From contig NZ_JADEWL010000026.1 in the NCBI RefSeq assembly GCF_015207665.1, forward strand, positions 1 to 61,133: DNA of 61,133 nt, given 5' to 3'. A program made the position numbers and the translations under genes. The notes below the pieces were generated by a model. That model saw only the letters and a program-made list of their open reading frames with translations, searched no databases and had not been told where the DNA came from. This stretch comes from Plectonema cf. radiosum LEGE 06105. GTDB taxonomy: Bacteria > Cyanobacteriota > Cyanobacteriia > Cyanobacteriales > Nostocaceae. Positions 1-61,133 of this stretch are shown in pieces; within the stretch, counting starts at the first letter, position 1, and the number at the start of each line of letters is the position of its first letter.

Positions 1-57
1 TACTAATCTTTGTGCTTCTTGGGGATGCTTTTCGATGTACCCTAGCATTAAATTCAT
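1..57 (-). CDS. 5' end of a probable transposase gene (partial)
   Basis: A minus-strand reading frame starts at an ATG at position 57 and runs off the left edge. It has a purine-rich ribosome-binding site (aaggtt) just upstream. The visible start is MNLMLGYIEKHPQEAQRLV. This resembles, from memory, the N-terminus of a cyanobacterial IS-type transposase family with an N-terminal helix-turn-helix and a DDE domain. Only 19 residues are visible, so the identification is tentative. Confidence 0.35.
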   Translation of the reverse strand, partial: MNLMLGYIEKHPQEAQRLV

Positions 58-124
58 ATTTTTAACCTTTGTAAAGGTTGCTTGAATATTATTTTACCAG
101 ATTTTATTTATATTCCGGAGATGT

Positions 125-3100
125 CTAATTAATGACTAAACTGGCACTTGAACCAGTCAGTTCAAATGCAAATGCATTCCCGATATCACCAGTCTTAACG
201 AAGTTTGAACCGTTTGAAGAAAGAACAGATAAATTCCCTTGTTCTAGTGCTTGTCCAAAACCTGTCCACGTTCCAGAACCAAATGAAATTAATTTAGAAC
301 CAGGTCCAGTCTCGGTTGTCATCCGAACCGAAAGACCACCTGCTGCGGTGTCATACATAAACAAGGCTAAATCATTGCCAGCAATTGACCCTGTAAAAGC
401 AGCTGTATCGTCCGAAAAGCTAAAAATATCATTCTCGGCATAAAAAATGAATGTTGTACCATCAAGCTGATTTCCGGTAAATGTAAAAGTTGTCCTTGCG
501 TTTGTACCAATCAGTGTTGTGTCTGCTTGAACTACAATTCCATTAGTTGTGCTTGTACTCCTGACAACCCCATCACCGATGACATTTGGAGAGCCAAATC
601 CACCACTTGAGCTATTACTTAGAACTGTTGTGATACCATCAGAAAAACGAAGTACAGGGTCTATTGACCAAGTAACCTCTTCATTGCTCGCTGTATCTGT
701 GTATCTAAAATAACCATCAAAAGGAACTAAGCCATTGTTTGCTAATCCTCCTTTGACTTCAAGTCTTGTTGTATTGTTTTCTAGTAGAACAGAATTACCT
801 GTGAGGGTGGCATTTGCAGGAGAACCAGTAGTGGGTGTAAAACCAATATCCCAAATACCATTTGCATTCAAATCGTTAAATTTAAAGCCTTCAATTGTTC
901 CAGGTGCTGAATTTGTTAAGTTTACACTAAAAGTTTGGTTATCAATTCCCTCGCGATTATCCTTAACCTGAACAGTTACGTTGTAGGTTCCTAATGTTTG
1001 ACTTGAAGTATTCCATGTAATCACTCCAGATCTTGGGTCTATAACCATATTCTGTGGAGCATTTACTAGTGAATAGCTTAGTGTATCTCCATCTGCATCA
1101 ACCGCATCAATATCATAGATATACTGTTGCGAAACTATAGCATCTCCTACAAAATTACTCGTAATTACAGGTGCATAATTACCTGATGGTTGGGGATTTG
1201 CAGGTATTCCTTGGGTCAAAATCGTAAATACCTGTTCAACTTCACCACCTCGGTCATCTTTAACTAATAATTTTACTTGTTGAGCGCCGATTTGATTCCC
1301 TTGCGGTGTCCACTGAATTAAACCATCAGGGGAAATTGTCATTCCCTGGGGTGCTTGATTTAATTGGAAATTTAAACCATCTAAATCGGGATTATCGGCA
1401 ATAATTTGGTAGGTGTAATTTTCTCCAACAGTTGCATTCCCAATAGGATTAGAAGAGATACTGGGTAAACGATTTGGGTCGAAAACATTTAATTTATACT
1501 CTTGAATATCTTCCCCACCTTTCCCATCTGCAACTTTGATCTTAAAAGCATATTCCCCAGTCGCAGGTGGTGTCCAAATTAATTTACCTGTTTGACTGTC
1601 AATTGTTGCTCCTGGAGGTGCGGAAACTAAACTATAGGTAAGAGTATCGTTATCTGCGTCGATTCCCAGGACTTCGTAAACATAATTTTGTGCATTGCCA
1701 AAATTAATTTCCTTTCTTCTCTCACCACCATTTAAAGTCAAATTATATGTAGAAGAGGCTGGTAAAGTTAAACTCCAATCATCCTGGAAAATTTGTCTAA
1801 CTTGGTAACTTCCTGCTTGGAGATTGGTAAATTTGTATAATCCCTGTTCTGTAAAGGGGTCAACTTTACCATCCCCATTCACATCGAAACTGCGAGTAAT
1901 CTGGGTTCCGATAATTTCCCCTGTAGTTGAATTAACTAATTCCACTACAAAGCCATCTAAACCAGCTTCTTTTGAACGCAAACCATTTCTGTCAAAATCC
2001 AAGAATGCTTGACCTTGAATTTCTGCCAAACCTGCTTGAGTTGTTCCTAATGCAATTCCCTTAATTTGCGTGTTGCTATTACGCAGAATAATATAATCGG
2101 TTTCTGGTTGACTGATTATTTCGGGAGCATTATTTTCTACCGTACCGCCACCACCAACATTTACATTAAACTGATTGATGGTACTGTTACCAGCAATATC
2201 TGTAGTTGTAATTGCGAGGGTGCGATCGCCGTTGTCAATTCCTGTAAAATCAATTACTTGGTCAAACTCTCCCCCAGCATTAAACACCAAAGGTATCTCT
2301 GGTAAATTATCGAACCGATAACTAACAGCAGCGATATCTGAACCAGTCCCATCTACATTACCCATCAATCTCGCACCAGTTTGCAAGGGAGTTGTGTCAA
2401 TTGGGTCGGTAAGATTAATTACTGGGTTAACAGTATCGATGACAACATTTAAAGGTAATGAAGGAGAACTAACATTACCAGCAATATCAGTTGCGATTGC
2501 AGTAAAATTCTGGGTACCATCACTCAACTCACCTGTAGTGATTTGCCAAATACCTGTACTGTTTGCTGTGGTTTCCCCTAACAACGTTGAACCATTATAA
2601 AGCTGGACTATCGCACCATTTTCTGTATTACCTGTAATTGTCGGAGTGCGATCGCGGGTAATATTATCAATGTTACTAATACCAGTATCATTATCGGCTG
2701 CTAAATCTATGATTGGTGTTTGGATTTGGGTATCAAGGGTAAAAGTGACACCAATGACGCTGGAAGCATTACCGAAATTATCTTTCGCTTGCAGATTTAC
2801 TGTATAGGAACCATCTGTTAAATTTGCACCAAAAATTTGATTCAAGCGTTCGGGACTTAAATTAAAGCTCCCATCAGCTTGCAATGCATCCAAAATATTA
2901 ACAGTAGGTGCATTGTTAATCCCAGCACGAAATTCTGTAATTGGGTTCTTATCTGTAACTCTTCCTGCAATTGATGGGTCGCTAGTAATTTTATCTATAT
3001 TAGTAAAACCCCCAGGAGCGGTATCACGAATTAGTCCAGATACAATGACTGGAGAATTTCGATCCGGTTCGGGATTTTCATCACCATTTGCGGAACCGAA

Positions 3101-4528
3101 TTCATAGCGAAACACAAGGTCATCAAAATCCTTATCTCCTCCTCCAGTCAAATCTTCCCAAGCAAACTGGTCGGGAGGTAATTCGACAACATGGTCAAAC
3201 TGATCTGGATTTGCTCCAGGAAATAGGAAAAATGCTGAAGGTCCATTCCCACTTTTATTTTCAGGATTTTGCCGTAAAAAATGCTCGGTTGTGGAATTTT
3301 GAATCAAATAAAATCCAATATATTTGCCCGATGGAAGTTCGAGATTTTTAACTGCACCTTCCGTTTCGCTGCTAGCAAAGATTATTTGACGGGAACCATT
3401 ATTTAATGCAGCTTGTGCATAACCTGGGTCTGTCGGTAAAAGATTACCAATTCTTCCTGTTGCATCATCAACAACAAATAAACCTAGCTCATTATTATAA
3501 GCAGCTTCGCGGTCTGTCCAGGTAAATTTTGTTGTCACCTTTTGCCCAACTTGTCCTGGAATGCCCAAAGCTTTTCGAGATTCACTGATGGTAAATACAA
3601 CATCATTAAAATCTTTATTTCCCCCTCCAGTTAAATCTTCCCAGAAAAATTGCACTATGGCATTGCTAGGTGTTTGTGTAAACACATGGTCAAATTTATC
3701 TGGGTTCACATTCTCGATTGAGAAGAAAGCTAAAAGACCTTTTTCAAGATTATTTTCAGGATTTAATAGCAGCCATTGGTCAGTGGTATTGTTTTGAATA
3801 ATATAAAAGCCCAGACGTTCTTCAGCATTGAAGGTTAACTCACGTTGCGCTCCCGCTCCTTCACCACTCGAAAAAATTATTTGTCGAGAAGCACTTGTTA
3901 TCGCAGCTTGAGCATATCCTGATTCTCCTGGTGCAATACCATCAACCCGACCCAATTCATCAACGACAAAAACACCAACTTCATTGTTATATGCGGCTTC
4001 CCGCTCTGTCCATTTGAAACGAAGGGTGGTTCTTTCCCCGACTCTGCCAGGTACGATTATGGTATCACCCAGCAGTTGACCGACTACTGGAGCAGATACT
4101 TGCTGCGGAAATACAGAATTTGTATCGACTGTATTAGTTGGAAAATATAGAATTGGAGAAGATGAGTCAGCCCTAGAAACAGTTAAATTACTGTTAGAAG
4201 AAAATGTTAAATTGGTACTATCTAAATTACCTACAAGTAGCCCATCTTGGTAGCTATCAACACTAAGCAGAAAATCGTAATTATCTTCCTTTGTTTGGCT
4301 ATACGGTTCCTGTATTGAATAACTCAAACTACCATTATCAACTTTCTTTTCTATTTCTATATCTTCAATATCATGCGGTAACACAGGTACTCCAAGCCCT
4401 GTTACTGCTTCATCCCAAGGCTTATCCAATTGTCCAGTAATGGGATTAGGTGATTGCTCGCTTGTCAATAATACAGCAGCACCAGGCAAATTAGTGTCTT
4501 GATTCAAAATATTGTCAGACATTCTCAT
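125..4528 (-). CDS. Large DUF4114 / Ig-like / SdrD-B-like surface protein
   Basis: A 1467-aa probable extracellular or cell-surface protein. After about 140 Ser/Thr/Asn-rich residues come two tandem DUF4114 domains (roughly 160-320 and 330-480), each ending in the hallmark FxWEDLTGGGxKDFxDxVF. Next are two bacterial Ig-like repeats (about 500-800), a SdrD-B-like domain (about 840-950) with calcium-loop-like acidic stretches such as DVNGDGKVD, three putative Ig/cadherin-like repeats ending in DxDGDTLSYSLV-type strands (about 950-1220), a second SdrD-B-like start (FKFNDLNANGIWD) and an unassigned C-terminus. There is no classical signal peptide, so type I-like secretion is possible (inference). 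Two starts are possible, ATG 4528 or ATG 4522; neither has a clear ribosome-binding site. No PEP-CTERM or LPXTG anchor is visible. Its exact role (adhesion, sheath or surface layer) is unknown. Confidence 0.85.
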   Translation of the reverse strand: MRMSDNILNQDTNLPGAAVLLTSEQSPNPITGQLDKPWDEAVTGLGVPVLPHDIEDIEIEKKVDNGSLSYSIQEPYSQTKEDNYDFLLSVDSYQDGLLVGNLDSTNLTFSSNSNLTVSRADSSSPILYFPTNTVDTNSVFPQQVSAPVVGQLLGDTIIVPGRVGERTTLRFKWTEREAAYNNEVGVFVVDELGRVDGIAPGESGYAQAAITSASRQIIFSSGEGAGAQRELTFNAEERLGFYIIQNNTTDQWLLLNPENNLEKGLLAFFSIENVNPDKFDHVFTQTPSNAIVQFFWEDLTGGGNKDFNDVVFTISESRKALGIPGQVGQKVTTKFTWTDREAAYNNELGLFVVDDATGRIGNLLPTDPGYAQAALNNGSRQIIFASSETEGAVKNLELPSGKYIGFYLIQNSTTEHFLRQNPENKSGNGPSAFFLFPGANPDQFDHVVELPPDQFAWEDLTGGGDKDFDDLVFRYEFGSANGDENPEPDRNSPVIVSGLIRDTAPGGFTNIDKITSDPSIAGRVTDKNPITEFRAGINNAPTVNILDALQADGSFNLSPERLNQIFGANLTDGSYTVNLQAKDNFGNASSVIGVTFTLDTQIQTPIIDLAADNDTGISNIDNITRDRTPTITGNTENGAIVQLYNGSTLLGETTANSTGIWQITTGELSDGTQNFTAIATDIAGNVSSPSLPLNVVIDTVNPVINLTDPIDTTPLQTGARLMGNVDGTGSDIAAVSYRFDNLPEIPLVFNAGGEFDQVIDFTGIDNGDRTLAITTTDIAGNSTINQFNVNVGGGGTVENNAPEIISQPETDYIILRNSNTQIKGIALGTTQAGLAEIQGQAFLDFDRNGLRSKEAGLDGFVVELVNSTTGEIIGTQITRSFDVNGDGKVDPFTEQGLYKFTNLQAGSYQVRQIFQDDWSLTLPASSTYNLTLNGGERRKEINFGNAQNYVYEVLGIDADNDTLTYSLVSAPPGATIDSQTGKLIWTPPATGEYAFKIKVADGKGGEDIQEYKLNVFDPNRLPSISSNPIGNATVGENYTYQIIADNPDLDGLNFQLNQAPQGMTISPDGLIQWTPQGNQIGAQQVKLLVKDDRGGEVEQVFTILTQGIPANPQPSGNYAPVITSNFVGDAIVSQQYIYDIDAVDADGDTLSYSLVNAPQNMVIDPRSGVITWNTSSQTLGTYNVTVQVKDNREGIDNQTFSVNLTNSAPGTIEGFKFNDLNANGIWDIGFTPTTGSPANATLTGNSVLLENNTTRLEVKGGLANNGLVPFDGYFRYTDTASNEEVTWSIDPVLRFSDGITTVLSNSSSGGFGSPNVIGDGVVRSTSTTNGIVVQADTTLIGTNARTTFTFTGNQLDGTTFIFYAENDIFSFSDDTAAFTGSIAGNDLALFMYDTAAGGLSVRMTTETGPGSKLISFGSGTWTGFGQALEQGNLSVLSSNGSNFVKTGDIGNAFAFELTGSSASLVIN

Positions 4529-5163
4529 TAGGTAGAAATAGATAAATAAGTAGTTATGGGTTTAAAGCCAAACAAATTATCTCCAATCTGAAATGATTGG
4601 GACTTAGCATTTATTCGATACATAAAGAATTAACAACTAAACTTAATTTGTAGGTTTAGAAGTCATTCTTTTGCTTTGGTAGAAGCTAAATATTATTGAT
4701 TTTCAAGTAGCAACGGAGAAAATTAGCCAGTAAAATAACTCGCTTCGACTAACTACACCCTGAGTTTTAATTCTCCTAGATTTTTATTTCATGTCATTGA
4801 TTAATACTGTTTAATAATTAACCATAAGTTACATTTTGTCTAGTGTTTGTACGCATATATTTTGTGCGTTTATGAAAACTTTATACTTTAGTAAATATAT
4901 TTATATTGCGATTAAATAGCCTCAAGCGAAAAATATAATTTTCTAGATGTTTGACCAAACAACAAAAATACTTAGATATTCTTGGATATACAACTATAAT
5001 AGTTTATACATCGTTGACACAAAGAATATACTTCAGTATTGCGGCTAATTTTGGTAAATCCCGTAGTAATTTAGCAATAACTCAGAAAAAAGTTTAGAGC
5101 TTGCGTAAAAAATTCCTCCCCATACCGTAATTCTACTAGAAAGCTATTTTAAGGAGGTTCAGA
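4529..5163. other. A+T-rich intergenic region with no recognised gene
   Basis: About 630 bases separate the divergent DUF4114 protein and the HtrA-like protease. I see only A+T-rich sequence here; the promoters of both genes presumably lie in it. No RNA gene or repeat was recognised. Confidence 0.5.
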
Positions 5164-5289
5164 ATGAATGCACTAAAGCGTTCAATAATTAAGGGCAACA
5201 TCAGTAGAATACCTTCAATATTAACTATTTTAAAGATTTTTACAGAGATAATTCAGCATGATATTGTGATTTCAGTCGCAATTATCTAA
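5164..5289 (+). CDS. Short ORF (41 aa) with strong Shine-Dalgarno, upstream of htrA-like gene
   Basis: An ATG follows a near-perfect Shine-Dalgarno (aaggagg, 6-nt spacing) and opens a 41-residue frame, MNALKRSIIKG and onward, rich in Ile/Leu and ending VISVAII. It ends 22 bases before the protease start and so could be a leader peptide or a small membrane-associated protein. Nothing is recognised in the sequence. The ribosome-binding site is the main support. Confidence 0.35.
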   Translation: MNALKRSIIKGNISRIPSILTILKIFTEIIQHDIVISVAII

Positions 5290-5311
5290 AAATCTGACTT
5301 TTTGACTATGA

Positions 5312-6514
5312 ATGGGGAATTTACACAATAAATACAAAGCGATGATGTACAAGCGATTCTCAAGATTTATTATTCTAACCCTGTGTAGTGTTTTTACTCT
5401 AATAGGTATCAGTACCATCGAGCAAGTACTATCGCTGAACGGAAGGGAAACAGGTCACTCTAACCGTGTTTTAGCTCAAACTGCTGAGGAACAACTTAAC
5501 CGGAGAGTATACCAAAAAGCTAGCCCTGCGGCGGTGACAGTAAAAACAGAAACGGGACATGGGAGCGGTTTTGTTATTAGTCAGGATGGGTTGATTATTA
5601 CTAATGCTCATGTAATCAAGCCACCACCAGAAAGCGAAGAAGAAGCAAAAACCTATAACCCTGCTGAATTTCCTCAAGTAGTGACAGTGGTTTTTCCTGA
5701 TGGGAGAAAATTTAGTGCAGATGTGATGGGTTTTGCTAAAGGTGGTTTAGATTTAGCAGTTCTGAAAATTCATAGACAACAAAATTTGCGTACCCTTGCT
5801 TTAGCTGCTCCTGGTAGTGCAAAAGTAGGCGATCGCGTTTTTACTCTGGGTACTCCTCTGGATGCAAAATTTTCCGATACATTTACCTCCGGTAATATCA
5901 CTCGCATTGACCCTAATAATGGGGAAATTCAACACGATGCTGTAATTATGGGGGGTAATTCCGGTGGTCCCCTGCTCAATTCCCAAGGTCAAGTTATTGG
6001 TGTGAATACATCGGGGATGTCAGGGGTTGAAAAGTTAAATACTGGGATGAATTTTTCTATTCCTGTCTCCCAGGTACAGTCTTTTATCCTTGCAGCGAGA
6101 AAAAACGATGTTTCTCCAGTTTCTACTCTATTTACACGAACTCAAGAACCATCGGTTCGGACAATTACACTCAATGGTCAAGTCATTAATGGCAGTTTGA
6201 GTAATGGCGATCGCATTCTCAAAGATGGCAGTTTTGCTGATGTTTACCAATTTCAAGGTAAGAAAGGTCAACAGGTCGTGATTGAGATGACGAGTCAAAA
6301 GATTAACCCAGTTTTAAGTTTATATCAGGTGGTTGAGTCTGCCGAAGGTGAGCAACTCACCCCAATTGCGGAGAATGACGATAGAGGACCGGGTGATTTT
6401 AATGCTCAAATTGCTGTCACTTTACCAGCAGATGGAGTTTTTCTCATAATGGCTAATTCCCTTGACAGAGGTGAAATTGGAGATTATAGCTTACGGGCAA
6501 CTGCTCAACCTTAA
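5312..6514 (+). CDS. HtrA/DegP-like S1C serine protease with C-terminal PPC domain
   Basis: A 400-aa secreted or periplasmic trypsin-like serine protease. A hydrophobic signal segment (FIILTLCSVFTLIGIS, about residues 19-34) follows a basic start; ATG 5342 is an alternative start. The trypsin-2 domain spans about 65-265 with catalytic triad candidates His100 (NAHV), Asp147 (LDLAVL) and Ser217 (GGNSGGP). There is no PDZ domain. Instead the C-terminus (about 290-395) has a bacterial pre-peptidase C-terminal-like beta-sandwich, seen in GDRILKDGSFADVYQF and ending DYSLR. The family cleaves misfolded exported proteins. It is followed by the COP23 gene on the same strand and could be co-transcribed with it. 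Confidence 0.85.
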   Translation: MGNLHNKYKAMMYKRFSRFIILTLCSVFTLIGISTIEQVLSLNGRETGHSNRVLAQTAEEQLNRRVYQKASPAAVTVKTETGHGSGFVISQDGLIITNAHVIKPPPESEEEAKTYNPAEFPQVVTVVFPDGRKFSADVMGFAKGGLDLAVLKIHRQQNLRTLALAAPGSAKVGDRVFTLGTPLDAKFSDTFTSGNITRIDPNNGEIQHDAVIMGGNSGGPLLNSQGQVIGVNTSGMSGVEKLNTGMNFSIPVSQVQSFILAARKNDVSPVSTLFTRTQEPSVRTITLNGQVINGSLSNGDRILKDGSFADVYQFQGKKGQQVVIEMTSQKINPVLSLYQVVESAEGEQLTPIAENDDRGPGDFNAQIAVTLPADGVFLIMANSLDRGEIGDYSLRATAQP

Positions 6515-6586
6515 ATGACTAATTTAGGTCATTTTTATCGTTTTTTTATTACATCATCAATCTTACTTTCTTGAAGGGTTAAAACT

Positions 6587-7165
6587 ATGCAACGTCAATT
6601 ATCTTCCATTGCTTTAGCACTCACTGCCTTAACTTCATTGGCAACATTGGCTGTTAGTATCTCTCCAGCTTTGAGTCAACCTGTTGCTACTAACTCTCAG
6701 CCAGATAAAGTCACTTTTTTATGCAGAGAAATATTTGATAAAGCGAGCGGTGAAAAAATTCCAGCTACGGTTGCTTGGGTTCCCGAACGGAAAGGTCATA
6801 TACGTATAATTGGTTGGAAATCACAAGTTTTTCCTCCTGCCTTCAGTCCTCAAAAAAGGTGTGAAGTAGTCACTCAAAGGTTCCAACAATTTTATGATAA
6901 TGGTGGTTTAAACTATCTGACTCATGGAATAAATAATGGCTATCCGGTAATTTGTAGTATTCCGAATCAAGGGGAAACTTGTAGTGCTGCAAATCAACTA
7001 TTTACGATTCGACCGGGTAGCAATCCTCAGTTAATATTTGAACAGCTTAAGGGTATACTTGGTGGTGACACAAACATATTTTTATACCAAAGTTCAGGTC
7101 AACAAGTATATGTTGACATGAAAGAGTTTTTCAATAAAGCTCCTCTGGAAAATATCCCTAGCTAG
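6587..7165 (+). CDS. COP23-domain exported protein
   Basis: A 192-aa protein with a clear signal peptide (first ~30 residues, ending PALSQ) and a COP23 domain (circadian oscillating polypeptide 23 family). The domain is recognised by the start VTFLCREIF, the centre TVAWVPERKG...IIGWKSQ, the CEVVTQRFQQFYDNGGLNYL stretch and paired cysteines (VICSIPNQGETC). Members are cyanobacterial membrane or periplasm-associated proteins of unknown biochemical function. The gene lies 72 bases after the HtrA-like gene on the same strand, and COP23 proteins often occur beside secreted proteases and TPR proteins. Confidence 0.8.
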   Translation: MQRQLSSIALALTALTSLATLAVSISPALSQPVATNSQPDKVTFLCREIFDKASGEKIPATVAWVPERKGHIRIIGWKSQVFPPAFSPQKRCEVVTQRFQQFYDNGGLNYLTHGINNGYPVICSIPNQGETCSAANQLFTIRPGSNPQLIFEQLKGILGGDTNIFLYQSSGQQVYVDMKEFFNKAPLENIPS

Positions 7166-7176
7166 TTACCTGATAT

Positions 7177-7202
7177 GTAGAGACGCGATATATCGCGTCT
7201 AC
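7177..7202. repeat. Small dispersed palindromic repeat (GACGCGATatATCGCGTC type)
   Basis: A near-perfect palindrome, gtagagacgcgat / atcgcgtctac, lies just after the COP23 stop codon. It matches the look of the short interspersed repeats common in Nostocales. It could also act as a transcription-ending or mRNA-stabilising hairpin. Confidence 0.6.
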
Positions 7203-7247
7203 TTATCTTTTCAAGTATCATCTGATTTTTTTCCATAATTCTTCAAC

Positions 7248-10200
7248 ATGAATATGAATAAAAACATTGCCATAATTACCTCAATTTTACTATTCCAGTT
7301 TCCTAATTTTGCTATTACACTTACTTCTAAAGCCCAAACAGTATCCCAAAATTCAAACTGCGAGATTGTCCCAGAAAAGAATGCTCTCGCTGAGGAGTTT
7401 TCAGAAAAACAATTAGAAACTATCGCTAGTCGCATTACAGTCAAAGTGATTGGTGATAATAATGGGGGTTCGGGTACGCTACTTGCTAAAAAAGGAAATA
7501 CGTATTTAGTTCTCACTAATTCCCATGTTGTCAGAGGGGTTAATTATATCAACCTCAAAACGGTTGATGGGAAAACTCATACTGCACAAATTGTGCCTAA
7601 TTCTAAGTTTGAGAAATTTGATTTGGCATTATTACAATTTCAAAGCAATGAAATTTACTGCCCTAGAAATGAAGATGTTGCCGATTCTCTTCCCAATACT
7701 GAAATGCCAGTTACTGCTGCGGGATTTTCTGGGGAGAAGGGAAAAATAGTATTTAGTCATGGTAAAGTTCAACAAATTTCTCAACCCCTTAAGGAAGGAT
7801 ATCAAATTGGCTACACCAGCAATATAGAACAAGGGATGAGTGGTGGACCAATTATTAGCAGTCAAGGAATGATTATTGGGGTTAATGGTCGGGGTGCTTA
7901 TCCGATTTTAAATAGTGGTTACGTTTATCAGGATGGTTCCCGTCCGAGTAAAGAACAAATTCAACAAATGCGAAAACTCAGTTGGGGAATACCTATTTCC
8001 ACCTTATTAGCACAGGTGAAGCCAGAAATTCTGACTGCTTATTCTTTGCCTTTACCAAGAATGCCTGATGGACTACCGCAACCAGTACTGACAGGATGGT
8101 TAAAGCATTTAGAAGAAAAAGCTAAACAGTTTAGTGTCAGAATTGATAGTAGTAGTGAAGCTAATGGTTCGGGAGTAATTATTGCTAAAAATGGTGATAC
8201 TTATACAGTATTAACAGCAGCGCAGGTTGTTTGTGAGAGAAAAGGTGGTACTCAACAATGTGAAAACTATAACTATCAAATCTTAGCGCCAGATGGAAAA
8301 AAATATCCAGTAGAGAAAAGCACGATTAAAACAGAAGAAAGTGTTGATTTAGCAATAGTACAGTTTATAAGTAAAGAAACCTATCAAGTCGCAATTTTAG
8401 GAAATTATCAATTAAATAAAATTCGAGAAGTTTTTGTTACTGGGTATCCTGGATCTGGTGAGCAAAGTAAATGGTATTTTAGTCCCGGCTTAATCTTTGA
8501 TCAGAAATGGGGATTATTAGCAATTCAGTCTTATTTTCCAGATAACATTTCTGGCACAAGTTCTTTAATCGGAGGTTATGAGTTAGTATATACCAACCTT
8601 ACTGATGCAGGAATGGGAGGAAGCCCAGTATTAGACTCTCAGGGAAGAGTCATTGGTATTCATGGACTTGTAGAAGGGGGAGAAGCTTTTGATGAGAAAA
8701 CAGGAGATAGTGGTAGTCGGGGTTTGGTTGAAACAGGATTCAGTTTGGGCATCCCCATAACTACATTTCTAGGTTCTGCTAGTAGATTTCACATCAATTT
8801 TAAGTCACTCAAAATTGAACAATCTGTACCTCCAAAACTTGATGCACAACAACTTGCATCTTTTGCCAATACGTTTGCCACAAACGTTCCTCAAGGGAAT
8901 GCTCCTGCATCACAGTGGTTAGAAAGAGGGAATCAACTCTGGCGAATCAACCAATTTGATGAAGCAATATCTGCTTTTGATAAAGCTATTAAACTTAATC
9001 CTTCTTTCGTTTACCTCGCTTATACTCAGAAAGCAAGGGTACTAAATTTTCAAAAAAAATATAAGGAGGCTATAGCAGTCTTTCAACAAGCAATCAAATC
9101 CAAATATGATGATATATTAGCTTGGAGAGGCATAGCAGAAGCATTAGCAAATTTGTATCGCTATGAAGAGAGTCTGAGTGCTATAGATAAAGCAATTAAA
9201 CTTCAACCAAAAAACCCTATACTTTATAATGATAAATTTGAAATTTTAAGGGGTTTAAAACAGTATAAAGAAGCAGAATCTGCAATAACTAAGGCGATTA
9301 AAATTAGTCCACAGGCTATATTTTACTACAATAGAGGGAAGCTTTACTATGAACAGAAAAAATGGGATTTAGCTCTACTTGATTTTAGCAAGTCTATTGA
9401 TATCTATCCTTTATTTGATGAAGCATACAAAAATCGTGGTCATATTTACTATGAACAGAAAAAATGGAATTTAGCCCTAGCTGATTACGACCAAGCACTA
9501 AAATATAATCCTGATGGAGAAATTTATCAAAAGCGAGGGATTATATATTATGAATTGGGTAATATGCATAAAGCCATAGAAAACTACACCCAAGCTCTAA
9601 AATATTATCCTGATGATGCAGACATTTATCAAAATAGAGCTATTGCTCGTGCCAAATTAGGGGATGAAAAAGGAGCAATAGCTGATATAGAAACAGCAGG
9701 TCAACTTTATCGGCAACAGAACAATCTACCAGGATACCAACAGGCACTTAATTTATTAAGACAGTTTCAGGAAATTTCGGTCAACAACACATCATCTTTT
9801 CTTAATCAATCAACTTATTCAGCATCACCTCTTAAATCAACAGAAATAGATATTAACAGGATTGCCCAGCAAATCACTGTAAAAATTGATGATTTAGGTT
9901 CTGATGGTAATAGCTTTCAAGGCAATGGCTCTGGAGTAATTATTGGCAAACATAACAATACCTATTATGTATTAACTTGCGCTCATGTAGTTCAATATGA
10001 GAAAGTTAGAAAATACCAAATTGTCACCTTGGATAATAAGCGTTACTCCGTGAACTCTAGCAAAGTAAAAAAATCTCCTAGTCTAGATATAGCAATACTT
10101 GAATTTACTAGTCAAGAAAACTATCCAGTTGCGACCTTAGCAAATTATCCACTAGAAGAATTCAGAGGGATGTTTGTTGCTGGTTGGTCAAATCCTTATA

Positions 10201-11543
10201 AGAATGAAAATCCTAGCTGGCTAGCGAGTCCTGGATTAATATTTAGCCAAGAAAGAGGTTCATTCGATACAATTAATTCTCTCTCATTTACTAGAGGCTA
10301 TGAACTGATTTATACTAATATTACTTATGGTGGCATGAGTGGAGGCCCTTTATTAGATACTCAAGGGCGTTTGATTGGGATTCATGGAAAAACAGAAGGT
10401 GAGAGATTTTATACTAAAAATGCTGAAAAACCAGAAGAAATTGAATATCTTGGAATTGAATTAAATTTAGGATACAGTTTAGGTATTCCAATTAGCACTT
10501 TTCTTAGCCTAACTAGTGAGCTTAAATTAAATGCACAATGGTTAAACATTGAGTCTACGCCTCCATCTCAAACCAATGATTTTTCTATTACTTATGCTGC
10601 AAATATTAATTTCACGAATGATATTACTAAAGACAAGCCAAAAGTTGTAGAAACTTTGTTTAGAAGAGGAAATCATTTGTGGCGTTTAGGAAAATTTGAG
10701 GAAGCGAATGCAGCATTCGATGAAATAATTAACCTAGAGCCACCATTAATATTAGGAAAAGTTTATTATGCAAAAAGTTTATCATTAAAATATCAAAAGA
10801 GGTATTTAGAAGCTTTATATGCTTTAGATAAAGCTGTGAAATATCAACCTAATTTTTACGAAGCATGGCGTGATAGAGGAGAAGTTTTGTATAGGTTGAA
10901 AAAATATTTAGAAGCTTTATCTTCAATTGAAGAAGCTATTAAATTGAATAATGAACAGTATGATAATAATAAATTAAAAGATTTTGTTCTTGATGGCTGG
11001 CGTGGTCAATTATTGTATGAATTAAAACAATATTCGCAAGCGATTGAAGCGTACAACGAAGTAATAAAAATCAAGCCATCTCCTTTTATTTACCTTAATC
11101 GAGGTCTTATTCTCGCTGAAGTGGAAAATTATAAAGAAGCCATTAAAGATTATACAGAGGCTATTAAACACAAGCCTAACTATGCTGAAGCTTATTTTTA
11201 TAGAGGAATTGCTCGTTTCCAATCAGGTGATAAATTAGGGGCAATAAAAGACTATGATCAAGCCATTAAAATCAATCAAGGCTATGCTCATAATTATCTC
11301 AATCAAGGGCTTGTTTTAGTATCTTTTGCTGACCGAAAAGAAGGAACAAATAGTTATACTGAATTGATTGACGTAAAATATGCAAAAATTTATAAAACAC
11401 GAGGTTTAATTCGCTTAAAAATGGGAGATAAAAAAGGGGCAATAGCTGATTTACAACTAGCGGCAGAAATTTACCAAAAGCAAAAAGACATAACAGCATT
11501 TCAAGAAGTTTTAACTTTATTAAATAAGGTTAATCAAAATTGA
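7248..11543 (+). CDS. Triple trypsin-like / TPR protein, middle protease domain degenerate
   Basis: A 1431-aa exported protein with a signal peptide in the first ~30 residues. Domain order is trypsin-1 (about 45-260; His93, Asp125, Ser198 in GMSGGP), trypsin-2 (about 285-525), TPR block 1 (about 560-840), trypsin-3 (about 865-1090; His913, Asp947, Ser1031 in GMSGGP) and TPR block 2 (about 1130-1425). Trypsin-2 has lost two catalytic residues: His is Gln326 (AAQVV) and the Ser position is Gly457 (GMGGSP), although Asp367 remains. It is therefore a pseudoprotease. The 1013-aa paralogue at 18162-21203 has the intact second domain. TPR arrays bind protein partners. The likely role is signalling or proteolytic processing at the cell surface or periplasm. 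Start ATG 7248 and ATG 7254 are both possible. Confidence 0.85.
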   Translation: MNMNKNIAIITSILLFQFPNFAITLTSKAQTVSQNSNCEIVPEKNALAEEFSEKQLETIASRITVKVIGDNNGGSGTLLAKKGNTYLVLTNSHVVRGVNYINLKTVDGKTHTAQIVPNSKFEKFDLALLQFQSNEIYCPRNEDVADSLPNTEMPVTAAGFSGEKGKIVFSHGKVQQISQPLKEGYQIGYTSNIEQGMSGGPIISSQGMIIGVNGRGAYPILNSGYVYQDGSRPSKEQIQQMRKLSWGIPISTLLAQVKPEILTAYSLPLPRMPDGLPQPVLTGWLKHLEEKAKQFSVRIDSSSEANGSGVIIAKNGDTYTVLTAAQVVCERKGGTQQCENYNYQILAPDGKKYPVEKSTIKTEESVDLAIVQFISKETYQVAILGNYQLNKIREVFVTGYPGSGEQSKWYFSPGLIFDQKWGLLAIQSYFPDNISGTSSLIGGYELVYTNLTDAGMGGSPVLDSQGRVIGIHGLVEGGEAFDEKTGDSGSRGLVETGFSLGIPITTFLGSASRFHINFKSLKIEQSVPPKLDAQQLASFANTFATNVPQGNAPASQWLERGNQLWRINQFDEAISAFDKAIKLNPSFVYLAYTQKARVLNFQKKYKEAIAVFQQAIKSKYDDILAWRGIAEALANLYRYEESLSAIDKAIKLQPKNPILYNDKFEILRGLKQYKEAESAITKAIKISPQAIFYYNRGKLYYEQKKWDLALLDFSKSIDIYPLFDEAYKNRGHIYYEQKKWNLALADYDQALKYNPDGEIYQKRGIIYYELGNMHKAIENYTQALKYYPDDADIYQNRAIARAKLGDEKGAIADIETAGQLYRQQNNLPGYQQALNLLRQFQEISVNNTSSFLNQSTYSASPLKSTEIDINRIAQQITVKIDDLGSDGNSFQGNGSGVIIGKHNNTYYVLTCAHVVQYEKVRKYQIVTLDNKRYSVNSSKVKKSPSLDIAILEFTSQENYPVATLANYPLEEFRGMFVAGWSNPYKNENPSWLASPGLIFSQERGSFDTINSLSFTRGYELIYTNITYGGMSGGPLLDTQGRLIGIHGKTEGERFYTKNAEKPEEIEYLGIELNLGYSLGIPISTFLSLTSELKLNAQWLNIESTPPSQTNDFSITYAANINFTNDITKDKPKVVETLFRRGNHLWRLGKFEEANAAFDEIINLEPPLILGKVYYAKSLSLKYQKRYLEALYALDKAVKYQPNFYEAWRDRGEVLYRLKKYLEALSSIEEAIKLNNEQYDNNKLKDFVLDGWRGQLLYELKQYSQAIEAYNEVIKIKPSPFIYLNRGLILAEVENYKEAIKDYTEAIKHKPNYAEAYFYRGIARFQSGDKLGAIKDYDQAIKINQGYAHNYLNQGLVLVSFADRKEGTNSYTELIDVKYAKIYKTRGLIRLKMGDKKGAIADLQLAAEIYQKQKDITAFQEVLTLLNKVNQN

Positions 11544-11708
11544 GTAGCTGATTTTCAATGAAACAACTCAGTATTTTATAAAGTAGACTTAGAAAATTTG
11601 CTGATATAATGCCTGTCTGTGTTCGATAACGTCTGTCGTCGCTTTTTAGCAGAGTCATTTTCAGCCGATTTTGTGATATATCAATCACTGATGATAATTC
11701 AGCAGATA

Positions 11709-12563
11709 CTATTTAACCTTTCCCTTAATCTCCGCAATCATCCTCTGCATTTCTTGATATCTACCCTCATTTTTCCTCTCCTGATAAATCCTCCCAGCTT
11801 CCTCCAACTTCTGGAGAGCAGTTTGCACATCACCCTTATTCAAAACTTGAAAAGCTTCATCAATTAAATCTTCAGGTGATTTTTTGTTAGGAGAATCTGT
11901 TGAGGAACCTATGGGATTTCTGTCTGATGAAGTCTTTACCTCAAAAATCTGCGGATTCACAGATTTTTTAGCAATATTTATTTCCTCAACAGCTTGCAAA
12001 ATCTTAGCTGCTGTCTCATATTTATTTTCCTTCAAATAAACCGGAATTTTTGAATAATAAAGATTTACCGCCATTTCCAAGTCTTGTAATTTACTCTCCC
12101 CGTTTTCTTGAAGCAATCCCCTTTGATGATAAGCTGCTGTATATTGGGGATTCAGTTGAATTGCTTTGGTAAAATCGGTAATTGAATTGCGCTTAGTTTC
12201 TTGAACCTTATTTTGAACCGAAACCGGACAGATAATTCGATAAGTGTCAACTCTTTCACAACCCTTTACTGTTCCATCAATATTTAATGGTTGATTTTGA
12301 GGATATTTAGCATGAATTAAACCGCGACGATAATAAGCCTCAGCATACCCAGAATCAATATTAATAGCTTTTGTAAAAGCCTCCAACGCTTCTTGATAAT
12401 TTCCTTCATTAAATTTCATTATTCCTTGATCAAACCAATACTTTGCCTTGGTTTGTACTTCTTGAACCGCTACGGAAGAAGCTTTAACACTTGGAACATT
12501 TACAATAAAATTACTAAGAGCAGCCAAACTTAAGCAAGTTAAAACTAACTTTAATCGTGACAT
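11709..12563 (-). CDS. Exported TPR-repeat protein
   Basis: A 284-aa protein. The N-terminal hydrophobic segment (LVLTCLSLAALSNFIVNV) and Ala/Ser-rich stretch look like a signal peptide. Two or three TPR motifs follow (AKYWFDQGIMKFNEGNYQEALEAF...; AYHQRGLLQENGESKLQDLE). The C-terminal helix-rich part contains a further TPR-like unit (AFQVLNKGDVQTALQKLEEAGRIY). This is a protein-protein interaction module without an enzyme domain. It lies convergent to the 1431-aa trypsin-TPR gene and downstream of the CHAT gene on the same strand. Its role is not known. Confidence 0.75.
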   Translation of the reverse strand: MSRLKLVLTCLSLAALSNFIVNVPSVKASSVAVQEVQTKAKYWFDQGIMKFNEGNYQEALEAFTKAINIDSGYAEAYYRRGLIHAKYPQNQPLNIDGTVKGCERVDTYRIICPVSVQNKVQETKRNSITDFTKAIQLNPQYTAAYHQRGLLQENGESKLQDLEMAVNLYYSKIPVYLKENKYETAAKILQAVEEINIAKKSVNPQIFEVKTSSDRNPIGSSTDSPNKKSPEDLIDEAFQVLNKGDVQTALQKLEEAGRIYQERKNEGRYQEMQRMIAEIKGKVK

Positions 12564-12660
12564 ATTTTTAAGTAGTAAAAGTATATTTTTAGTTCAGCTA
12601 TATTCGTAATTATACCAGAATCATACAGGAGTTACGCAACTTGCATATTATCTTAAGTTC

Positions 12661-12714
12661 GTAGTAAGGACTTTAGTCCTTATTTTAAGTTTTGAGGACT
12701 GAAGTCCTCACTAC
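12661..12714. repeat. Paired-hairpin MITE-like repeat
   Basis: A 54-bp unit with terminal inverted repeats gtagtaaggac / gtcctcactac and two internal hairpins (aaggactttagtcctt and gaggactgaagtcctc). This is a common cyanobacterial interspersed repeat type. It sits between the CHAT gene stop and the upstream side of the TPR gene and may end CHAT transcription. Confidence 0.65.
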
Positions 12715-12729
12715 AAACAAAAAATGAAT

Positions 12730-15700
12730 TTAACGAGACATATTCTCACAAATCCTTCTCTCATCCTCATTAAGAGTAGAATTATTAGCCAAATAATCAT
12801 GCAACCAATTACAACTAAGCTGTTGTAAATTATCAATATCCAAACTCCACAAAATTATATTCTTTTTCATATCCACTGAAGTAAACATCTTTCCATCAGG
12901 ACTAAAACTTACATCTTTTATGGAACTTTCTCCCGCTTGCAAACTATTAATTAACTTCCCATCCAAACCCCAGAAATTGATATTACTTCCACTTGCTGAA
13001 ATTAGCATTTGACTATCTGGGCTAAAACCAACGCTGTAAACATTATTGCTATGGGGTATATTTATTAATAACTTCCCAGACATATCCCAAAGCTTCACTG
13101 TTTGATCATTACCAGCAGTCGCTATCATTTTGCCATCTGGACTTAAACTAACAGATGCAATATTTTCAGTATGTCCTGATAATGTTGATAATAATTTACC
13201 ATTCAGATTCCAGATTTTAACTGTATTATCAACAGCAGCTATTACAGTTTTCCCATCTGGACTAAAGTTAATACTGGTCATAAATTGATTGTCAACTTGC
13301 CAATTATGCAACACATTACCTGACAAATCCCACAATTTTACATCAATTTCCCCAATACTAACTAGAATTTTACCATCTGGACTAAAACTAATATCCCTGA
13401 TAGGCTCAAAAACACCGCTGCTATTATTATCCTCATGTCCCTGCCAACTTTTGAGTAATTTACCTTCTAAATTCCAAAGTTTAATTTGATTGTCCTTACC
13501 GATAGAAACAATCACTTTCCCATCTGGACTAAAATGCACCTTAATAATTTCTGTTTCATGTGCTTTAAAACTTCTAATTAAACTACCATCTTTTTGTCCC
13601 AAAGTAATTACACCTTGTTTATTTCCCGTCGCGATAATTTTGCTGTCGGGGCTGACACTAACACTGTTCCCCTCAAAACTTGGTAAAATGCCATCAAAAC
13701 GCCACAGTTTAACAGCTTTATCAGCACTTGCAGTGGCTAAAGTTTGTCCATCTGGACTAAAACTGACTTCCGATGCTTTACCCCCATGTCCTTTAAAAGT
13801 ATAAATTTTTTGTTTTGATTCACCTTGAGTACTCCAAACTATGACTGTATCATCAGCACCAGCAGAAGCTAATAATTTACCATCCCCACTAAAGCGCACA
13901 TCTAAAACTTCATTTGTATGACCTTTAAGCTCATATAATTGACCTAAATTATTTAAACTAATGGTGTTATCTTTACTTCCAGAAGCTAATGATTTCCCAT
14001 CTGGGCTAAATACAACACTCAGAACCTCATCTTCATGACTTTTGAGAGTTTTTAATACTTTTCCATCTAGGTTCCAAAGTTTAACTGTCTTGTCAGCAGA
14101 AGCAGTGGCGAAAGTTTTACCATCTGGACTAAAATTCAAACTCCATATTTTGGCATTATGTGCCTGAATTTCTTGCTGATTTTTTTGAAGTTTTTCACCC
14201 TTTAATGTTTGCAGTTTAACTTGACCATTTTGATATCCAGTAGCAAGAATCTGGTTATTAGGGCTTAACGCAAATGACCTTATTATTTTAGTATCAGTTT
14301 CAGTATCTGTAACGGTTAACAAAGGAGATTTTTCAAATAAATTACTTTGAGAATTATATCTCCAGAAAGTAATAGTATTATCAAAGCTGGCAGCAATGAG
14401 AAACTTACCATCACTACTAAAAGTAACGCTAAAAACTCCTTGTTTATGTCCTGTTAATGTTTGTACAAACTTTCCATCTCGCTGCCAAATTTTAATTTTA
14501 CCATCTTGGCTGGCTGAGGCTAAAAGCTGACCATTTGGACTGTGCTTAACGCTAGTAACTGTACCTTTATGTCCTTCTAGTCCTTCTAGCTTATTATATT
14601 CTCGGATTTGATTCAAACTTTCCAGTAGAGAAGTTAGTAAACCTATTTTAGTTTTAGTGTCTAAAGTATCTAATTTATCTAGAGATTGACTATTTTTTAG
14701 TATCGAAGTTAATCCTTCAATATCATTCCCTGATTTGATGAGAACTTTAGCCGAAATACTCAAAGTTTTTAGTTCATTAATTTGTGCTTGTTCGCGTTGA
14801 TATTCTGCTTGTCGCCATTGAAATAAAGCTATTCCAGCTAATAGTAAAGCTGTGACTAAACCACCAGTTAACCAGATAAAAGTACGCTTACGTGCAGCAC
14901 TTTTTACTTCTTCCTCTTTCTCCTGTAACTCCAAACTTAAATTAATAAAACCTTGTTCATCATCGCTAATTTGATGACTACGCTTTAATAACCAATCTTC
15001 CGCATCAATTAAAGGCTTTCCCCTTAACAATCCTCCAATATCATTATCGCTATTTTCCCACTGTTTAATTATTACCCGTAATTGTTCTTGCCAACGGCGA
15101 AAATCTCCATCAATTCTCATCCATTGCCCAAACCTGCGCCAGTTTTTAATTAGCGCTTCGTGGATAATTTCCACAGTCTCAATTCCCGTAATTTGATTAA
15201 AATTTGTCACTACTAATCGCGCATCCGCTAACCGAGTGACTAAATCCCAATTTTCGTCTTTTACTTCCCCACGAATCGCCAAACGACGAATATCTGTACT
15301 TGCTTCTCCTGGTTGTACTAACTGAATAAATATTTTTTGTACCCTATCTTTATCTGTTGTATTTAATTGAGCATAAATTTCTTCCGCATGGTTTGCTAAT
15401 GCAGTTTCCACACCACCAATTTCTGTATATGCTTGATGAGTTAGATATCCCTGATATTGTTTTTGCCACAACTGAGTTAAAGTAAATTCCAGCAGAGGTA
15501 AATGATTAGGAGATTGCAAAACTGCATCAACTAAACGTTGAGTTAAACCCTCTTCTAACTGCACATTATAAATTGCCGCAGGTTGTGTTATTACTGCTTC
15601 TAATTCTTGAGCATTCATCGCACCCAAATTTATATGAACATCTTGCAATGCATCCGCTAATCGACGGTAGGATAAAGCCTCTCCATAAAAGTCTGCTCGT

Positions 15701-17421
15701 AAAGTTAAAATCAAAGTAAAATTGGGAGCCTTATCAACTGCATTCAAGAGATTATCTAAAAATGTTTGCCTTTCTTCAGTATAATGATAAAGGGTATAAA
15801 GTTCTTCAAATTGATCAGCAATTAGAACTAGATGTGTTTTGGGTGCATCTTTAATAATTTTTTCAATAGTATTAAATAATGCTAAATTACTCGCTTTTAA
15901 ATCTATTTCTAATTCTAATTCCGTTAACTTTTGTTGATGACAATCTTCAAGCCCAACTTCCCTATCTTCTGTTTCTATAAGAGAATTGGATAAATTGAAA
16001 ACCTCTGTTTCTGTGGTTAAATCGTTTCCCGAAGGATTAACCTTAGCTAATATTGAACTAAAAGCAATAGCTAAAGACTCAAATGGATTATTCCCCGGAC
16101 GAAAAGAAACAATTTGCCAATCCCTATTTCTATCTTGCTTTAATTGCGGAATCAACCCTGCAAAAACAACCGAAGATTTACCACTACCAGAAGCACCAAC
16201 AACCGCAATCAGTGGTTTTTGCTTCACCGCATTAACTAACTGATATGTGACAGCTTCCCGTCCAAAAAAGTAGGGTGCATCCTCCTCCTGGAAAGCAGCT
16301 AAACCGCGATAGGGACAATTCGCAATTGCTCCCAAACTCTGCCAAGTTGGAGGTGTTTCTAACAGATTTTGCACAATCACAGGTAGCCAACTAGCGCAGG
16401 GATAATCTTTCTCGAACCCCTGTAATTTTTTGCGAGCAATATTTACCGATTGATAGAGAGATTTTCCCCCAGTAAACTCTTGAAAAAGGTATTTTAAAAA
16501 CTGGTTTGCTACCTTATCCGGGACAGGTTCCCGCATCACAATTACTTGCGGAATATACAAATTTTCTAACTCGCTGGCAATTCCTAAACCATCGCAAGAA
16601 TTAAAAAAAGCTAACTGTAAACCCTGCCTAACTGCCGTTTTTAATCCTTCCCGCAAATCCTGCATTGTTAAACTATCGCTGCGGTTGAGAAATATCCTTC
16701 CTTGACTTTCTTCAGTTCGACTATGCCCAGAAAAAAAGAGAATATCCCAACCTTTTTCATCCCAAAGATATTCATTTAATTCTGACGGTGAAGGTTCAAC
16801 TAAAACAACTAGCTCTGCATTTTTACAGTATTGCTTTAACAGTTTCTCATCATTAGCAACATTAATACCATCACTATTGCCCAAAATAATCAAAATTCTC
16901 ACATGAGGGCGATATTTTTTGGTAAAACGTTGAGCAGTATTACAACTAAATCCTATCTCTGCATAGGGATAATGCTCAAATAAATCCCATAGATGCCAAG
17001 GAAGCTTCCGTAATTGATTATCAGTAGTGCGAATAATAAACCGCACCTCATCATCAGGAGATAAATGAATCAAACATTGCTCCTTAATCAAACGAAACGA
17101 GTCAGCTTGCAACCAACTAAGAAAATTCTGCTTGATAGTATCAGCTAATTGCTCGCATTCATCTTTAAGAGATTTAAACCGAACATTAGAAATTTGCTCT
17201 TGTTTCGGTTTAATCCGGTGTCCATCCAAACTGCGATAACTTCTGCACCAGCGCTGATATATCTCAGGTAGGGTAGGGATAGGAGGTAATCTTAATTGGT
17301 TATCACTCAGTTCAACAAAAGGAGGCAAACCATCCTTACCTATTTCCAAACTAACACGAACCCCCTCACCCAACTGACCATCCAGCTTGAGGACAACCAA
17401 CTTTTTCATCGTCGTCACCAC
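12730..17421 (-). CDS. CHAT protease - nSTAND NTPase - transmembrane - WD40 protein
   Basis: A 1563-aa multidomain signalling protein. The N-terminal CHAT (caspase-like, HetF-associated) domain spans about 130-360, with catalytic-dyad candidates His233 (FSGHS) and Cys276 (NSCDG). After the PYRGLAAFQEEDAPYFFGRE linker comes an nSTAND ATPase (about 375-800) with a P-loop GASGSGKS (Lys415) and a Walker B-like LVLIADQFEEL. A single transmembrane helix (WLTGGLVTALLLAGIALFQW) and a coiled region follow. The C-terminus (about 980-1550) has roughly 14 WD40 repeats, many ending SFSPDGK...LASAGxDxTVKLW. Family knowledge: WD40 repeats sense a ligand, the NTPase oligomerises and the CHAT protease is switched on, giving a cell-death or immune response. 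It lies near trypsin-TPR and DUF1822 genes. Confidence 0.9.
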   Translation of the reverse strand: MVTTMKKLVVLKLDGQLGEGVRVSLEIGKDGLPPFVELSDNQLRLPPIPTLPEIYQRWCRSYRSLDGHRIKPKQEQISNVRFKSLKDECEQLADTIKQNFLSWLQADSFRLIKEQCLIHLSPDDEVRFIIRTTDNQLRKLPWHLWDLFEHYPYAEIGFSCNTAQRFTKKYRPHVRILIILGNSDGINVANDEKLLKQYCKNAELVVLVEPSPSELNEYLWDEKGWDILFFSGHSRTEESQGRIFLNRSDSLTMQDLREGLKTAVRQGLQLAFFNSCDGLGIASELENLYIPQVIVMREPVPDKVANQFLKYLFQEFTGGKSLYQSVNIARKKLQGFEKDYPCASWLPVIVQNLLETPPTWQSLGAIANCPYRGLAAFQEEDAPYFFGREAVTYQLVNAVKQKPLIAVVGASGSGKSSVVFAGLIPQLKQDRNRDWQIVSFRPGNNPFESLAIAFSSILAKVNPSGNDLTTETEVFNLSNSLIETEDREVGLEDCHQQKLTELELEIDLKASNLALFNTIEKIIKDAPKTHLVLIADQFEELYTLYHYTEERQTFLDNLLNAVDKAPNFTLILTLRADFYGEALSYRRLADALQDVHINLGAMNAQELEAVITQPAAIYNVQLEEGLTQRLVDAVLQSPNHLPLLEFTLTQLWQKQYQGYLTHQAYTEIGGVETALANHAEEIYAQLNTTDKDRVQKIFIQLVQPGEASTDIRRLAIRGEVKDENWDLVTRLADARLVVTNFNQITGIETVEIIHEALIKNWRRFGQWMRIDGDFRRWQEQLRVIIKQWENSDNDIGGLLRGKPLIDAEDWLLKRSHQISDDEQGFINLSLELQEKEEEVKSAARKRTFIWLTGGLVTALLLAGIALFQWRQAEYQREQAQINELKTLSISAKVLIKSGNDIEGLTSILKNSQSLDKLDTLDTKTKIGLLTSLLESLNQIREYNKLEGLEGHKGTVTSVKHSPNGQLLASASQDGKIKIWQRDGKFVQTLTGHKQGVFSVTFSSDGKFLIAASFDNTITFWRYNSQSNLFEKSPLLTVTDTETDTKIIRSFALSPNNQILATGYQNGQVKLQTLKGEKLQKNQQEIQAHNAKIWSLNFSPDGKTFATASADKTVKLWNLDGKVLKTLKSHEDEVLSVVFSPDGKSLASGSKDNTISLNNLGQLYELKGHTNEVLDVRFSGDGKLLASAGADDTVIVWSTQGESKQKIYTFKGHGGKASEVSFSPDGQTLATASADKAVKLWRFDGILPSFEGNSVSVSPDSKIIATGNKQGVITLGQKDGSLIRSFKAHETEIIKVHFSPDGKVIVSIGKDNQIKLWNLEGKLLKSWQGHEDNNSSGVFEPIRDISFSPDGKILVSIGEIDVKLWDLSGNVLHNWQVDNQFMTSINFSPDGKTVIAAVDNTVKIWNLNGKLLSTLSGHTENIASVSLSPDGKMIATAGNDQTVKLWDMSGKLLINIPHSNNVYSVGFSPDSQMLISASGSNINFWGLDGKLINSLQAGESSIKDVSFSPDGKMFTSVDMKKNIILWSLDIDNLQQLSCNWLHDYLANNSTLNEDERRICENMSR

Positions 17422-17515
17422 TCCTATCCGGAAAAATACTTACAATTAGATTTCTGCTTATTTAGTAGTATTTTACGTAAATCAGCGCATTTGTTACATA
17501 AATTTACTAAAAATT

Positions 17516-17944
17516 CTATTCCATATAAACAGCTATTTCTCCCCCATCATCTGATTCACCAATACATCCCATACCAGTAGCATTAAAACCACAATACATA
17601 GACACATTCCATTGTGCAATAATTGAACTTCCTTTTTGCAGAGCTATTTGCCTGACTCGAAAATCTTCCTCATTGGCGATATTACCAAGTTGGTAAGGAG
17701 AAAGCATGAGGATTATACAAGCATCATCGCTGCATAATTTAATATTGGCACTAGCATCATCAAAAGCTCCCATGACTGCGTAATCGCAGGTATATTTTTC
17801 AGCTTCAATCACGACACCGCAAGTTGAAGGATAAAGGGTTTGATGATTAGTAAAATTAACGGTATTTTTTGCTAGTGAAGGGCTTGCGTTAAGGGTTAAT
17901 AAACCAATGGAAGTTAACACAGATGCAGTGATTTTTTTCAACAT
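17516..17944 (-). CDS. Small exported cysteine-containing protein of unknown function
   Basis: A 142-aa protein with a clear signal peptide (MLKKITASVLTSIGLLTLNA, cleavage near SLAK). The mature part carries at least six cysteines (STCGVV, YTCDYA, KLCSDDAC, MYCGF, MGCIG), which suggests disulfides in the periplasm or outside the cell. No family was recognised. It lies between the CHAT and trypsin-TPR genes on the same strand and may belong to the same module. Confidence 0.65.
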   Translation of the reverse strand: MLKKITASVLTSIGLLTLNASPSLAKNTVNFTNHQTLYPSTCGVVIEAEKYTCDYAVMGAFDDASANIKLCSDDACIILMLSPYQLGNIANEEDFRVRQIALQKGSSIIAQWNVSMYCGFNATGMGCIGESDDGGEIAVYME

Positions 17945-18161
17945 AATTCTTCCCTTTGTTAAATCTTTATTCGAGGTGATGCAACCTTTTTGATTGCTTC
18001 TATTCCTATTACTGTTGCGAGTAAGTGATTTTACGCAGGAGAGGAAGAGAATTCTAAAAGTTGATTATTTATGAATAAAGGAAAATATATGGAAGTGTTT
18101 TGAGAAACGATTCAGGTAGTAGTCAGTGAAATAATGCTTCTACCTGAGTTAGTTATCATGA

Positions 18162-21100
18162 TTATTGTAATGATTTTAATAAATTCATTGCTTGCTCATA
18201 AGCAGCACTATTACCTTGAGCATAGAAAAGTTGCGCTGCTCTTTGCAAATCTGGAATAGCTTTTTGTTTTTCACCTGTCAGCGCGTAAACCATTCCTCTA
18301 CCGAAATAACCACCGGGATATTCTGGGCTAGCGACTTGAAGAATTTTATTAAAATCAGCTAGGGCTAAATTCCATTTTTTCTGCTCAGCGTAAAAAAGGC
18401 CCCGATTGTAGTAAGCTTCAGCAAATTGAGGATTAATAGCAATGGCTTTGTTGTAATCAGCAAGTGCTAATTCCCATTGCTTCTGCTCAGAGTAAAGATT
18501 ACCCCGATTGTTGTAAGCTTTAGCATACTGAGGATTAATCTCAATGGCTTTTGTGTAATCAGCAAGTGCTAATTTCCATTTCTTCTGCTCTTTGTAAAGA
18601 ACACCGCGACTGATGTAAGCTTCAGCATACTGAGGATTAATCTCAATAGCTTTGTCGAAATTGGCGAATGCTAATTCCCATTGCTTCTGATCTTTGTAAA
18701 GAATACCTCGATTGTTGTAAACTTGAGCATACTTAGGATTAATCTCAATAGCTTTGTCGAAATTGGCGAGTGCTAATTCCCATTGCTTTTGCTCATAGTA
18801 AAGATTCCCCCGATTGATGTAAGCTTGAGCATACTGAGGATTAATCTCAATGGTTTTGTTGAAATTGTCGAGTGCTAATTCCCATTGCTTCTGCTCATAG
18901 TAAAGATTTCCCCGATTGTAATAAGCTTGAGCATACTGAGGATTAATCTCAATGGCTTTGTTGAAATTGTCGAGTGCTAATTCCCATTGCTTTTGCTCAT
19001 AGTAAAGATTTCCCCGATTGATGTAAGCATCAGCATACTGAGGATTAATCTCAATAGCTTTGTTGAAATTGGCAAGTGTTAATTCCCATTTCTTCTGCTC
19101 TTTGTAAATCAGACCTCGATTGTTGTAAAATGCGGTGCGGGGATTGAGGTCAATTGCTTTATTTATTGCTGCTTCTGCTTCTGCATATCGTTTTAAATTC
19201 TTTAATAGTTCCTGTTTTTCATTGTACAAATTTGGGTTTTTCGGCTGGAGTTGAATTGCTTTTTCTATTGCTACTAATCCCTTTTCTGGCTGCTGGAATT
19301 CACGATAAGCTGTACTTAATAATTGCCAAGCAGCTACAAAGTCTGGTTTGAGTTTGGTTGCTGACTTTAATGCTTCTATTGCTTCTGGAACTTCTCCACT
19401 CGATCCCAAAGCTAAACCCTTGCCATAATAAGCTAAGTAAACAAATGCTGGTTTCAGATCGATTGCTTCATCAAATGCTGTGACTGCTTCTTGATAACGA
19501 GCCAAACGCCACAGCTGATTTCCTCTTTCTATCCATTGGCTGGCTGTTGCATTTCCTTTGGAAACATCAGTTGTTAATATCGCTGCTTGAATAGACTTTC
19601 TTTGTTCGGCTTTTAATTGCGGTGCAGCCTTGGTTTCTAATTTTTGCGCTTGTACTCCCAATCTGGTTGCTAGTCCTAAAAAGGTAGTGGTTGGAATACC
19701 TAGACTATAACCTAGTTGAACTTTTCCATCACTAGTACCCCTATCTCCGGTTTTCTCATCAAAAGCTTGTTCTCCCTCTGCACGTCCATGAATCCCTATC
19801 ACTCGTCCTAGAGAATCTAATACAGGACCCCCACTCATGCCACCATAAGTGATGCTGCTATAAACTAATTCATATCCTCCGGTTAAGGAACTTGCTGTTT
19901 GTAATTGGCTAGAACTATCAGTTTGAAAATCTGATTGGTTAGACTGTAGTAATCCACGTTCTTTTTCAAAAATCTGCCCCATTGTCAACCGCCAAGGTGA
20001 ATTATTCCCTAATTTAGGATAGCCAGCAGTTAACATATATTCAAAATTATTGGGGTTATAGTTTGCTAGGGTCGCTAGTTGGTAATTTTGATTCGGTGCA
20101 ATAAATTTAACCACCCCTAAATCTACGCCCTCTTCTGTTTTAATTGTGCTTTTATCTACCGGATATTGTTTACCATCTGGCGCTAGTATTTGATAGTTAT
20201 AGTTTCCACATGGCTTGGTAGCATTTTCTCTTTCACAAACAACGTGCGCTGCTGTTAATACTGTATAAGTATCCCCATTTTTAGCGATAATTACCCCTGA
20301 ACCATTGCCCGTACTACTACTATCAATTCTGACGGTGATTTGTTTGGCTTTTTGTTCCAATTCCCCCAACCATCCAGTTAACTGCGTTGTGGGTATGGTA
20401 GGCTGTGATTTTGGTAAAGGTAAACTATAAGCAGTCAAAATTTCCCCATTTACTTGAGCTAAAAAAGTAGAAGCAGGAATACCCCAACTCAACTTCCGCA
20501 TTTCCTGAATTTCTGCCTCACTCGGACGGGAACCATTTTGATAAACATAACCACTATTTAAAATCGGATAAGCACCCCTACCATTAACCCCAACAATCAT
20601 TCCCAAACTGTTAATAATTGGTCCACCACTCATTCCCTGCTCAATATCGCTGCTATAACCAATTTGATAACCTTCCTTTAAACTTTGTCCAAGAACTTGT
20701 TTAACTTGCCCCGTCCGAAATACTATTTCACCCTTCTCCCCAGAAAATCCAGCCGCTAAAACTGGCATATCTTTATCGGGAACTTCTCCTACCTCAACTA
20801 CGCAATAATTAGAACTACTTTGAAATTTCAACAGAGCCAAATCTGATTTTTCAAAATTTGTTTGTTTCACAATTTCTGCTGGATAAGTTTTCCCATCACC
20901 AGTTTTTAAATTGATAGAATTCACACCTCTGACAACATGAGCATTAGTAAGAACTAAATAGGAATTACCTTGTTTAGCAAGTAAAGTTCCCGAACCACCA
21001 TTATTATCCCCAGTAACTTTAACTGTGATTTTACTCGCAAGACTTTGTAACTGCTTTTCTGACAACTCATCACTTTCTGCTTCCAATTGACAATAGGAAC

Positions 21101-21203
21101 TTTCAGAAGCATTTTGAGAAGAAGGATTAGAAGCAATTTCTACAGCGAATGTTGGATAAGGTAAAAGTAGTAAAGTAGAAACAAGGGCGATAAATTTGTT
21201 CAT
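18162..21203 (-). CDS. Double trypsin-like protease with long TPR array
   Basis: A 1013-aa exported protein, signal peptide in the first ~21 residues (MNKFIALVSTLLLLPYPTFA). Two trypsin-like domains are both intact in sequence: domain 1 (about 40-255) with His89, Asp121 and Ser192 (GMSGGP), and domain 2 (about 280-515) with His320, Asp361 and Ser457 (GMSGGP). About 12 TPR units fill 560-1010. Those between about 18400 and 19130 are nearly identical 34-residue copies with the pattern AYxNRGNLYYEQKQWELAL. It is a paralogue of the 1431-aa protein. It starts 43 bases after the DUF1822 stop and is probably in an operon with DUF1822 and the sigma factor. Confidence 0.88.
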   Translation of the reverse strand: MNKFIALVSTLLLLPYPTFAVEIASNPSSQNASESSYCQLEAESDELSEKQLQSLASKITVKVTGDNNGGSGTLLAKQGNSYLVLTNAHVVRGVNSINLKTGDGKTYPAEIVKQTNFEKSDLALLKFQSSSNYCVVEVGEVPDKDMPVLAAGFSGEKGEIVFRTGQVKQVLGQSLKEGYQIGYSSDIEQGMSGGPIINSLGMIVGVNGRGAYPILNSGYVYQNGSRPSEAEIQEMRKLSWGIPASTFLAQVNGEILTAYSLPLPKSQPTIPTTQLTGWLGELEQKAKQITVRIDSSSTGNGSGVIIAKNGDTYTVLTAAHVVCERENATKPCGNYNYQILAPDGKQYPVDKSTIKTEEGVDLGVVKFIAPNQNYQLATLANYNPNNFEYMLTAGYPKLGNNSPWRLTMGQIFEKERGLLQSNQSDFQTDSSSQLQTASSLTGGYELVYSSITYGGMSGGPVLDSLGRVIGIHGRAEGEQAFDEKTGDRGTSDGKVQLGYSLGIPTTTFLGLATRLGVQAQKLETKAAPQLKAEQRKSIQAAILTTDVSKGNATASQWIERGNQLWRLARYQEAVTAFDEAIDLKPAFVYLAYYGKGLALGSSGEVPEAIEALKSATKLKPDFVAAWQLLSTAYREFQQPEKGLVAIEKAIQLQPKNPNLYNEKQELLKNLKRYAEAEAAINKAIDLNPRTAFYNNRGLIYKEQKKWELTLANFNKAIEINPQYADAYINRGNLYYEQKQWELALDNFNKAIEINPQYAQAYYNRGNLYYEQKQWELALDNFNKTIEINPQYAQAYINRGNLYYEQKQWELALANFDKAIEINPKYAQVYNNRGILYKDQKQWELAFANFDKAIEINPQYAEAYISRGVLYKEQKKWKLALADYTKAIEINPQYAKAYNNRGNLYSEQKQWELALADYNKAIAINPQFAEAYYNRGLFYAEQKKWNLALADFNKILQVASPEYPGGYFGRGMVYALTGEKQKAIPDLQRAAQLFYAQGNSAAYEQAMNLLKSLQ
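18400..19130 (-). repeat. Near-identical 102-bp tandem repeats encoding TPRs
   Basis: About seven consecutive 102-bp units share long identical stretches (for example attcccattgcttctgctc and tgaggattaatctcaat). Each encodes one 34-residue TPR. DNA-level identity points to recent tandem duplication, and the copy number probably varies between strains (inference). Confidence 0.75.
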
Positions 21204-21246
21204 TGTCAGTTATCAATAGGTTTGTATTCAATCTGGAATTATTAAA

Positions 21247-22179
21247 TTACACTTCAAAATCTTTAGTCAACATCGAATCACCAAAAGTAATGGTTATCTT
21301 GAACTTTTCTCGCAACTCAGCACTAAATTCCCTTTGAATCCAATTATCCTCATCTCTTGATGTAGCTTCCAAAACAGTTTCTCCTGATTCATCACTAATA
21401 ATTAACTTCACCCCTTCTGGTAAAGTAATTTCTCCCATCGGATGAACTTGAATTAAAATATCAACTTCTTCGCTATGAGGTTCTGAGGTAATTTTAACCA
21501 CCAAAGCAAGGGAAAGTTTATCGATTTGCATCCCCAAATCAATTGCTTGTCCCCGCGTCACACTCATCTCTTTTTTAAAAGCCAATCCCAATTGTTGAGG
21601 CTTTAAAAGTTGATCAATATTTTCCCAACCACTATCAACTAATCCCTCTAACCATTGTCCTACTTTCACAATACTTGATAATTTTTCTTCCTGCTGAGAT
21701 TCAACTACTTCCAATTCACTCAAATAAAGCAAAAAATCTGACAAAGATTGCAACTTATTTAGAGGAACTTCAGCCACAGCATGACGTGTAAAACCTAAAA
21801 TATTTGCTGACTTTAAAGCAGGGTTTAATTGCACAGCCACATAACCAACTCTATCTTCCCAAACCTCTGGTGGAATTTGTAAAATACCAGCATCTGCTAA
21901 AACAGGACGACATTCTAATTTGCCAATACTTTTGACTGTCAAATCAGCCACATCCATGATTCTCATGGCTACATTATCACGGCTATAACTGTGTTCCCAA
22001 TCAGTTTCAAACCCCATACAACGTAGATAATTATCTACTGCATACACAGCCAAAGTATTAAGATAAACCTGTTCAGCTTTTGCTTGATTAGAAATACCTT
22101 GACGGTATTTTTGAGCAAGAGAATGAGCTTCAAAAGACAAAGGAACAGTGAAAGTAAGGGTATTCGTTATACTATTCAT
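21247..22179 (-). CDS. DUF1822 family protein
   Basis: A 310-aa protein recognised as DUF1822 by its N-terminal LTFTVPLSFEAHSLAQKYR, the conserved VYLNTLAVYAVDNYLRCMGFETD block and the VGYVAVQLN / ILGFTRHA region. The C-terminal half is beta-rich (IKITFGDSMLTKDFEV). Function is unknown. In cyanobacteria the family is commonly found beside CHAT-domain and sigma-like genes. It begins 38 bases after the sigma-factor stop and is followed by the trypsin-TPR gene, which looks like a three-gene operon. Confidence 0.85.
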   Translation of the reverse strand: MNSITNTLTFTVPLSFEAHSLAQKYRQGISNQAKAEQVYLNTLAVYAVDNYLRCMGFETDWEHSYSRDNVAMRIMDVADLTVKSIGKLECRPVLADAGILQIPPEVWEDRVGYVAVQLNPALKSANILGFTRHAVAEVPLNKLQSLSDFLLYLSELEVVESQQEEKLSSIVKVGQWLEGLVDSGWENIDQLLKPQQLGLAFKKEMSVTRGQAIDLGMQIDKLSLALVVKITSEPHSEEVDILIQVHPMGEITLPEGVKLIISDESGETVLEATSRDEDNWIQREFSAELREKFKITITFGDSMLTKDFEV

Positions 22180-22216
22180 AAAATCTCCTGGATTTGACCA
22201 CTAGGTTAACAATCCT

Positions 22217-22894
22217 CTATATATATTTCTTAATATAAGCAACTATTTTACGCACCCGACGCTGATAAAAACTAGAAACTGTCGTCATAGGAATACCTAG
22301 TTCTTCAGATATTTCCTTCCATTTCTTTCCTGCTAATAATAATAGTAAAATTGCTTTTAAACTAGCTTGGGGATGCCCCTGAATTATTTCATTCGTCAAA
22401 TAATTTTCTGTATCAACTTCTATTATTTGCTTCAGCTGTTCTTCATCAGATATATTATCCTCAATAATTAATTCTTCTTGAAGATTATCTAAAGATAAAA
22501 CAGCAGACATTTCTTGATTTTTAGGAACCTGAGTCAGTCCTTTTTTCTTTTCCTTTATAACTACATCCTCAAATCGCCACTTAAAAATTTGATTTACCCA
22601 TGCCATCACAGGATATTGTGGATTATATTGGTTAATTTTTTCACAAATTTCTATCAAAGTTTTCTGTAAAGCCTCATTATAATAATCTTGATAATTAGGT
22701 AATCCCAACCACTTAGCTTGCTTACTCAATCGTCCAGAAAACTGAATAGCATTAACCAGTCGATTTAAAGCTATCCGTCGTTTGGCTCTGATGATTGGAC
22801 TATCATCAGTAGCCGAAAATTGCTTTACCTCCTCCACAAGCTGCTGTAATTGCAGGTTGAGAGCGCTATCTCTCTCGTGAAAATCGTTGCTCAT
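22217..22894 (-). CDS. Sigma-70-like RNA polymerase sigma factor
   Basis: A 225-aa protein. The N-terminal half has region-2-like features (YNEALQKTLIEICEKINQYNPQYPVMAWVNQIFKWRF). The C-terminus is a region-4-like helix-turn-helix (LLAGKKWKEISEELGIPMTTVSSFYQRRVRKI). Length and layout fit a small, ECF-like sigma factor common in cyanobacteria beside DUF1822. It is the first gene of a likely operon with DUF1822 and trypsin-TPR and may control the neighbouring module (inference). Confidence 0.75.
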   Translation of the reverse strand: MSNDFHERDSALNLQLQQLVEEVKQFSATDDSPIIRAKRRIALNRLVNAIQFSGRLSKQAKWLGLPNYQDYYNEALQKTLIEICEKINQYNPQYPVMAWVNQIFKWRFEDVVIKEKKKGLTQVPKNQEMSAVLSLDNLQEELIIEDNISDEEQLKQIIEVDTENYLTNEIIQGHPQASLKAILLLLLAGKKWKEISEELGIPMTTVSSFYQRRVRKIVAYIKKYI

Positions 22895-23379
22895 TAGTAC
22901 TTCTGGTTACGCATGAGAGAATCTCTACTCTGGTATCTTCCCGCACTTGAGACTTTTACGCAAAAGCTGCTAATCTTTACAAAAGTTTACATTTTGCAAA
23001 TATTGCTTACCTGTTACCGATTAGCTCATTTTTTCGGTAATTAGAAAAAAATCTACTCAGGAGTAAGGAACGTCGATTTAATAAAGTGTAAAAATGGTGA
23101 TATAGGATAGTAGATTAAAGCCGTTTGTACCTAGTAAGAGCGATAGCACTGCGTGCCGCCGCAAGACGGCATATCAAAAAAGCTTGAAAATCCCTCTGGT
23201 AAAGAGTGAGCTTTTTTTGTTTGGGGGAACTTCAATTTAATTTGAGTGCGATCGCCTATGAAAATGGAAACAAAGATTATTTTAGTAAAGCCGAAGGTAA
23301 TATTCATTGTCTACGACGGACTACTCCTAGGCTGTTAACATCAAAATATTTGCTTGATCTCAACTTTCTTATAGGTTGG
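22895..23379. other. Intergenic region with dispersed repeat and terminator-like hairpin
   Basis: This spacer separates the sigma-factor module from the mobile block. It contains a GC-rich small dispersed repeat (agcgatagcactgcgtgccgccgcaagacggcat region, about 23139-23172) and a hairpin aaaaaagctt ... agcttttttt (about 23176-23218). That hairpin can serve as a bidirectional terminator. No attachment-site duplication was recognised. Confidence 0.45.
23176..23218. terminator. Terminator-like hairpin with A/T tails
   Basis: An A6-GCTT arm and an AGC-T7 arm enclose about 24 bases. The gene at 23380 reads towards it on the minus strand, and its T-rich side there would be the run of A on the plus strand. 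The stem is short, so the call is tentative. Confidence 0.4.
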
Positions 23380-24330
23380 CTAATCCTTCTTCGGACATCG
23401 CTGCATCATCTCCTTGATTTCCACAGCCTCCCCATCTGGTGTATAAACCATTCCTTGAGACATCGCAATTACTATTCTTTCTCTTCTAGCCCATTCAAAC
23501 CAAACACTTACATCATCCGTAACGGTATTTTTCGGCTTCTCCCCATTTTTGCAAGTAGCTATAAACAAACCCGTAGGATTATCGCACCACCCTTCATGAA
23601 TTGCCTCTTTAACTCGGGCGATCGCACTATTCACATTATCCCAATACTTCTTAATTACTCCCAAGCAAGGGTCTGGATTGATTCGTAATCGCTTCAACTC
23701 AGCACAAACTTCTTTTATCTCTGGCTTCACAGGCTTTTCTGAAGTTGTAATGACTTTGACTTGCGATGGGGGAAATTTATCAGCACCCGAGTCTGTGTTT
23801 TGATTCGAGTCACTTTCTTCCAATTTCTCATCGTAGCGAGGTATTTGGGTTTCTTCTTCTGGTTCATCAACTTTATCTTCCTCAGCAGCAGTGTTATTGT
23901 TTTCAGAAAACTTTAAGTAAGTTTTAGATGTTGGCGGATTATTCGCACATTCACCTGAAATATTTAGCGGGTTTGTGTCAATTATTTCGCATCGATTAAA
24001 CTCTATGGTTTCTGAAATATTTTGCAGATTTAATCTATATTCCGATGCGGTATCTTTAGGGAAACGATGAGATGGTTTATCTTCTACAAGTCCATCAAAT
24101 ATCAACTCCTTCATGTGTTTGCTGATTGTTTCTCGACAGTAGCCCAAAATATCAGCCAGATTTTCAAAAGTAATTCTGATCCAAGAGTTGCCGTAATAGT
24201 GCTTTCCATCAAGCCACGACAGTATTGCAGCCTTGCACTTCTGACGGCGGTTGAATGTGGCAAGAAACTCTTTGAGGATGTTGATTGGGGGATTAATTTC
24301 TCCCAATGTTGCGGAAGTAAAACTAGTCAC
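23380..24330 (-). CDS. Winged-helix/HTH plasmid-type replication or regulatory protein
   Basis: A 316-aa protein with an N-terminal helix-turn-helix domain (about 15-100). The motif WIRITFENLADILGYCRETISKHMKELIFDGLVEDK resembles the DNA-binding domain of plasmid or phage replication-initiation and DnaD-like proteins. The middle is acidic and low-complexity (about 130-190). The C-terminus (about 200-316) holds a helical domain with LKRLRINPDPCLGVIKKYW. It starts with GTG at 24330, and that codon overlaps the TAG stop of the Rha-like gene by one base (TAGTG), which indicates translational coupling. It is probably part of the element's control or replication module; a specific function cannot be assigned. 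Confidence 0.6.
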   Translation of the reverse strand: MTSFTSATLGEINPPINILKEFLATFNRRQKCKAAILSWLDGKHYYGNSWIRITFENLADILGYCRETISKHMKELIFDGLVEDKPSHRFPKDTASEYRLNLQNISETIEFNRCEIIDTNPLNISGECANNPPTSKTYLKFSENNNTAAEEDKVDEPEEETQIPRYDEKLEESDSNQNTDSGADKFPPSQVKVITTSEKPVKPEIKEVCAELKRLRINPDPCLGVIKKYWDNVNSAIARVKEAIHEGWCDNPTGLFIATCKNGEKPKNTVTDDVSVWFEWARRERIVIAMSQGMVYTPDGEAVEIKEMMQRCPKKD

Positions 24331-25055
24331 TAGACATCTCCTTCTTCCCTTAATAGCTTTAAAGCTTCAAGCCGCAAGGCTTCGAGTCTCTGTTTTTCTT
24401 CAGGTGATACCTCGACCACAGCAGTTTTTAATTCGTCTTTCTGCTTCTGTTTGAATTGCTCTGTGAGTTCTTGTAAAGGCACCTTGCTACGGTAATCAGG
24501 TCTAAAACCACGGTGACGATGCAGAAAACGGAAGTGACGTTTATCTTGTGGAGGCAGTTTGTTCCATAGTTCGGCATCCCATCCTGGTGGAATATAGTTT
24601 ACTTTTGAAGCTGGGAGTAAATTTTGTATCTGGGATTGAAGTTGAGCGTTAATAGAGCTTAATGAGTTTATTGCACTCAGCGCTTTTTCCAAATTACTTT
24701 CTATCTCCACAATTCTCAAATCTAATTCTATACCTTGAATTACCTTTGCTTTATCAAACGCTTTAACCAGTTGGCGTTTACATCTTCTGACTGGATCGGT
24801 GTTTCGACTGTAGGTCATTAACAACGTTGCTTGCTGTTCGTTTAAAAGAGCATATTTTAGATAATTACTTGCCCCAACTGAATTTGTGACAGTCTCCGTT
24901 TCAAACGCGACCTGTCCCCAATCTTCTTCTATCTCATCAATATACTTATTTAAAGTTGCCAAAAAATTTTTATGTTTGATTCCTAGTTCTTGAGCAATCA
25001 ACCGAGAGTCAACAACCAATACTCCATCGTACTTAGTCACATCGAGCTTAGACAT
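24330..25055 (-). CDS. Rha-family phage regulatory-like protein
   Basis: A 241-aa protein, starting at ATG 25055 (MSKLDVTKYDGV), which has an AGGAG site just upstream. The N-terminal ~110 residues match the Rha pattern: VVDSRLIAQELGIKHKNFL, then YALLNEQQATLLMTYSRNT, then an RCKRQLVKAFDKAK helix. A coiled-coil linker (about 115-145) and a basic C-terminal domain (PPQDKRHFRFLHRHRGFRP) follow. Rha proteins are prophage-encoded DNA-binding regulators. Coupled with the next gene by overlapping stop and start. Confidence 0.7.
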   Translation of the reverse strand: MSKLDVTKYDGVLVVDSRLIAQELGIKHKNFLATLNKYIDEIEEDWGQVAFETETVTNSVGASNYLKYALLNEQQATLLMTYSRNTDPVRRCKRQLVKAFDKAKVIQGIELDLRIVEIESNLEKALSAINSLSSINAQLQSQIQNLLPASKVNYIPPGWDAELWNKLPPQDKRHFRFLHRHRGFRPDYRSKVPLQELTEQFKQKQKDELKTAVVEVSPEEKQRLEALRLEALKLLREEGDV

Positions 25056-25208
25056 ATATTCTCCTATCTTGAGACATAGCAAGATTGTGGCAAATGAGCT
25101 TATGCCATCTCAAAAAACTTTTTGTTGACGTTAAATCTGCCACGGGGTTCTTATCCTCGTTGCAGAATTTATACGCTTGATATTTATTCTTTTGCTATAA
25201 ACTTGATT

Positions 25209-25235
25209 GTAACGCAAAGCAATGCAATGCGTTAC
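25209..25235. promoter_or_regulatory. Inverted repeat GTAACGCA-11-TGCGTTAC (possible operator)
   Basis: A perfect 8-bp inverted repeat with an 11-bp spacer that itself holds gcaatgcaatgc. A related core, gcgttgcaatgc, recurs at 25618-25629 in the upstream region of the ribbon-helix-helix gene. The two sites flank that gene and could be operators for it or for the Rha-like protein (inference). Confidence 0.4.
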
Positions 25236-25256
25236 TAATAGGATAATAAAATTTAA

Positions 25257-25290
25257 CCCGCCTTGTCGTTTGACGGAGGCGGGCTTTCTT
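25257..25290. terminator. Rho-independent-type terminator
   Basis: Stem cccgcc / ggcggg with a loop of about 16 bases, followed by ctttctttc on the plus side and by a T-rich run on the minus side. It probably ends the minus-strand ribbon-helix-helix transcript and may work in both directions. Confidence 0.55.
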
Positions 25291-25344
25291 TCATGATTTG
25301 TAAAACACGGTCACGTTGTTGCCTGAGAGATTGATTCTCTTCTC

Positions 25345-25602
25345 TCAGGCTGCTGATTTTTTTGCCATTTCTTGCTGCTGCCTCTCTAATAGCTCAAGCC
25401 GTTGTCCTTGCCGAGAAAGTAGTTCATAGACTTTATCAAGGTCTGGTTTTTCCGACTTTGTATTTTCTTGCCGCTTAACAAAATCCGCCACTATTTCGTT
25501 AAGGAGCTGTGATGGTCTTACACCTTTACTTTTGGCAATATTTTCTATTTCTTCTTTGATTTCGCTACTAGTGCGAAAGTTTATTTGCGTATCAAGCTTC
25601 AT
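25345..25602 (-). CDS. Ribbon-helix-helix (Arc/CopG-like) regulator with coiled coil
   Basis: An 85-aa protein. A beta strand and two helices fit a ribbon-helix-helix fold (TQINFRTSSEIKEEIENIA, GVRPSQLLNEIVADFV). The C-terminus is a charged coiled coil (LLSRQGQRLELLERQQQEMA). Such proteins repress their own promoters or assist partition. No ParA partner is adjacent. Repeats flank the gene, which fits autoregulation (inference). Confidence 0.65.
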   Translation of the reverse strand: MKLDTQINFRTSSEIKEEIENIAKSKGVRPSQLLNEIVADFVKRQENTKSEKPDLDKVYELLSRQGQRLELLERQQQEMAKKSAA

Positions 25603-25671
25603 ATTCCTCTATGTCTTGCGTTGCAATGCTTTTACTGAATTATAATTCCTCATTTTACAAAAAGTAATTTT

Positions 25672-25701
25672 GCGACACAGCTATTGCTTTTGCGACGCAT
25701 A
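25672..25701. promoter_or_regulatory. Direct repeats TTTTGCGAC spaced two helical turns
   Basis: Two copies of ttttgcgac, followed by acagc and by gcata, lie about 20 bp apart between the divergent ribbon-helix-helix gene (25602) and the plus-strand gene at 25802. Spacing of about two helical turns on one face of DNA is typical of operators for ribbon-helix-helix repressors. Inference only. Confidence 0.35.
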
Positions 25702-25801
25702 TGAATTACATTATTTCTATGATAGAAAACAAAAGGCGATCGCCTCGTCTGCCAAACTAGTGCGATTCGCCTTTCTTCCCCCTTTAGAGGAGAATATTAT
25801 T

Positions 25802-26566
25802 ATGGCGTACACAGCTAGGTCATTGCAAGCATTTCCCATTTCAAAGTTAAATTGCTCGGATGATGAAGCTATCACGAAACAAGCTGCTTCACAAGCAGAA
25901 CTCAAGAGTTTTTTAGAAGAACAACACAAGGGTGTAAGGTCGGAGATTTTTAAAACAGTTGAGATATCATTTTACGACCATGAAATCCACGTTGACGACA
26001 AATTAATCGCTAACATTACCCATGACCATAGCGATTTTGTAACGCAACGCTGGGTAGTAGTAATAAATGACGTAGAAATTCACCGAGCAAACACTTGGAT
26101 GAAGTGCTACGACTACATCATCTGGCATTACAAAAAAGGAACATTACCGAAACAACAGCAAGAAGTAGAGCCAGTTAATACTGATAACGAACAGATGGCG
26201 CAGATTGCTACTGAATGCAAAAAGTTTGGATTTGACTTGCACGACTCAGGTATTTACTACAACTCGGTGAAGCTAGGCGAAGTTGGTTGCACTGACGGTA
26301 AATGGTGGGTAGTAAGAGCATCATCTCAACATCAGCTGCAAGTGCCGTGTAATTCCATATCTGACGCAGTATGGTCTTTGTGGATGGTAGAAGTTTCTCC
26401 AATAGAAGCCACACAAATTACATCTACCCCGGATACAAACAACGGAAATTGCGAAGAATTATTAGATAAACCCTTCGACGAATTGATTAGCGAAGAATGG
26501 GAACGATTGAGAAAGTACAAACCGCTTCATAAAAGTAAGGCTTTGTTCTCTGTACTAAAACAATAA
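25802..26566 (+). CDS. Hypothetical protein with internal duplication
   Basis: A 254-aa protein. I choose ATG 25802 (MAYTARSLQAF) because it follows gaggagaat; an upstream ATG at 25670 would add 44 residues. Two similar units are visible, at about 65-125 (YDHEIHVDDKLIANITH ... RWVVVINDVEIH ... YIIWHY) and about 155-210 (LHDSGIYYNSVKLGEV ... KWWVVRASS ... AVWSLW). This suggests a duplicated beta-rich domain. No family was recognised. It is the first gene of the long plus-strand run in the mobile block. Confidence 0.55.
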   Translation: MAYTARSLQAFPISKLNCSDDEAITKQAASQAELKSFLEEQHKGVRSEIFKTVEISFYDHEIHVDDKLIANITHDHSDFVTQRWVVVINDVEIHRANTWMKCYDYIIWHYKKGTLPKQQQEVEPVNTDNEQMAQIATECKKFGFDLHDSGIYYNSVKLGEVGCTDGKWWVVRASSQHQLQVPCNSISDAVWSLWMVEVSPIEATQITSTPDTNNGNCEELLDKPFDELISEEWERLRKYKPLHKSKALFSVLKQ

Positions 26567-26671
26567 AGAACAGGGAATCACATAAACGGTGAAACAATCG
26601 CCTCTGTGGGTTCTGTAGGACGAGTTTCCATTTTTTGAAATCAACAATTAAGCTTTTGAAGCGTAATAACA

Positions 26672-27683
26672 ATGTTCAAGAAAGCAACAAAATCGAACTT
26701 AAAAATAAGGCTTGCTTTAAGCGGAGCATCCGGTTCTGGAAAGACATACTCAGCACTATCCATCGCTTCTAATCTTGGTAATCGCATTGCTTTAATTGAC
26801 ACAGAAAGAGGTAGTGCAAGTAAGTACGCCGATTTATTTAATTTTGATACCTGCGAACTTACAAATCACCACCCAGCAAAATACATAGAAGCAATTCGCC
26901 AAGCTGAAGAGATGGGATATGACATCATAATTATCGACTTGTTAACTCATGCGTGGTGAACGTGAACTAGAGTTAGCAGGTGGTAGATTCGACGGATGGG
27001 CAAAAGTCCGCCCCTTAGAGCGTAAATTAATTGATGCCATGATTGGGTCAAAATGTCACATCATAGCGACAATGCGAAGCAAAACCGAGTGGCTGATAGA
27101 GGAGAATCAAAAGAACGCTAAATCTTCTTATAGTCCTAAAAAAGTAGGCACATCACCAATACAAGCAAGCGGCGTAGAATATGAATTTGATGTCGCCGGA
27201 GAGCTAGACTATACCCACATTTTGGCCATTAGTAAAAGTCGCTGTCCTGCTGTTACCGATAAAACTTTTCTTAATCCTGGCAAAGAATTGGCTTTGGAAT
27301 TAAAGTCCTGGTTAGCGACAGTTGAAGAATCACCACCACAGATAACAGAACCAGTAATAATTGCAGACACTCAAGACTTGCGAGTAAAACAAATTCGTAC
27401 CCTACTTGATTATCCAGTTGAATTAATCAAGAAGTGGCTGCGATCGCACGATATTGACCGTCCCAGTCAGCTTGATAGCAGCAAGGTTGATGAATTGGTA
27501 AAGACTATGTGTCTTGCTTGGGCTTCACCTCTGTCTGCTCATCCTAAGTACACTGCTGATTCTTATGATAAGAACGTAGTCAGAGCCGTGGTTAACGGTG
27601 AATCTGAAATTATAGCGATACAGAATTGGATGAATGCTGTCTGTGAATCAAACCGTAAAAAGAAAGAATTAAAAGCTGTGTAA
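26672..27683 (+). pseudogene. Sak4/RecA-like phage ATPase, split by a frameshift
   Basis: Two adjacent frames together encode one AAA/RecA-like ATPase of the phage recombination (Sak4) type. The first part (26672-26959, 95 aa) has the P-loop SGASGSGKT, ALIDTERGSAS and Walker B-like IIIIDLLTHAW, then TGA. The second (26949-27683) continues in the +1 frame with GRFDGWAKVRPLERKLIDAM, CHIIATMRSKTEW and a C-terminal helical part. An intact homologue would read through HAW into this segment, so one base is extra or two are missing near 26957. The stop context tgg tga acg is not a classic slippery site, so a mutation or sequencing error is more likely than programmed frameshifting. Expected role: single-strand annealing or recombination. 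Confidence 0.7.
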
Positions 27684-27698
27684 AGTTTGTCTATCCGT

Positions 27699-27721
27699 GG
27701 GAGTTTCGTTAAGAAACTCCC
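27699..27721. terminator. Hairpin after the ATPase gene
   Basis: A perfect 9-bp stem, gggagtttc / gaaactccc, with a 5-base loop (gttaa), lies 16 bases after the ATPase stop codon. It has only a weak T tail. It could be a terminator or an mRNA-stabilising hairpin. Confidence 0.55.
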
Positions 27722-27761
27722 TATCCTTTATGAGATTTAACAACCTGCCTTTCCTTGTTCT

Positions 27762-28136
27762 ATGAAACCCAATCAAACTCTTAATATTCCGCGTTGGTTA
27801 GCAAAATTTATCTTAAATGAAACAAAAAGCCAACCAAATAACCAACAGATATTTTTGGCAATATTAGAACCAATGTCACCTCATGAATGGTGTAGAATAT
27901 GGATTCCCGTAATTCACCCAGATGTAGAAGCACCATACCCTGGAGAACGCAGTCCAACGGGTTATATGAAAGCTTCTATTATGACCTTATGTAAGTTAAC
28001 TGGTTACAGCGAGAGTACGGTGGAAGGATGGTTTTATGGTAAATCTTATCATCATACGCTGGGAATATTACTACGCTGTTTACACATATTATTCCAGTTT
28101 CAAAGGGCTATAAAAATTTCAGATAACACTTTATAA
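27762..28136 (+). CDS. Hypothetical protein, mobile block
   Basis: A 124-aa protein starting MKPNQTLNIPRWLAKFIL. Residues about 65-105 (SPTGYMKASIMTLCKLTGYSESTVEGW) could form a helix-turn-helix, so a DNA-binding role is possible. No family was recognised. An A/T-rich hairpin with a T7 run follows at about 28138-28172. Confidence 0.5.
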   Translation: MKPNQTLNIPRWLAKFILNETKSQPNNQQIFLAILEPMSPHEWCRIWIPVIHPDVEAPYPGERSPTGYMKASIMTLCKLTGYSESTVEGWFYGKSYHHTLGILLRCLHILFQFQRAIKISDNTL

Positions 28137-28137
28137 T

Positions 28138-28172
28138 TCCAATCAAAAAAATCTAATTGGGGTTATTTTTTT
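28138..28172 (+). terminator. Possible terminator with T7 run
   Basis: Short arms ccaatc and attggg are followed by gttattttttt. The stem is weak, but the T tract and the position just after a stop codon fit an intrinsic terminator. Confidence 0.4.
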
Positions 28173-28332
28173 AGCATCTAAATTACCCGAAATTTACAGG
28201 GATATTCCTTCTAATAAAGTAGCTTACGTTTTAATAGTAAGTATCATAAATGTAGCGCAACTGCAATTCAACTAAACTTGAATTAAAGTTGCACGTCACT
28301 AGTAGTTGAAAACGAATTGGGATGAAGAAGGC

Positions 28333-28725
28333 ATGAAAAATATTCAGCGACTTTATACCCAGAGTTCATTAGCGAAACGGTGTAAAGTTAGCCTTCAAAC
28401 AGTTAAGAACTGGTGCTTGTGGGCTGGACTTACACCACCGAAAAAAGCAACTTACTTTAGTTGTGATGAGTTAGAAGCCTTAGCTGATTTTTATGTTGCC
28501 TACAAATTTCTGCGCGTACAGCAAAACGCTTACATCGGTTGTGTTCTGGGTATGGGTGGCTTGAAAAAGTATATTGCCTCAGTACGCCGTATGAGTTTGC
28601 GTCAATTTGTTACGGAATTCTTAACAGCAGAAGAAAAAGCTCACTTTTTAGTGCAGATTTTAGTTGATAAATTAGAGGAGGAAATTGAAGATGATCAATT
28701 TAACTTTGGTGGCTCAGCAGCTTGA
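28333..28725 (+). CDS. HTH-containing hypothetical protein
   Basis: A 130-aa protein. ATG 28333 is chosen because aagaagg lies just upstream; TTG 28306 is an alternative. The N-terminus SSLAKRCKVSLQTVKNWCLWAGL looks like a helix-turn-helix. The rest is helical with a basic face. It overlaps the next gene by 35 bases, as is typical for this gene run. No family was recognised. Confidence 0.55.
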   Translation: MKNIQRLYTQSSLAKRCKVSLQTVKNWCLWAGLTPPKKATYFSCDELEALADFYVAYKFLRVQQNAYIGCVLGMGGLKKYIASVRRMSLRQFVTEFLTAEEKAHFLVQILVDKLEEEIEDDQFNFGGSAA

Positions 28726-29320
28726 GATTCCATTAGAGCAACTCAAATCAATCTGCCAGGTATTAAAAATTGAAATTATCAAAAACGCAGTTACACCAAA
28801 CGATAAACAGAAAATTCAAGAGTTTATTGGAGCGTGTAAAAATCAAGAAATAACCATAGAGCAAGGATTATTAGAGCTACAACAGCTACAGCGAGAAGCC
28901 CAAACTCAACAAAAAGCTTTAGGTGAAAGGTTTAACTTAGATGAATTTTTCAAGCAACGTATCGGTAGTTCACCAAAAGAATTAAATTCAGGGAGCTATC
29001 ACTATGACCTTTATCAGCTGCTTTTGAAATCCCAATCGATATCTCAGGTTGGTTACGCATTGTTTAGAGAAGCTTTTTTACGCCAAACCCAAGATTTAAT
29101 TATGAATGGAACAGAAGAATCATCCATAAATCAAAATCAAACAGTTGCTGGTTTTGATAAAGCTTTTGACACTATCGAAACTCAATTTGAGCAAAATTTT
29201 TTGGGGACATCGGTGAATTGGGGGGAGGAGGAACATCCGAGATTAGCGGCATCTCAAAAAGCAGCCCTACCTTCAACACAGGAAACGATTACATCAACAT
29301 CCCCGTCGTCGAAGAAGTAA
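28691..29320 (+). CDS. Helical hypothetical protein with coiled coil
   Basis: A 209-aa protein. ATG 28691 is preferred over TTG 28685 because gaggaggaaattgaag provides a ribosome-binding site. The N-terminal part resembles a small HTH-like unit (MINLTLVAQQLEIPLEQLKSIC). A helical, Gln-rich coiled coil follows (about 50-75). The last ~35 residues overlap the next frame. Function unknown. A run of six G at 29219-29224 marks a place where a -1 frameshift would fuse it to the downstream membrane segment. Confidence 0.55.
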   Translation: MINLTLVAQQLEIPLEQLKSICQVLKIEIIKNAVTPNDKQKIQEFIGACKNQEITIEQGLLELQQLQREAQTQQKALGERFNLDEFFKQRIGSSPKELNSGSYHYDLYQLLLKSQSISQVGYALFREAFLRQTQDLIMNGTEESSINQNQTVAGFDKAFDTIETQFEQNFLGTSVNWGEEEHPRLAASQKAALPSTQETITSTSPSSKK

Positions 29321-29664
29321 TTGAAGCTGCACCTAAATTAGTAACCGCAACCGTACAAGCAATCGCGCCGACAATCAATAAAGCTGTAGTTAATGAGCGT
29401 CGAATTATTACCGATTTTATGACTGAAGGGGGATTTCTTGCAACGACTGCGGCAATAACTACAACTTGTACCGTTGCAACAATTACTGTATGTGTTACCT
29501 CTCCACCAAAACCAGTTTTCTTCAAAATTATGCTTGGTGGGATTGGCGGGACTATTTTGGGAGGACTTATTGCAGCACTTATCTTAAGGCATTATAGAAA
29601 GGAGGTTTTGAGCAACCATGCAAATTCAAGATCAACAATCGAATCATCAAAACAATCAACTTAG
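29218..29664 (+). CDS. Small two-helix membrane protein
   Basis: A 148-aa frame opening with TTG at 29218 inside the preceding gene. Two hydrophobic segments are visible (GFLATTAAITTTCTVATITVCV about 69-90 and FFKIMLGGIGGTILGGLIAALIL about 102-124), followed by a basic cytoplasmic-type tail. The start is uncertain. It may be translated by coupling or by -1 frameshifting at the G-run from the upstream gene. No family was recognised. Confidence 0.45.
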   Translation: MGGGGTSEISGISKSSPTFNTGNDYINIPVVEEVIEAAPKLVTATVQAIAPTINKAVVNERRIITDFMTEGGFLATTAAITTTCTVATITVCVTSPPKPVFFKIMLGGIGGTILGGLIAALILRHYRKEVLSNHANSRSTIESSKQST

Positions 29665-30580
29665 TAAAGAAGATTTTGATGACGTTTGGGTGCCAAATCC
29701 TCATGGACAAGTAGCTCAAAGTGCTGCAACATCCGGACTAATCAATATTATTAAGTCAGGAAGTTTAGATTCTTTACTAACTAATCCCTGGTTGATGTCA
29801 ATTTTTGTTGCAACAGTAATTTTGGTTGTTATTAATGCGATCGCAACAACTCTTTCTGGTCAACGTTCTACAGAAATTTCCCCATCCCAAGAAGCTTATT
29901 CCGAACTTTTGCAAAAGTCTCAAAATTTAGATGCAGCTGATAGCAACTTTCGGGAATATTTGACTCGCAATGATTATAGCTCAGGCTTAGTAAGTAATCC
30001 TGGTTTATTACAAGCTGTGGTGTTGGAAGCGAGCGCAAGATATAGTAATCGCATGATTGCCAGCCAAAACAATCCCCAAAATCCGGCTTACAACCAACAC
30101 GAGGAAGTAATTAATCACGGTTCTGAAATTGAAGCACTAAAACGGATTAATCTTGGAGCATCAGGAAAAGAAGCAGAACTTAAATACGTTGACCCTAGCA
30201 CGGGTTCTTGGGTAACTATTCCGATTGACTCAGCGGAATTAGCTGCCAGTGGTTTGGTTAAGCTCAATATTATCTCTAATAGCAGGAGGGAAACAACACA
30301 GCGGTTCAATTTGGTTACAATTGCCCAAAATACGCGACTTCGCTTAGAAGAAGTAAAAGCCGCTATGTTAGAAGCTTTGCGTGTAAAGGGATTAAGTCCG
30401 GTTGCATCCGAGCTTGAGAAGACTGATTGGTTTGGGAATAAAGCAAGTTCGGAGGATGCACAGATATCTGATTATCAGCAAGATAAACCAGAAACAACCC
30501 CCACTACTCGATCAATTGAGCAAGAGCCATTAGAAGATAAACCCTCACCAAAACTGAAAGGGGGTAAAAATGCCCAGTAA
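29618..30580 (+). CDS. Single-pass membrane protein, mobile block
   Basis: A 320-aa protein with an N-terminal polar region, one transmembrane helix (WLMSIFVATVILVVINAIATTL, about 68-89), then a soluble helical part with PSTGSWVTIPIDSAELAASGLVKLN and an acidic, Pro-rich tail. It overlaps the preceding gene by 47 bases and the ATPase gene by 11 bases. Its place directly before the ATPase suggests a membrane partner. No family was recognised. Confidence 0.6.
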   Translation: MQIQDQQSNHQNNQLSKEDFDDVWVPNPHGQVAQSAATSGLINIIKSGSLDSLLTNPWLMSIFVATVILVVINAIATTLSGQRSTEISPSQEAYSELLQKSQNLDAADSNFREYLTRNDYSSGLVSNPGLLQAVVLEASARYSNRMIASQNNPQNPAYNQHEEVINHGSEIEALKRINLGASGKEAELKYVDPSTGSWVTIPIDSAELAASGLVKLNIISNSRRETTQRFNLVTIAQNTRLRLEEVKAAMLEALRVKGLSPVASELEKTDWFGNKASSEDAQISDYQQDKPETTPTTRSIEQEPLEDKPSPKLKGGKNAQ

Positions 30581-31952
30581 ATTAGTATTTGCACCTATAC
30601 CTCTGCTATTAGGAAGTTGGATGTTTGCTAGCAGTTTTAGCAGTAACACAATTCAACAATCAGCAACACCATATTCTACTCAACAGCAAACGGTAGAAAT
30701 AGAAATGCCAGAACCAGCAAAGTCATTTCTACGATTTGGTGGTGCTGTCATTGCAGTATTGGGGACATCAAGTTTAGTGTTTTGGGAATTAGCTGATAAA
30801 AAGCAGAGTACCAAACAGAGACTTTTATTAGCTGCGGGTCAAAACGTTGTCCCGAATGCAGTTCAATTAGTTAATAATGCTCAAGCAATGCCGCCATTAC
30901 AAAACAATCAAGAACCACCGGCAAGTACCCAAATATCCAACCAAATCCAACAGCAGAGTGTTTGTGCAAAAGCTAAAAAATTCCCACTACAGGAAGTTGC
31001 AAATTTCTACCAAACAAGTGATATTGATGCTTCAATATCTAATGATTATAATGCTGCAAATGGATTGAACCCGCATAGTAGCTCAGAAGAGAAATATGCC
31101 GAAGTTAAATCATTAATTTACGAAAACACGGTGGGGATTGTTGGTAAGGAAAAAGGCAGCGGTAAAACCTCAAAACTAGGTTATTTAATTGCCGAACATA
31201 TCAAACTTGGTCATTTGGTTTGGATGGTTAATCCTTTTGCCAAAGGTCAACAGTGGAAAGGTATTAAGGTTTTTGGACGCGGTTACAACTTTGTCGAAGC
31301 AACTAATGCTATACGAGAATTTACTCGCATTGCTTTTTGGAGAATCGCAGAAGCTGGCGATGAGACGAAGGAGTACGAACCATTTGAAGATTATCACCTG
31401 CATTTATCGCTTGACGAAATGTCGAATTATTCGAGCGAAATCGATGCTATTGACTCTACCGTAATGCCTAAATTCTGGGAAGCAGTAGTGCAATTTTTAC
31501 GGCAGGCTAATATGTCCGTTTCCTTTGCCAGTCACGGGGATACTCAGGCTATGTTAGGTGGTGCAAAAGCTCTCGCTGGTAAATCGCAAACTATTAAGGA
31601 TGCCATAGTGTGGCTCTATGCTCAAGCTATTACTGACACTAAGGTAGAAGGTAATAAACGATGTGCTGGTTGGGCTTATTTGATTCGCCCAGATGGGGGA
31701 GAAAGAGAAAGAACAAGAATAGAAATTCCGGCTTGGATGCAAGGCGCACCCGCAACTCGACTTGACGGAAAAGATAAATACAACTACGTCCAACTAGTTC
31801 AAAAATACTGTCCTCAGTATTTATATCTTCCGGTGAGTGCGAAAAAACCTTTGGCAGAAGAAGGTTCATCTATACCAACGGATACCGAACAGTTTCGCCA
31901 AAAACTAATTGAGCAGGAAGATGTTTGGGGTTGCGATGGAGATAAAACATGA
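30570..31952 (+). CDS. VirD4/FtsK-like membrane-anchored ATPase
   Basis: A 460-aa protein with two N-terminal hydrophobic segments (LVFAPIPLLLGSWMFASSF and FLRFGGAVIAVLGTSSLVFWEL), a variable linker and a P-loop NTPase domain (about 185-430). Visible motifs are Walker A GKEKGSGKT, the Walker B-like stretch LHLSLDEMSNY and a later VSFASHGDT segment that may be a sensor motif. The layout of two transmembrane helices plus a cytoplasmic ATPase fits DNA-pumping coupling proteins (VirD4/TraD, FtsK/HerA superfamily). It may also fit the Zot-like morphogenesis ATPases of filamentous phages. The class cannot be settled by eye. It is the clearest enzyme of the gene run, with small membrane proteins on both sides. 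Confidence 0.6.
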   Translation: MPSKLVFAPIPLLLGSWMFASSFSSNTIQQSATPYSTQQQTVEIEMPEPAKSFLRFGGAVIAVLGTSSLVFWELADKKQSTKQRLLLAAGQNVVPNAVQLVNNAQAMPPLQNNQEPPASTQISNQIQQQSVCAKAKKFPLQEVANFYQTSDIDASISNDYNAANGLNPHSSSEEKYAEVKSLIYENTVGIVGKEKGSGKTSKLGYLIAEHIKLGHLVWMVNPFAKGQQWKGIKVFGRGYNFVEATNAIREFTRIAFWRIAEAGDETKEYEPFEDYHLHLSLDEMSNYSSEIDAIDSTVMPKFWEAVVQFLRQANMSVSFASHGDTQAMLGGAKALAGKSQTIKDAIVWLYAQAITDTKVEGNKRCAGWAYLIRPDGGERERTRIEIPAWMQGAPATRLDGKDKYNYVQLVQKYCPQYLYLPVSAKKPLAEEGSSIPTDTEQFRQKLIEQEDVWGCDGDKT

Positions 31953-32014
31953 ACCGTTAACGAGAGAGCTAATAATACAATTGCGATACTTTAATTGATT
32001 AATTAGGAGTAACA

Positions 32015-32683
32015 ATGACTAGAAAACAAGTGTACCGAAGAGATTTACCACAATTGGCTTCAAGCCATCAATTAGATACCAACGTGGTAGATACACATTA
32101 TGAAGAATTTGATGACAACTATGACGACCGATATTCTCGTAACAATCAGTGGCATAATCGCGCCTATAATGCCGGACGCTACGCTAGGGGTGCTTACAAT
32201 TGGGGTCAAAAATGCAGCCGTGGCGTAACCCCAGCAATGGAAAATGGAGCAGGTGCTGCAATTGGGACTTTGGGTACTGTTGCCAATCATACCAACCCTT
32301 TTAAACCTTGGCGTTCATTTGCCTTTTGGAGCATGAGTATCGGTACTTTAGTTGTTGGCTCCTGGGTTACTCAATTCTTTTTAGGAGGACTAATTGCAAC
32401 TCGCAATCCTCGACAATTACCGCAAAATACATCAACAGCAGTCCGATTCGGTCATGGCGTTGTTAATGCTGGTAAGCCTGTCGCTAACGGTGTTTGGAAT
32501 GGATTTGGTCAAGTTGCTACAGGTGCGGGAGATAGTTTAGATAAGGCTGTACGACTACAAACTGTTGAATCTAATAATTGGCAGCAATCACCTGTCGATG
32601 TTAAACAGCAAAAACAGACAACTATCTTACCTTTGACTACTTGGACTGGGGATGGTGGATATCAATCTGTAGGGAGCAAGTAG
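32015..32683 (+). CDS. Tyr/Arg/Asn-rich membrane protein, unknown
   Basis: A 222-aa protein. The first ~60 residues are rich in Asp, Tyr, Arg and Asn; then come Gly/Ala-rich segments (GAGAAIGTLGTVAN) and one likely transmembrane helix (FAFWSMSIGTLVVGSWVTQFFLGGLIA, about 103-129). The start is ATG 32015 with taggag upstream. It ends 3 bases before the next gene. No family was recognised. Confidence 0.5.
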   Translation: MTRKQVYRRDLPQLASSHQLDTNVVDTHYEEFDDNYDDRYSRNNQWHNRAYNAGRYARGAYNWGQKCSRGVTPAMENGAGAAIGTLGTVANHTNPFKPWRSFAFWSMSIGTLVVGSWVTQFFLGGLIATRNPRQLPQNTSTAVRFGHGVVNAGKPVANGVWNGFGQVATGAGDSLDKAVRLQTVESNNWQQSPVDVKQQKQTTILPLTTWTGDGGYQSVGSK

Positions 32684-32686
32684 AAC

Positions 32687-32980
32687 ATGAGTTGGGTGAG
32701 GATTCCTACGTCAAGTTTTCTAATTACCAGTACTGTGTTTATTGTGTTTGCCCTTGATATGGCTCGTCCTGGATATGCTTCGTTTGCTTTAATTCCAAAT
32801 GTCCGACCTTACATTGCAACGCTTACTACTGATATTCGTTCGGATATAAAAAATTTGACTCGCTTTGAACCCTTACTCCCAAAGAATATTCAGAAATTAG
32901 ATGAATCATCAAATTGCCGAACACTATTAGATGCTTACAACAAGAATGCTTTATGTCATTTCGAGCGTCCGAATTATTAA
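32687..32980 (+). CDS. Small exported protein, unknown
   Basis: A 97-aa protein with an N-terminal hydrophobic stretch (FLITSTVFIVFALDMARPGYA) that reads like a signal peptide. The mature part is short, basic and has two cysteines. It overlaps the next gene's start by 28 bases. No family was recognised. Confidence 0.45.
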   Translation: MSWVRIPTSSFLITSTVFIVFALDMARPGYASFALIPNVRPYIATLTTDIRSDIKNLTRFEPLLPKNIQKLDESSNCRTLLDAYNKNALCHFERPNY

Positions 32981-33816
32981 AACACCTCCCAGTAGAAATT
33001 CAATACCAAGAAATTAAGGCATCTGAGGAAGCATGTCGTAAATTTAGATTATCTCAGGTAAGAGGGCGTATTTGCTGTTTTGGATTGTCTTTAGTAATGG
33101 CGATCGCTATAATTCATCCCGGAATTAACCAGTGGGTCGAAAGTAAACTTCAGCTAAATCGCATTATTGGTATTAGTTTTTCGACAAACCTAAATCAACC
33201 GAAAGAAGCGGATAAAATAGCTGTTGCACTTTTAGATTACGCACGCAAACAAAAATGGGAAATCCGAACTGGGGAACGCCGTTACAACGTGTTTTACGTC
33301 CAAGGTATGTTTCCATCAGGTGTTAGGAATAACAATGCACCCAACAAATTCAATGATTCCCGGTTTTTAGTTGAAGTAAACCCTACTCCTCGATTAGTTG
33401 GAGCTTGGGAAGCATCTATTGAACCGGGTAATTATTATACAGAAAAACCTATGAATGCCTCGGGTGCAGCGCAAATAAAAGTACCGGGACAGTATAAAGC
33501 TTGGCGCATTGGAAAACACAAAGGTCGTGAGATTGCATTAGTTCAAGTTGCACCAGTCAATATAATCCGGGATTTCAATCGCAATAGCAAAGTTGATAAA
33601 GGAGATAAAAAGGAATATTCAATAATTGGAGCAAATCAACATAGCGGAAGCGACCAAAAGTTTGTTGATAATGCGAGTGCTGGATGCCCGGTAGGACGTA
33701 CATCGAAAGGGCATCAAGAGTTTATGAATTATTTACAACAAGACATAGATTATCAAGCGGATAACAATTTCATATTTTCAACAACTTTTATCCAAGCAAA
33801 AAACTTAATTTTTTAA
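32953..33816 (+). CDS. Putative L,D-transpeptidase-fold peptidoglycan protein
   Basis: A 287-aa protein starting at ATG 32953 (MSFRASELLKHL), within the end of the previous gene. One transmembrane helix (GLSLVMAIAIIHPGI, about 50-65) anchors it. The exported C-terminal domain has a conserved-looking pattern: AWRIGKHKGREIALVQV, DFNRNSKVDKGDK and then NQHSGS followed by NASAGCPVG. The His and the Ser-x-Gly-Cys order resembles the catalytic H...SxGC of L,D-transpeptidase-like (YkuD-fold) enzymes in phages and plasmids. It may cut or remodel peptidoglycan during DNA or phage export. The assignment rests on motif resemblance only. Confidence 0.5.
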   Translation: MSFRASELLKHLPVEIQYQEIKASEEACRKFRLSQVRGRICCFGLSLVMAIAIIHPGINQWVESKLQLNRIIGISFSTNLNQPKEADKIAVALLDYARKQKWEIRTGERRYNVFYVQGMFPSGVRNNNAPNKFNDSRFLVEVNPTPRLVGAWEASIEPGNYYTEKPMNASGAAQIKVPGQYKAWRIGKHKGREIALVQVAPVNIIRDFNRNSKVDKGDKKEYSIIGANQHSGSDQKFVDNASAGCPVGRTSKGHQEFMNYLQQDIDYQADNNFIFSTTFIQAKNLIF

Positions 33817-33840
33817 CTTTTAATAGGAGAAAAACTATCC

Positions 33841-34248
33841 ATGAAAACAAAAAAATATCTTTCTTCAAGCGATTATTATTCGTACATTAAATCCGATGCT
33901 TGGAGAAGTAAGCATTACCACTGGCTAAAACAATCTGGCAATAGATGTTCGATGTTTCCTTGGATAAGAATAGGAAAATATGCCCGTAATAAATACGGTA
34001 AATACAACATACATCATACAGGGGTTGGCTATCGGCATTTAGGACATGAGGAATTAGGTAAAGATGTACTCCCACTTTGCCTCTTTGCTCACTGGCTAAT
34101 TCACGGTGGAAAGATGAAAGCGAAAGCACCTTGGCGACCAAATATTCTTCAAAAAACTTTGCATTTATGGTGTAGTTTTCCACTAATTGTAAAACAGCTA
34201 TTCCTGTTTCTTAGTACTTTGCTACTACTATTATGTTTATTTACATGA
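33841..34248 (+). CDS. HNH-nuclease-like protein with C-terminal membrane segment
   Basis: A 135-aa protein. The N-terminus (YIKSDAWRSKHYHWLKQSGNRCS) and the later YNIHHTGVGYRHLGHEELGKDVLPLC ... HWLIHG resemble the HNH endonuclease fold (KYNIHH, DVLPLC, H). Only part of the usual Cys pairs is present, so activity is uncertain. Unusually, a hydrophobic segment of about 25 residues ends the protein (LFLFLSTLLLLLCLFT), suggesting membrane attachment. It overlaps the next start codon (ATGA). Confidence 0.5.
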   Translation: MKTKKYLSSSDYYSYIKSDAWRSKHYHWLKQSGNRCSMFPWIRIGKYARNKYGKYNIHHTGVGYRHLGHEELGKDVLPLCLFAHWLIHGGKMKAKAPWRPNILQKTLHLWCSFPLIVKQLFLFLSTLLLLLCLFT

Positions 34249-35066
34249 ATAGTTATTTGCGAGTATATAAAAGCATTCGTAATTACAATGAAACAATGAA
34301 ACATTCACTTCAATTAGGATACAAATGGGATTTACTCAATATCCTATTACTATTGTTAATTACAAGCTTTGCACTAAGTAAACCAGCAATTAAGTTTGTT
34401 TCTGATGGCGTAGAAAATATCTCAGAAATTAACAATTCATATACTAGGAAGTTAAACGATTTATTTGCTAATAATTATTCTATAGGTGTATTAGCAATTT
34501 GTGCAGCTGAAGGAAACTGTACAATCGATGGAAAGAAGACTTCATTATACTACTATCATCTTGACCCCGGAAATAGAATCGGTAATCGGGGGTGGTGTAG
34601 CGACCAAGGTAGAGGTGGCACAAATTTAGAAAATGCAGATGCTTTATGTTTAAAAAGAACCAAAAGCCGTATTCCTAGATTAGCAAACAAACTTCAAATC
34701 GCTGGTATAAATCCCGAACAAAATATCGAAGCATTTATCAATAATTTAGACCAGTGGAATCAGGCATCCCCTCGCGTATCTGATGCTTTTCCTAAAAGAT
34801 ACGCTGACGCTTTGAAGAAAGGGTTAAAGAGTAAAGAAGCTATTTTATGGGCAAGAGTTGAGGCTTTTCGTAAAAGTAATGGAGAACTTGAAGCAGGTAA
34901 TTCGCGAGTCGGTTTATTTTCAATTTGTGCTAATTCTCAAAATACTTACTACACTGCAAAATTACAACAATATTCAATGTGGTCGGAACGATGGAGATGG
35001 AATTGTATTGCTTTAGATCAACGGCGAAGATTAGAAGCTATTAATCAAGTTTTGATGAGAAATTAG
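34245..35066 (+). CDS. Lysozyme/transglycosylase-like protein
   Basis: A 273-aa protein. I choose ATG 34245 because it overlaps the previous stop in the coupled pattern ATGA. One hydrophobic helix (LLNILLLLLITSFALS, about 32-47) precedes an exported domain. The segment IGVLAICAAEGNCTIDG, followed by YYYHLDPGNRIGNRGWCS, resembles a lysozyme/lytic-transglycosylase active site, with the Glu of AAEGN as a candidate catalyst. Five or more cysteines occur in the mature part. VirB1-like or endolysin-like peptidoglycan opening is the likely role and fits the neighbouring transpeptidase-like protein and ATPase. Confidence 0.55.
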   Translation: MNSYLRVYKSIRNYNETMKHSLQLGYKWDLLNILLLLLITSFALSKPAIKFVSDGVENISEINNSYTRKLNDLFANNYSIGVLAICAAEGNCTIDGKKTSLYYYHLDPGNRIGNRGWCSDQGRGGTNLENADALCLKRTKSRIPRLANKLQIAGINPEQNIEAFINNLDQWNQASPRVSDAFPKRYADALKKGLKSKEAILWARVEAFRKSNGELEAGNSRVGLFSICANSQNTYYTAKLQQYSMWSERWRWNCIALDQRRRLEAINQVLMRN

Positions 35067-35099
35067 AATAGTTTGAATAAATAAAAATAACTAATGATA

Positions 35100-35128
35100 T
35101 TAACATGGCTACGAATTTATTCTATAAT
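35100..35128 (+). promoter_or_regulatory. Strong sigma-70-type promoter for the methyltransferase
   Basis: TTAACA (five of six bases of the -35 consensus) and a perfect TATAAT are separated by 17 bases. The -10 box ends 38 bases before the methyltransferase ATG, giving a short leader. Confidence 0.65.
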
Positions 35129-35165
35129 ATATGTATAAGAACTAAATCTATCTTTTTTCATTAAA

Positions 35166-36434
35166 ATGTTATCAAAAAGCAAGAAGTTGGTAGTAAGTTT
35201 ATTTTGTGGAGTTGGCGGTTTGGACTTGGGTTTTCAGTCTGCTGGGTTTGAAGTCGCAGTTGCCATAGATAATAATCCCAAAGTATTAGAACTATATCGC
35301 ATTAATTTCCCTAATACATTAATTTTATGTCGAGATATTGGCGATATTTCAGCCGTAGAAATTAGAGAAATTATTCAAAATAAATATCCAGATTGGGATG
35401 GAGAAATTGCCCTCATTATTGGTGGTCCTCCCTGTCAAGGGTTTTCTGTTGCTGGTAAACAAGATGTTAATGATGCTCGCAGTCAGTTAGTAATCAAATT
35501 TATCAATTTAGTGGTAGAACTAAATCCATTAATGTTCGTGATGGAAAATGTTCCTGCCATCGAGTCGAAAAAGTTTGAGAGCATTACAGGTAATGCGATC
35601 GCCCTCATTGAAGAACACTACATTCTATCGAAATGGTTGCTCACAGCATCACATTACGGTGTACCCCAAAAACGACAACGAGCAATTTGGGTGGGGTCGA
35701 AGTTTGGCGAGATTGATGCACCGTACCAAAGCAATAGAAGGTTCAGTGTGGGGGATGCAATTTCTGATCTTAGCCATATCCCAATCAATCCTCAAACAGA
35801 CACCTGGGAGTGGAATTCTCAATGGAGAGAAAAGGGAGAATATGCCCAATACCTAGAGAAAATTTTCCCTAATTCATCTAGCTCACAAAAAGATATTATC
35901 ACTGGTTGTAAAGCAACTGTGCATACGGTAGCCACCCAACAAAAATATGCCGATACCAAACCTGGGAAGAAAGAACCGACGACTTGGGCTTATCGACTTT
36001 CCAAAAACGGTTTCTCTCCTACCCTACGTGCTGGAAGTGGAAACAGAACTTCCTCTCGTCCAATTCACTACGAACAAGCGAGAGTTATAACAGTTCGCGA
36101 AGCAGCGAGGTTACATAGTTTTCCAGACTGGTTCGATTTCGGGACGAGTAAGCTTGCGGCACATAAAGCTATAGGTAATAGCGTTCCACCATTGCTGGCT
36201 TATGCAATAGCGCAAACGTTGAGTGTTGAGTTAGAGCAAAAATTGCCATGTAGAAAATCTGCTCTCAAGACACTTTCAGCAAGCTCGTTTTTCGGATTAA
36301 CTCATGCGCCAAATTTTGCTTACACAAAGACTGTGAGCTTTTTAATACCTTCCGTTCGAGTTGAGGAAGCGATCAAAAAATGTTCGGGTACAAAATATTT
36401 GCTACGGGAAATTATTTTTGTTGATGATTCATAG
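35166..36434 (+). CDS. C5-cytosine DNA methyltransferase
   Basis: A 422-aa enzyme that transfers a methyl group from S-adenosylmethionine to C5 of cytosine in DNA. Motifs appear in order: I FCGVGGLDLGFQSAGF; IV GGPPCQGFSVAG with the catalytic Cys; VI ENVPAI; VIII QKRQRAIWVG; a target-recognition region at about 170-300; IX in SPTLRAG; and X KAIGNSVPPLLA. Length is normal for the family. No cognate endonuclease is adjacent, so it may be an orphan or an element-borne protective enzyme. Its target site cannot be read from the sequence. It has its own strong promoter and is followed by a decayed helicase remnant on the other strand. Confidence 0.93.
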   Translation: MLSKSKKLVVSLFCGVGGLDLGFQSAGFEVAVAIDNNPKVLELYRINFPNTLILCRDIGDISAVEIREIIQNKYPDWDGEIALIIGGPPCQGFSVAGKQDVNDARSQLVIKFINLVVELNPLMFVMENVPAIESKKFESITGNAIALIEEHYILSKWLLTASHYGVPQKRQRAIWVGSKFGEIDAPYQSNRRFSVGDAISDLSHIPINPQTDTWEWNSQWREKGEYAQYLEKIFPNSSSSQKDIITGCKATVHTVATQQKYADTKPGKKEPTTWAYRLSKNGFSPTLRAGSGNRTSSRPIHYEQARVITVREAARLHSFPDWFDFGTSKLAAHKAIGNSVPPLLAYAIAQTLSVELEQKLPCRKSALKTLSASSFFGLTHAPNFAYTKTVSFLIPSVRVEEAIKKCSGTKYLLREIIFVDDS

Positions 36435-36579
36435 GACCACCCCGCCAGACGTTAACTTTTATTTTCTATAATTTTTTAGGCTTATTGGTTTTAAAATAAT
36501 TTAACAACCAGTAAAGTTGTGTTGCTCAAAACTGTTTTGAGACTAATTATAAAACGACGCATCATACTTACTCCAAAAT

Positions 36580-36825
36580 TTACAAGGAAGCTAAATACTC
36601 CAACCTTTCTTGCCAATTTTCATCATGTCGCAGGGTTAGAACGGTATAGCTGGTACTATATCTCTATCTCGTTCAATTGTGTCTCGCTTTCTTTGTTCGG
36701 AATTATCGTGAACTGAACCGTCGCAGAAAACAGCAATTTCTGCCAAATGACAAATAAAATCTGGTTTACAGTTAGCTTCTGGGATTCATTTTTGTGCAGC
36801 TTCAGTTCCATTTGTAACAAATAAG
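36580..36825 (-). pseudogene. Decayed C-terminus of a helicase-nuclease (DUF1998/VSR-like)
   Basis: Minus-strand translation across this stretch gives a disrupted but recognisable end of a large DEAD/DEAH helicase protein: EANCKPDFICHLAEIAVFCD, GSVHDNSEQRKRDTIERDRD, a frame change, then LTLRHDENWQERLEYLASL and a stop. The FCDGSVHD pattern resembles the VSR/DUF559-like nuclease tail of such helicases (from memory). An in-frame TGA and a frameshift mark decay. It lies next to the methyltransferase, so the two may be leftovers of one restriction or defence locus. Confidence 0.5.
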
Positions 36826-36832
36826 AACATAG

Positions 36833-37627
36833 TTACGAATTACTGATTAAATTCCCACTCAACTGATGCTGTCGGCTAAACACGGCAAAAAACGCTAAAA
36901 TCAACACTCCTATGGTAGCCAAAGCCGTTCCGGAAGCTTGTGTAAAAATAATTAGAATCTGGTAGCGCACGGCATCAGTGGGACTAGCACCAGCCAATAT
37001 TTGACCAGTCATCATTCCCGGTAAACTGACTAATCCCATCACCATCATGGAATTAATAGTGGGAATCATCCCAGTTCGCAGTGCTTCTTTTAATGTTTCG
37101 TGTGCTGCTTCCCAACGAGTAGCCCCTAACGTTAACAAGGCTTCGATTTGCTCGCGCTTACTACTCAAATCTTCCATAAATTTATCTAACGCTAAAGATG
37201 TACCCGTCAGCGCATTACCTAAAACCATACCTAATAAAGGAATTAAATATTGCGGGTCGTACCAAGGTTCAACGCGAATAATTCCATTTACCGTTAATCC
37301 CGTAACTAAAAATGAAGCGCTCAACAGACAGATAAAATTGTTCCAGTAAATACTAGAAAATCGTCTGCGGGTACGGTTAACACTTGACAGGGATGCGATG
37401 GTCGTCATGGCAATGGCTACAAGTAATACCAATAATGGGTTACGCAGGGTAAACACCCACTGCAATACATAACCTACGAGCAATAGTTGTACCACCATTC
37501 GCAACGATGCTATTACCAAACTCTGGGTTAGTCCAAATCGTAAACCTAGAGAAAGACAAACATTGATGATTATAAATAATGTCGCTAAAGCCAGTTGAGC
37601 GTAACTAATGGAAATATACTTATCCAT
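36833..37627 (-). CDS. fetB: FetB-like ABC transporter permease (UPF0014)
   Basis: A 264-aa inner-membrane permease. I choose ATG 37627 rather than the TTG one codon earlier. About seven hydrophobic helices are visible, starting AQLALATLFIIINVCLSLGL. Family-typical segments are EALLTLGATRWEAAHETLKEALRTGMIPTINSMMVMGLVSLPGMMTGQILAG and ILIIFTQASGTALATIGVLI. FetB is the permease of the FetAB exporter, linked to iron efflux and oxidative stress tolerance in E. coli; the substrate here is not proven. It starts 5 bases after the corrected stop of the ATPase gene (fetA), so the two form an operon. Confidence 0.85.
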   Translation of the reverse strand: MDKYISISYAQLALATLFIIINVCLSLGLRFGLTQSLVIASLRMVVQLLLVGYVLQWVFTLRNPLLVLLVAIAMTTIASLSSVNRTRRRFSSIYWNNFICLLSASFLVTGLTVNGIIRVEPWYDPQYLIPLLGMVLGNALTGTSLALDKFMEDLSSKREQIEALLTLGATRWEAAHETLKEALRTGMIPTINSMMVMGLVSLPGMMTGQILAGASPTDAVRYQILIIFTQASGTALATIGVLILAFFAVFSRQHQLSGNLISNS

Positions 37628-37632
37628 CAATC

Positions 37633-38353
37633 CTATTCCTGCAAACTAATTTGACGGTTGGTAATTCGCTGTAACTGGGTTGAGTCGTGGCTTGTCCAAA
37701 GATATGCTCTTTGTTGGTCTTGGGCTTGCCAAGCTGCCACCAATAATTCCAAACTGCGGGTAGTTTCACTATCTAACTGATGCGGTAGGTTCATCAAGCA
37801 ATAAGACCTTGGGTGTGAGTTGCAATGCTCGTAAAAAAGCGACTATTTGAGCTTCACCCCCAGAAATAGCACTTACCGGACGCTTTAAAAAGTCATCTTT
37901 TTTATGTAAAATTTGTAAATAATCTAGAATTGTAGCGCGATTATAAGCCTTATGGTGGTTAGCTTTAAGATGATAAACTTGTTGTAAATTTAACTCTACA
38001 GTTCCGAACCATAAAGCCGGACGCTGATGGAGGTAAATAATTTGGGAACGATATTTAGGTAAATACCAAGCATCAATACTTTTTCCCTCAAAGATAATTT
38101 GACCTGCTTGTAGTCGGTCAAGTCCAGCTAAAGTTCGTAAAAGTAAACTTTTACCCGAACCAGAAGCACCCAAGACAGCGACTTTTTCACCCGAAAATAC
38201 TTCAAAATTTAAGTTACGCCAAATCCAATATTTATCGATTTTTCGACCCAAACCTTGTACTGAAAGAATGGGTGCTTGAGAAGATACCAATGCTTCGGCA
38301 GCCTGGGCTTGGGTTTTCATAGTTAAACGGTATTTTGGCAGATAAGTAATCAA
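37633..38353 (-). pseudogene. fetA: FetA-like ABC ATPase with a one-base frameshift
   Basis: The first frame (37769-38353) encodes 194 aa with Walker A GASGSGKS, Q-loop LHQRP, signature SGGEAQ and Walker B VLLLDEPTA. It then stops at TAG after ASVR. Skipping one base at about 37774-37780 restores the expected sequence: LDSETTRSLELLVAAWQAQD, then TSHDSTQLQRITNRQISLQE and a stop at 37633. That segment holds the H-loop His (TSHD). Without it, the ATPase would lack the switch histidine. The shift is a real mutation or a sequencing error. ATG 38320 (MKTQAQ) is a more family-like start. Confidence 0.8.
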
Positions 38354-38424
38354 ACAAAATTATTTACACATTTACCTAAAATAAAGTATATAGATTTTAA
38401 GGGTGAATCTACATAACAGAAAAA

Positions 38425-38520
38425 ATGCGATATATTCAGGGGTTAAGTCCGGAAACTCGAAGCTTACTTAGAAGGATTTATCTTACTAGGGAAGATGAAA
38501 ATAGTAAAGATATTACTTAG
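38425..38520 (+). pseudogene. Remnant of an IS630-type transposase N-terminus
   Basis: A 31-codon frame begins MRYIQGLSPETRSLLRRIY, which resembles the start of cyanobacterial IS630-family transposases from memory, then runs into unrelated residues and a stop. No DDE region follows. Low-confidence fossil. Confidence 0.3.
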
Positions 38521-39009
38521 CACGCTTACAATACCTAACGGCACGCTTCGCTCTTTTAAAACATTTTGTTGTTCTAAGTCAGTAGAAGAAATGCTAGATT
38601 TTTCTATAAGCAGTTTAAAACCTGCGATTAGCTTTCATCCTCGGATTAAAATCACGGGGTTTTAGCCACGATACTATGCCCCTTTCGGGGCACACTTCGT
38701 TAACGTGAACAGCATTAATATAAATAAGAATTAAAAGTATTTGAGAAGAATTCCTGTTATTATTTTTTAGGGTACAAGTGAAAGTATCGCTTGAACAAAA
38801 GTTTCGACTGATATTTTCTCACTCAAGGCAGGTTTACAAATCAGCCTTTTTTATTGAAAAATTTTGCGACATAACGCAAGTTGTCACTAACGAGCAGGCT
38901 ATAATCCCTTATTCATCACTATCTGCTCAATAATGTTTGAATGAATGTGCTACATAACAGATATTTTTTGGAAAATATCATCAATTACCTTACATAGTGT
39001 TTATTAACT
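38521..39009. other. Intergenic region with hairpins, no gene
   Basis: The stretch contains a hairpin cctcg-gat-taaa-atc-cgggg at about 38639-38660, a tgcccctttcggggca stem at 38687-38702 and a terminator-like aaggc ... gccttttttatt at 38825-38855. The first hairpin resembles the right end of IS200/IS605-type elements. No tnpA or tnpB frame is present. The acylase promoter presumably lies in the last 100 bases. Confidence 0.45.
38639..38702. repeat. Two stem-loops, IS605-end-like
   Basis: cctcg/cgggg with an inner gat/atc stem, then cgggg-containing stem tgcccctttcggggca. Such pairs mark the 3' ends of IS200/IS605 family elements in cyanobacteria (resemblance only). Confidence 0.35.
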
Positions 39010-41154
39010 ATGCAGCAGTTAATTACTATCGCTTACCTTTTATCTTCTGGGAGTAAATCCGAAATACTTAAGGTTTTTAAAAGAAATCTTAATAGAATTT
39101 TACCATTTACACTCAGCCTATTGTTTGCATTAATTTTAGGATGCCAAACTCTAGGAACTCAGGTTCCTAGTACTGAAATATTGTGGGATACCTATGGGAT
39201 ACCGCATATTTATGGTCAGGATGCTATAAGTGCATTCCGTGCTTTTGGATGGGCGCAAATGCAAAGCCACGGTAATTTATTACTGCGTCTCTACGGACAA
39301 GCAAGAGGACGTGCAGCCCAATACTGGGGAGAGGACTATATAGACTCTGACCGTTGGATGTTGACAATGGGAGTACCCGAACGCGCTAGCGTTTGGTATG
39401 AAGCACAAGATGCATCTTTCCGTAGTTATTTAGATGCTTTTGCAGAGGGTATCAATACTTACGTCAAAGAAAATCCGAATGCAATTGATGATGAGGTTGA
39501 AGTTGTTCTACCAGTTAAAGGAGAAGACATCCTCGCTCATCTACAAAGAGTACTCAACTTTACATTTGTAGTTAGTCCAGAACAAGTTGCGGGTGTGAGT
39601 AGTTCGGAATCAAAAGCTGGTTCTAATGGCTGGGCGATCGCACCTTCTCGTTCGGCATCTGGTAATGCTATGCTGCTGGCAAATCCTCATCTTCCCTGGT
39701 CGGATTTGTACTTATGGTATGAAGCTCAAATTACTGCACCGGGAATTGATGCTTATGGAGCATCCCTTGTGGGGATTCCTGTTTTAAATATTGCTTTCAA
39801 CGATAATTTGGGTTGGACTCATACCGTTAACACTCATGATGGGTGGGATGCTTATCAACTAGAATTAGCTGGTGATGGCTATCGTTTTGATGGTAAAGTT
39901 CGTCCCTTTGATACCAAAACTGTTTCTTTGCAAGTAAAACAACAAGACGGGACATTACGGGAAGAACCATTAGTGGTCAAAAGTTCTATTCATGGACCTG
40001 TTGTGTCAGAAAAAGATGGTAAAGCTACTGCACTGCGTGTTGTCGGTGTCGATCGACCAGGAGTGTTGGAACAGTGGTGGGACATGGCGCGATCGCAAAA
40101 TTTGGCAGAGTTTGAAAAAGCACTCCAACGTTTGCAGTTACCAATGTTTACAGTGATGTATGCCGACCGACAAGGGCATATTATGCACTTATTTAACGGA
40201 CAAGTTCCAGTACGCGAGCAAGGGGATTTTCAGTATTGGCAAGGTATTATTCCTGGGAACACATCAAAAACTTTATGGACTAAAACTCATCCTTATGAGG
40301 ATTTACCTCGGATTATTGACCCTCCGAGTGGTTGGTTACAAAATGCCAATGACCCACCTTGGACAACAACTTTTCCAGTCGCTATCAAACCAGATAAATA
40401 TCCGTCTTATATGGCACCAAATTTCATGGATTTCCGAGCGCAAAGTTCCGCTTCAATGTTAGCTGAAGATGAAAAAATTACCTTTGATGAAATGGTTAAA
40501 TACAAGCATTCTACACGTATGGAATTTGCAGACCGGATTCTAGATGATTTAATTCCAGCAGCGCGGAAATATGGTGGTGAATTGGGACAACTTGCAGTAA
40601 AAGTCTTAGAAAAGTGGGATAAACAAGCGAATGCAGATAGTCAGGGAGCGGTATTGTTTGCTTACTGGGCAGAAGAACTAGATTTCGATAAGACTTTTAG
40701 TCAACCTTGGACGGAAGAGTCACCACGCACTACACCCGATGGATTAGCTAATCCTGAAAGTGCAGTAGCATTATTGGAAGCAGCAGCAACAAAGGTACAA
40801 AAAGTTTATGGAAAATTAGATGTTGCTTGGGGAGAAGTTTTCCGGTTGAAATATGGGAATGTGGATTTACCAGGTAATGGTGGCGATGGAGACTTAGGGA
40901 TTTTCCGCGTCGTCAACTTTGCTCCCTCAGAAAATGGTAGATTTCAACCTGTCGCGGGCGATTCTTATGTTGCTGCTATTGAGTTTTCTAAACCCCTGCA
41001 AGCAATGGCGCTTATGAGTTATGGTAATTCATCTCAACCTGGCTCGCCCCATTCTGTTGACCAGTTACAACTTTTTGCTGAGAAAAAATTACGTCCTATC
41101 TGGCGTACCAAGAAGGATATTGAGGCTCATTTAGAATCTCGTAAAGTATTTTAG
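39010..41154 (+). CDS. Penicillin acylase-family lipoprotein (probable AHL acylase)
   Basis: A 714-aa Ntn-hydrolase precursor. The N-terminal hydrophobic segment ends in a lipobox-like LILGC, suggesting a lipoprotein. The alpha chain (about 45-200) has the family start DTYGIPHIYGQD. The beta chain should begin at Ser205 in GSNGWA, the expected autocatalytic nucleophile. Conserved downstream blocks include ANPHLPW, NIAFNDNLGWTHTVN, SIHGPV and the catalytic-Asn region (GWLQNANDPPW). Homologues cleave N-acyl-homoserine lactones, penicillins or acyl-peptides; cyanobacterial members (AiiC type) act on AHLs. Its place beside an NRPS cluster also allows an acyl-peptide maturation role (inference). 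A strong terminator follows. Confidence 0.88.
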   Translation: MQQLITIAYLLSSGSKSEILKVFKRNLNRILPFTLSLLFALILGCQTLGTQVPSTEILWDTYGIPHIYGQDAISAFRAFGWAQMQSHGNLLLRLYGQARGRAAQYWGEDYIDSDRWMLTMGVPERASVWYEAQDASFRSYLDAFAEGINTYVKENPNAIDDEVEVVLPVKGEDILAHLQRVLNFTFVVSPEQVAGVSSSESKAGSNGWAIAPSRSASGNAMLLANPHLPWSDLYLWYEAQITAPGIDAYGASLVGIPVLNIAFNDNLGWTHTVNTHDGWDAYQLELAGDGYRFDGKVRPFDTKTVSLQVKQQDGTLREEPLVVKSSIHGPVVSEKDGKATALRVVGVDRPGVLEQWWDMARSQNLAEFEKALQRLQLPMFTVMYADRQGHIMHLFNGQVPVREQGDFQYWQGIIPGNTSKTLWTKTHPYEDLPRIIDPPSGWLQNANDPPWTTTFPVAIKPDKYPSYMAPNFMDFRAQSSASMLAEDEKITFDEMVKYKHSTRMEFADRILDDLIPAARKYGGELGQLAVKVLEKWDKQANADSQGAVLFAYWAEELDFDKTFSQPWTEESPRTTPDGLANPESAVALLEAAATKVQKVYGKLDVAWGEVFRLKYGNVDLPGNGGDGDLGIFRVVNFAPSENGRFQPVAGDSYVAAIEFSKPLQAMALMSYGNSSQPGSPHSVDQLQLFAEKKLRPIWRTKKDIEAHLESRKVF

Positions 41155-41167
41155 GAGTCTCATATAT

Positions 41168-41207
41168 GGGCAGGCTTTGAAATCGATAATAAGCCTGCCC
41201 CATTTTT
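41168..41207 (+). terminator. Strong intrinsic terminator after the acylase
   Basis: Perfect 10-bp stem gggcaggctt / aagcctgccc with a 13-base loop, followed by catttttac. It lies 13 bases after the acylase stop. Confidence 0.85.
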
Positions 41208-41661
41208 ACGGTTTAGAAGAACTTTCTGAAGTGGTTGGTTTATCTTCTCAAGATATGATAAATATTCTCAATAAATAGGATTAAATGATGCATTCTTTAA
41301 TTAAGCAATATTAGTAGCTAGCGCAGCGTACTGTAGGTATTGTACGAACTCATGTCATATTATATTTATTTATATTTTGCATTCAAACACAAAACCGATG
41401 TCTCGACGTAGCATCTAATTTCTAATTGGAGCAACCGTTACATAATGCTAGGTTTGCTGTTTATGTAGCGCAGCGTTAGGTGTAAAAGTCTTTTAGTACG
41501 GGTAGGGAACAGGGAACAGGTTAAAGATAAAAATTATTAAATCCCCTAGCTAGGAATGAAACAAATACCCCCCATGATTCCCTGTTCTGTGTTCCCTACT
41601 CCCTACTCCCTGTGTTTCTTAAAATTGAGGCTTGTGAGTGTTAGTAAAAAATACGGGAAAC
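41208..41661. other. Intergenic region with dispersed repeats and a possible gene fragment
   Basis: Between the acylase terminator and the MbtH gene there are short heptamer-like repeats, gggaacagggaacagg at 41508-41523 and ccctgttctgtgttccctac at about 41581 onward, which are mutually inverted. A fragment GLEELSEVVGLSSQDMINIL ending in a stop at about 41277 looks like the tail of a decayed protein, not identified. Nothing else is recognised. Confidence 0.45.
41508..41613. repeat. GGGAACA / TGTTCCC short repeat pair
   Basis: Tandem gggaaca units on one side and tgttccc/tactccc units on the other form an imperfect inverted repeat of about 105 bp. This is the type of heptamer-based repeat widespread in Nostocales. 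Confidence 0.55.
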
Positions 41662-41886
41662 CTAAGTGCTAGATGCTGTTTCCTCCATTTTTTTTCGGAG
41701 ACTTAGCGGTCTCATATCAGTCCAGACTTCTTTTATGTAATCTAAACATTCTTGTTTGAGTCCATTTTTTCCAGTATCTTTCCAACCAAGCGGATTATCA
41801 CGCTCAAATGGCCAGATGGAATACTGTTCTTCATGATTAACTACAACTTTGTAAATTGTCGTGTCTTCTTTTTCTTCTTGATGCAT
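41662..41886 (-). CDS. MbtH-like protein (NRPS chaperone)
   Basis: A 74-aa MbtH-family protein. Hallmarks are [35 protein letters not shown] and [11 protein letters not shown], with the three conserved Trp. MbtH proteins bind and activate NRPS adenylation domains. A ribosome-binding site (ggaga) lies just upstream of ATG 41886. As the last gene of the NRPS/PKS cluster on the same strand it probably serves the cluster's A domains, including the split one. It is separated from the cluster by a decayed gene, so it may have its own promoter. Confidence 0.92.
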
Positions 41887-41931
41887 TTGTTTCTCCAGTC
41901 AATTAATAATAATGGTCAGCAAAATTTATTA

Positions 41932-42057
41932 ACAAGTAATGAGTAATACAAGAGCCTTCAATAATTGACGGTGTATTTTTCTTTTCTTCATGAATGAGAA
42001 GGCTTTGTACCATAAAGAGCTTTACTTATTACTTATTACTCATCACTCATTACTTTA
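41932..42057. repeat. MITE-like inverted repeat (GTAATGAGTAAT / ATTACTCAT...CATTAC)
   Basis: The arms aagtaatgagtaata (41934-41948) and tattactcatcactcattactt (42034-42055) face each other across about 85 bases. Such short inverted units are typical of non-autonomous repeats in cyanobacteria. Confidence 0.5.
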
Positions 42058-42067
42058 GCCCGAGGGG

Positions 42068-42507
42068 CTAGGTAAACTTTGCACTAACATAAATAAACTT
42101 CACGCTTCTATTGGTTCGAGGTGTCCTTGACCTTTCAAGGTTAATGTCAGCAATACATCGAACTTTTACGTAATTTAATGTTAGATATCGAACTAAATAG
42201 GCATGACCTTCTTGATTATCAAAGTCAGCTTCGTTCAAACTTGATAAGCTGATGTGCAGCTAAATTGTATAAAGCAAAAATATCAAGTTTTTGTAGTGCG
42301 GGCCGGACAGCCCGCTAGTACTATACAAATTAAATGCGTAGCAGCTTAGTTCTTTATCAAGCTTTACACCTAAATCAGCACCTCTCTTTGTCTGTGTAAA
42401 TTTAATATGAACATAACCTCTATTAGTGCAGTGGCTGTTGCTGAAGGTCGCAAGCTGGCTTCAACGAGGTGTTCGCTTTGTGATAATCTTTGTACAAGCT
42501 CATTCAT
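42068..42507 (-). pseudogene. Broken small gene interrupted by nested hairpin repeat
   Basis: A minus-strand ATG at 42507 with a good aaggaag site opens MNELVQRLSQSEHLVEASLR. After about 30 codons the frame changes and continues as GYVHIKFTQTKRGADLGVKL and DKELSCYAFN. A hairpin repeat follows, then a TAG at about 42261, then the same frame resumes (LNEADFDNQEGHAYLVRYLT, LNYVKVRCIADINLE) to a stop at 42068. The pieces read as one small protein of about 110-140 residues. Its family is not recognised. It carries at least one frameshift and one stop and lies between MbtH and the 113-aa gene, so it is probably a cluster gene in decay. Confidence 0.55.
42263..42331. repeat. Nested hairpin insertion
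   Basis: Outer arms aattgtata (42263-42271) and tatacaaatt (42322-42331) enclose an inner perfect stem gcgggc / gcccgc (42298-42315). The unit breaks the reading frame of the surrounding gene remnant and looks like an inserted small dispersed repeat. Confidence 0.5.
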
Positions 42508-42549
42508 AATGCAACTTCCTTATTTATAAGTGTTTTTCGAGTTAAATAT

Positions 42550-42879
42550 TTACGAATCACCATTGTCTTGAATCCCAGATACTTCTACCTTCACAGGTTC
42601 ATAAACTGGAACCTCAAATAAAAGCGTATTTTTGCAAAAATCTAACCATTCGGGAGTTATATTATCAAAGATTATATTTTCGTCTTTGAAAATTCCATCT
42701 GTAACTACATAGTTTTCTTGAAGATAAAGAAAGTCATCATCAGTTAACTCACGATTTATCTCAACTTCATCTGTATCGATAACCTTTTTTCTGGTATTTT
42801 CACTGTACTCGTTCCATTGATGAAATTTCCGTAGCCTATTTAAAGGATAAGCTTTGCAGTATTTTCCCATTGTTGCCAT
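42550..42879 (-). CDS. Small conserved-looking protein of unknown function in NRPS cluster
   Basis: A 109-aa protein. I choose ATG 42879 (MATMGKYCKAYPLNRLRKF) because gagg lies 6-7 bases upstream; ATG 42891 would add four residues. The sequence is acidic and has no membrane segment. Recognisable stretches are FHQWNEYSENTRK and LTDDDFLYLQENYVVTDGIF. I do not recognise a named family. Similar small proteins accompany cyanobacterial NRPS clusters as far as I recall. It lies downstream of the MATE exporter on the same strand. Confidence 0.6.
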   Translation of the reverse strand: MATMGKYCKAYPLNRLRKFHQWNEYSENTRKKVIDTDEVEINRELTDDDFLYLQENYVVTDGIFKDENIIFDNITPEWLDFCKNTLLFEVPVYEPVKVEVSGIQDNGDS

Positions 42880-42929
42880 AATAAGCCTCATTTTAATTTT
42901 TTATTTTTAATTATTGATGCATTACCAAA

Positions 42930-44348
42930 TTATACTTTTTTAATTACTTTTTCTATTTTGATAAATTCTATCAATGTAAAACTCCCAATGATTAAGCTAG
43001 ATAATATTTCTGTAATAGTAAAACTATAATAAACTCCATTGACACCAATCATCATAGTTAATAATAACAGTAATGGAATAAACAAAACTATCTGTTTAAA
43101 AATTATGAAACCTGCGGCAATTTTTGCATTACCTATGGACTGAAATAAAGTGAGGCTGCATGACAAAAAAGGAGCCGTAATAAGTGTAAAAGTAATTAAT
43201 CTAAAATTGAATGAGTTATTTGTAGTAATATCCAAATTTGGTATGACCCAGCGAAGAAAGAATGTTGGAGACACTTGTAAAGTCAGCCAAATCAGAATGA
43301 ATAATATAGTTCCGGTAAGACAAAAAATGAAGTAAGCTTTTTTAAGTCTTCTATAGTTTCTTGCTCCGTAACTTATACCAATTACAGGCTGTAGTGCTTG
43401 CACAAGACCATTTAAAGGAGTAATGACCAAAAAATATAGTCTGACTGTAGCTCCTGCAAACGCAATGTCACTATCTGTTCCGTAGTCAGCAATAGATTTA
43501 AAAATTATTATCTGCTGAATTATCCCCGTTAATTGCATGAGCATGACCGATGCACCAACGGATAAGATTGGTGATACTAAATCTAACCCAAAATTAATCT
43601 TTCTAGAATTGGACGTAATTGAACTTCTACTATAAAAAATAAAATATGCAAAATTCACAATAAAATGAGCTAAAGCTGCTAAATTAGTCGCTAATGCTAT
43701 ACCTTGAATACCAAAGTTTAGAAATTTAACAAATATTATATTTAAAAAGAAGTTAGTCGTTACAAATATAAAAGAAAAGACAGTTGCAAGTCTGATTTTA
43801 GCTTCAGATTTGACAAGCGTATTAGAAGCTACTGCTGGAATGAAAAATATCGAACCAATTATATATGTTTTAAGATAGCCAACTCCATATTTAGCTACTT
43901 CTCCATCTCCACCCATGAATGCAATTAATTCATTCCCAAATATATATCCTATTACAGCAATGAAAAATGAAATGATTATACTTATTACTGTTAAATTACC
44001 TATAATTTGAGACTCAGTTTCTATATCTCCTGAACCAATTGCTCTACTCATAACAGAAGCAGAGCCTACCCCAATCGATACGGCACATCCAGTTACAATA
44101 GATGTCAGTGGCAGTGCAAGTGAAATACCCGCTAAAGCATTTTGTCCAATTAATTGACCAGCAAATAATGCATCCAGGAAACTGTTTAAACCAACAAGCA
44201 GCATCCCTATGATGCCAGGAATTGATAACTTGAACATGATTGTAACAAGATTACCATTGAGAATTTCATTTGTAAGTTGGGATTGCTGCGCTGTAGACAT
44301 TATTACTTTATATGTGGCATTAACACTAGGGTGAATATTATCAATCAA
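42930..44348 (-). CDS. MATE-family efflux transporter
   Basis: A 472-aa protein with 12 predicted membrane helices in two similar halves, as is usual for the MATE (NorM-like) superfamily. Typical segments are the early LSIPGIIGMLLVGLNSFLDALFAGQLIGQNALAGISLALPL, GCAVSIGVGSASVMSRAIGSGD and the central LVITPLNGLVQALQPVIGISYGARN. ATG 44300 (MSTAQQ) is an alternative start. These transporters use a cation gradient to export drugs or metabolites. Placed in the NRPS/PKS cluster, it most likely exports the product. Confidence 0.88.
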   Translation of the reverse strand: MIDNIHPSVNATYKVIMSTAQQSQLTNEILNGNLVTIMFKLSIPGIIGMLLVGLNSFLDALFAGQLIGQNALAGISLALPLTSIVTGCAVSIGVGSASVMSRAIGSGDIETESQIIGNLTVISIIISFFIAVIGYIFGNELIAFMGGDGEVAKYGVGYLKTYIIGSIFFIPAVASNTLVKSEAKIRLATVFSFIFVTTNFFLNIIFVKFLNFGIQGIALATNLAALAHFIVNFAYFIFYSRSSITSNSRKINFGLDLVSPILSVGASVMLMQLTGIIQQIIIFKSIADYGTDSDIAFAGATVRLYFLVITPLNGLVQALQPVIGISYGARNYRRLKKAYFIFCLTGTILFILIWLTLQVSPTFFLRWVIPNLDITTNNSFNFRLITFTLITAPFLSCSLTLFQSIGNAKIAAGFIIFKQIVLFIPLLLLLTMMIGVNGVYYSFTITEILSSLIIGSFTLIEFIKIEKVIKKV

Positions 44349-44396
44349 CTAGATCGGGTAGATTTTTTGATGAAAAGTAAAATGCTTTTATGCTGT

Positions 44397-45428
44397 TTAT
44401 TTAATCATGTTTAAACAACTAACGCGATACTGCTTGACTGCTTCTAATTCCAAATATTTTGCTGAGTTAAATGCACTTATAACCTCACCACAAACTTCAA
44501 CTTTGGCTTCATAAGCACCTGTTTTACTACCATCGGTCTTCTCAAAATCAATCCGTACTTCTGCCCAGTCAGCCTTCTGACCTTCAGCGACTTCTTCCAT
44601 TGCAAGTACCTTGCCTACTTTCAAGTAGTTAAGCCAACTCCAGCCAAACTCCATCCAAATTTCGCGTTCGGCAATTTGCTCAAATTCGCTTAAACCAGTC
44701 CAACCTCGGTAGTATTCACGTAAACCTGAGACTGAACCATTTCGGTGTACTAGTAAATCCAATACATCCCGCGAGAGATGTCCCCATAAGCATCCTTGGG
44801 GTAAATCAATTAATGTAGGAGCAAACTGATGTCCACCAAAGTGAGTTGTTTGCCATATTCTTAATTTACCATTAGAAGCAGGAGCATATTCTTTACGTAA
44901 TTGTCTATATAAAGGAGTTCCAAATCTGCCACAAGCAAGGTCTACTTGAGTATGAGTACAAACCATGAGTTCGCGAATGTGACTGGTTTGTTGTTGATAT
45001 TGTGTAAATTCGGGTAAATCATTGGGTTGTTGCATTAACTTTTTGAATATTGCCGTTACTAGAGCAACAACTTTGTTCTCTGGAACAATAAATTCCTGCT
45101 TTTCAAATCGAGAAAATAGCTTTGCAGGACGATAGTAGTAAAAGACACGGGTAAAACCGGGATTAGAATACTCGCGGTCGGGAGCAATTAGTATCGGTTT
45201 TAACTTAACCCCATGCTGAGAAACTAACTCTTGGAATAAACCCACCAATGATTTGATAGTAGGATTTTCTTGAAAAATTTCTTGCGGCCAAGGTTGTGGA
45301 ATTTCCATAATTAACCAATAATCGCAAGTACCTGCTGTACCAATTGGGTCTTCTTTGTTAGCTTTAGAAACTAAGGAACAAAAACGACAATCTTGAAGTT
45401 GAGTTTCATAAGTATGTATTATTTTCAT
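44397..45428 (-). CDS. Sucrase/ferredoxin-like (thioredoxin-fold) protein
   Basis: A 343-aa protein of the sucrase/ferredoxin-like (Suc/Fer) family. Visible signatures are DCRFCSLVSKANKEDPIGTAG near the start, MVCTHTQVDLACGRFGTPLYRQL (about 200) and WQTTHFGGHQFAPTLIDLPQG, with Cys and His residues able to bind a 2Fe-2S cluster. The gene lies 38 bases downstream of the P450 gene on the same strand. This makes it a candidate electron-transfer partner for the P450 (inference). Its true activity is unknown; the name sucrase is historical. Confidence 0.75.
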   Translation of the reverse strand: MKIIHTYETQLQDCRFCSLVSKANKEDPIGTAGTCDYWLIMEIPQPWPQEIFQENPTIKSLVGLFQELVSQHGVKLKPILIAPDREYSNPGFTRVFYYYRPAKLFSRFEKQEFIVPENKVVALVTAIFKKLMQQPNDLPEFTQYQQQTSHIRELMVCTHTQVDLACGRFGTPLYRQLRKEYAPASNGKLRIWQTTHFGGHQFAPTLIDLPQGCLWGHLSRDVLDLLVHRNGSVSGLREYYRGWTGLSEFEQIAEREIWMEFGWSWLNYLKVGKVLAMEEVAEGQKADWAEVRIDFEKTDGSKTGAYEAKVEVCGEVISAFNSAKYLELEAVKQYRVSCLNMIK

Positions 45429-45466
45429 ACTAGGAAATTAATTAAACAGAAAACTAACTTTATTAG

Positions 45467-46861
45467 TTAAACTGAGCCGACAACCGATGGTTGTGACTGT
45501 CCTTGATGTTGACGCATAGCACGCACAATCATCTTCACACCGCTAGCAGGGTAAGAAATTAGACCTCCAAATTTAGGGCGTTCTGGGCGATTACTGACTA
45601 GCTCTAATTCATAATGTGAAAGAATAGTTGCTAAGACGAGTTTCATTTCAAACAAGGCAAAAGTTCCGCCAATACACACGCGAGAACCACCACCAAAAGG
45701 TAGAAATTCGTAGGAAGAATATTGTTTTTTCAAAAAGCGCTCTGGCTGAAATTCTTTTGGCTCTGAGTACAAATCTTCATGCTGATGTGTTGAGTAAATA
45801 TTACCAATAAGTATTGTACCAGGGTTCAACTCATAGCCCATCACCTTGACGGTCGATTCTACCAACCTGGGAAACGTAAACAATTGCGTAGGGTAAATTC
45901 GTAAAATTTCGTTGCAAACAGCACTTAAGTACGGTAGTGCAAAAATGCTCATGGGGTCTGGGTTTTCACCAAGACTATCGATTTCTTTTAACAGGCGATC
46001 GCGAACATCAGGTAAATGATGAATCCAGTATAAAGACCAAGCAAGTGCTGTTGATGAAGCATCCTGGGCTGCAAAAAGAGGTGAGATTAATAAGTCTCGT
46101 ATTTCCTCATCCGTTAACAGATTACCTGCTTCATCAATAGCTAATACTAGTTCAGAGAGAATATCCGTGCCTAAATCCTGTGTTTGCTGACGACGCTCTT
46201 GGACTTCGGTGTAAAGCAAATCAAAAAGTTCTCGCCGCAGGTAAAGCAAGTATCCTTGGGGACTCCATCGACCTAAATCTCGTCTCCCAAAAGGTAGATT
46301 TTGAGCAATTTTGAGCGATGGAGATAACATCTGTTTCAAAGCCCTAGAAAGCAGTTGCTTGAGTCTGTTGTAGCGTTCTCCTTCTGACCATCCCATCACA
46401 ACTTCTATGCTCACTCGTAGAGTGATATCTTCCATTGTTGGATAGCCAATGAAAGGTTTACCGATTGCTTGCTGTTGCATAACCTTATGTGTAAGGTCAC
46501 AAATTCGCTCTCCGTGGGCTTGCATCCGCGCACCGTGAAAAGCAGGCATTAAAAGCTTGCGGCGATGTTTGTGGCGTATACCATCAAGTTGAAGCACTCC
46601 TTGTTTTCCCGTCATCAAGGCGAAACCCCGGTTTAATTTGCCACTAGCTGAAATTTCTTTGGTATTTGTAAAAATCTCCTTTATTCCTAAAGGATTACTG
46701 ACATAAACTGTTGGTGTAGTACCCGACATTAAAGTAACTATATCACCATAACGTTTGGAAATAGCATCCATATAGCCAAAGGGGTCGGCATTGAATTGCA
46801 GAGGTATTAACCAAGCAGTTTTCGGTCCTGGGGGTAGTTTCATAAGTATTTTTACTCTCAT
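45467..46861 (-). CDS. Cytochrome P450
   Basis: A 464-aa haem monooxygenase. Motifs: Pro-rich start KLPPGP, I-helix AAQDASSTALAWSLY, ExxR-type NEILRIYP, PERF region (FQPERFLKK) and haem-binding FGGGSRVCIGG with axial Cys396. There is no membrane anchor. ATG 46861 lies only one base after the NRPS stop; ATG 46843 (MKLPPGP) is an alternative. It is translationally close to the terminal NRPS gene, so it probably oxidises the peptide product or an intermediate. Confidence 0.93.
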   Translation of the reverse strand: MRVKILMKLPPGPKTAWLIPLQFNADPFGYMDAISKRYGDIVTLMSGTTPTVYVSNPLGIKEIFTNTKEISASGKLNRGFALMTGKQGVLQLDGIRHKHRRKLLMPAFHGARMQAHGERICDLTHKVMQQQAIGKPFIGYPTMEDITLRVSIEVVMGWSEGERYNRLKQLLSRALKQMLSPSLKIAQNLPFGRRDLGRWSPQGYLLYLRRELFDLLYTEVQERRQQTQDLGTDILSELVLAIDEAGNLLTDEEIRDLLISPLFAAQDASSTALAWSLYWIHHLPDVRDRLLKEIDSLGENPDPMSIFALPYLSAVCNEILRIYPTQLFTFPRLVESTVKVMGYELNPGTILIGNIYSTHQHEDLYSEPKEFQPERFLKKQYSSYEFLPFGGGSRVCIGGTFALFEMKLVLATILSHYELELVSNRPERPKFGGLISYPASGVKMIVRAMRQHQGQSQPSVVGSV

Positions 46862-46862
46862 T

Positions 46863-49800
46863 TCATGATTTATTTAAATTGCTCATAGCATTATCGATAT
46901 AAATTCTCAGTTGTTTAGCTAATTCTTGAATATGAGGTTCAACGAAAATCGAGAAATGGTCTCCAGGGATGTCAATAAATTGAATCGGTTGACTAGAATA
47001 CTTACCCCATCCTAATAAAGGGTCGTCAGTATACCATTCTGGATTATTAAAGTCATGAACTATTTTCTCCGACGCTCGAAATAGAGTTATCGGCTGAGGA
47101 TAACAGAGGGGAACATAATTTCGCATCGCTTGAACATGAGCTTTGAAAAGTTTGTAATAACGGAGAAAATCTTGAATTTCGGCATCGCTAAAGATGAAGT
47201 TTGCTTTTTGATTAATTAAATGAAGTTGCTCAGTTAATGGCAAATCTCGAAGTTGTTCAAAAGGTACTGAAAAGTCTATATTATTATCGGTTTTTATTGA
47301 TTCAGCTATGCGGAGTAAAAATTTTGTATCGTCATCATTGGTAGGTTCAATGCTTGTTTCTGGTAATATAGCATCGATGACAACTACTAAACCTACTGTT
47401 TGACCCTGCTTTTGTAGTTGCTGCGCCATTTCAAAGGCAAGTACACCACCGTAACAATGACCACCTAAAAGTAATGGATCATTTGGTTGTACTTTACGAA
47501 TTTCTTGCAGATAGCGAGTTGCTGTTTCTTCTACTGAAATAATTTCTGGTTTGTCTTGCTCTACATTATCTTCCAAAGCATAAAATGGATAATCTTCACC
47601 AAGTCTTCTGGACAAATTAAAGTAGTGAGTAATACCTCCACCAGCACCATGTATACAGAAGAAAGGTATCTTGGAGCCAGAAGAGTTAATTGCTACTAGA
47701 GGAGAACCAGATTTTTGACGAGATGGCTGACTGACGATGGTTGCTAGTTTTTCAATTGTGGGATTTTCAAAAAGAGTAGATAGTGGAAGGTTATGCCCAA
47801 ATCTGTCTTGAATTTGAGCCATTAACCGGACAGCTAAAAATGAGTGACCACCCAACTCAAAAAAGTTGTCTGTCACTCCAATAGGGTTAGTATTAAGAAG
47901 ATTCCCCCAAATTTTTACTAAAGCTAATTCCGTAAAGTTTCGGGGAGCAACAAATGACTTATTCGTATTTTGTCGAATAATTTCATTATTGGCTAGCGCA
48001 CGTTTGTCTACTTTGCCATTAGGTGATAGTGGGAGTGCATCCATTACAACAAAAGCAGATGGTACCATATAGCTAAGTAATTTATGTTGCAAATAGGGCA
48101 ACAATTGTGCAGCTATATCTTGTTTACTTGTTACAATATAGGCAATCAAACACTGATTTTGTTGAACATCATTTCTCGCAATGACAACCGATTCTTGTAC
48201 ATCAGGATGTTGGGTAATTACTGTGGCTATTTCACCTAATTCTACTCGAAAACCTCTGATTTTTACTTGTTCATCATGGCGACCAAAATACTCAAGATTT
48301 CCATCTTTAAGATATCGTACTAAATCGCCTGTTTTATAAAGCTTATTTCCCGGAATAAAGGGGTTATTAATAAATCTTTCCTGAGTTAATTCCCGACGGT
48401 GTAAATAGCCTTTTGCTAACCCATCACCACCAACATAAAGTTCACCAACAACTCCTACAGGTGTTGGTTGTAAATCGCGATTCAATACATAAATTTGAGT
48501 ATTATCAATCGGGTGACCAATGGGAACACTGTGTGCTTGATTTTGTAGTAAACTGGTGTCGTAGTGAGTAGCATTAGCGGAAACTTCCGATGAACCGTAA
48601 AGGTTGATCAGCTTTACTTCTGGCATCAATTCTTGGAAACTTTGAACTAATTTTACAGAAATTGCTTCTCCGCTAGTTATCCAAAGTTTTAGCTGAGATA
48701 ATTTCTGTAGGAGATGACTGTAATTATCAAGAAGTAAGCGCAGTAATGAGGGTACAAGTATGATACGAGTAACTTTGTGATGCGCTAAAGTTTCTATAAA
48801 TAGTTGCAAGTCTAGTACAGTTGCATTGCTGATGATTACTGTAGGAACTCCTTGAAGTAAAGGAGCAAAAATTTCCCAAACCGAATCGACAAAGCTAATC
48901 GCTGTTTTCTGACAGCAAACTTCTCCCTGGCTAAAAGGATATGTTTTCCATAGCCAGTGTAAGCCGTTTACTGTACCGCGATGGGTGCCAAGAACGCCTT
49001 TAGGTGTTCCAGTCGAACCAGAAGTATAGATAATATAGGCAAGATTATCAGTTTCTGAGATACTAATGGGGTTTTCTAAACTTTCTTGAGCAATCTTTTC
49101 TTTATGAATATCTAAACAAATGGTTTTAGCTGAAGATAAAGATATTTTTTCTAATATCTCATGCTTGGTAATTAACAGCGATGCTTGAGAATCAGCGAGC
49201 ATGAAATTTAGACGTGACTCTGGATAGCTGGAATCAAGGGGAATGTATGCACCACCAGTTTTGATAATAGCTAAAATTCCCACTACCATATCTATAGAGC
49301 GTTCCAGGCATAGAGCAATCAGCGTGTCCTTCGTTACTCCCTGGTTTTGTAAGTAATGTGCGAGTTGATTAACTCTATGGTTGAGCTGACGATAAGTTAG
49401 TTCCTCAGATTCGCTAATTAATGCTAAAGAGTCAGGAGTTTGCTCGACTTGTTGCTCGAATAATTGATGTAAAGTTGCATCTTGAGGATAATCTGCACGA
49501 GTTTGATTAAATTTAAATAATAGTTTTTCTTGCTCGGAAGCAGTATTAAGTGACAATTCACTCAGACGCTGTTGTGGATTTACAACTACATTTTCTAATA
49601 AAGTTTGGAAATTGTTGATAAATTGGGTTATTGTTGTTGAATCAAAAATATCCGTATTGTATTCCAAACAACCCGTTAATCCGTCTTCGGATTCAGACAT
49701 TGATAGAAAAATATCTAATTGAGATGTACCGCTATCAAACTCCAAAGTACGAAAGGTTAATCCAGATACTTCATGCACGGAGGTTGGAGTATTTTGCAAT

Positions 49801-50963
49801 ACAAACATAACCTCGTAAAGTGGATTTTGACTTAAATCTCGTTCGGGTTGTAATTCTTCTACAAGCATCTCAAAAGGTAAATCCTGATGTGCATAAGCAT
49901 CAAGAGTCACCTCACGTACTCGATGTAAAAGTTCGCAGAAACTAGGATTTCCATCTAGGTTATTACGTAACACCAAAGTATTAACAAACAAACCCAACAT
50001 TCCTTCCAATTCTGCGCGGTTGCGGTTGGCTATTGGAGAACCAATCAAGATGTCTTCTTGGTTTGTGTAGCGGTATAGTAATATGTTAAATGCTGCCAGC
50101 AAACTCATAAAGAGAGTGCTATCTTCTCGCTGACTTAATTGCCTGAGTGCAGTAGTCAGGGATGCTGAAAATTTAAAGTATTGCTTGGCACCAATGAAAG
50201 TAGTAGCATTAGGTCGCGGATGGTCTGTAGGTAATTGGAGTATAGGTAACTCACCCTTGAGTTGTTGCTTCCAGTAATTTAATTGGGTTGCGAGAAATTC
50301 ATCTTGGATGCGATCGCGCTGCCAAATTGAAAAATCTGCATACTGAATTGGGAGTTCGGGTAATGGGGAAGGTTGATTTGTCGAGAAAGCAGCATACAGC
50401 GTTGATAGTTCGTGCAAAAACACACCCCAAGACCATCCATCTGTGATAATGTGGTGCATGGTCACAAGCAAAACCTGTTCTTCTTGACTCAATCGCAGTA
50501 AAGTAGCTCTAATTAGCAGTCCTTTAGCTAAATTAAAGGGTTCTTTCGCGGAGGATGCTGCAAACTTTTTAACGTGCGATTCCCAATTTTCACCAGACAA
50601 ATGTTCCAGGTTAATAATAGATAAATCCCAAGTCAATTCGGGAGCAATTTGTTGTACTGGTTCTCCATTTACAAGGGTAAAATTTGTCCGCAAAACTTCA
50701 TGACGTTTGATAATTTCATTCAAGCTTTGCTCTAATGCTGCAATATTGAGATGTCCTTGTATATGAAAAGCAATAGGAATATTATAGAAAGGACTCCCAT
50801 GATAAAGCTGGTCAATAAACCACAATCTTTGTTGAGAAAAAGATAAGGGAATATTTTGAGTGTCTTGACGCTTGGGAATAACATTATTTTGAAGCTTTCC
50901 TCCCTTCCATTTTTCTAAAAGGGCTTTTTTGGCTGGTGATAAATTAGAATATTTTGTATTCAT
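46863..50963 (-). CDS. Terminal NRPS module: C-A-PCP-TE (Cys thioesterase)
   Basis: A 1366-aa NRPS. C domain (about 40-470) has HHIITDG. A domain (about 500-990) has YIIYTSGSTGTPKG, SFVDSVWEIF, NLYGSSE, GELYVGGDGLAKGYL, YKTGDLVRY and NGKVDKR. PCP (about 1010-1085) has GGHSFLAVR with the phosphopantetheine Ser. TE (about 1100-1360) has the motif GGHCYGG, in which the nucleophile is Cys1170 rather than Ser. By alignment with GrsA I read the specificity residues as V-D-W-I-I-S-L-A-N-K, close to the remembered beta-alanine code. The first residue is Val instead of the Asp that binds alpha-amino groups, which suggests a beta-amino acid. It accepts the chain from the upstream PKS and releases the product. 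Confidence 0.93.
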   Translation of the reverse strand: MNTKYSNLSPAKKALLEKWKGGKLQNNVIPKRQDTQNIPLSFSQQRLWFIDQLYHGSPFYNIPIAFHIQGHLNIAALEQSLNEIIKRHEVLRTNFTLVNGEPVQQIAPELTWDLSIINLEHLSGENWESHVKKFAASSAKEPFNLAKGLLIRATLLRLSQEEQVLLVTMHHIITDGWSWGVFLHELSTLYAAFSTNQPSPLPELPIQYADFSIWQRDRIQDEFLATQLNYWKQQLKGELPILQLPTDHPRPNATTFIGAKQYFKFSASLTTALRQLSQREDSTLFMSLLAAFNILLYRYTNQEDILIGSPIANRNRAELEGMLGLFVNTLVLRNNLDGNPSFCELLHRVREVTLDAYAHQDLPFEMLVEELQPERDLSQNPLYEVMFVLQNTPTSVHEVSGLTFRTLEFDSGTSQLDIFLSMSESEDGLTGCLEYNTDIFDSTTITQFINNFQTLLENVVVNPQQRLSELSLNTASEQEKLLFKFNQTRADYPQDATLHQLFEQQVEQTPDSLALISESEELTYRQLNHRVNQLAHYLQNQGVTKDTLIALCLERSIDMVVGILAIIKTGGAYIPLDSSYPESRLNFMLADSQASLLITKHEILEKISLSSAKTICLDIHKEKIAQESLENPISISETDNLAYIIYTSGSTGTPKGVLGTHRGTVNGLHWLWKTYPFSQGEVCCQKTAISFVDSVWEIFAPLLQGVPTVIISNATVLDLQLFIETLAHHKVTRIILVPSLLRLLLDNYSHLLQKLSQLKLWITSGEAISVKLVQSFQELMPEVKLINLYGSSEVSANATHYDTSLLQNQAHSVPIGHPIDNTQIYVLNRDLQPTPVGVVGELYVGGDGLAKGYLHRRELTQERFINNPFIPGNKLYKTGDLVRYLKDGNLEYFGRHDEQVKIRGFRVELGEIATVITQHPDVQESVVIARNDVQQNQCLIAYIVTSKQDIAAQLLPYLQHKLLSYMVPSAFVVMDALPLSPNGKVDKRALANNEIIRQNTNKSFVAPRNFTELALVKIWGNLLNTNPIGVTDNFFELGGHSFLAVRLMAQIQDRFGHNLPLSTLFENPTIEKLATIVSQPSRQKSGSPLVAINSSGSKIPFFCIHGAGGGITHYFNLSRRLGEDYPFYALEDNVEQDKPEIISVEETATRYLQEIRKVQPNDPLLLGGHCYGGVLAFEMAQQLQKQGQTVGLVVVIDAILPETSIEPTNDDDTKFLLRIAESIKTDNNIDFSVPFEQLRDLPLTEQLHLINQKANFIFSDAEIQDFLRYYKLFKAHVQAMRNYVPLCYPQPITLFRASEKIVHDFNNPEWYTDDPLLGWGKYSSQPIQFIDIPGDHFSIFVEPHIQELAKQLRIYIDNAMSNLNKS

Positions 50964-50983
50964 AGCTAATAATTATTTATATT

Positions 50984-53900
50984 TTATGAATTAGTTAATA
51001 GAACCGCTACTTCTTCTTCAGATAATTCTTCTATCTTTGACAACAGAATTTGCTCGAGCATTTCTGCTTGTTTGGCTGGTATCATTGCCTCGGATAAAAG
51101 TTCGCGCAGTGGTAAGTCCACAGGGAATTTTTTTCGCAATCGAGAAACTAATTGAGTTGCACTAAGGGAATCTCCTCCTAATTCATAGAAGTTATCGTAA
51201 ATACCAATTTCTGCAATTCCAAGTATTTGTTGCCATATTTCCGTAATTTGTTTTTCTAAATAATTTGTCGGCTCAACATAGGAATTAGTAAGGCTAGGTC
51301 GAGAATAACGTGATAATGAATTTAATTGATTAGTAGATTGGGAATTTGTATTCTTGTTTAGACTAAATATATGATTTTTTCGGACATTTATATCTACCGT
51401 AGAAAGAATAATTTGAGTACCTGACTTTAAAGAAAATATTCGTTTAAATACTTCTACAGTTTCTGTTGGGGTAATAGCTAATCCTGACCCAGGTAATTGC
51501 TCAAGTGCTGTTTGTTCTTGGTTTACATTCAGTTTTAATTTATCCCAATTGATAATATACCACGGTAAACAATTATTCCGGTTATGTCGGTTAATAAAAG
51601 TATCTATAAATTGATTGCTTGCTGAATATAAACTTAATCCAAATCCTCCTAAAATAGAAGATAAAGAAGAAAAAACTATACAAAAATCTAAACTTACATT
51701 TTGTAAGACTTGTTCTAATACTGAAATTTGACTATGTTGTAATTGTAATATATTTTCTAATTCGATGTTTGTGATTTCTGGAATGGAAGCAAATGTATGT
51801 TCGCGCTTAATTCCAGTTGAGCAAATAACCCCGTTAATTTGTCCAATATGTTCATCTGTAATGATTTGATGTATTTGTTCATAATTAGTTTTATCTGCAC
51901 GCAGTATTAAAACTTCTGTACCGTTATTCTCGAATGCTAGTAATTGTTGAATTTTGCAACTTACTTCATCATCAGTAGCATGAGTTTCAAGCCATTGTGA
52001 GAAATAATCTTTTTCTGGAAATGTAGAATCCTCTATAAATATGAGTTTTGCTTGAAAAGTTTTTGCTAAATACTCTGCAAGCACAACTTCAATACTTTCT
52101 AATCCACCAGAAAACAGATAAACACCTTGTTTTTTGAAAGGTATATCGTCTTCAGCTACTGATTGCAAGCTAACTGGTTCAAATGTTTGTACCCAACGGT
52201 AGCAATCGCGATAAGCAACTACGTTATCTGAGGATACAGAAGTTAACTCATCAAAAAGTTTATCAACAATATGGCTTTCATAATATTCCTGTCTTTCCTT
52301 TGTGTCTTTTGTCTTGAAAAGTTGTTCATGGGGGAAACCCCCAAGACGAACACTTTTCGCTGCGTCTCTGTGGTTATTTAAATTAATATCAATACACCGA
52401 CAGCCAATATTAGGATACTCTTGCGGAATGACTTTACATAAGCCTAATATTGCTGCTTTCTCTGGATCGAGTTTTTCATTACCATTAACATCTTGAATAT
52501 TATTTGATATAACCCAAACTTGTAAACTATTGCTAATTTGTAGCTTACTAAGACTTTGCGTTAAAAATAATAAACTGTTGAATTCTAAATAGTTACTTAG
52601 TTGATTTATTTCATCATGACTTACGCTCCATAAATAAGCAATTTGTTCCGGTTTTTGACCTAACGATACTAATTCTTTAAGCAATATATCATAGTCTTCA
52701 CCGAGCAATGGATTAATTGTATAAATGTCTTCACTTAATTTGCTAAACTGTTCTCCTTTTTGAACAGTAATGACATTTTTATTTTGATTTTTAAATACAT
52801 CAACTAATTGCTTGCCAATTCCCAAATCATCAACAAAAAATAGCCATTTTTCTTGTTTAGATTTTATTTGAGTGGAGGATGCTCCCGCTAGTAAAGAGCG
52901 TTTCCATGAAGGCACATAAAACCAGTCAGCAATATCTTGTTTATTATCTAATATGGTTATTTTTTGATTTATAGAAGGGGAAGGGGATTTGGCATCAATC
53001 CAGTACCTTTGTCGTTCAAAGGGATAAGTTGGTAAAGGTAAACGATGACGATGCTCTTTCGTATAAAACTCCGACCAATCTATTTCTATACCTGCAAGCC
53101 ACAACCGACCTAATGTTTGTAATAAAAATTTAACATCTGATTGTTGCTCTTTTACATGGTGTAACGAAGTTAATACCTGTTGTTTAGTATTTCTATCTAA
53201 ATGCTGTCTCGTCAACATGCTTAAAGTTCTTCCCGGTCCCACCTCTAGAAAAACACCTTCAAATTGCTGTATTAATTGCGATATTCCATCCGAGAATCTA
53301 ACAGTTTTTCGTAAATGTTGGCACCAGTAATCTGGATTTTTAGCTTGTTGTTCGGTAATCCAATTACCAGTTACGTTAGAAATAAAGCTTATAGAAGGTG
53401 AATTCAGTTTGACTGTTTTAAATACTTCATTAAATGCTTCTAAGATGGGTTCCATCATCACAGAATGAAACGCATGAGACGTATGTAACTCCCGACATTC
53501 AACTTCTTGATCAGATAATTGCTTTTCTAGGGCTGCAACTGCTTCGTTTGTTCCGGAAACTACACAGGATTCGGGGCTGTTAATTACTGCAATTTGTAAG
53601 CATTCTTGATACAACTGATTTCCATCGAGCAGTTGTTGTACGTCTTTTTCTGGCATCTTAATTGCCAGCATACTTCCTGTGGGTACTTGTTGCATTAACT
53701 CTCCCCTTTTTGCCACAATTTTTAGGGCATCTTCTAAAGAAAATACATCTGCAATTGTTGCGGCAACATATTCCCCAATACTATGACCAATCATCGCTTC
53801 TGGACGGACTCCCCAAGACATTAATAACTGAGCCAAGGCGTATTCTGTAACAAATAACGCAGGTTGAGTCAGAGATGTTTGTTGGAGTTGATTTGAAGCA

Positions 53901-55684
53901 ATTTCAATCTCTGCTTGTTTGGGGTAAAGTAAAGAACGGATATCAAGACCAAGGTGTGGTTGCAAAATTTCGGCACAGCTATCTACGTGTTGTTTAAATA
54001 TTGGTTCTATTTCATATAGTTCCCTACCCATGTTTGCATATTGTGAGCCTTGTCCCGAAAACATGAAGATAACCTGAGTATGACCTGGCTTGCAGTGGTG
54101 ACTCAAAATAGTTTGTGGGTCTTGGCTGTGAAGCGATTTTACCGCATCATCTAGGTCTTGGCAAATTACCACCCGGCGATAGTCAAATTCTCGGCGACCC
54201 ACTTGTAAGGTATAAGCTACATCAGGTAGGGTAATATCGGGGTTTTGCTCTAAATAATCGCTCAGTTTTACTGTTGCAGTGTCTAAAGCTGTACTGGTTT
54301 TGGCTGAGAGTAATAATAATTGATAAGGACGCGAAGGACTTGAAGCTTCAATGTTTGGAGCTTCTTCTAAGATTACATGGGCATTGGTCCCGCCAATACC
54401 AAAAGAACTTACACCCGCACGACGAGGAGTACCGTTTGTCTCCCACTCTGATAATTTGGTGTTGACAAAGAAGGGACTATTGGCGAAATCTATTTCTGGG
54501 TTGGGTTTTTCAAAATGTAAGCTCGGAGGTATTTGTTTGTGTTTTAGTGCTAGTACAGTTTTAATTAATCCCGTTACCCCCGCTGCTGTATTTAAATGCC
54601 CGATATTCGTTTTTACTGACCCAATGGCACAGAAGCCTTTTTTATCTGTACTGGTACGGAATGCTTGTGTAAGAGCCGTGATTTCAATCGGGTCTCCTAA
54701 AGGGGTTCCGGTTCCATGTGCTTCAATATAATTGATGGTTTCTGGTTCAACTCCAGCTAAAGCTAGTGCTTCTAAAATCACCTCTCTTTGACCATCAACA
54801 CTCGGAGCTGTATATCCAACCTTCAAAGAACCGTCATTATTGATAGCTGAAGCTTTAATTACCGCATGAATACAGTCACCATCAGCAACAGCGTCCTCTA
54901 ATCGCTTCAAGACCACAACACCCAAACCGCTGCCGAAAATAGTTCCTTGAGCTTGAGCATCAAAGGCTCGGCAATGTCCGTCAGGAGAATTAATCCCTCC
55001 TTCAGTATACAAATAACCAGTTTTTTGGGGAACTTGTATCGAAACACCACCAGCAAGCGTAATATCGCTTTCGCCATTTAACAAACTTTGGCAGGCTAAG
55101 TGGACTGCAACTAGTGATGTAGAACAGGTGGTCTGAATATTTATACTTGGTCCTTTAAGATTTAACTTATAAGAAATTTGTGTAGGTAAATGGTCTTTAT
55201 CATTGCCAATAAAAAGTTGGAATGTATCGGCTGATTTTATAAAATCATGATTGGGATATAAATTTGATAATAAGTAATTACTAACAGTAGTACCAGCAAA
55301 AAGACCTATTTGACCAGTGTAAGTTTCCGAATCATAACCAGCATTTTCTAAAGCTTCCCAAACACATTCTATGAAAATCCGGTGTTGTGGATCTGTAATT
55401 TCTGCGTCTCTAGGGGTGAAGCCAAAAAATGAAGCATCAAATAGCTCTATATTTTCTAATACAGTACCCGCCTTCACATATTGATGATTGCTCAATAATG
55501 CTGGGTCTACTCCTGTAGATGCTAATTCTTCATCAGTAAAAAAACAAATTGATTCTACACCATTTTGCAGATTTTGCCAAAAACTATCGATGTTATTGGC
55601 ATCCGGGAAACGACCTGACATACCGATGATAGCAATTTCATCTTTATCATTAAAGCTATTAATTAAATTATTTTTATTTTCCAT
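50984..55684 (-). CDS. Type I PKS module: KS-AT-KR(degenerate)-ACP
   Basis: A 1566-aa PKS. KS (about 15-440) has Cys187 (CSTS), EAHGTGTPLGDP and NIGHLNTAAG. AT (about 530-840) has GHSIGEY and a HAFH motif, which predicts malonyl-CoA. After a structural region comes a KR-like domain (about 1180-1400). Its cofactor loop is GGLESIE instead of GGLGGIG, and the usual catalytic Lys region reads LQLQHSQI. The Ser and Tyr of SSLSSILGGFG...YSASN remain. KR activity is therefore doubtful, so the beta-keto group probably stays. ACP (about 1470-1530) has GGDSLSATQ. A dispersed repeat is inserted in frame at about residues 1105-1122. It sits between two NRPS genes, adding one two-carbon unit. Confidence 0.92.
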   Translation of the reverse strand: MENKNNLINSFNDKDEIAIIGMSGRFPDANNIDSFWQNLQNGVESICFFTDEELASTGVDPALLSNHQYVKAGTVLENIELFDASFFGFTPRDAEITDPQHRIFIECVWEALENAGYDSETYTGQIGLFAGTTVSNYLLSNLYPNHDFIKSADTFQLFIGNDKDHLPTQISYKLNLKGPSINIQTTCSTSLVAVHLACQSLLNGESDITLAGGVSIQVPQKTGYLYTEGGINSPDGHCRAFDAQAQGTIFGSGLGVVVLKRLEDAVADGDCIHAVIKASAINNDGSLKVGYTAPSVDGQREVILEALALAGVEPETINYIEAHGTGTPLGDPIEITALTQAFRTSTDKKGFCAIGSVKTNIGHLNTAAGVTGLIKTVLALKHKQIPPSLHFEKPNPEIDFANSPFFVNTKLSEWETNGTPRRAGVSSFGIGGTNAHVILEEAPNIEASSPSRPYQLLLLSAKTSTALDTATVKLSDYLEQNPDITLPDVAYTLQVGRREFDYRRVVICQDLDDAVKSLHSQDPQTILSHHCKPGHTQVIFMFSGQGSQYANMGRELYEIEPIFKQHVDSCAEILQPHLGLDIRSLLYPKQAEIEIASNQLQQTSLTQPALFVTEYALAQLLMSWGVRPEAMIGHSIGEYVAATIADVFSLEDALKIVAKRGELMQQVPTGSMLAIKMPEKDVQQLLDGNQLYQECLQIAVINSPESCVVSGTNEAVAALEKQLSDQEVECRELHTSHAFHSVMMEPILEAFNEVFKTVKLNSPSISFISNVTGNWITEQQAKNPDYWCQHLRKTVRFSDGISQLIQQFEGVFLEVGPGRTLSMLTRQHLDRNTKQQVLTSLHHVKEQQSDVKFLLQTLGRLWLAGIEIDWSEFYTKEHRHRLPLPTYPFERQRYWIDAKSPSPSINQKITILDNKQDIADWFYVPSWKRSLLAGASSTQIKSKQEKWLFFVDDLGIGKQLVDVFKNQNKNVITVQKGEQFSKLSEDIYTINPLLGEDYDILLKELVSLGQKPEQIAYLWSVSHDEINQLSNYLEFNSLLFLTQSLSKLQISNSLQVWVISNNIQDVNGNEKLDPEKAAILGLCKVIPQEYPNIGCRCIDINLNNHRDAAKSVRLGGFPHEQLFKTKDTKERQEYYESHIVDKLFDELTSVSSDNVVAYRDCYRWVQTFEPVSLQSVAEDDIPFKKQGVYLFSGGLESIEVVLAEYLAKTFQAKLIFIEDSTFPEKDYFSQWLETHATDDEVSCKIQQLLAFENNGTEVLILRADKTNYEQIHQIITDEHIGQINGVICSTGIKREHTFASIPEITNIELENILQLQHSQISVLEQVLQNVSLDFCIVFSSLSSILGGFGLSLYSASNQFIDTFINRHNRNNCLPWYIINWDKLKLNVNQEQTALEQLPGSGLAITPTETVEVFKRIFSLKSGTQIILSTVDINVRKNHIFSLNKNTNSQSTNQLNSLSRYSRPSLTNSYVEPTNYLEKQITEIWQQILGIAEIGIYDNFYELGGDSLSATQLVSRLRKKFPVDLPLRELLSEAMIPAKQAEMLEQILLSKIEELSEEEVAVLLTNS
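52321..52370. repeat. Small dispersed repeat inserted in frame in the PKS gene
   Basis: The perfect stem tgggggaaaccccca (52329-52343) is followed by agacgaacacttttcgctgc, the look of a Nostocales small dispersed repeat. It lies in the linker before the KR-like domain and keeps the frame, adding the atypical residues RLGGFPHEQLFK. Confidence 0.6.
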
Positions 55685-55762
55685 TTACAGTCCTTTTTGT
55701 GAAGTTTGCTTGAGCTTTTATAGTCTAAGAACAGTTGATTTCATAAAATGAACGAATAGCCT

Positions 55763-58700
55763 TTATTCTTTATGCTTTGTAGTTCGATGATTTTGCCGAG
55801 CTTGTTTCCGACGATTCATTGAAGCTGTGTGACTTTTGTTTTGATGAGTATTTTCTTGAACAAATTGTTGTTTATTTTGTAAAGCTGTTAAATATTTGGT
55901 CAAATAGTTGATGGTTGGATATTGAAAAATATCAACTAATGAAAGTTGCTGAAATATTTTTTGCAACTTACTATGAACTTGAACCAAAAGCAATGAATGA
56001 CCACCTAGTTCAAAGAAATTATCATGAATACCAACTTCTTCAACACGAAGAACTTCTTGCCAAATATTAGCAATCGTTTTTTCTACTTCAGTTTGAGGTG
56101 GTAGATATTTTGCTTCTAATTCAGGGCGTACTTGGTCGGGTATAGGTAGTGCTTTGCGGTCAACTTTCCCATTAGGCATTAGTGGTAATGCCTCTAAGGT
56201 CAGCAAAACATTTGGAATCATGTAGTTTGGTAACTTTGATGCTAAAAATTCTCGTAGTTCAGTAATTGTCAGTGTTTGCTCTTTTTGAGCAACTATATAA
56301 GCTACTATTCGTTGAAAATCTACCTTATCTTCCCTGACTAGTACTACAGCTTCTCGCACTGCTGGGTGTTGGCTGACAACTGCTTCAATTTCTCCGAGTT
56401 CGATGCGAAAACCGCGAATTTTAACTTGATGGTCAATACGCCCTACAAATTCGATATTGCCATCCGGCAGCCAGCGAGCTAGGTCGCCAGTGCGATATAA
56501 TCTTGCTTCTGCTGCCGTTTTAGTTTTATCATTGTCCTTCGTAAACGGATTGGGGATAAACTTTTCCTGGGTTAACTCGGGCAGATTCAAATACCCTTGT
56601 GCTAGTCCATCTCCTCCTACATATAGCTCACCCGTAACACCTGGGGGAAGAAGACTGCCATATTTGTCCAGGATATAAATTTGCGTGTTTGAAATCGGTT
56701 TTCCAATGGGAATTGTATTTTTTTTCAAATATTCTTTTAGAGTTTCTCCCATATCTATTTTTAGATTGTCTGCCAACTGCAAATGTATTGCTTCAAAATA
56801 CTCCGCAGCAGCATAATTATCACCTTTTTCTTTATTTCTTGCTTCAATTTGATTGGCAATTCTTAATTGATCCTCAAGAACACTCTGTAAATCTGTAGCA
56901 GTCGTATTCGGATTGGATAAAACAGCCCGAAATACAACGATTTCTTTGTCTTTATCATAAGAACTGTCCATCAGAGTAGTCTTAGATACAAAAGTCAGTC
57001 CTTGTTCAAACTGTTCTTTTTGTATTTGTATATTTTGTTGATTAATTCTTTGGATATCATAGTCACTCAAAGATTTTTGTGTTGCTTTTGCTCTTAAATC
57101 TTCAGGGACATATCGATAATTAACGATATTTAAGGCTGGTTCCATTATCAGTTCAAATGGTTCTAATTGCTCAATAAATCTGGAAAAATATTGGGCTTTC
57201 TCTATGCCATTGTTAATTAGAATCTCGTATCCCTTTTTACCGATAATATGAAGTGCCCCGTGTAAGCATAACGAAATCGCCGAGCGTGACCCCTCAATTG
57301 TGAAGCGTCCTACATCGAATGTATCTCGCTGAGCCTGGTAACGGGCTGTGGTTTCGGCAAAGTTTAACATCTGTGGGTCTTTAAACAAACAAACACTAAT
57401 ACCCTGGGGTAGGTATAACTGTTTATGTCCACAAATAGTTATAGAATCAGCTTTGTCAATCCCTTTCAATTTCCCTTTGTGCTTGTCGGAAAATATCGTC
57501 GCACCACCCCAAGCTGCATCCACATGAAAATGAATGCCGAATTCCTGCGCTATATCGCCCATTTCCCATAAGGGATCGATTTCACCAGTTTCTGTTGTTC
57601 CAGCGATACCTACAAGTGCCAAGATGTATAACTTATTTCTCCTGCATTCTATTATTTTTTCTTTGAGCAGATTGATATCTAACTTCTCGTCATCATTACT
57701 GTCAATAAAAACAATGTTGTCTGTCCCCAAACCTAACATCGAAGCTGCTTTATTAAGAGAATAATGCATTAGCCGAGAGCCAATGATAACGATATCGTCA
57801 TATCCCTTCTTACTCAGAACCTTATAAAGGCTTTCTTTTGATAACTCACCAGAATTTTCTTTGCTTAATAATCCCGAATTTCGCGCACACAATAAAGCAC
57901 TGATGTTTGCTGTTGTACCGCCAGTTGTTATAATACCCAGATTTCGATTTTTCTGCTGAATATTTTCTTCGTAAAATTCACCCGAACATTCATAAACAAG
58001 ACGATGCAACATGGCGATCGCCTCTCTTTCCAAAAATATTAAAGACTTTGATGTCTCAATTTTAACCAGATTTTGGTTCAATCGTGAGATCATCTTGCTC
58101 ATATCGTGCATAAAATCAGGCAAAGCGGATGTCATATGCCCAATGTATGTAGGAGACCCCGTATCGATTGTATATGGAAGCACCTCTTGGGAAAACTTAT
58201 CGTAATAATCGTCAACTTTTATAGGATATAAGGGTAACTCGCTCTGTTGAAATTTTGTAGCTAGTATTTCTGGACTAATGCCAGGCTTGGTAAAAGGTTT
58301 GTGGTGAATCCCAAGAAACTGGTTTTCAGTTGCATTACAAACAACTTCTGGCTTGAAATATTGCAGTATTCTTTGACGTGTTTCCCAAAAATTGACTTCA
58401 AAGAATGTAACATCAGCAGCAACTTCACTTGAGCCGTAGAGATTGAACAATCTGGCAGAACTGAGTTTCTGGTGAAATGACTCAGCTAACCCTATTGGCA
58501 GGGCTTCGCCGCTGCAAAACACATATTTGAGATATCGAAGTTTTGTCAGTTGTTCAGCCGCATTTTCCAGCATCGCTTTGAGCAGGGATGGAACAACAAC
58601 AATTCTAGTTATCTTTTTATCGCTCAACAGGCTCATTAGCCTGGAAACATCGCCCCGTATACTATCTGGAACCACCACCAGCGGAATTCCTTTGAGAAGG

Positions 58701-61133
58701 GGAGAAAATATTTCCGCAACATGATCGACAAAATTGATGGAGGTTTTTTGAATGCAAATCTCCGAAGCCGCAAATGGTAGCGTTTCCCAGATCCAATGCA
58801 AGCGATTGACAATGCCACGAACCTTACCGAGAACCGCTTTGGGTTTTCCGGTAGAACCGGACGTATAGATTGCGTATGCCAAGTCATCGGGTGTTGTTTG
58901 AAGATTTAAATTTTCAACGCTTTCTCTAGCAATGGCATCCCTATCCCTATCTAGACAAACGATATGGGCGTTTTGAGAAGAAATCTTTTCAGTCAGAGAC
59001 TCCTGAGTCAACAGGGTACGCACATTGGAATTTTCTAGCATGAACGACAATCGTTCTTGCGGATAGTTCGGATCTAACGGCACATATACGCCATTAGCTT
59101 TGAGAACAGCCAGCAAGCTCACCACCTGCTCCAAGGATGGCTCAAAACATATTCCCACCAGCACTCCCGAACCAACTCCGAGAGACTGTAAATAATGTGC
59201 CAGTTGATTTGCCCATTGGTTCAACTGTCGATAGGTCAGTTGTTGGTTTTCAAATACCACTGCCACTGCATCTGGAGTTTTCTCTACCTGGGCTTCAAAT
59301 AATTCGTGGATACATAGGAGGGGATATTCTACTTCTGTATTATTCCATTCCCACAGTAATTGATGCTGGTCAGATTCAGTTAATAGTGGTAACTCTGACA
59401 AACGCTGTTGTGGATTAGCAATAATTCCAGATAACAACGTTTGCAAATGACTCACCATTCGTTGTATAGAACTTTCCTCAAATAAATCAGTATTGTATTC
59501 TAAGCTTCCAACCAACCCCGACTCAGTTTCTGTCATATATAGGGTTAAATCAAACTTAGAAGTATCATTATCGCCTTCCAAGGGAGTTAAAGTTAAACCA
59601 GGCAACTCTAAAGCCGACATTGGAGCATTCTGAAGTACAAACATCACTTGAAACAATGGTGCATAACTTAAATCTCGCTGTGGTTGTAGTCGCTCAACTA
59701 ACAACTCAAAAGGCAAATCCTGATGTGCATAAGCTCCTAGTGCTACCTCTCGTACCCGTTTTAATAGTTCTTCAAAACTGGGGTTTCCTGCTAAGTTAGT
59801 TCTCAACACCAGGGTATTGACAAAAAATCCAATTAACCCCTCAATTTCTGCTCGATTACGGTTAGCAATCGGCGAACCAACCACAATATCTTCTTGCGCT
59901 GTATAACGCCATAGCAGTGTTTGGAATCCTGCTAACAGGGTCATAAATAATGTAGTTCCCTGCTGCTGACTTAACTTATTTAAAGCTACAGATAATTCTT
60001 TTGATAATTTAAATGAGTAGGTCGCACCACGGTAAGTTTGAATTGCTGGTCTTGGGTGGTCTGTGGGTAATTCTAATACTTTTGGTGCGTTCTCTAATTG
60101 CTTGAGCCAATAAGATATTTGGGTTTCAAGTACTTCTCCTTGCAGCCATTGTCGTTGCCAAGCTGCAAAGTCTACATACTGTACTGGTAGTTCTGGGTAG
60201 GAGATGGGTTCTTCATTACAGAAGTTAGAATAAAGTGAAGAAAATTCTTCTACTAATACACCAACTGACCAACCGTCCGAGACGATGTGGTGCATTGTCA
60301 GTAGTACGATGTGTTCTTGTTCACTAAGACGTAATAGTTTTACTCTCAGTAAATGGTCGCTGCTGATGTCAAAGGGTTGTTGTGCTTCTTGTCTAATATT
60401 ATGTTTAATTTCAGCTTCTTGTTGGGAAGCACTCAAGGAACTGATATCTAGTATTGATAATCTTAGGGGCAAATCTTCCGAGATTACAGCTACCGCTTGC
60501 CCTTCTACTGAAAGGAAATTGCTTCTAAGGGCTTCATGACGGCGTACAATTTCGTTGAAGCTTCGTTCTAATGCATTGTGATTTAATTCTCCCTGTAGCC
60601 TCACAGCCGCAGGAATATTGTAGAAGGAACTATTTGGTTGCAGTTGGGCTAAAAACCACAGTCGTTGTTGGGCAAATGATAGTGGTAATTGTTGCGAGCG
60701 TGGAATCTGCTCAATACTCGTCGCTTCAACTGCTGAATCTAAGTTAATCGCTTTCTCAATTTCTTTTGCTAATCCTGCTATTGTTGGTTTTTCAAATAAG
60801 TAACGTAAAGGCAACTCTACTTGGAATACTTGCCGGATTTGAGAAATCACACGAGTTGCAATTAAGGAATGTCCTCCTAATTCAAAGAAGTTATTATCAA
60901 TACCTACTTTTTCTATAGCAAGTACTTCTGCCCAAATACCTGCTAATAAATTCTCGATTGGTGTGGAGGCAGGGACTATAGATGATACTTGTGTTAGTTC
61001 AGGTATAGGTAGTGCTTTACGGTCAACCTTACCATTTGGTGTTAGTGGCAGTGCCTCCAAGGTGATAAAAGCTCCTGGTACCATGTAGTTCGGTAACTTT
61101 AACTCTAAAAAGCTCCGTAGTTCAGGAATTACC
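55763..61133 (-). CDS. NRPS with adenylation domain split by a PLP decarboxylase (partial at 5' end)
   Basis: The reading frame is open to the right edge, so the true start lies beyond it. Visible order: end of an A domain (LPNYMVPGAF, NGKVDRK), PCP (GGHSLIATR), C (HHIVSDG, about 59330-60650), A N-terminal part (AIYTSGSTGKP, NFVDHVAEIF, NLYGSSE), an inserted PLP-dependent decarboxylase (about 56720-58390), A C-terminal part (IPIGKPISNTQIYILD, GELYVGGDGLAQGYL, YRTGDLARW, GRIDHQVKIRG, NGKVDRK), PCP (GGHSLLLVQ) and a basic tail. The insert has all group II decarboxylase landmarks: GGTTANISAL, MHYSLNKAA, GTTETGEIDP, HVDAAWGG and the PLP-binding Lys in GHKQLY. It resembles PanP-type aspartate 1-decarboxylase. 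Specificity residues read V-D-A-V-F-S-L-A-D-K, beta-alanine-like. Confidence 0.92.
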   Translation of the reverse strand, partial: VIPELRSFLELKLPNYMVPGAFITLEALPLTPNGKVDRKALPIPELTQVSSIVPASTPIENLLAGIWAEVLAIEKVGIDNNFFELGGHSLIATRVISQIRQVFQVELPLRYLFEKPTIAGLAKEIEKAINLDSAVEATSIEQIPRSQQLPLSFAQQRLWFLAQLQPNSSFYNIPAAVRLQGELNHNALERSFNEIVRRHEALRSNFLSVEGQAVAVISEDLPLRLSILDISSLSASQQEAEIKHNIRQEAQQPFDISSDHLLRVKLLRLSEQEHIVLLTMHHIVSDGWSVGVLVEEFSSLYSNFCNEEPISYPELPVQYVDFAAWQRQWLQGEVLETQISYWLKQLENAPKVLELPTDHPRPAIQTYRGATYSFKLSKELSVALNKLSQQQGTTLFMTLLAGFQTLLWRYTAQEDIVVGSPIANRNRAEIEGLIGFFVNTLVLRTNLAGNPSFEELLKRVREVALGAYAHQDLPFELLVERLQPQRDLSYAPLFQVMFVLQNAPMSALELPGLTLTPLEGDNDTSKFDLTLYMTETESGLVGSLEYNTDLFEESSIQRMVSHLQTLLSGIIANPQQRLSELPLLTESDQHQLLWEWNNTEVEYPLLCIHELFEAQVEKTPDAVAVVFENQQLTYRQLNQWANQLAHYLQSLGVGSGVLVGICFEPSLEQVVSLLAVLKANGVYVPLDPNYPQERLSFMLENSNVRTLLTQESLTEKISSQNAHIVCLDRDRDAIARESVENLNLQTTPDDLAYAIYTSGSTGKPKAVLGKVRGIVNRLHWIWETLPFAASEICIQKTSINFVDHVAEIFSPLLKGIPLVVVPDSIRGDVSRLMSLLSDKKITRIVVVPSLLKAMLENAAEQLTKLRYLKYVFCSGEALPIGLAESFHQKLSSARLFNLYGSSEVAADVTFFEVNFWETRQRILQYFKPEVVCNATENQFLGIHHKPFTKPGISPEILATKFQQSELPLYPIKVDDYYDKFSQEVLPYTIDTGSPTYIGHMTSALPDFMHDMSKMISRLNQNLVKIETSKSLIFLEREAIAMLHRLVYECSGEFYEENIQQKNRNLGIITTGGTTANISALLCARNSGLLSKENSGELSKESLYKVLSKKGYDDIVIIGSRLMHYSLNKAASMLGLGTDNIVFIDSNDDEKLDINLLKEKIIECRRNKLYILALVGIAGTTETGEIDPLWEMGDIAQEFGIHFHVDAAWGGATIFSDKHKGKLKGIDKADSITICGHKQLYLPQGISVCLFKDPQMLNFAETTARYQAQRDTFDVGRFTIEGSRSAISLCLHGALHIIGKKGYEILINNGIEKAQYFSRFIEQLEPFELIMEPALNIVNYRYVPEDLRAKATQKSLSDYDIQRINQQNIQIQKEQFEQGLTFVSKTTLMDSSYDKDKEIVVFRAVLSNPNTTATDLQSVLEDQLRIANQIEARNKEKGDNYAAAEYFEAIHLQLADNLKIDMGETLKEYLKKNTIPIGKPISNTQIYILDKYGSLLPPGVTGELYVGGDGLAQGYLNLPELTQEKFIPNPFTKDNDKTKTAAEARLYRTGDLARWLPDGNIEFVGRIDHQVKIRGFRIELGEIEAVVSQHPAVREAVVLVREDKVDFQRIVAYIVAQKEQTLTITELREFLASKLPNYMIPNVLLTLEALPLMPNGKVDRKALPIPDQVRPELEAKYLPPQTEVEKTIANIWQEVLRVEEVGIHDNFFELGGHSLLLVQVHSKLQKIFQQLSLVDIFQYPTINYLTKYLTALQNKQQFVQENTHQNKSHTASMNRRKQARQNHRTTKHKE
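56720..58390 (-). other. Embedded PanP-like aspartate 1-decarboxylase domain
   Basis: About 540 residues inserted between A-domain motif A5 (NLYGSSEVAADVTFFEV) and the PIGKP loop before A6. Domain start features PYTIDTGSPTYIGHMTSALP, LNQNLVKIETSK and LEREAIAMLHRLVY match, from memory, the PanP family that makes beta-alanine from L-aspartate. PLP contacts are intact: His in MHYSLNKAA, Asp in HVDAAWGG (57505-57530) and Lys at 57422-57424 in GHKQLYLPQG. These enzymes usually work as dimers. Confidence 0.85.

Follow-up and report, generated by a model that had tools for sequence, protein, structure and literature searches.

In cryptophycin biosynthesis, the stand-alone aspartate-type decarboxylase CrpG supplies a beta-amino acid to a non-ribosomal peptide synthetase (NRPS). 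A decarboxylase placed inside an adenylation (A) domain has also been described. JamL of the jamaicamide system has a Pyridoxal_deC domain in its A domain, the function of which is given as not clarified in PMC3870968. Since this was reported in 2013, the claim of the initial annotation that an embedded decarboxylase would be something new fails in part. According to the available part of PMC11355689, A domains are usually interrupted between a8 and a9 and sometimes between a2 and a3, sites that are typical but not strict. In a literature search of limited reach, no paper on A-decarboxylase fusions beyond PMC3870968 was found, and the available parts of PMC3252866, PMC10127204, and PMC13126170 leave the role of the insert unsettled.

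The window (the whole stretch of DNA analysed, 61,133 nucleotides) comes from the 7.6-Mb genome of Plectonema cf. radiosum LEGE 06105. As shown in Table 1, the NRPS gene P0001 is located at one end of contig C274. Its frame encodes 1773 amino acids counted from the first ATG, without a break, and is open at the contig edge; the contig ends at base 61133, and the gene is thus truncated. Between motifs A5 and A6, a group II PLP-dependent decarboxylase interrupts the A domain of P0001. The A domain breaks off after NLYGSSEVAADVT, about 557 residues are inserted, and the A domain restarts at TIPIGKPI. The A5-A6 loop of same-type relatives that lack an insert is just about 10 to 15 residues in length. 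Motifs A1-A5 (residues 616-887) and A6-A10 (residues 1485-1646) flank the insert in one frame, and Pyridoxal_deC (PF00282) is found at residues 966-1325, with 163 bits against a cut-off of 27, between AMP-binding and AMP-binding_C, which is the JamL-type arrangement. The anatomy proposed at first, one frame with A1-A5, the insert, A6-A10, and a PCP, was thus borne out by the unbroken frame, the Pfam domains, and the motif positions, and the decarboxylase-in-A-domain layout of the window is real.

Table 1. Features of P0001 and the neighbouring genes in the window
Feature	Position	Strand	Basis
NRPS gene P0001: upstream A-domain end, PCP, C, decarboxylase-interrupted A, PCP	55763..61084	minus	frame open to 61133
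First PCP, residues 46-108	60761..60949	minus	Pfam PP-binding
Condensation domain, residues 131-577, with HHIVSDG motif	59354..60694	minus	Pfam Condensation and motif
A domain, N-terminal part, motifs A1-A5, residues 596-896, code VDAVFSLADK	58397..59299	minus	Pfam AMP-binding 596-896
PanP-like PLP decarboxylase insert, residues about 897-1453	56726..58396	minus	profiles, alignment, predicted fold
Lys1221, predicted PLP Schiff-base lysine, motif GHKQ	57422..57424	minus	alignment
A domain, C-terminal part, motifs A6-A10, residues 1454-1646	56147..56725	minus	Pfam AMP-binding_C 1565-1640 and motifs
Second PCP, residues about 1661-1735, FFELGGHSLL	55880..56104	minus	Pfam PP-binding and motif
PKS module P0002, KS-AT-KR-ACP	50984..55684	minus	domain search
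Terminal NRPS module P0003, C-A-PCP-TE, A code VDWIISLANK	46863..50963	minus	domain search and code
Cytochrome P450	45467..46861	minus	annotation
Suc_Fer-like (sucrase/ferredoxin-like) protein	44397..45428	minus	annotation
MatE family transporter	42930..44348	minus	annotation
Penicillin amidase family protein	39010..41154	plus	annotation

The penicillin amidase gene adjoins the Mastigocoleus cluster too (83% identity). The rest of the window has a prophage-like block (24330-36434), where antirepressor-like, endolysin-like, and C5-cytosine methylase genes stand among unknowns, an nSTAND1 NTPase with WD40 repeats (12730-17421, 1563 amino acids), and trypsin-like peptidase proteins (5312-6514, 7248-11543, and 18162-21203), two of which have many TPR repeats.

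Is this layout found in other cyanobacteria? A fusion at the same A-domain site was found in nine other cyanobacterial genomes, with an insert identity of 79-96%: Richelia SL_2_1, Mastigocoleus testarum BC008, an Acaryochloris MAG, Hyella patelloides, Moorena SIO3H5, Cyanothece BG0011, the unicellular SU3, G397, and G922. The nearest fusion-bearing relative (G540) belongs to the same genus. Fusions were called by open-frame length and domain layout; the G922 fusion (L104:6548-11774) is spread over several overlapping frames, reflecting sequencing errors or decay. In the overlapping genome sets searched, fusions were found in 1 of 386 genomes of the phylum (among the matches listed), 4 of 217 of the family, 2 of 388 of the class, and 5 of 388 of the order, the genome of the window being included each time. 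In one sequence-pattern search, 25 stretches matched, seven of which encode a relative. The module context of the fusions varies; they lie ahead of a PKS, ahead of a TE, or inside longer NRPS chains. The initial annotation had considered that a sequencing error might have joined two genes. Apart from the rarity of the layout, nothing speaks for a sequencing or assembly error, and the recurrence at the same site in nine independent genomes refutes such an artefact, which is hardly conceivable here.

The insert falls within the PLP group II decarboxylases and is nearest to PanP (TIGR03799), which is the best NCBIfam decarboxylase family for it. It matches profile positions 54-522 with 526.6 bits, 80 below the curated cut-off of 606.1, and the first 53 profile positions are unmatched. 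Thus, the PanP-likeness claimed at first is supported, though under the cut-off. In a sample of six embedded, two free closely related, and two stand-alone proteins, the five other embedded sequences scored 520-529 bits, the free close relatives 518.5 and 518.9 bits, and the stand-alone genes 609.8 and 626.3 bits, over the cut-off. The alignment places the PLP residues at Lys1221, His1107, Asp1189, Tyr1249, and Arg1386, so that the set of cofactor residues is complete, as had been claimed, and the PF00282 match includes the Lys, His, and Asp. Lys1221 is the predicted PLP lysine, His1107 the stacking histidine, and Tyr1249 the loop tyrosine; the available part of PMC3870968 is a partial source for the roles of the five residues. 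All five are kept in 11/11 rows of the embedded clade (nine embedded and two free) and in 37/37 stand-alone rows of an alignment of 61 rows (A3), which omits G922 and covers 37 of the 41 fetched stand-alone genes. In all of these 48 rows, the PLP lysine is followed by Gln, and in 13 distant rows by Trp or Leu.

Structure prediction also gave the fold of a group II decarboxylase. The model of the insert alone has a mean pLDDT of 87.2, and its best PDB matches are the group II decarboxylases 4rlg (E 1.6e-35), GAD67 (2okj), and GADL1 (6enz). The model of the A domain with the insert is weaker (mean 73.2, pTM 0.52), with a pLDDT below 50 across much of residues 315-470, and it is poor in the first part of the insert. 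The two A halves flanking the insert are modelled well, and in Foldseek, A domains align over their full extent across the insert (1amu; 4d4i, TM by target 0.87). It is likely that the insert is a working L-aspartate alpha-decarboxylase seated in the A5-A6 loop and that the host A domain, and probably the terminal module too, activates the beta-alanine it makes. The insert would decarboxylate free L-aspartate to beta-alanine in a PLP-dependent manner; the surrounding A domain (VDAVFSLADK) would adenylate the beta-alanine made at the module, which would then pass to the PCP of the module and be condensed. Since the embedded lineage lies under the PanP equivalog cut-off, aspartate seems probable as the substrate but is not assured.

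Pantothenate synthesis was considered as a reason for the insert and rejected. PanD (PF02261) is present in all nine fusion genomes searched (the set without Moorena), in G1021 as two pieces, and the insert is therefore not needed for pantothenate there. Three other genomes (G1011, G990, and G172) have no PanD (PF02261) match, yet each has a PanP-like decarboxylase, which might serve pantothenate.

The beta-alanine code of A domains is VDWV(I/V)SLADK. Under the GrsA numbering, which I presume to apply, the specificity letters of P0001 are VDAVFSLADK, the same letters as first read, and agree with this code at 8/10 positions. The code is VDAVFSLADK in nine of the ten fusions and VDAVFSFADK in G922. 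Compared with the VDW-type codes of stand-alone systems, a paired change (window 58706-58735 and its counterparts) is seen, Ala and Phe standing in place of Trp and Ile/Val in 10/10 fusions. In a quick tree of 66 rows, which included 23 of the 69 other A domains, the VDW types are the sister group of a single clade made up of the A domains of nine fusions (SH-aLRT 100). Since all fusions share the Ala/Phe code, the pocket may favour another beta-amino acid. The insert would then act on 3-methylaspartate or a different beta-substituted aspartate, with 3-amino-2-methylpropanoate as the amino acid activated by the A domain; CrpG in the cryptophycin pathway is a precedent for the 3-methylaspartate route. 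The change of Trp to Ala in all ten codes would widen the pocket, and the sub-cut-off PanP scores of the embedded lineage are consistent with such a substrate. However, the change of Ile/Val to Phe at the other position would refill the pocket, the terminal A domain retains the VDW form, and no methylaspartate-making gene is present among the annotated neighbours of this cluster, which is truncated by the contig end. A beta-substituted substrate thus seems unlikely.

The beta-alanine reading can be compared with the stand-alone relatives. NRPS/PKS genes are present in 40/40 neighbourhoods of stand-alone decarboxylases (L119-L158, drawn from the listed places; 41 decarboxylase genes, one contig being only 4.8 kb). 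In 34 of them, the nearest recognised same-strand gene upstream has A-PCP at its end; in the others, it is a PKS gene (four cases) or ends in PCP-TE (L134), or the decarboxylase is on the opposite strand (L152). In one locus, a PKS module is flanked by two genes whose decarboxylase domains are identical (L150:7314-9011 and 13309-15006). A VD-type code is found in 26/40 neighbourhoods, mostly VDWV(I/V)SLADK directly before the decarboxylase and/or VDW(I/V)ISLANK in the terminal module. Among the 14 neighbourhoods without it, the FVDxVWE motif lies just outside the 20 kb in nine and on another contig in two; G442 has no motif, and two were outside the motif search.

The same association was seen in 217 Nostocaceae genomes, where a DNA pattern for FVDxVWExF was scored. 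The motif is present in 68 of the 75 genomes with a decarboxylase and in 2 of the 142 without one (68 with both, 7 with the enzyme only, 2 with the motif only, and 140 with neither; 70 with the motif). The Fisher p value is 1.9e-45, a figure that ignores relatedness. The 75 genomes hold 80 decarboxylase loci at an identity of at least 44%, including four fusions, with 12 rows at 30-36% excluded. Of the motif sites, 83/105 have a decarboxylase within 30 kb, and 63/80 decarboxylases have a motif at most this far away. These sequence data show a strong association of the decarboxylase with VDW-type A domains across genomes. A beta-alanine-type A domain, as claimed by the initial annotation, is probable.

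A comparison of orthologous clusters showed the free enzyme replaced by the embedded one. The PKS gene of the window matches those of five clusters (L125, L127, L136, L154, and L156) at 68-74%, and the terminal module matches at 75-81%. The C (74-80%) and PCP (66-82%) before the PKS are the counterparts of those of P0001. The N-terminal A part differs from that of P0001, with 40-46% identity in four of the five; in L156, the comparison covers only a 123-residue stretch (63%). The A codes of these clusters are of other types and are followed by a free decarboxylase gene. The C-terminal A part is fairly similar to that of P0001 in all five (57-67%), and thus the exchange may have ended inside the domain rather than swapping the whole domain. 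At the swap position, the fused A domain is found in the window and in Mastigocoleus, and both keep the VDW-type terminal module. In two further loci (L131 and L153), the genes are ordered as in the window, but the A domain has the code VDWVVSLADK and the decarboxylase is free.

A search at E up to 1e-30 gave a single decarboxylase match, the fusion, in the genome of the window and likewise in that of Mastigocoleus, an assembly marked 38% contaminated; a free gene was found in neither. In G000, one weak second TIGR03799 match was seen (E above 1.9e-6). Read most simply, these loci indicate that the job of the free enzyme, with the supply of the terminal module included, passed to the embedded one. 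Since the genome of the window gave no free decarboxylase gene, the insert probably also supplies the terminal C-A(VDWIISLANK)-PCP-TE module. In-cis supply of the host A domain, as proposed at first, would then be just one part of its role.

According to the available part of PMC3870968, the PLP enzymes of fold type I form dimers or tetramers whose active site lies at the interface, and the fused module should therefore dimerise. This habit would pair two NRPS chains, and the insert might be inactive or mainly structural, such as a dimerisation module. Nevertheless, every predicted catalytic residue is conserved, and no free gene was found where the fusion takes its place; an inactive or mainly structural insert is very improbable.

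A tree of 61 decarboxylases unites all ten fusions with two free relatives (G1031 and G1011) in a single clade (98/96). The free pair (L102:1637-3256 and L103:2029-3723) is 75% identical to the insert and nests beside the two fusions of its own genus, Cyanothece and SU3 (100/100 in the best trees). Their 11.0- and 6.1-kb contigs have no NRPS domain, and the VD-type A-domain motif pattern has no match in either genome. The gene next to the free relatives looks, by eye, like a glycerol-3-phosphate dehydrogenase gene. The tree suggests that the free pair may have been excised from a fusion. A single group of all ten fusions that leaves out the free pair is not rejected by AU tests (p 0.32 with 61 rows and 0.19 with 24 rows), and the excision is thus suggested rather than established. 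More tentatively, an obligate-dimer module might supply itself with beta-alanine at a high local concentration and also export it to a second A domain in another protein of the assembly line, a single swap having replaced both the A domain and the free gene, with a later escape in one genus.

The initial annotation had offered two models, decarboxylation of free aspartate or decarboxylation on the PCP. In the latter, aspartate would be activated via its side-chain carboxyl group and transferred to the PCP, where the insert would decarboxylate it. This is chemically possible in that the alpha-amino and alpha-carboxyl groups remain free, and the available part of the PARAS paper (PMC13126170) mentions two A domains tethering aspartate by its side chain. 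However, VDAVFSLADK has no basic residue for the alpha-carboxylate besides the universal Lys. Moreover, identical active-site letters are carried by the stand-alone enzymes and also by the two free relatives, which lie on short contigs without an NRPS domain. PCP-bound decarboxylation is quite improbable and fits worse. Decarboxylation of free aspartate to beta-alanine fits better because the code has no extra basic residue, the stand-alone relatives share the active-site letters, and the genomes of the two free relatives have no match to the VD-type motif pattern.

How does this locus compare with known systems? The insert resembles CrpG in the kind of role, but is embedded, the two being likened by description only. 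It shares profile positions 54-522 and the catalytic residues with PanP, and differs in the 80 bits under the cut-off, the 53 unmatched first positions, and the embedding. Like A domains interrupted by methyltransferases, oxidases, or ketoreductases, P0001 has a catalytic domain within one A-domain frame; it differs from those interrupted at a8-a9 or a2-a3 in that the insertion lies between A5 and A6. JamL (Q6E7J8, Lyngbya majuscula) likewise has Pyridoxal_deC inside an A domain of a cyanobacterial PKS/NRPS. Its layout, ...C-HxxPF-A-PLP4-A-CP, differs from P0001 in module order (available parts of PMC3870968, Table 2 and Discussion), the comparison being of published domain layouts and not of sequences. 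JamL itself was not found in the genome searches of the class, the order, and one family. The ten fusions with a common code, and the series of free and embedded enzymes in orthologous clusters, make the function of the JamL PLP domain testable, and give a rule to predict beta-alanine sites in cyanobacterial clusters. For engineering, they offer a putative building-block-making A domain and an unusual A5-A6 insertion site. In summary, one such layout, that of JamL, is already known; what is new is a conserved family for whose function the genomic case is strong, the NRPS/PKS setting of the stand-alone relatives, the co-occurrence in Nostocaceae, and the swap of free for fused enzymes in orthologous clusters.
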